Source: an uncultured Panacagrimonas sp. (GTDB taxonomy: Bacteria; Pseudomonadota; Gammaproteobacteria; Nevskiales; Nevskiaceae). Taken from it: DNA of 21,581 bases. The notes under the pieces were generated by a model that was not told the origin of the DNA, did no database searches, and was given only the letters and a program-made list of their open reading frames with translations. The stretch is taken from positions 1 through 21,581 of the forward strand of contig CAMLNE010000022.1 in the NCBI GenBank assembly GCA_946481265.1, in the 5' to 3' direction. The position numbers were made by a program, and so were the translations under genes. Below, in pieces: positions 1-21,581 of this stretch (position 1 is its first letter; the number at the start of each line of letters is the position of its first letter).

Positions 1-1
1 C

Positions 2-505
2 TTCGAAGCCTTCGCGCTCGCCGGTGAACTGATCGCCAACAGCATGGGCCTGGGATTCGCCCAGCTCGCCGATCCGGTGCGGGGCGTGAACACGCCGATC
101 GTCGGCCAGTTCCTGATCGTCGTGGCCAGCCTGCTGTTCATCGCCACCGGCGCGCACCTGACCCTGATCGAGGGCCTGGCGGCGAGCTTTCGCAACGGGC
201 CGGTCGCGCAGACCGTGCTCGACCTGTCCAGCGTGCGCCTGATGCTGGACTGGGCCGGCAGCCTGTTCGCCGGCGGCGTGCAGCTTGCCCTGCCGGTGCT
301 GGCCGCGATGCTGGCGGTGAACCTGGCGATCGGCGTCCTCGGCCGCTCCGCGCCGACCATCAACCTGCTGGCCGTCGGCTTCCCGCTGACCCTGGTGCTG
401 GGCCTGATGATGCTGCAGTCCCTGATGCCGGGCCTGGCCGACCTGCTGTCCAGCTGGCTGGACGGTGCCTGGCCGACGATGTCGAGCCTGGCCGGGGACG
501 GCTGA
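2..505 (+). CDS. fliR: Flagellar export protein FliR, C-terminal part
   Basis: FliR is an integral membrane part of the flagellar type III export gate, working with FliP, FliQ, FlhA and FlhB. The window opens inside the gene. The frame is open from base 2, and 167 residues remain of the roughly 260 usual for the family. The visible part begins with the conserved GELIANSMGLGFAQLADP segment, followed by long hydrophobic stretches (around residues 30-55, 80-100 and 110-135 of the fragment) that look like membrane helices. The stop is three bases before the flhB start, as expected for translationally coupled export-gate genes. The start and promoter lie outside the window. Identification is by recognised FliR motifs and by the adjacent flhB. 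Confidence 0.93.
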   Translation, partial: FEAFALAGELIANSMGLGFAQLADPVRGVNTPIVGQFLIVVASLLFIATGAHLTLIEGLAASFRNGPVAQTVLDLSSVRLMLDWAGSLFAGGVQLALPVLAAMLAVNLAIGVLGRSAPTINLLAVGFPLTLVLGLMMLQSLMPGLADLLSSWLDGAWPTMSSLAGDG

Positions 506-508
506 GCC

Positions 509-1651
509 ATGTCGGAGAGCAGCAGTCAGGACAAAACCGAACGCGCCACACCCAAGCGCGAGCGCGACGCGCGCGAGAAGGGCCAGGTCGCACGCTCGCG
601 CGAGCTGACCACCGCGGTGCTGGTCGCCGGTGGCGCGGCGGTGCTGCTCGGCAAGGGCGCGCAGATGTGCCTGGAAGCGGTGCAGGTCCTACGCGGGGCG
701 CTGGAGATCGATCTCGACGAATTCGCCACCACCGGCGACATGGCGGGCAGCTTCGGCGAACTGCTCATCGCCGGCCTGATGGTCGCCGCGCCGGTGCTGG
801 GCCTGGGCTTCCTGGCCGCCCTGATCGCGCCGCTGTTGCTCGGGGGCTGGAACTTCAGCACCAAGGCGATGATGCCGCAGTTCTCGCGCATGAATCCGGT
901 AACCGGACTGGGGCGCATCTTCTCGGTGCGGGGGCTGGTCGACCTGGCGATGGGCGTGATGAAGGTGGTTGTGCTCGGCGGCATCGGCGGCGCCGTGCTG
1001 TGGTCGCAGCGCCTCGAGCTCGGCTCGCTGGCGCGCCTGGATCCGGCCAGCGCGATCGTGCAGGCCGGTGCGGGCGTGATGCACCTGTTCGGCTGGCTGG
1101 CCGTCGGGCTGGTCGCGATCGCCGCGCTGGACGTGCCCTGGCAGTGGTACCGGCACGGCCGCGATCTGCGCATGACCCGCCAGGAAGTCCGCGACGAGTT
1201 CAAGCAGGCCGAGGGACGCCCTGAGGTCAAGGCCAAGATCCGCCAGGCGCAGCAGGCAATGGCACGCAACCGCATGATGGCGGCGGTGCCCACGGCCGAC
1301 GTCATCGTCACCAATCCCACCCATTACGCGGTTGCGCTGCGCTACAACGCCGGCGGCATGCGTGCGCCCAAGGTGGTGGCCAAGGGCGCCGAGCTGGTGG
1401 CCGCCGCGATCCGCGAGCTGGGCCGCGAGCATCGCATCCCGATCGTCTCGGCGCCGCCGCTGGCGCGTGCGCTGTACCGCTCGGTGGAGATCGACCAGGA
1501 GATTCCCGCTGCGCTGTTCCAGGCGGTCGCGCAGGTTCTGAGCTACGTCTTCCAGTTGCGCGGCTGGCGCGGCGGCACGCCGCCACCCGAGCCGCCGAAC
1601 GTGGGCGAGGTGCCGGGCGGAGAGAGCGACGCGGTGCCGCCGAACGGCTGA
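509..1651 (+). CDS. flhB: Flagellar export switch protein FlhB
   Basis: FlhB is the substrate-specificity switch of the flagellar type III export apparatus. It changes export from rod/hook to filament proteins after cleaving itself. The N-terminus has the classic DKTERATPKRERDAREKGQ segment, followed by about four membrane helices between residues 30 and 205 and then a cytoplasmic domain. The autocleavage motif NPTH is at residues 269-272, the same numbering as in Salmonella FlhB, so switching should be intact. The length of 380 residues is normal; the last 20 or so residues are a Pro/Gly-rich tail. The start is the ATG three bases after the fliR stop, with GGGGA about ten bases upstream. A hairpin follows the stop directly. 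Confidence 0.97.
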   Translation: MSESSSQDKTERATPKRERDAREKGQVARSRELTTAVLVAGGAAVLLGKGAQMCLEAVQVLRGALEIDLDEFATTGDMAGSFGELLIAGLMVAAPVLGLGFLAALIAPLLLGGWNFSTKAMMPQFSRMNPVTGLGRIFSVRGLVDLAMGVMKVVVLGGIGGAVLWSQRLELGSLARLDPASAIVQAGAGVMHLFGWLAVGLVAIAALDVPWQWYRHGRDLRMTRQEVRDEFKQAEGRPEVKAKIRQAQQAMARNRMMAAVPTADVIVTNPTHYAVALRYNAGGMRAPKVVAKGAELVAAAIRELGREHRIPIVSAPPLARALYRSVEIDQEIPAALFQAVAQVLSYVFQLRGWRGGTPPPEPPNVGEVPGGESDAVPPNG

Positions 1652-1654
1652 TCC

Positions 1655-1671
1655 GGCCCGGCGATCGGGCC
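1655..1671 (+). terminator. Hairpin just after flhB (possible terminator)
   Basis: GGCCCG and CGGGCC form a perfect 6-bp stem around a 5-base loop, starting four bases after the flhB stop. No T-run follows, so it would be at best a weak intrinsic terminator or an mRNA 3'-end stabiliser. Its position before a possible new promoter supports a transcript boundary here. Confidence 0.35.
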
Positions 1672-1681
1672 CCGGGACTGG

Positions 1682-1697
1682 AGGAACAGGAACTGCA
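1682..1697 (+). promoter_or_regulatory. Possible sigma-54 promoter for the GGDEF gene
   Basis: AGGAAC-N5-CTGCA has the GG and GC dinucleotides at the required 10-base spacing and matches 8 of 11 consensus positions of TGGCAC-N5-TTGCA. It lies 48 bases before the GGDEF start codon, so transcription would begin near 1709. Flagellar genes of polar gammaproteobacteria are commonly RpoN/FleQ-dependent, which makes the site plausible. A site of this quality can arise by chance in GC-rich DNA. Confidence 0.35.
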
Positions 1698-1744
1698 CGG
1701 CGCGCCCTGGGCCCCTTCGGGTATGCCCGGAGATTGACGCGCTG

Positions 1745-4615
1745 ATGAAAGGTCCGAGTCCCTCGGTGGTGCCCCGTGCCAGACGACGTTTCGACGTCAT
1801 GTCGGCCGACCGCGCGCGCGTCCTCGTCCTGCTGCTGCCGGTGATCGGCGCGCTGATCCTGATCTCGGCCTGGAGCCTGCTGTCGCATCCGGCGACGCAC
1901 AGGTTCGAATTCGCCTTCGTGCTCGGATGCGGGTTCGGCATGCTGCTGATCACCCTGCTGTTCCGCATCGGGCGCATGAGCTACGCGTTCACCGCCGGCG
2001 CGGGCCTGGCGATCCTGGGCGCGCTGCTGCTCGATCGCATCCTGGTCCTGTTCCTGTCCGGTTACTTCGATCCTCAGGAACGCAGCCTGTTCATGCCGGT
2101 CCTGTCGGCCTTGCCGATGCTGTACATGATGGCCTTCGCGCTGCTTCCGGTACGGCGCGCCGAGCGCCTGGCACTGGGCCTGTGGCTGCCGATGTCCATC
2201 CTGATCACCGTGCTCAGCCTTCGGTACTGGGACGAGCCCGCCAGGCACGGTTCGCTGGTGACGCTGTGGGCCGGGGTCTGGCTCGGACATGGCATGTACC
2301 TGCTGCTGTTCTCCCTCGTCGGCCGGCGGCAGCAGGCCCTGGTCGACCGGCATGTCGAACTGGCCGCGCGCGACCGTGCGCTGAGCGAGCAGGCCAGCCG
2401 CAGCGAGGCGCGCTTCCGCGGCCTGTTCGACCTGGCCGCGGTGGGCATCAATGTCACCGACGAGAGCGGCCGCTACCTGATGGTGAACAGCCGCATGGCC
2501 GAGATGCTCGGCTACTCGCGCGAGGAACTGCTGTCGATGAACCTCGAGGACCTGACACCGGAGGCGGACCGCGAAGGGCTCTGCACCCAGTTGCAGCGCA
2601 TGGTGTCGGGAGACTCCGATCGCTTCCAGATGGAAAGGCGCTACCAGCACAAGGACGGAAGCATCGTCTGGGCCGAGGTCCACGTGCGCGAGATTGAGGA
2701 GCCGTCGCCGGGGCGGCGCCGGTTCCTCTGCGTGTCCGTGGACATCACCCTGCGGCGCCGCGCGGAGGCCCAGGCGGCCGAGGATCGCCGCATCCGCGAC
2801 TTCCATTTCGAGAACACGCCGCTGGCCGTGGCCGAGTGGGACCCGCAGATGCGCGTCCGACGCTGGTCGCCGCGCGCCGAGCAGATGTTCGGTTGGAGCG
2901 AGGCCGAGGCCCTGGGTCACTGCGTCGAGGAACTGCGCATGGTGCCTGCCGACCAGATCCAGGCGCGCCGCGAGCGGCTCGCGCGCATGTTCGACAACAA
3001 GCAGTCCCACGCCGTGGCCGTCATGCAGCTCCTGCACCGCAGCGGCCGTGCGCTGTGGGTCGAGGTCCACAACTCGATCGTGCGCGATGCGGACGGCCAG
3101 GTGCAGGCGGTGGTGTCCATGGTGCTGGACATCACCGAGAGCCAGCAAATCCTGCACATGCTCAACGAGAGCGAGGCGCGCTTTCGCAGCATCTTCAACC
3201 AGGCCGCGGTGGGCATCGCCCTGCTCGACGCCGAGGGCCACTGGCTCAACGTCAACCACAAGCTGTGCGAGATCCTGGGGTACTCGCTGGACGAGCTGAT
3301 GCAGACCGATTTCCAGTCCATCACCCATCCCGAGGATCTGGACCGCGACATGGAGATGGTGCGTGCCCTCATCGCCCACGAACAGGATCAGTACAGGATG
3401 GAGAAGCGGTACCTGCGCAAGGATGGCCGCGTGCTCTGGGCCATGCTGTGGGTGCGCCGCTACGACGCCACGGATGGGACGCCCACGCGGTTCGTGTCGG
3501 TGGTCGAGGACATCGACGAGCGCAAGGCGGCCGAGGAGCGCATCCAGGCACTCACCACCAGCCTGGAACTGCGCGTGTCGGAACGTACCGCCCAGCTTCG
3601 CGACATCATCCGCGCCGGCCAGCGCCGCAACGAGGAGCTGACCCTGATCACCGAGATGGGCGGATTGCTGTCGGCCGCGACCGACCTGGGCGAGGCCGGG
3701 CAGATCGTCGGGCGCTTCCTGCCCCGCATCTTTCCGCTGGCCGACGGCGCGCTCTACCTGGGGGACCGGGCCGGCGAGCGGTTCGAGCGCGAGACGTCCT
3801 GGGGCGACGGCAGGGCCGGCATCGCCAGCTTCGATGTGCACGACTGCTGGGCGCTGCGTCGCGGAACGCCCCACCACGTCGAGGGCGAGCCCGACGCGCT
3901 GCACTGTGCCCATGCGCATCCGGACAACTGGAAGCATCCGCACCTGTGCGCGCCGATCCATGCGCTGGGCGTGCCGCTGGGCCTGATCGAGCTGGCCTGG
4001 GGCCGCACCTCGGACGGCTGGGCGCCGGAGATCCCGCTGGTGCGGATGGTGGCCGAGAAGGTTGGCCTGGCCTTCGGCAACCTGCGCCTGCGCGAGGAGC
4101 TGAGCCGGCAGGCCCTGGTCGATCCGCTGACCGGCCTGAACAACCGACGCTGGCTGGAGGACGCGCTGCGCGTGCGGGTGGCACGCCAGTCGCGCACCGG
4201 CGAGGGCTTCGCGGTGCTGATGATCGACGTCGATCATTTCAAGTCGATCAACGACGGCTACGGCCACGACGCCGGTGACAGTGCGCTGCGCGAGATCGGC
4301 GTGGTGCTGGCGCGCGCGGTTCGAGACGGCGAGGCGGCGGCGCGCTTCGGTGGAGAGGAATTCACCGTCATCCTCGATACGGTCAGCCCGGACGAGGCAC
4401 AGGCGGCCGCGGAACGCATCCGCGAGGCGGTCACCACGCTGCGCATCCGGGTCCAGGCGCGCGAGCTGCCGCCCCTGACCGTGTCGATCGGCGCGGCACT
4501 CCACCCGATCAACGGTCGTGACGCGGCGGCGGTGCTGGAGAGCGCCGATCAGGCGCTGTACGCGGCCAAGCGCGGCGGTCGCAACCAGGTGCGGATGGCC
4601 ACGCACAAGCACTGA
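1745..4615 (+). CDS. Membrane-bound PAS-PAS-PAS-GAF-GGDEF diguanylate cyclase
   Basis: This 956-residue protein should make cyclic di-GMP from two GTP. Six hydrophobic helices occupy about residues 26-193, like a MASE-type sensory membrane domain. Three PAS domains follow (about 220-340, 349-468 and 474-600), then a short coiled-coil linker, a GAF-like domain rich in Cys and His (about 635-780) and a GGDEF domain from residue 793. The catalytic signature is GGEEF at 869-873, so activity is expected. The product-inhibition site five residues upstream reads RDGE (860-863) instead of the usual RxxD, so feedback inhibition may be weakened. No EAL domain is present. The start is an ATG with GGAGA 11 bases upstream; an in-frame ATG at 1799 is a poorer alternative. 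Lying between flhB and flhA suggests a role in motility control, which is inference. Sensory input is unknown. Confidence 0.92.
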   Translation: MKGPSPSVVPRARRRFDVMSADRARVLVLLLPVIGALILISAWSLLSHPATHRFEFAFVLGCGFGMLLITLLFRIGRMSYAFTAGAGLAILGALLLDRILVLFLSGYFDPQERSLFMPVLSALPMLYMMAFALLPVRRAERLALGLWLPMSILITVLSLRYWDEPARHGSLVTLWAGVWLGHGMYLLLFSLVGRRQQALVDRHVELAARDRALSEQASRSEARFRGLFDLAAVGINVTDESGRYLMVNSRMAEMLGYSREELLSMNLEDLTPEADREGLCTQLQRMVSGDSDRFQMERRYQHKDGSIVWAEVHVREIEEPSPGRRRFLCVSVDITLRRRAEAQAAEDRRIRDFHFENTPLAVAEWDPQMRVRRWSPRAEQMFGWSEAEALGHCVEELRMVPADQIQARRERLARMFDNKQSHAVAVMQLLHRSGRALWVEVHNSIVRDADGQVQAVVSMVLDITESQQILHMLNESEARFRSIFNQAAVGIALLDAEGHWLNVNHKLCEILGYSLDELMQTDFQSITHPEDLDRDMEMVRALIAHEQDQYRMEKRYLRKDGRVLWAMLWVRRYDATDGTPTRFVSVVEDIDERKAAEERIQALTTSLELRVSERTAQLRDIIRAGQRRNEELTLITEMGGLLSAATDLGEAGQIVGRFLPRIFPLADGALYLGDRAGERFERETSWGDGRAGIASFDVHDCWALRRGTPHHVEGEPDALHCAHAHPDNWKHPHLCAPIHALGVPLGLIELAWGRTSDGWAPEIPLVRMVAEKVGLAFGNLRLREELSRQALVDPLTGLNNRRWLEDALRVRVARQSRTGEGFAVLMIDVDHFKSINDGYGHDAGDSALREIGVVLARAVRDGEAAARFGGEEFTVILDTVSPDEAQAAAERIREAVTTLRIRVQARELPPLTVSIGAALHPINGRDAAAVLESADQALYAAKRGGRNQVRMATHKH

Positions 4616-4620
4616 TCCGC

Positions 4621-4645
4621 GATTCGGGGCGCAGGGCCCCGGATC
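4621..4645 (+). terminator. Strong hairpin after the GGDEF gene
   Basis: GATTCGGGGC and GCCCCGGATC pair over 10 bp with one G-T wobble around a 5-base loop, beginning five bases after the GGDEF stop. There is no T-run. Position and stability suggest the 3' end of the cyclase transcript, ahead of a separate flhA promoter. Confidence 0.45.
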
Positions 4646-4709
4646 CGGCCCGAAGCTGCCTTCGTTCTCTCGCCTCTTCGAGGTGCTCCTGGAACCGCAA
4701 GGGCTGCCC

Positions 4710-4725
4710 TAGAACAGAACTTGCT
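4710..4725 (+). promoter_or_regulatory. Possible sigma-54 promoter for flhA operon
   Basis: TAGAAC-N5-TTGCT matches the sigma-54 consensus fully in the -12 half but has AG instead of GG in the -24 half. An overlapping alternative at 4690-4705 (TGGAAC-N5-GGGCT) keeps both GG and GC but has a poor -12 half. Either would start transcription 20-45 bases before the flhA start codon at 4758. The element resembles the one upstream of the GGDEF gene at 1682-1697. Confidence 0.35.
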
Positions 4726-4757
4726 CCGGTCCGGCTCCAAACGGCGCAGGGAGCAAG

Positions 4758-6821
4758 ATGAACAAGTTCGGCGGGGTGCTCGGCAAGGTGCAGGCGATCG
4801 GGCGCAGCGGCCTGGGCGCGCCGCTGCTGTTGCTGAGCATTCTGGGGATGATGGTCGTGCCGCTGTCGCCGCTGGTATTGGACCTCGCCTTCACGTTCAA
4901 CATCGCGCTGTCGATCGTGGTCCTGCTGGCCGTGGTCAACGTGATGCGGCCGCTGGATTTCAGCGCCTTTCCCACCGTGCTGCTGATGGCCACGCTGCTG
5001 CGCCTGGCGCTGAATGTCGGCTCCACCCGAGTCGTGCTGCTGCACGGCCACGAGGGACCGCACGCGGCCGGAAAGGTGATCGAGAGCTTCGGCGAATTCG
5101 TCGTCGGCGGCAGCTTCGCGGTGGGCATCGTGGTCTTCGTGATCCTGACCATCGTGAATTTCATGGTGGTCACCAAGGGCGCCGAGCGTGTCTCCGAGGT
5201 GTCGGCGCGCTTCATCCTGGACGCCCTGCCGGGCCGCCAGATGGCGATCGACGCAGATCTGAACGCCGGGTTGTTGACGCGCGAGGAGGCCAAGGCGCGT
5301 CGCGACGAGGTGCGCGAGGAAGCCGACTTCTACGGATCGATGGACGGCGCCTCGAAATTCATCCGTGGCGACGCCATCGCCGGCATCCTGATCCTGTTCA
5401 TCAGCATCGTCGGTGGCCTGTTCATCGGCACGATGGAACACGGCCTGGACCTGGCCACCGCCGGACGCAACTACACCCTGCTCACCATCGGTGACGGCCT
5501 GGTCGCACAGGTCCCCTCGCTGCTGATGTCGGTGGCGGTGGCGGCGCTGGTGACGCGCATGTCGCGCGCGCAGGACATCGCCGGCACCGTGGTCCGGCAG
5601 GTCTTCGCGCAGCCGCGGGTCCTGGCCGTGGCCGCCGGCGTGCTGGGCCTGGTCGGGGTGATCCCGGGCATGCCCAACCTGGTTTTCCTGCTGCTGTCCG
5701 GCGCCTGCGGCGGCGGCGCCTGGCTGCTGATGCGCCGCGCGCGCCAGCCGGCTGCCGAGGCGATGGAAGCGCCCAAGGCCGACAAGCCGGCCGAGCTGAG
5801 CTGGGACGACGTGCAGCCGGAGGATCCGCTGGGACTGGAAGTGGGCTACCGGCTCATCCCGCTGGTCGATCCGCGCCAGGGCGGCGAGCTGATGCCGCGC
5901 ATCAAGGGCATCCGCCGCAAGCTGACCCAGGAACTGGGCTTCCTGGTGCCGCCGGTGCACATCCGCGACAACCTCGAGCTGCCCCCCAATGGGTATCGCA
6001 TCACCTTGCTCGGCGTACCGCTGGCCAGCGGCCAGATCCACGCGGATCGCGAACTGGCGCTGAACCCCGGCCGCGTGTTCGGCACGGTGGAAGGCATCGC
6101 GACCAAGGATCCGACCTTCGGCATGGATGCCGTGTGGATCGAGCGCGGACGCCGCGAGCACGCGCAATCGCTGGGCTACACCGTGGTCGATGCTGCCACC
6201 GTGATCGCCACCCACCTGTCGCACCTGGTCGGCGAACACGTCGCGGAGCTGTTCGGTTTCGACGAGGCGCAGCAGCTGCTCAACGGCCTGGCACGGACCT
6301 CGCCCAAGCTGGTCGAGGACCTGGTGCCCAAGACGATGCCGCTGGCCATCTTCGTCAAGGTGCTGCAGGGCCTGTTGGCCGAGCGCGTGTCGATCAAGAA
6401 CCTTCGCGTGATTGCCGAAGCCTTGGCGGAGGCCGCGCCGCGCAGCCAGGATCCCGTCGTGCTCACGGGTGCCGCGAGGGTCGCGCTGAGCCGTCAGATC
6501 GTGCAGGAAATCAATGGTCTCGACGAAGAACTTCAGGTCCTGACCCTGGCGCCGCCTTTGGAACAGGTGTTGCAGAACAGCGTGGCAACGGGCAACGCCG
6601 CTCTGGAACCTGGACTCGCCGAACGCATGCACACCTCGCTCGTCACACACGCACAGCAACAGGAGATGAGCGGCCGCGTGCCGGTGCTGCTCGTGCCGCA
6701 GGCGCTGCGCCCGATCCTGTCGCGCTTCACGCGCCAGACCATCCCGGCGCTGCGCGTGCTGGCCTACAACGAGATTCCCGAGTCGCGGCGCATCCGCATC
6801 GCGGCTGCCGTGGGCGCCTGA
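4758..6821 (+). CDS. flhA: Flagellar export gate protein FlhA
   Basis: FlhA is the large export-gate protein. Its membrane half couples proton flow to export, and its cytoplasmic half docks chaperone-substrate complexes. The protein has 687 residues, normal for the family. The first 330 or so are hydrophobic, with several membrane helices and the conserved cytoplasmic loop before SMDGASKFIRGDAIAG. The FHIPEP-type signature GDGLVAQVPSLLMS starts at residue 245. The rest is the cytoplasmic domain, including EDPLGLEVGYRLIPLVD. The start has GGGAG four bases upstream. A 142-base gap before the gene holds a hairpin and possible sigma-54 elements, while only 10 bases separate the stop from flhF, so flhA probably heads an flhA-flhF-flhG-fliA operon. 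Confidence 0.97.
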   Translation: MNKFGGVLGKVQAIGRSGLGAPLLLLSILGMMVVPLSPLVLDLAFTFNIALSIVVLLAVVNVMRPLDFSAFPTVLLMATLLRLALNVGSTRVVLLHGHEGPHAAGKVIESFGEFVVGGSFAVGIVVFVILTIVNFMVVTKGAERVSEVSARFILDALPGRQMAIDADLNAGLLTREEAKARRDEVREEADFYGSMDGASKFIRGDAIAGILILFISIVGGLFIGTMEHGLDLATAGRNYTLLTIGDGLVAQVPSLLMSVAVAALVTRMSRAQDIAGTVVRQVFAQPRVLAVAAGVLGLVGVIPGMPNLVFLLLSGACGGGAWLLMRRARQPAAEAMEAPKADKPAELSWDDVQPEDPLGLEVGYRLIPLVDPRQGGELMPRIKGIRRKLTQELGFLVPPVHIRDNLELPPNGYRITLLGVPLASGQIHADRELALNPGRVFGTVEGIATKDPTFGMDAVWIERGRREHAQSLGYTVVDAATVIATHLSHLVGEHVAELFGFDEAQQLLNGLARTSPKLVEDLVPKTMPLAIFVKVLQGLLAERVSIKNLRVIAEALAEAAPRSQDPVVLTGAARVALSRQIVQEINGLDEELQVLTLAPPLEQVLQNSVATGNAALEPGLAERMHTSLVTHAQQQEMSGRVPVLLVPQALRPILSRFTRQTIPALRVLAYNEIPESRRIRIAAAVGA

Positions 6822-6831
6822 GGGGATCGTG

Positions 6832-8067
6832 ATGAAGATCAAGCGATTCATCGCCCCCAGCATGCGTGAGGCCATGCGCATGGTGCGCGAGGAGCAGGGC
6901 CCGGACGCCGTGATCCTGTCCAATCGCCGGCTCGAAAACGGCATCGAGGTCGTCGCCGCCACCGATTACGACGCCGCGCTGATCATGCAGGCCGCAGAGC
7001 GCAGCGAGCAGCCCGTCGCCGAAGTGCGCACGGCGGCCGTCTCCCGGCCGATCGAGATCGTGCCGGCACACGTGCCGCCGGTTGCCAGCATGTCCGCTCC
7101 GGCGGGCCCCGCGGCCGCCGACCTTGATGCGCTCAAGTCGGAGATGCAGTCGCTGCGTCGCCTGATGGAGCAGCAGGTCGCCGGCATGGCCTGGAACGAT
7201 CTCAAGACGCGCAACCCGGTCCGCGCCGACGTCGTGCGCCGTCTGATCTCGCTCGGCCTGGAGATGGGGCTGGCCCGCGAGATCGCCAGCGAGATTCCCG
7301 ACGGCACCGACGCCGAGCGCGCGCGCTTCCTGCCCTTGGCGCTGCTTGCCCGACGCCTGCCGACCTTCAAGCACGAGTGGCTGGAAGCGAATGCCACGCA
7401 GGGCGAGCCTCGCAACGAGGTGATCGCCCTGGTCGGCGCCACCGGCGTGGGCAAGACCACCACCATCGCCAAGCTCGCCGCCCGCTATGTACAGCATTGG
7501 GGCCTGCGCGACGTGGCGCTGATCACCACCGACCATTTCAGGATCGGCGCGCAGGAGCAGCTGTTCACCTACGGCCGCCTGCTCGGGGTGCCGGTGCTCA
7601 CCGCCGACAACCAGCGCGAGCTGTGCCTGGCGCTGGAGAAGCTCAAGGATCGCCGGCTGGTGCTGATCGATACCGCCGGCATGTCGCCGCGCGACCAGAA
7701 CCTGCACAAGCAGTTCGCCATGCTGTCCGGCCTGCCGGTGCCCAATCGCACGGCGCTGGTGCTGTCCGCGACCAGCCAGGCGGCGGACCTGGACGACCAG
7801 TACCGCCGCTTCGCCGCCGCCGGTCCCGGCGCGGTGATCCTCACCAAGCTCGACGAGGCCACCCGCGTGGGCGCGGCACTGTCGGCCGTCGTGCGCCAGG
7901 GCATCCCGCTGGGCTACGTGGCCGATGGCCAGCGTGTGCCGGAAGACCTCGCGGTGGCGCGTGCAGACCAGCTCGTCCTCAGGGCGATGGCGGCGTCGCG
8001 CACGAATGCGGCGACGCCCGACGATGAAGAGATGTCCCACCAGTTCGCAGGAGCGGTCCATGGGTAA
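6832..8067 (+). CDS. flhF: Polar flagellum placement GTPase FlhF
   Basis: FlhF is an SRP-type GTPase that marks the cell pole for flagellum assembly. The N-terminus MKIKRFIAPSMREAM is the usual FlhF B-domain start, followed by a variable linker to about residue 140 and an NG GTPase domain. The P-loop GATGVGKT is at residues 202-209; DTAGMSPRD and TKLDEATRVG supply later GTPase motifs. I chose the ATG at 6832 over the GTG one codon upstream because it gives the family N-terminus and better spacing (6 bases) from GAGGGG. Length is 411 residues. The 3' end overlaps flhG by 8 bases, so the two antagonists are probably translated together. FlhF indicates a polar flagellar pattern. Confidence 0.96.
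   Translation: MKIKRFIAPSMREAMRMVREEQGPDAVILSNRRLENGIEVVAATDYDAALIMQAAERSEQPVAEVRTAAVSRPIEIVPAHVPPVASMSAPAGPAAADLDALKSEMQSLRRLMEQQVAGMAWNDLKTRNPVRADVVRRLISLGLEMGLAREIASEIPDGTDAERARFLPLALLARRLPTFKHEWLEANATQGEPRNEVIALVGATGVGKTTTIAKLAARYVQHWGLRDVALITTDHFRIGAQEQLFTYGRLLGVPVLTADNQRELCLALEKLKDRRLVLIDTAGMSPRDQNLHKQFAMLSGLPVPNRTALVLSATSQAADLDDQYRRFAAAGPGAVILTKLDEATRVGAALSAVVRQGIPLGYVADGQRVPEDLAVARADQLVLRAMAASRTNAATPDDEEMSHQFAGAVHG
8049..8053 (+). promoter_or_regulatory. Ribosome binding site that fixes the flhG start
   Basis: AGGAG lies six bases before the ATG at 8060, inside the end of flhF. It supports this start over in-frame codons further upstream, and the resulting N-terminus carries the DQAxxLR motif. 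Confidence 0.7.
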
Positions 8068-8941
8068 CAGGAATGACCAGGCGGCAGGCTTGCGTGTGCT
8101 GCGCCCGGCCAAGCCGGTGCAGGTCATCGCGGTTGCCAGCGGCAAGGGCGGTGTCGGCAAGACCAGCGTTTCGGTCAACCTGTCGACGGCGATGGCCATG
8201 AGCGGCAAGCAGGTGATGCTGCTCGACGGCGACCTGGGCCTGGCCAATGTCGACGTGATGCTCGGCCTGCAGCCGACCTGCAACCTGGCCCACGTGCTGG
8301 CCGGGCAGTGCACGCTCGACGAGACGATCCTGCCGGGGCCCGCGGGCCTGATGGTGGTGCCGGCCTCGAGCGGCAAGAAGAACATGGCCGAGCTCAACCG
8401 CGCCGAGAACGCCGGCCTGATCCGCGCCTTCAGCGAGCTGTCCCGACCGCTCGACGTGCTGGTGGTGGACACTGCCGCGGGCATCGCCGACTCGGTGATC
8501 AGCTTCACGCAGGCGGCGCAGGAAGTGATCGTGGTGATCTGCAACGACCCGGCTTCGCTCACCGACGCCTACGCGCTGATCAAGGTGCTCAACCGCGACC
8601 ACGGCGTCGAACGCGTGCAGGTGCTGGCCAACATGGTGCAGAACCTCGCCGAGGCCCGGGAGATCCACGAGAACCTGCGCCGCGTGGCGGAGCGCTTCCT
8701 CGACGTCACGCTCAACTTCATGGGCTTCGTGCCGCAGGACGAGTGGCTCAAGCGCGCCATCCGCCGCCAGCAGCCGGTCGTGCAGGCCTATCCGAATTCC
8801 GCCGCCGCGCAGGCCTTCATCGGCCTGGCCAAGAAGGCGGAAGCCTGGGGCATGCCCAAGGGCGCGCGCGGCAACCTGGAGTTCTTCGTCGAGCGCCTGG
8901 TGAGCCGCGGCGAGGCGCAACTGGCCAGCATCGCGGTATGA
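8060..8941 (+). CDS. flhG: Flagellar number regulator, MinD-like ATPase FlhG (FleN)
   Basis: FlhG is a MinD/ParA-type ATPase that limits flagellar number by stimulating FlhF GTPase activity; in Pseudomonas (FleN) it also restrains FleQ. The frame is open upstream, but the ATG at 8060 has AGGAG six bases before it. It puts the known FlhF-activating motif DQAxxLR at residues 6-12, which decides the start. The deviant Walker A motif KGGVGKT is at residues 29-35. LLDGDLGLANVDVMLG and VVDTAAGIADSV are further family motifs. Length is 293 residues. The stop codon overlaps the fliA start as ATGA. A C-terminal amphipathic membrane-targeting helix is expected, and FFVERLVSR could be part of it, but this is inference. 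Confidence 0.96.
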   Translation: MGNRNDQAAGLRVLRPAKPVQVIAVASGKGGVGKTSVSVNLSTAMAMSGKQVMLLDGDLGLANVDVMLGLQPTCNLAHVLAGQCTLDETILPGPAGLMVVPASSGKKNMAELNRAENAGLIRAFSELSRPLDVLVVDTAAGIADSVISFTQAAQEVIVVICNDPASLTDAYALIKVLNRDHGVERVQVLANMVQNLAEAREIHENLRRVAERFLDVTLNFMGFVPQDEWLKRAIRRQQPVVQAYPNSAAAQAFIGLAKKAEAWGMPKGARGNLEFFVERLVSRGEAQLASIAV

Positions 8942-9678
8942 GCGCCCTGCCGCGGGAAGCCGTCGCGCGCTACCAGCGCGCCCAATCGCCGGACGCTGCG
9001 CTGATCGAACAGCACGCCGGACTGGTCAAGCGCATCGCCTACCACCTGGCGGCGCGCCTGCCTTCCAGCGTGGAGATCGACGACCTGGTCCAGGCCGGCA
9101 GCATCGGCCTGCTCGAGGCCGCCCGGAACTACCAGGGCGATCGCGGCGCGAGCTTCGAGACCTTCGCCGGCATCCGCATCCGCGGCGCCATGCTCGACGA
9201 ATTGCGCCGCGGCGACTGGGCCCCGCGCTCACTGCACCGGCGCGCGCGCGAGGTGGAAGGCGCGATGCGCGCCATCGAACAGCAGACCGGGCGCGAGGCC
9301 AAGGATGCCGAGGTCGCCGAGCGCCTGGGCATCGGCATGACCGAATACTTCGAGGCGGTCGCTGACGCGGCACGCTGCCAGGTCCTGTCGACCGACGGCT
9401 TCGACGACGGCGAGGGCTTCGATGCACCGGCCGAGGACGGCGACCCGGCCGGACATTTCAGCCGCGCCGAATTCCAGAGCGAACTGATCAAGGCCATCGC
9501 CGGCCTGCCCGAGCGCGAGAAGCTGGTGATGTCGCTGTACTACGAGCGCGAACTCAACCTCAAGGAGATCGGCAAGGTGCTGGACGTCAGCGAAAGCCGG
9601 ATCTGCCAGATCCACGGCCAGGCGCTGATACGCCTGCGAGCGCGGCTCGGCGACTGGGCCAGCGTCGCGCTGGATTGA
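8938..9678 (+). CDS. fliA: Flagellar sigma factor sigma-28 (FliA)
   Basis: FliA directs RNA polymerase to late flagellar genes such as flagellin and chemotaxis genes, and is held inactive by FlgM until the hook is complete. The protein has 246 residues, the usual size. Region 2 is at about residues 20-95 (VEIDDLVQAGSIGLLEA, RIRGAMLDELRRGDW), region 3 at about 100-150, and the region 4 helix-turn-helix near the C-terminus (LNLKEIGKVLDVSESRICQ). The start ATG overlaps the flhG stop. The next gene, cheY, lies 166 bases downstream beyond a palindromic AT-rich repeat, so fliA may end the export/regulator transcript. The target promoter motif (TAAA-N15-GCCGATAA) was not convincingly found in this window. 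Confidence 0.97.
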   Translation: MSALPREAVARYQRAQSPDAALIEQHAGLVKRIAYHLAARLPSSVEIDDLVQAGSIGLLEAARNYQGDRGASFETFAGIRIRGAMLDELRRGDWAPRSLHRRAREVEGAMRAIEQQTGREAKDAEVAERLGIGMTEYFEAVADAARCQVLSTDGFDDGEGFDAPAEDGDPAGHFSRAEFQSELIKAIAGLPEREKLVMSLYYERELNLKEIGKVLDVSESRICQIHGQALIRLRARLGDWASVALD

Positions 9679-9707
9679 GTGATCGAGCCGGCGAAAAAAA
9701 AGCATTC

Positions 9708-9809
9708 AACGCAAAGGGCGCAAAGGAAAAGAAAGAACGCAAAGAAAGCGGGAAAGTCGAAAAAAGGATCTTTGCGTCCTCTTTTTTTTCTCCTTTGCGT
9801 CTTTGCGTT
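9708..9809. repeat. Imperfect palindromic CGCAAAG-heptamer repeat element
   Basis: The fliA-cheY gap contains a long inverted repeat. The left arm (9708-9745) and right arm (9769-9809) are near reverse complements and both carry copies of CGCAAAG (CTTTGCG on the right). The left arm begins AACGCAAAGGGCGCAAAGG and the right arm ends CCTTTGCGTCTTTGCGTT. The loop is about 23 bases. Runs of A on one side and T on the other make this far more AT-rich than its neighbours. It looks like a dispersed intergenic repeat; I recall similar CGCAAAG repeats in other proteobacterial genomes but cannot confirm that here. As RNA it would form a large hairpin with a T-run (9781-9789) inside the 3' arm, so it could affect fliA-cheY readthrough. 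Confidence 0.85.
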
Positions 9810-9844
9810 AGCCGTTTTCTTCTTCGAGATACCGGGAAAAGAGC

Positions 9845-10237
9845 ATGGACAAGAATCTGAAGATCCTGATCGTGGATGACTTCTCGACGATGCGGCGCAT
9901 CGTCAAGAACCTGCTGGCCGATCTGGGCTATGCCAACACGCAGGAGGCGGACGATGGCCGCACGGCCTGGCCGCTGCTGCAGGCCGGTGGCTTCGACTTC
10001 GTCGTGACCGACTGGAACATGCCGGGTATGAGCGGCATCGACCTGCTCAGGGCGATCCGCGGCGAGCCCAAGCTGGCCTCGCTGCCGGTGCTGATGGTGA
10101 CCGCCGAGGCCCAGCGCGAGCAGATCATCGAGGCGGCCAAGGCCGGTGTGAACGGCTACATCATCAAGCCCTTCACCGCGGTCACGCTCAAGGAAAAGCT
10201 CGACAAGATCTTTGCACGCCTGGCCGAAACGGCCTGA
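9845..10237 (+). CDS. cheY: Chemotaxis response regulator CheY
   Basis: CheY is the single-domain response regulator that, when phosphorylated by CheA, binds FliM in the flagellar switch to change rotation. The protein is 130 residues and is all receiver domain. Acidic residues D11 and D12, phosphoacceptor D56 ([12 protein letters not shown]), T86, Y105 and K108 (GYIIKPF) match the known active-site set. The start has GGGA seven bases upstream, right beside the palindromic repeat that fills the space after fliA. cheZ follows after 18 bases, so phosphorylation partner and phosphatase are made together. Confidence 0.97.
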
Positions 10238-10255
10238 TCCAGGGGAGTCCGACCC

Positions 10256-10993
10256 GTGAACGCTCCCTTTCCGCCGGATCCGGCGCGCGCCGAGCAGCTG
10301 CGCCGCCTGCGCGCACTCGTCGCCCTGCTGGAGGCCGGTGACGATGCCGCCTTCGAAAGCGGGTTCGCAAGCCTGTTGCACGCGCGCGAGCAGGGCCTGT
10401 TCGTGAGCGTCGCGCGTCTGACCCGCGAGCTGCACGACGCCATGCGCGAGCTGCGCTTCGACGAACAGCTCTCCAGCCTGGCCGGGCGCGAGATCCCGGA
10501 TGCCTGCTCGCGGCTGGACTATGTCACGCGCGTGACCGAGGAAGCCGCGCACAAGACGCTCGACCTGGTCGAGGAGTGCCAGCAGCTGACGCAGGAGATT
10601 GCGCTGGCCACCCACGATCTGTCGGCTGCCTGCAGGCGCGCCCAGATCTACGCCGGTTCGCCGTACTCGGTGGCCGGCCTGGTGGTCAATGTCGACGAGA
10701 CGCGCGAGCACATCGGCAACAATGCGGCCGAGCTGCGCGATCGCCTGTCGCGGCTCGCGCAGGCGCAGGAGTACCAGGACCTCGCGGGGCAGGTGATCAA
10801 GCGCGTCACGCAGCTGGTCCGAAGCGTCGAGCACGCCCTGATCGAGCTGCTGCGCGCCTCCGGCGGCGCGCCGGCGGCGCGCCCGTTCGAGGCGCCGGCC
10901 AACGGCCTGCACGGCCCCGAGGTGACCGGCGTCACGCCCGCGGCAGTGAGCCAGGACGCGGCCGACTCGCTGCTCGCCGAACTGGGGTTCTGA
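10256..10993 (+). CDS. cheZ: CheY-P phosphatase CheZ
   Basis: CheZ removes the phosphate from CheY-P and so sets the adaptation speed of the switch. The 245-residue protein is mostly helical. The catalytic helix signature AQEYQDLAGQVIKR matches the AQDFQDLTGQ segment of enterobacterial CheZ, which carries the catalytic Gln. The C-terminus ADSLLAELGF matches the CheY-tethering peptide (DDLLDSLGF type). The linker between them is Pro/Ala-rich. The start is a GTG with AGGGGAG eight bases upstream; no better in-frame ATG exists nearby. The stop is four bases before the cheA start. CheZ is typical of beta/gammaproteobacteria, which fits the proposed host. Confidence 0.95.
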   Translation: MNAPFPPDPARAEQLRRLRALVALLEAGDDAAFESGFASLLHAREQGLFVSVARLTRELHDAMRELRFDEQLSSLAGREIPDACSRLDYVTRVTEEAAHKTLDLVEECQQLTQEIALATHDLSAACRRAQIYAGSPYSVAGLVVNVDETREHIGNNAAELRDRLSRLAQAQEYQDLAGQVIKRVTQLVRSVEHALIELLRASGGAPAARPFEAPANGLHGPEVTGVTPAAVSQDAADSLLAELGF

Positions 10994-10997
10994 GCCG

Positions 10998-12962
10998 ATG
11001 CCTGCCATCGACGACGAAATCCGCGCCGACTTCCTGGTGGAGGCCGGCGACCTGATCGAGAAGCTGGGTGGCCAGCTGGTCGAGCTCGAGTCGCGTCCGG
11101 ACGACGCCGAGCTGCTCAATGCGATCTTCCGCGCCTTTCACACGGTCAAGGGCGGCGCCGGGTTCCTCGGTGTCACCGCGCTGGTGGAGCTCTGCCACGC
11201 CACCGAGGACGTCTTCAACGCGCTGCGCAATGGCCGGCGCGCGGTCGATGCGACGCTGATGGACGCGGTGCTGCAGGCGGTGGACCTGGTGCAGGCAATG
11301 ATGGCCAGCGTCGCCTCCGGCACCGATCCGCAGGCCGCACCGCCCGAGCTGGTCGAAGGACTGCACGCGCTGCTGCAGGAAACGTCAGCCGCGGTGACGG
11401 TTGCCGCCGCGCCGGCCGCACCCGTCGTCGCTGCGGTCGCATCGTCCGACACGATCAGCGAGGACGAGTTCGATGCGCTGCTCGACAAGCTCGACGCCGA
11501 CAAGAAGGCCGCAGCGAAGCCCTCGGACACCATCACCGAGGACGAATTCGACGCCCTGCTGGACAAGCTGGACGCGGACAAGAAGGCGCAGCAGGCCAGG
11601 CCCGGCAAGGGCGTCGACAAGAACTTGATCACCGAGGACGAGTTCGACGCGCTGCTCGACAAGCTCGATGCCGAGAAGAAGGCCGCGAAGAAGGTGGGCC
11701 CGGCCGTGACGGACGCCGCCACGGCGGCGGCGCCCAAGGCCGGCCCCGCGCCATCTCCCGCACCGGCGTCCGCGACCACGCAGGCCGAGACCTCGGTCCG
11801 CGTCGACACCGTCAAGCTCGACCGCATGATGAACCTGGTCGGCGAGCTGGTGCTGGTGCGCAACCGGCTCAAGGCGCTGGCACTGGCGGCCGGTGGCGAT
11901 GTCGGTCGCGCGGTGCGCGAGCTCGACTTCATCACGCGCGGATTGCAGGGCGCGGTGATGCAGGTGCGCATGCAGCCGATCGGCAAGGTGTTCGCACGCT
12001 TCCCCAAGCTGGCGCGCGACGTCGCGCGTGGCCTGGGCAAGCAGGTCGAGGTGAGCCTGGTCGGGCAGGAAACGGATCTCGACAAGAATCTGGTCGAGGC
12101 TCTTGCCGACCCGCTCGTGCACATGGTGCGCAACAGCGTCGATCACGGCATCGAGATGCCCGAGCTGCGCCTGGCGCGCGGCAAGCCGGCCGCCGGCCAG
12201 CTCCGGCTCGAGGCGCGCCAGGAGGGCGATCACATCCGCATCACGGTGCGTGACGACGGCGCGGGTATCGATCCCGAGCGCGTGCGCACCAAGGTGGTGG
12301 AAAAGCGGCTGATGGACGCCGCGACCGCCGCGCGCCTGTCGCCCGAGGAATGCCTGCAGCTGATCTTCCTGCCCGGCTTTTCGACGCGGGAACAGGTCAG
12401 CGACCTGTCCGGGCGCGGGGTGGGCATGGACGTGGTCAAGCAGCGCATCCAGTCGCTCAACGGCAGCGCGCTGATCGAGTCGCAGCCGGGGCAGGGCAGC
12501 GCGGTGCACCTGCGCGTACCGCTCACCCTGGCGATCCTGCCGGCGCTGATGATCGATGCCGGCCAGCGCCAGTTCGCATTGCCGCTGGCGATGGTGGCCG
12601 ATGTGTTCGCGCTGGACCCGAGTGTCGTGCGCCGGCTCGGCCACTGGGACGTGGTTCCGCTCAAGCGCGAGAACCTGCGCGTGATCGACCTTGAAGTTTG
12701 GGCCGGTGCTGCCGATACCACGGGTACCAGACACGTGGTGGTAGTCATGATCGGTGAAGAACGTTACGGATTGATCGTTCGCCAGGTGCGCGGTCGCGAG
12801 GAGGTGGTGATCAAGCCGCTGGGTCCGACCCTGAGGGGATTGGCGGGAGTGGCGGGCGCCACGGTGACGCCGCAGGGCCGCGTCGCGCTGATCGTCGACG
12901 TGCCGGGGCTGGTCCAGGCGCATGCCCACGCCGGCCTGCGTGCCGCGGATCCGGCGTCCTAG
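10998..12962 (+). CDS. cheA: Chemotaxis histidine kinase CheA with triple acidic-helix linker
   Basis: CheA autophosphorylates in response to chemoreceptors and passes phosphate to CheY. The P1 Hpt domain (about 1-105) has the phosphorylated His at residue 48 (FRAFHTVKGGAGF). I see no P2 domain. Instead residues 153-229 hold three copies of EDEFDALLDKLDA, followed by an Ala/Pro linker (about 235-265). Next come the P3 dimerisation helices from about 270 and the P4 kinase domain, with the N box at HMVRNSVDHG (from residue 375), DDGAGID, and GRGVGMDVV. The C-terminal P5 CheW-like domain ends at residue 654. The catalytic parts look intact. The start is an ATG four bases after cheZ, with no strong ribosome site, suggesting coupled translation. 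Confidence 0.97.
   Translation: MPAIDDEIRADFLVEAGDLIEKLGGQLVELESRPDDAELLNAIFRAFHTVKGGAGFLGVTALVELCHATEDVFNALRNGRRAVDATLMDAVLQAVDLVQAMMASVASGTDPQAAPPELVEGLHALLQETSAAVTVAAAPAAPVVAAVASSDTISEDEFDALLDKLDADKKAAAKPSDTITEDEFDALLDKLDADKKAQQARPGKGVDKNLITEDEFDALLDKLDAEKKAAKKVGPAVTDAATAAAPKAGPAPSPAPASATTQAETSVRVDTVKLDRMMNLVGELVLVRNRLKALALAAGGDVGRAVRELDFITRGLQGAVMQVRMQPIGKVFARFPKLARDVARGLGKQVEVSLVGQETDLDKNLVEALADPLVHMVRNSVDHGIEMPELRLARGKPAAGQLRLEARQEGDHIRITVRDDGAGIDPERVRTKVVEKRLMDAATAARLSPEECLQLIFLPGFSTREQVSDLSGRGVGMDVVKQRIQSLNGSALIESQPGQGSAVHLRVPLTLAILPALMIDAGQRQFALPLAMVADVFALDPSVVRRLGHWDVVPLKRENLRVIDLEVWAGAADTTGTRHVVVVMIGEERYGLIVRQVRGREEVVIKPLGPTLRGLAGVAGATVTPQGRVALIVDVPGLVQAHAHAGLRAADPAS
11454..11684 (+). 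repeat. Three in-frame repeats in the CheA linker
   Basis: Three 19-residue units, each starting I(S/T)EDEFDALLDKL and ending KKA, begin at CheA residues 153, 179 and 211 (11454, 11532 and 11628). They are nearly identical in protein but differ at synonymous positions, so they are not a very recent copy. The units are separated by 7 and 13 residues rich in Lys, Ala and Pro. Each is predicted to be an amphipathic helix. The sequence resembles the FliM N-terminal CheY-binding peptide (SQ(A/D)EIDALL). Confidence 0.9.
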
Positions 12963-12984
12963 CGCTCCGGCCCCGGAGATCCCG

Positions 12985-13122
12985 ATGAATTCGCGAGCCC
13001 GCTCTGGCGATGGGCAGGACATGAGAACCCGACAGACCGGACCCGTGGCCAGGAAGCGCATTACCGCCAGACCTCGAAAGGCATCGCGAACCCGCGTGCG
13101 GATTTCCGGAAAGGGACGTTAA
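12985..13122 (+). CDS. Possible 45-residue basic peptide (doubtful)
   Basis: This short open frame sits in the 164-base gap between cheA and motC. It has GGAG six bases before its ATG and stops four bases before the motC start. The 45-residue product is very Arg-rich with no recognised domain. GC-rich DNA often yields such frames by chance, so this may be only a leader or noise. Its main interest is the close coupling to motC and a 15-base match to the start of motD. Confidence 0.15.
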   Translation: MNSRARSGDGQDMRTRQTGPVARKRITARPRKASRTRVRISGKGR

Positions 13123-13126
13123 GAAC

Positions 13127-13867
13127 ATGGACATCCTCAGCATCGTCGGCTTCATCCTGGCGCTGGTCGCGCTCATCGGCGGCTCGATCCTCAAGGGCTC
13201 GGGCGTCGGCGCGCTATGGGGCCCGGCTGCCTTCGTCATCGTCATCGTCGGCACCTTCGGCTCGATCACGGTGCAGACGCCGCTGCAGACGTTCAAGCAC
13301 GGCATGAAGATGGCCCGCTGGGTGTTCCTGCCGCCGTCGCTGGACGGGCGGGGACTGATCGCCAAGATCGTCGAGTGGAGCAACGCGGCGCGCAAGCAGG
13401 GTCTGCTCGCGCTCGAGGGCAACATCGCCACCGAGACCGATGCCTTCATCCGCAAGGGCCTGCAGATGCTGGTCGACGGCGCCGAGCCCGAGACCATCCG
13501 CAACACGCTGGAAACCGAGATGCAGGCCAAGGAGCACTTCGACCTGATGGGTGCCAAGGTCTGGGAGGGCATGGGCGTCTACGCGCCGACGCTGGGCATC
13601 ATCGGCGCGGTGATGGGACTGATGGCGGTGATGCAGAACCTCAACGATCCCTCCAAGCTCGGCCACGGCATCTCGGCGGCGTTCATCGCCACCATCTACG
13701 GCATCGCCTCGGCCAACCTGTTCTTCCTGCCGATGGCGTCCAAGCTCAAGAGTGTGGTTGGCGACCAGACGCGCGTGCGCGAGATGATCATCGAAGGCCT
13801 GATCGCGATCTCGCAGGGCGAGAACCCGCGCGTGATCGAGACCAAGCTGCATGGGTTCCTGCATTGA
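13127..13867 (+). CDS. motC: Flagellar stator proton-channel subunit MotC (MotA family)
   Basis: MotA-family proteins form, with their MotB-type partner, the proton-driven stator that turns the flagellum. The 246-residue protein has two N-terminal helices (about 4-22 and 32-48), a cytoplasmic loop, and two C-terminal helices (about 152-172 and 183-203). P154 (VYAPTLGIIGAVMGL) and P202 (LFFLPMASKLK) correspond to the conserved prolines of MotA. I name it MotC because it is paired with a MotD-type protein inside the che cluster, as in Pseudomonas; annotation as MotA would also be fair. The ATG has AAGGGA ten bases upstream. The cheB gene expected before it in Pseudomonas-type clusters is missing. 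Confidence 0.93.
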   Translation: MDILSIVGFILALVALIGGSILKGSGVGALWGPAAFVIVIVGTFGSITVQTPLQTFKHGMKMARWVFLPPSLDGRGLIAKIVEWSNAARKQGLLALEGNIATETDAFIRKGLQMLVDGAEPETIRNTLETEMQAKEHFDLMGAKVWEGMGVYAPTLGIIGAVMGLMAVMQNLNDPSKLGHGISAAFIATIYGIASANLFFLPMASKLKSVVGDQTRVREMIIEGLIAISQGENPRVIETKLHGFLH

Positions 13868-13902
13868 ACGCGGGGATGCCGCCGGCGGGAAGCGGGAACC
13901 GT

Positions 13903-13921
13903 CAGGGCGCGCGCCGCCCTG
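13903..13921 (+). other. Hairpin in the motC-motD gap
   Basis: CAGGGCG and CGCCCTG form a perfect 7-bp stem with a 5-base loop in the 161-base gap between motC and motD. No T-run follows. It may protect the motC message or adjust the motC:motD ratio. I see no other clear signal in the gap. Confidence 0.3.
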
Positions 13922-14028
13922 CACAGCCCCGCTGCGTTCGCGACATCCCGTCCGCAGGCCGCGACGTTGGTGTGCGCGACCGTTCCACGATTGCCGACTG
14001 CCGCGTCGCGGCTCCCGGCGGCTGAGCC

Positions 14029-14964
14029 ATGGCCAGGAAGCGCAAGCACGAAGACCACGTCAACCACGAGGCCTGGGCGATTCCCTACGGTGACCTGATC
14101 ACCCTGCTGCTCGCCTTCTTCGTGGTGATGTATTCGATGTCGTCGGTCAACGAGGGCAAGTACCGCGTGCTGTCGGATTCGCTCAACGCGGCCTTCGGTG
14201 GTGCGCCACGCTCACCCTCGCCGATCCAGGTCGGTCCGAAATCCACCCGTACCAGCAACGATCCGCGGCCGCGCGTGCTGCAGGGCTCGCCGCCGCACCC
14301 GGGCATGCGCGGCTCGAGCGCGGCGGTGATCAAGCCCGACCTGCCCGGCCTGAGCCGCCTGCACAAGGCGGGCGAGGGCGCGCGGCGGGCCACGGTCAGT
14401 GCGCGCCAGCGCGAGCAGCTCGAGCAGATGTCGGACAAGGTCTACGACGCGCTCGGCGACCTGATCCGGCAGAAGCAGGTGCTGGTGCGTCGCTACGAGG
14501 AATGGCTGGAGATCGAGATCCAGACCGACATCCTGTTTGCCAGCGGCTCCTCGCGTCTGGACGCGGCCGCCGGCAGCGTGCTCGATCGCCTCGGCGGCGT
14601 CCTGGGCGAGTTCGACAACCGGCTGCGCATCGAAGGCCATACCGATGACATGCCGATCGCCACGCGCGAATTCCCGTCGAACTGGGAGCTGTCCAGCGCG
14701 CGTGCCGCCAGCGTCGTCCATCGCTTCATGGCGCGCGGGGTCGAGCCACGGCGCATGACCGTGATGGGCCTGGCCGAATATCAGCCGGTGGCCGAGAACA
14801 CCGACGCCGGAAGTCGCAACCGCAACCGGCGCGTGGTGATCGTGGTGCTCGCCGGTGACGACGGCCGGTTTCCCCTGACGGCCGCCCTCACGCCGCGGGA
14901 CGCCGCACCGCCGCCGGCGAGCGGTCCCTCGATCGCCTCCACCCGGGAGCACGCAGCACCATGA
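14029..14964 (+). CDS. motD: Flagellar stator anchor subunit MotD (MotB family)
   Basis: MotD is the MotB-like stator half that carries the proton-binding Asp and anchors the stator to peptidoglycan. The N-terminus has a short basic cytoplasmic stretch and one membrane helix, IPYGDLITLLLAFFVVMYSM, in which D22 is the expected proton-binding residue. A flexible Pro/Ser-rich linker (about 55-125) leads to an OmpA-like domain (about 165-275) with GHTDD at 203-207 and NWELSSARA at 218-226, both peptidoglycan-binding signatures. Length is 311 residues. An in-frame TGA six bases upstream excludes a longer start; the ribosome site is weak. The stop overlaps the cheW start as ATGA. Confidence 0.94.
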   Translation: MARKRKHEDHVNHEAWAIPYGDLITLLLAFFVVMYSMSSVNEGKYRVLSDSLNAAFGGAPRSPSPIQVGPKSTRTSNDPRPRVLQGSPPHPGMRGSSAAVIKPDLPGLSRLHKAGEGARRATVSARQREQLEQMSDKVYDALGDLIRQKQVLVRRYEEWLEIEIQTDILFASGSSRLDAAAGSVLDRLGGVLGEFDNRLRIEGHTDDMPIATREFPSNWELSSARAASVVHRFMARGVEPRRMTVMGLAEYQPVAENTDAGSRNRNRRVVIVVLAGDDGRFPLTAALTPRDAAPPPASGPSIASTREHAAP

Positions 14965-15452
14965 ACGCATCGGTCGCGGTCCAGCCCACTCACATCGACA
15001 GTGTCCGCGAGGGCGACACGGGCCGCCCGGGCGACGTGGTGCGTCGCTGGATCGGCTTCGAACTGGCCGGGCAGCTGTACGGCGTGCCGATCCTCGCCGT
15101 GCAGGAAGTGCTGGCCACCGCGGAGATCGAGCCTGTCCCCGGCACTGCGTCGGAGGTGCTGGGCGTGATCAACCTGCGCGGGCAGATCGTCACCGTGATC
15201 GACCTGCGCCGTCGGCTCGGGCTGCCCGCGGCGGCCGAAGCGGCCGACGGCCCGCTGGTGGTCTTCGACGCGCCCGGCGAGACCCTGGCCGCGCGCGTCG
15301 ATCGCGTCACCCATGTGCGGCGCATCCCCGATCCGGCGATCAAGCCGGTGCCACGCACCGGGACCACGCCCTGCGCTGCCGTGCTGGGCCTGGTCTCGCG
15401 CGACGCCGAATTAATGACACTGCTCGACGTTCCCGCGCTGATGCACGCCTGA
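14961..15452 (+). CDS. cheW: Chemotaxis coupling protein CheW
   Basis: CheW links chemoreceptors to CheA in the sensory array. This is a 163-residue single CheW domain. Recognisable parts are GFELAGQLYGVPILAVQEVL (about 31-50), the conserved GVINLRGQIVTVIDLR segment near residue 70, and ARVDRVTHV near residue 112. The start overlaps the motD stop. A hairpin directly after the stop probably closes the operon. Leu151 is encoded by TTA, a codon that looks very rare in the surrounding GC-rich genes. A plain CheW is more likely than the longer ParP type, because there is no extra N-terminal Pro-rich region. Confidence 0.94.
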   Translation: MNASVAVQPTHIDSVREGDTGRPGDVVRRWIGFELAGQLYGVPILAVQEVLATAEIEPVPGTASEVLGVINLRGQIVTVIDLRRRLGLPAAAEAADGPLVVFDAPGETLAARVDRVTHVRRIPDPAIKPVPRTGTTPCAAVLGLVSRDAELMTLLDVPALMHA

Positions 15453-15459
15453 CAGCGCC

Positions 15460-15483
15460 CACCCGACGTCGGAATGTCGGGTG
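15460..15483 (+). terminator. Hairpin terminator after cheW
   Basis: CACCCGAC and GTCGGGTG pair perfectly over 8 bp around an 8-base loop, starting eight bases after the cheW stop. The loop can also pair partly with the left arm. There is no T-run. It marks the likely end of the chemotaxis operon; the next gene starts 210 bases later and is unrelated. Confidence 0.5.
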
Positions 15484-15682
15484 AAATCGACGCTCAGGTA
15501 GGGGGAACCCCGACGCATCTTCCGCCGGGACCGCTGGCGCGTCCGAATATCGGCGCACCACCACCTGAACCAAGTAGCGGTTGCAATCTCGATGCCAGGA
15601 CATCGGGTGCAGCCGGGCAAGGCGCACCGGAGTCCATCCAGGAATCCTTTCGGACGGCGGGCGATGCTGGCATCGACCGCAT

Positions 15683-15687
15683 GGAGG
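15683..15687 (+). promoter_or_regulatory. Ribosome binding site deciding a GTG start
   Basis: GGAGG lies six bases before the GTG at 15694. It selects this codon as the start of the lipoprotein gene over upstream in-frame ATGs at 15592 and 15664, which would place a long hydrophilic stretch before the signal peptide. Confidence 0.7.
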
Positions 15688-15693
15688 TCGCCG

Positions 15694-16404
15694 GTGCCGT
15701 TCCCCCGTGTGCTCATGCTGCTGATGCTGGGAACCCTGCTGGGCGGCTGCGCCGCGCCCAAGCACCGTCCGTACGATCCGGCGGCGCGGACCAAGATCCA
15801 CCGCATCGGCCTGCTGACGCCGGCGGTGTCGGACGAGGTGGCGGTGCGCATGAAGGTGCACCCCGGTCGCAGCTTCGGCGTGGTCGGCATGCTGCTGGCC
15901 GAGGGCGACATGGACGACAAGACCGGCACCTTCACGCGCGCGACCCAGGAGCGGGGCTTCATCTGCAGCCAGAGCTTCCGGCGCCAGCTGGACGCCGGCC
16001 TGCGCATGGCCGGCTACGAGGTGCGCGCCATGAACGTGCCGCGGCCGCAGGGCCAGAGCGAATTCCTCGACCAGTATCCCGTGGACGACGGCAGCGTCGA
16101 CGCCTACCTGGACGTCTACACCGACCTGGTCGGCTACACCGCCACCAGCGGCGGCACGCCGTATCGCCCCACGGTGTACCTGAACGTGCGGCTGGTGCGC
16201 GCCGTGGATCACCGGGTGCTCTACCAGGACCGCATCAGCTACAACGCCTTCGGCGATGGCGGCGGCGCCATCACGCTCACCGCGGACCAGGACTACGAGT
16301 TCCGCGACTTCGACCAGCTGGTGGCGGAGCCGGCGCGCGCGGTGGAAGGCCTGCAGATGGCGATGCAGGCCACCGGCGACGAGCTCGTCCGGCAGCTGCG
16401 TTGA
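15694..16404 (+). CDS. Predicted outer-membrane or periplasmic lipoprotein, unknown family
   Basis: This 236-residue protein starts at a GTG with an excellent GGAGG six bases upstream. The signal peptide is short (residues 1-18) and ends in a lipobox, LLGGC, with the lipidated Cys at residue 19. The mature part is soluble and mixed alpha/beta in character. It has segments such as HRIGLLTPAVSDEV, a Cys at ERGFICSQSF, and AYLDVYTDLVGYTA that I cannot assign to a family. Its stop overlaps the start of a second lipoprotein gene (TTGA), so the two are probably made together. The position after the chemotaxis operon terminator gives no functional link to motility. I do not recognise a function. Confidence 0.8.
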   Translation: MPFPRVLMLLMLGTLLGGCAAPKHRPYDPAARTKIHRIGLLTPAVSDEVAVRMKVHPGRSFGVVGMLLAEGDMDDKTGTFTRATQERGFICSQSFRRQLDAGLRMAGYEVRAMNVPRPQGQSEFLDQYPVDDGSVDAYLDVYTDLVGYTATSGGTPYRPTVYLNVRLVRAVDHRVLYQDRISYNAFGDGGGAITLTADQDYEFRDFDQLVAEPARAVEGLQMAMQATGDELVRQLR

Positions 16405-17102
16405 AGGCCACCCCGCTCCTGCTGCGCGTGCTGGCGCCGGGCCTGCTGGTGTTGCTGGCCAGTGGCTGCGCCAGCCGCCAGCCGCCCGCCGTCACGCAGT
16501 TGTCGGCGCCGGGTTGCGATGCACGATGGAACCTGGAGCCCGCAGCGGTGCTGCAGGTGGGCGAAGCGCATGAGCGGGTCCACCGCTTCGATTCCAGCAG
16601 CCGCTGCCTGGCGCAGTCCGATGGCGGCGCCTCCCGCTATGCGGTGTTCCGGCTGCCGCGCTTCCGCGAGGACTGGACCTTGCGGATCGACAGCCAGATC
16701 AGCGGTCGCAGCCTGTTCGCGCCCGAGGCGCTGCTGCTCGACGCCGAAGGCCGCGTGCTGCGCGAGCTGCCGTTCGAGCGCTTCAGCCTGCGCGGCGACC
16801 GCCTGCAGGCGACGGTCTTCTTCAGCGGGCAGAACGCGGACGAGCAGTACCTGCTGCTGCGCTCGGCGCGCCAGGCGGTGGGACGCGACGAGCGTCGCGT
16901 GGAGTCGGGTTCCTTCGTCATCCCGCTGATCACCGGCCTGCTGCCCCTGGTCTACATGCAGGGCACCGAGAGCGAAGGCACCTACACCTATTCGCACGGT
17001 GGCCTGGTGCGCCTGGAGGCGCATTCGAGCACGCCGGCGCCGCGGCGCGGCACGGAAGCCGGCGACATCGCCCGCACGCAGATCGGCTACATCGGCCGCT
17101 GA
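16401..17102 (+). CDS. MalM-like lipoprotein
   Basis: The frame continues from within the stop of the previous gene. The likely start is the TTG at 16401, giving 233 residues with Lys2 and Arg9 before a hydrophobic stretch and a lipobox ending ASGC (Cys at residue 23). A GTG at 16428 is possible but would remove the charged N-region. The middle section, with RSLFAPEALLLDAEG and DRLQATVFF, and the late GGLVRLEAHSS resemble the periplasmic maltose-operon protein MalM (SVFAPNVLILD, GLLKLKV), whose precise role is unclear. No maltose transport genes are nearby. The resemblance is from memory and moderate. The stop is followed by two small hairpins. Confidence 0.7.
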   Translation: MKATPLLLRVLAPGLLVLLASGCASRQPPAVTQLSAPGCDARWNLEPAAVLQVGEAHERVHRFDSSSRCLAQSDGGASRYAVFRLPRFREDWTLRIDSQISGRSLFAPEALLLDAEGRVLRELPFERFSLRGDRLQATVFFSGQNADEQYLLLRSARQAVGRDERRVESGSFVIPLITGLLPLVYMQGTESEGTYTYSHGGLVRLEAHSSTPAPRRGTEAGDIARTQIGYIGR

Positions 17103-17155
17103 CATCGCCATCTGCCGGCTGCGCGCCACCATGGCGGCGCTGGCGCCACGTGCCT

Positions 17156-17190
17156 TGCATCGCCTGCGATGCACGCCCCGGGTAGGGGCG
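17156..17190 (+). terminator. Two adjacent hairpins after the MalM-like gene
   Basis: TGCATCG/CGATGCA (7 bp, 17156-17173) is followed directly by CGCCCC/GGGGCG (6 bp, 17174-17190). Neither has a T-run. Together they probably form the 3' end of the lipoprotein transcript, just upstream of a possible promoter for the next genes. Confidence 0.4.
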
Positions 17191-17202
17191 CGCCGGATGA
17201 GC

Positions 17203-17208
17203 TAGATT
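17203..17208 (+). promoter_or_regulatory. Possible -10 element (TAGATT)
   Basis: TAGATT matches 4 of 6 bases of the sigma-70 -10 box, and no clear -35 box is seen. Transcription would start near 17215. This leaves a leader of about 40 bases before the ATG at 17255 and argues against the ATG at 17216 as the translation start. Confidence 0.3.
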
Positions 17209-17254
17209 CTCCCGCATGCCGCCCGCCGGCACGAAAAGAACAGGGAGAGCCTCG

Positions 17255-17749
17255 ATGCTTGCCAGACGGCCGCGGTCCGCGCGCTTCGTCGCGGTGCTGC
17301 TGGCCCTTGCCGGCCTGCTGCTGCCTGCCGTGCGCGCCGCCGAGATCGGCCCGGGCATGGAGCAGGGCGCCCTGGCCGCGCAGCTGGTCGGACACGAGCG
17401 CGTGGCCTGGAAGGCCTACGCGAAGCGCGATATCGAGGGCAGCCGCCCGCTGTTGGCGGCCGATTACGCCGACGTGCAGACCGACGGCTCGGTGCTCGAC
17501 CGCGAAGGCCACCTGGCCTTCGTGCCCGAGGCTAACCTCGAGTGGTACGAGCTCGATCGCTTCCACGTCTTCCTGCTGTCTGCCGACGCCGCACTGGTCA
17601 CCTACCGCGCTCGCGCTCGCGAGCGCGCCAGCACCGAGACCTACCAGGCCGACGTGACCTCCGGCTGGTCACGGCGCGAGCAGCGCTGGGTCAACACCTT
17701 TTACCGCGAAACCCCCACCGTCCCGGACGGACCGGGCGTGGCGCCGTAG
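17255..17749 (+). CDS. Secreted NTF2-like (DUF4440/SnoaL type) protein
   Basis: This 164-residue protein has a Sec signal peptide (Arg-rich n-region, hydrophobic core at about 12-24, likely cleavage after AVRA at about residue 27). The mature part looks like an NTF2-fold DUF4440 domain: an N-terminal helix with WKAYAKRDIEGSRPLLAADY, then strands around DVQTDGSVLDREGHLAF, and a C-terminal SGWSRREQRWVNTFYRE. Members of this fold bind small molecules or act as simple enzymes, so no reaction can be named. I chose the ATG at 17255 because AGGGAG lies seven bases upstream; the ATG at 17216 would add a hydrophilic extension. It lies 50 bases before the Tat-signal gene, on the same strand, suggesting a shared transcript. 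Confidence 0.8.
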   Translation: MLARRPRSARFVAVLLALAGLLLPAVRAAEIGPGMEQGALAAQLVGHERVAWKAYAKRDIEGSRPLLAADYADVQTDGSVLDREGHLAFVPEANLEWYELDRFHVFLLSADAALVTYRARARERASTETYQADVTSGWSRREQRWVNTFYRETPTVPDGPGVAP

Positions 17750-17759
17750 CGGGAAAGCC

Positions 17760-17780
17760 GGGCCGGCCGGGGGGCGGCCC
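17760..17780 (+). other. Hairpin between the NTF2-like and Tat-signal genes
   Basis: GGGCCG and CGGCCC can pair over 6 bp around a 9-base G-rich loop, ending just before the strong ribosome site AGGGGGAGAG (17787-17796). It may be a weak terminator or an mRNA processing signal that changes expression of the two genes relative to each other. Confidence 0.25.
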
Positions 17781-17799
17781 ATCACCAGGGGGAGAGCAC

Positions 17800-20316
17800 A
17801 TGGGGACTCGACGGGAATTTCTGACACAGGCCTTGTGGACGGGCGGCGCGACGATGGCCTTCCACTCGCGTGCCTTCGCGCTGTTCGGATCCGCCACGAC
17901 GCCGCTGATCGAGCCGGTGCGGGCCGCCTGCAAGCGCCTGGCCGCAGCCGGCTGGCGCGAGCTGCTGCTGCGTGCCAGCGGCGGCGCGCTGGACATCGGC
18001 GCCGCCGACCTGGCCGCCGAGCTGAACAAGGTGCTGGGCGTGGACCGCAGCCTTGCGGGCTTCGCGGATTTTGCCTCGGCAGGGCAGCGCGGCGTGGAGC
18101 CGGGCAGCCCCGCTCGCAGCCTGCTCTACCATGCCTTCGCCTCGCCGGACGTGCTCGACGACAGCCTGCTCGAGTACCCGACGCTGGCCGAGATCGAGGC
18201 GCTCGAGAACTACGTCTACGGGGCGCGCCCGGCGGTGTGGGCCGACCTGCAGGCGATGGCCGGCGAGCATCCGCTCGGCATCGTGATGCTGGCCCTGCAA
18301 TACCGGCCGGCGCGCGACACCGTCGGCAGGCGCCACGCCGATCTGGTGTTCTCGCGGACCGGCATCTCGCGCATGGGCACGCTGCCGCCGGTGTACGACG
18401 CCCGGGCGCGCAACTTCGTGGCGACCGTCGACGACAAGCCCTACGACTTCCCTGCGATCCCGCAACGCTTCGCGCCCTTTCTCGCGATCCGCGTCCCCGG
18501 CGATGACCCGCGGCTGGCCGTGCTCGACCCGCAGAAGGGAGACGAGGAGCGCGCCTTCTGGCTGCCGGTGCACAAGCTCTTCAGCGGTGCCGAGTGCGTG
18601 GCCGGACACAGGCTGAAGGTCGAACTGGGCTGCGCGTTCCGCAACGAGAAGCTGCGGCGCTTCCACCGCTTCCTGCAGCTCAACGGCTATCCCACGGAGT
18701 GGGTCGGCGAGGATCTCGAGCAGTTCCCGTTCGTGATGCGCGACGAGCAGATCGCCGCGTTCTCGAAGACGGCCGCATTCGGCCCGGGCGTGGTCGAGCC
18801 GCGCGCGGCGCCGTTCGTGAACCGCGCCAGGTACAAGGGCGAGTGGCTCGGCTTCCAGGTGCCGCAGGAGTGGGTGGCCACCGATGGCGTGGTGTACTTC
18901 TCCAGCGCCCAGATCCTCGGCGGCGAGGCGGATACCGAGGAGGATTTCCACAAGGGGGAGTTCCTGTATCTAGAGGGCGCGGGGGCCGACTACGACCGCA
19001 ACGCGCCGGAGTACGTCAGCCTGCGACACCGCCTGCGCGAGGACGGCACGCTGGAGGATCTGAACGCGAACCCGGAGATGCGCGGGCTGATCCGCGCCGG
19101 CGGCTACAAGGCGCAGCACTTCATCGACTACGCCGGCGATGGCTGGGTGGAAGGCCGCGTCGAAGGTCTGCCCGCCGACCTGCCGCGCATGGCCGCCTAC
19201 GCGCCGGTATCGCCGCCGGATTTCTTCCCGCTGGTAAGCCAGCACGACCTGATGGACTGGTGGACCACCGAGGTCCCGGCCGCGATCCGCGACGGCCTGT
19301 GGGCGATTCCGCCGTATGCCTTGTCGGGCCGGCGCATGGCACCCAACGTGGAGCTGCCGATCGGCTTTTCGATCTACGACGTCGGCGCCAGCGCGGTGGT
19401 CGGCCGCGCGCAGGATGCGCCGGGTTCGACCTTGCCCCGGCTTCCCGCGTCGAACGCGTCGCGCTACTCCGGCCTGCCGGACCATTCGCCGGGTCTGTTC
19501 GATCCGGGCTGGGACGTCAGCCAGGGCCTGCTCTACAACAATCCGGAGGAGGGCCTGCAGGCCTTCCTGCAGAACCATGGCCTGGGCACGCCCTTCGTCG
19601 AGGACGTCAAGCTGTGCGCGGCGCTGGGCTCGTACTGGCCGGCGATCGCGCCGGATTCGACGCGCAGCTTTTCGCCGCTGAAGAAGGCCACCGGCTACAG
19701 CTATCCCTGGCCGACCATCGTGCCGCTCACCGACGCCGAGACCGGCATCGAGCCGGTCGATGGCCGCTTCCTTCCCTGGGACGGCGTACGCGGTCCGCAG
19801 ATCGTCGAGGTGGATGGCCGGCGCCTGGTCGAATACGCGGATATCGACCGCGTCGACTACGCCGCGATGCCGGACACCATGACCATCGCGCAGCTGGCCC
19901 GGATCGACCTGGCCGAGACCAAGGCGCGCGTGCTGGCGATGGCCGCGGTGTACTGGGCGTTGGGCATCCGCGACGCGGATTTCCGCAAGCGCTATCCGAA
20001 GAGCAAGGGTCGGGTCCTCACCGAGATCACGCGGGCCAAGGCCGGCTGGGCGGTGAGCTCGTTCCGTGCGCTGCGCGAGGACGAGGCTGAGCTGGTGGAG
20101 GCGCAGCGGCAGCTCGGCGTGAAGCTCGCCGCCGAGGGGCCGCGCTACCGCTTCCACGTCTACCGTCCCGGCGAAGAGCGCGCGCACCCCGAGGACATGC
20201 GCAAGGTGCGCGTGTCGATCAAGGAAGAAGCCGTCGCCTTCGTCGATGCCAGGCAGGTGTTGATCCGTCGCGGCAACAAGACATGGAAGCGCGACCTGTC
20301 GATGCCGAGGTCCTGA
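17800..20316 (+). CDS. Tat-exported LodA-like putative quinoprotein oxidase
   Basis: This 838-residue protein begins with a twin-arginine signal (TRREFLTQAL, then a modest hydrophobic stretch to AFALFG, about residue 31). It should therefore be exported folded, as cofactor proteins often are. I assign it tentatively to the LodA/GoxA-like amino-acid oxidases, mainly because a LodB-like flavoenzyme gene overlaps its end. Segments such as PVHKLFSGAECVAGHRL and NEKLRRFHRF seem consistent, from memory. The C-terminal third contains VKLCAALGSYWPA, with C606 and W613, and a further Trp at 637 (YPWPTI). LodA proteins carry cysteine tryptophylquinone made from a Cys and a Trp; which residues would serve here is unproven. 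The ATG at 17800 has AGGGGGAGAG just upstream. If not LodA-like, it is a large periplasmic protein of unknown function. Confidence 0.6.
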   Translation: MGTRREFLTQALWTGGATMAFHSRAFALFGSATTPLIEPVRAACKRLAAAGWRELLLRASGGALDIGAADLAAELNKVLGVDRSLAGFADFASAGQRGVEPGSPARSLLYHAFASPDVLDDSLLEYPTLAEIEALENYVYGARPAVWADLQAMAGEHPLGIVMLALQYRPARDTVGRRHADLVFSRTGISRMGTLPPVYDARARNFVATVDDKPYDFPAIPQRFAPFLAIRVPGDDPRLAVLDPQKGDEERAFWLPVHKLFSGAECVAGHRLKVELGCAFRNEKLRRFHRFLQLNGYPTEWVGEDLEQFPFVMRDEQIAAFSKTAAFGPGVVEPRAAPFVNRARYKGEWLGFQVPQEWVATDGVVYFSSAQILGGEADTEEDFHKGEFLYLEGAGADYDRNAPEYVSLRHRLREDGTLEDLNANPEMRGLIRAGGYKAQHFIDYAGDGWVEGRVEGLPADLPRMAAYAPVSPPDFFPLVSQHDLMDWWTTEVPAAIRDGLWAIPPYALSGRRMAPNVELPIGFSIYDVGASAVVGRAQDAPGSTLPRLPASNASRYSGLPDHSPGLFDPGWDVSQGLLYNNPEEGLQAFLQNHGLGTPFVEDVKLCAALGSYWPAIAPDSTRSFSPLKKATGYSYPWPTIVPLTDAETGIEPVDGRFLPWDGVRGPQIVEVDGRRLVEYADIDRVDYAAMPDTMTIAQLARIDLAETKARVLAMAAVYWALGIRDADFRKRYPKSKGRVLTEITRAKAGWAVSSFRALREDEAELVEAQRQLGVKLAAEGPRYRFHVYRPGEERAHPEDMRKVRVSIKEEAVAFVDARQVLIRRGNKTWKRDLSMPRS

Positions 20317-21347
20317 TCGTCGGCGGCGGGCCGGCGGGCTGCGCCGCCGCCCTGGGCTGCGTGCGCCATGGGCTGCGCACGATCCTGCTCGAACGCGACG
20401 TGCAGGCACGCGGCAAGCCGGGCGAGGGCCTGCACCCGGGCATCGAGCCGCTGCTGCACGACCTCGACGCCGCCGACCTGCTGCACGAGGCGACGCGTGC
20501 GCGTTTCGCCGGTGTCGAGGTGGCCTGGGGCGATGCCCCCCGCTTCGAGGCCTTCGGACAGGACGAGCGCGGGCCCTGGCTCGGCTTCCAGGTTCAGCGC
20601 TCGGCGCTCGATGAGGCGCTGCGCCGGCGCGCGCAAGAGCGCGGCGTCGAGGTCCGCGTCGGCGTCGCCGCGCTCGGCGTGATCAAGGACGACGACGGCG
20701 TGGCCGGCGTGCGGCTCGGGCACGGCGGGTCGCTGCGTTCGCGCCTGCTGATCGACGCGAGCGGTCCGGCACGCTGGCTCGGCCGTCGACTGGGCCTCCA
20801 GGATCGCCACTGCTCGCCGCGCCAGAGCGTGCGCTACGGCTACGTGCGAGGTCGCTGCCCGGATCGCGATGCGACGCCCGCCTTGCTCGGCGACGCCACC
20901 GGATGGACCTGGACCGCCCGCGTCGACAGCGGGCTCTACCAGTGGGCACGGCTCGACTTCGAGCCGGTCGGGCGCGCGCACGACTGGCTGCCGCAGGCGT
21001 TCGCCGGGATGGCGCGGGTGGGCGCAAGCCGCGGCGCCGACGCCACCTGGCGGGTGACACCGGCCGCGGGTGCCGGCTGGCTGATCGCGGGCGATGCTGC
21101 CGCGAACCTCGATCCCACCTCGTCGAAGGGCGTGCTCAAGGCACTGCTGTCGGGAACCATGGCCGCGCGAACGGCGGCGGCGATCCTGCGGCGCGGGGCC
21201 GATGCCGCCCAGGGCGCCCGGGCCTATCGCGCGTGGATGGACGGATGGTTCGACAGCGAGGTCGCGGCGCTCGCGCCGATGTATGCGCGGCTCGGGGCGA
21301 GCGGGTATGGAAGACGGCGGACCCCGGACCTCGACCGGGCCACGTGA
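20283..21347 (+). CDS. LodB-like FAD-dependent monooxygenase (halogenase superfamily)
   Basis: This is a 354-residue flavoprotein. The FAD-binding GGGPAG is at residues 14-19 after a beta strand, followed by LLERD at the end of the second strand. The second FAD motif AGDAAANLDPTSSKG lies at about 269-283. GWTWTARV (W208, W210) corresponds to the WxWxIP motif of flavin halogenases but lacks its Ile and Pro, so hydroxylation is more likely than halogenation. LodB and QhpG of this superfamily modify a Trp in a partner protein during CTQ formation. The gene overlaps the end of the large Tat-signal gene by 34 bases and has no strong ribosome site, implying coupled translation and partnership. No signal peptide is seen, so it would act in the cytoplasm before Tat export of the partner. 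Confidence 0.75.
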   Translation: MEARPVDAEVLIVGGGPAGCAAALGCVRHGLRTILLERDVQARGKPGEGLHPGIEPLLHDLDAADLLHEATRARFAGVEVAWGDAPRFEAFGQDERGPWLGFQVQRSALDEALRRRAQERGVEVRVGVAALGVIKDDDGVAGVRLGHGGSLRSRLLIDASGPARWLGRRLGLQDRHCSPRQSVRYGYVRGRCPDRDATPALLGDATGWTWTARVDSGLYQWARLDFEPVGRAHDWLPQAFAGMARVGASRGADATWRVTPAAGAGWLIAGDAAANLDPTSSKGVLKALLSGTMAARTAAAILRRGADAAQGARAYRAWMDGWFDSEVAALAPMYARLGASGYGRRRTPDLDRAT

Positions 21348-21385
21348 GATTCGTGGCCCGGACGCGGTCCGGGCGAGGTCCGGGG
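21322..21385. repeat. Nested inverted repeats between convergent genes
   Basis: Three inverted repeats are packed together. CCCCGGACCTCG (21322-21333) pairs with CGAGGTCCGGGG (21374-21385) over 12 bp. CGGGCCACG/CGTGGCCCG (21336-21344/21352-21360) is a perfect 9-bp hairpin spanning the stop codon of the flavoenzyme gene. GCCCGGAC/GTCCGGGC (21356-21363/21367-21374) is an 8-bp hairpin that competes with it. The position between convergent genes suggests a two-way terminator without T-runs. Confidence 0.6.
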
Positions 21386-21410
21386 GTTCGATCCCGCCGG
21401 ACGGCCTCGA

Positions 21411-21581
21411 TCAGGCCAGCTTCTTGTGCCGCGACTTGCGGTTCACGCCGGGCTCGCTGCCGGTGCGCTTGCGGAAGTCGTCCTCGTACTCGCGATAGTT
21501 GCCCTCGAGGTAGACGATCTCGCCGGAGTCCTCGAACGCCAGGATGTGGGTCGCGACGCGGTCCAGGAACCAGCGGTCATG
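21411..21581 (-). CDS. ettA: ABC-F translational throttle protein EttA, C-terminal end
   Basis: The last 56 codons of a gene on the - strand run in from the right edge. The fragment begins HDRWFLDRVATHILAFED, the switch (H-loop) region of the second ATPase domain of ABC-F proteins. It continues with GEIVYLEGNYREYEDDF and a basic tail ending in KSRHKKLA. These match EttA, which gates the first steps of translation elongation according to the ATP/ADP ratio. EttA is about 555 residues, so about 90% of the gene is outside the window. It converges on the flavoenzyme gene across a 63-base gap. Confidence 0.9.
   Translation of the reverse strand, partial: HDRWFLDRVATHILAFEDSGEIVYLEGNYREYEDDFRKRTGSEPGVNRKSRHKKLA

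Follow-up and report, generated by a model that had tools for sequence, protein, structure and literature searches.

The window analysed here, a stretch of 21,581 nucleotides from an uncultured Panacagrimonas sp. (contig CAMLNE010000022.1), carries two overlapping genes on the forward strand. The first (17800..20316) encodes a large protein of 838 amino acids, predicted from sequence and structural modelling to be a quinoprotein with a cysteine tryptophylquinone (CTQ) cofactor. The second (20283..21347) encodes a flavoprotein of 354 amino acids that has no leader and is, on the same basis, a putative peptidyl-tryptophan hydroxylase and CTQ maturase. The large protein starts with MGTRREFLTQALWTGGATMAFHSRAFA and the flavoprotein with MEARPVDAEVLIVGGGPAGC. 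The ATG at 17800 is preceded by AGGGGGAGAGCAC, and a ribosome-binding-like AGGGGGAGAG stands ahead of this first ATG; a mechanically called open reading frame of 924 amino acids from 17542 is the same reading frame extended upstream. The 34-base overlap of the two genes (20283..20316, forward strand) had already been described in the original prediction and was confirmed, and it suggests that their translation is coupled. Fifty bases upstream of the large gene, on the same strand at 17216..17749, is a gene for a DUF4440 protein (PF14534, E 1.7e-7) which may share a transcript with it. Two genes that by eye are lipoprotein-like are also found upstream on that strand. Of the loci compared, L001 and L002 are the only ones in which the DUF4440 gene (by tblastn) and the lipoprotein are found again.

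No Pfam or NCBIfam model matched the large protein at E<=1, and nothing was found among PDB sequences by phmmer or by profile search. In the protein database 389 proteins were found at E<=1e-3, a count that includes the window's protein (7997 candidates scored), and the protein-level counts given here use the 120 of these relatives that were listed. Those of the matches listed that have a name at source are nearly all called 'hypothetical protein' or 'twin-arginine translocation signal domain-containing protein', the closest named genome among them being Panacagrimonas perspica (82% identity). A pattern search of genome contigs matched 155 stretches, a relative being encoded in 84; the 80 retained make up 78 loci, whose source titles name Pseudomonadota, Streptomyces, Paenibacillus, cyanobacteria, planctomycetes, Nitrospira, acidobacteria, Bacteroidota, Verrucomicrobiota and a gemmatimonad. 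An alignment set of 93 rows was drawn from these loci and the 120 listed proteins, with a subset of 58 for model scans. LodA-type models gave one LodA_N match (E 0.0093) and one LodA match (E 0.058) in this subset, both below cut-off where scores were given. The QH_gamma model had no match in the large protein and weakly matched three of the 58 relatives without reaching its cut-off; its best E of 0.0096 can be set beside the 5.7e-5 that an unrelated model gave in one of the 58. In one relative (L065) the QH_gamma match, at residues 526-592, covers that protein's copy, at 567, of the Asp-Cys-Trp motif discussed below. No description of the large protein's family was found in the open-access literature.

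The first 30 or so residues of the large protein (17800..17889, forward strand) read as a twin-arginine leader, with TRREFL and a hydrophobic stretch. By a rule-based search an RR leader is present in 111 of the 117 listed homologs of 780 amino acids or more, the window's copy included, and the remaining six look by eye to be truncated or to start late. The clear twin-arginine signal of the original prediction is thus borne out. TIGR01409 and PF10518 did not match the window protein at E<=1; at that threshold they matched 15 (best 4.8e-5) and six (best 0.0015) of the 58 relatives respectively. In a tree of the 93 rows (quick search, SH-aLRT support only) one branch with an SH-aLRT of 100 holds 51 rows, 50 of them with the leader and the window among them, and relatives outside this Tat clade mostly start near window residue 36. 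As labelled, the leader changes seven times on the tree, six of the changes being forced by supported branches. Outside the clade the RR flagged in L028, L048, L070 and L073 was judged by eye to be spurious, being located either within the mature protein or ahead of a more probable start, and in Brevundimonas (L072) the leader seems to have been gained independently. It had been claimed that the studied LodA and GoxA enzymes lack a Tat signal, which would have made this the new feature of the locus. That claim was wrong, as a typical twin-arginine signal is described for M. mediterranea GoxA (PMC3948610) and the 2015 survey reports the motif in every GoxA group II protein except three (PMC4417212). 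The Tat signal was therefore rejected as the novelty and is instead a likeness to GoxA group II.

Structural comparison places the predicted fold of the large protein, from residue 159 to about 708, with LodA and GoxA, residues 36-158 and about 709-838 lying outside most of the structural matches. Within the matched part the segment D443-P477 (DGWV..AY..V.PPDFFP; 19126..19230, forward strand) aligns to a DG.V.A....PPDYAP segment of the LodA family. When the two families were compared with hhalign this segment gave a score of 50.5 and a probability of 67%; the highest of 100 column shuffles scored 29.3. An HMM of eight LodA-family proteins also found relatives on the segment (169 searched, best E 4.4e-7). 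These eight were kept from ten LodA_N matches from genomes, L084 (frame unclear) and L088 (two stops) being dropped, and downstream DNA was taken for seven of their loci. As BLASTP queries against the 169 relatives the same eight proteins reached a best E of 3.9e-4. The 2015 survey gathered BLASTP hits of GoxA at 1e-10 (PMC4417212), and would therefore miss the large-protein family. The original prediction had called the large protein LodA-like and had named a lack of both profile and structural similarity to LodA as what would speak against it. This view stands in part, with a predicted LodA-type fold and a profile-profile match on one side and the silence of the LodA Pfam and NCBIfam models on the other.

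The residues proposed to form the cofactor are D602 (19603..19605), C606 (19615..19617) and W613 (19636..19638, in WPAIAPD), all on the forward strand; C606 would be the thioether partner and W613 the quinone-forming tryptophan. All three are unvarying in the 93 rows, the most distant of which are about 30% identical to the window. The pattern ED-x-[KR]-x-CA-x5-8-WP-[AGS]-x-x-PD is present in 120 of 120 listed proteins, C606 with it, and this protein-database figure is the fairer one since the locus search patterns contain part of the motif. The Cys-to-Trp spacing is six residues in 57 of the 58 relatives, L075 falling outside the pattern. The eight LodA-family proteins have in common D-x3-C...W-[PA]-[AP]-x-x-P and separate the Cys from the Trp by 14 or more residues. 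In the profile alignments W613 is paired with the LodA family's invariant Trp downstream of the Cys, and with WWPAQVPD of QhpC. Slices cut around the site placed D..C..WPA on the LodA-family D..C..W with E of 0.0026 to 0.029 and probabilities of 1.7-11.5%. W660, 54 residues after C606, had been a candidate counterpart of LodA W581 and was dropped for W613, because the eight-protein alignment puts the invariant Trp in W-[PA]-[AP]-x-x-P after the Cys. The Asp beside the cofactor is described as strictly conserved in tryptophylquinone enzymes, GoxA Asp678 being equivalent to QhpC Asp33, and a GoxA Asp678 mutant still formed CTQ (PMC7876137). D602 fits the place of these residues. Upstream of the site F567-DPGW-D572 (19498..19515, forward strand), in which P569, G570 and W571 are invariant in the 93 rows, is profile-aligned to DPGWE of QhpC and by eye resembles F-x-PG-x-[ED] in the LodA family.

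QhpC, whose Cys37 and Trp43 form CTQ (PMC7876137), reads DPGWE...EADLYGCSDPCWWPAQVPD in L089. A set of five QhpC sequences, of which four closely resemble one another, aligned to the large-protein profile from DPGWE through WPAQVPD with a score of 27.1 and a probability of 8%. This score is above all of 100 column shuffles (maximum 24.8), and with a single QhpC one of 40 letter shuffles scored higher. QhpC and the large protein share a segment of the form DPGW[DE] ... D-x3-C-x5/6-W-P-A-x-x-P-D, and both have a maturase with GWxWxAR. The two systems differ in that the window has a single chain of 838 amino acids where the gamma model has 104 positions, and a Tat leader where QHNDH is described as using a QhpC leader, a protease and an ABC exporter (PMC7876137). 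Genes for QhpA, QhpB and the radical-SAM protein QhpD were not recognised by eye among the window's open reading frames.

The partner flavoprotein was expected to be of the LodB/GoxB/QhpG type, and this is supported by family models, conserved site residues and predicted fold. It matches the NCBIfam models for QhpG (97.9 of 240), GoxB (94.6 of 400) and LodB (66.3 of 400), all below cut-off. The structural model (pLDDT 93.4) has the fold of FAD halogenases, including the variant enzymes CndH, Bmp2 and CmlS, and of QhpG. WxWxIP is a motif of FAD-dependent halogenases. In the flavoprotein it is degenerate, as originally predicted, reading W208-T-W210-T-A-R with A-R where I-P is expected, and the same Ala is found in seven of eight CTQ-maturase comparators. 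The WxW itself (20904..20912, forward strand) is as in QhpG. W208 is present in 77 of 77 family flavoproteins and W210 in 76, the window included, whereas the seven LodB-type comparators have WxY (six) or WxI (one). E48 (20424..20426, forward strand) is kept in 76 of 77 family rows and in all eight comparators. E48, W208 and W210 answer to the FAD-site Glu42 and the re-face pair Trp181 and Trp183 of QhpG, the match to the published numbering being by motif; the effect of mutating Glu42 is described in PMC7876137. In a quick tree of 50 of the 77 family rows and the eight comparators (SH-aLRT only), the family forms a branch separate from the LodB/GoxB-type maturases, with long branches (L074, QhpG and LodB of Kordia) leaving the placing of QhpG and LodB unsure.

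Linkage of the two genes is widely conserved. By phmmer a same-strand flavoprotein gene adjoins the large gene in 75 of the 78 loci, downstream in 72 and upstream in three (two of these with another gene in between), and an HMM found a further one in L074, bringing the total to 76. In L052, which has none, the contig ends 326 bases after the large gene; in L077, where the large gene is cut at the contig end, none was found in about 8 kb downstream. The genes overlap in 44 of the 61 loci with a rule-assigned start, by 31 or 34 bases in 20 of them. An Edaphobacter locus (L060) carries a tandem pair of large genes with a single flavoprotein gene. Beyond the flavoprotein, no neighbour common to the Tat clade was seen among the clusters present in three or more loci. 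A peroxidase-cluster gene lies near eight of the 78 loci as a raw count (four animal-haem and four DyP, two of each confirmed), none of them in the Tat clade. In L066 and L071 a gene stands between the pair; these copies have no Pfam match, and a relative in L040 begins by eye like a cupredoxin.

From the gene order, conserved residues, predicted fold, leader and linkage we infer a cofactor, its maturation before export, the export itself and an oxidase activity, and consider it probable that the gene pair is a maturation cassette. The leaderless flavoprotein would bind FAD and, in the cytoplasm, serve the large protein as peptidyl-tryptophan hydroxylase, oxygenating W613; C606 would then bond to W613 to give cysteine tryptophylquinone, with D602 beside it. 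As the flavoprotein has no leader, maturation should precede export if the Tat leader works, and the finished protein would be exported folded and act outside the cytoplasm. There it would most likely be an oxidase that uses O2 to deaminate a primary amine or amino acid, with H2O2 as a product; LodA and GoxA are reported to make H2O2 (PMC4417212, PMC3948610). Next in likelihood, at rather long odds, is a CTQ dehydrogenase that, like QHNDH, hands electrons to a cytochrome or cupredoxin in the periplasm and produces no H2O2. The Cys-Trp loop of six residues, close to the five of QhpC, the QhpG-like WxW and the cupredoxin-like start seen in L040 point this way. Against it the fold matches are to LodA and GoxA, which use O2, the peroxidase genes near eight loci fit H2O2, and by eye the neighbour clusters found in three or more loci showed no cytochrome gene linked to the Tat clade.

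It is improbable that the quinone forms on W660 or W571, or that a different Trp or Cys modification is made; both of these tryptophans are invariant in the 93 rows as well, but only W613 aligns with both the LodA-family Trp after the Cys and the QhpC motif. Readings that dispense with the cofactor have very little probability. A LodA-fold protein with a structural or binding role would accord with the silence of the family models and of open-access papers, but the invariance of D602, C606 and W613 and the FAD-site residues kept by the partner speak against it. Equally implausible is a flavoprotein that is a small-molecule halogenase or hydroxylase beside an unrelated exported protein. The A-R in place of I-P, with its Ala shared by CTQ maturases, the linkage over several phyla to a quinoprotein-like partner and that partner's LodA-like fold all speak against it.

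To our knowledge CTQ enzymes are few, and QHNDH and the LodA/GoxA family are the only groups of them known. The same two groups are those described in PMC7876137. The pair looks like an uncatalogued branch of tryptophan-quinone enzymes with features of both. With the LodA/GoxA family it shares the fold, the DG.V.A..PPD..P segment, the D-x3-C...W-[PA]-[AP]-x-x-P motif and the adjoining flavoprotein gene, and it departs from it in its short loop, its WxW maturase and the large protein's lack of a match to LodA/GoxA models. Since a Tat signal is already known in GoxA and the BLASTP distance lies beyond the survey's reach, the large-protein family is classed as a sister branch of LodA/GoxA-like fold and not as a member of LodA/GoxA. 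The occurrence of the DPGW[DE]...D-x3-C-x6-W-P-A-x-x-P-D core in a LodA/GoxA-like fold, together with a QhpG-like WxW flavoprotein, raises the tentative idea, which we hold to be less probable than its opposite, that the gamma subunits of QHNDH and the LodA/GoxA enzymes inherited their cofactor-bearing segment from a common ancestor, and that the flavoproteins which hydroxylate Trp, together with their substrates, go back to one system and are not products of convergence. If this is true, a single exported chain in the Tat clade would do the work for which QHNDH uses several subunits and maturation enzymes. With the short Cys-Trp loop and the WxW maturase one can test for relatedness or convergence among the known CTQ systems, and with the Tat clade whether a tryptophan-quinone protein matures before folded export. 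A third CTQ branch would enlarge the set of protein-derived quinone enzymes and of peptidyl-tryptophan hydroxylases.

Two genes upstream of the large gene/flavoprotein gene pair in the window code for a DUF4440 protein (17216-17749) and a lipoprotein-like product (15592-16404), and when the loci were compared by tblastn their recurrence was seen only in the two Panacagrimonas loci (L001 and L002). Flagellar and chemotaxis-like genes, named by eye (FlhB, FlhA, FlhF, CheA and others), take up most of the window (44-15452), and no tie was seen between these and the large protein/flavoprotein pair.

Among the relatives of the large protein, one from Brevundimonas (L072:732-3149) carries its own RR leader and lies outside the Tat clade, the tree branch with twin-arginine leaders; this leader was apparently gained separately from that clade. 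Beside leaderless relatives a recurrent gene (PLKLLPGVWKSEGRGWNMIALPF; L033:6774-7901) is present in seven loci, L033 and six others with similar genes, and a Pfam search of the L033 copy gave no match at E<=0.01. In two loci where the flavoprotein gene lies upstream of the large gene, a further gene of approximately 390-400 aa separates the two (L066:6759-7955; L071:1709-2881). Neither of these two copies has a Pfam match, and a relative in L040 has, by eye, a cupredoxin-like start.

At the Edaphobacter locus L060, two tandem large genes (5362-7809 and 7968-10400) are accompanied by a single flavoprotein gene, and the two quinoproteins may share one maturase. Near leaderless relatives, L042, L054, L063 and L078 and also L045, L060, L061 and L073 contain genes that group with animal-haem or DyP peroxidases, the assignment being confirmed for the L042, L078, L045 and L060 copies. 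These neighbours may reflect the use or removal of H2O2.
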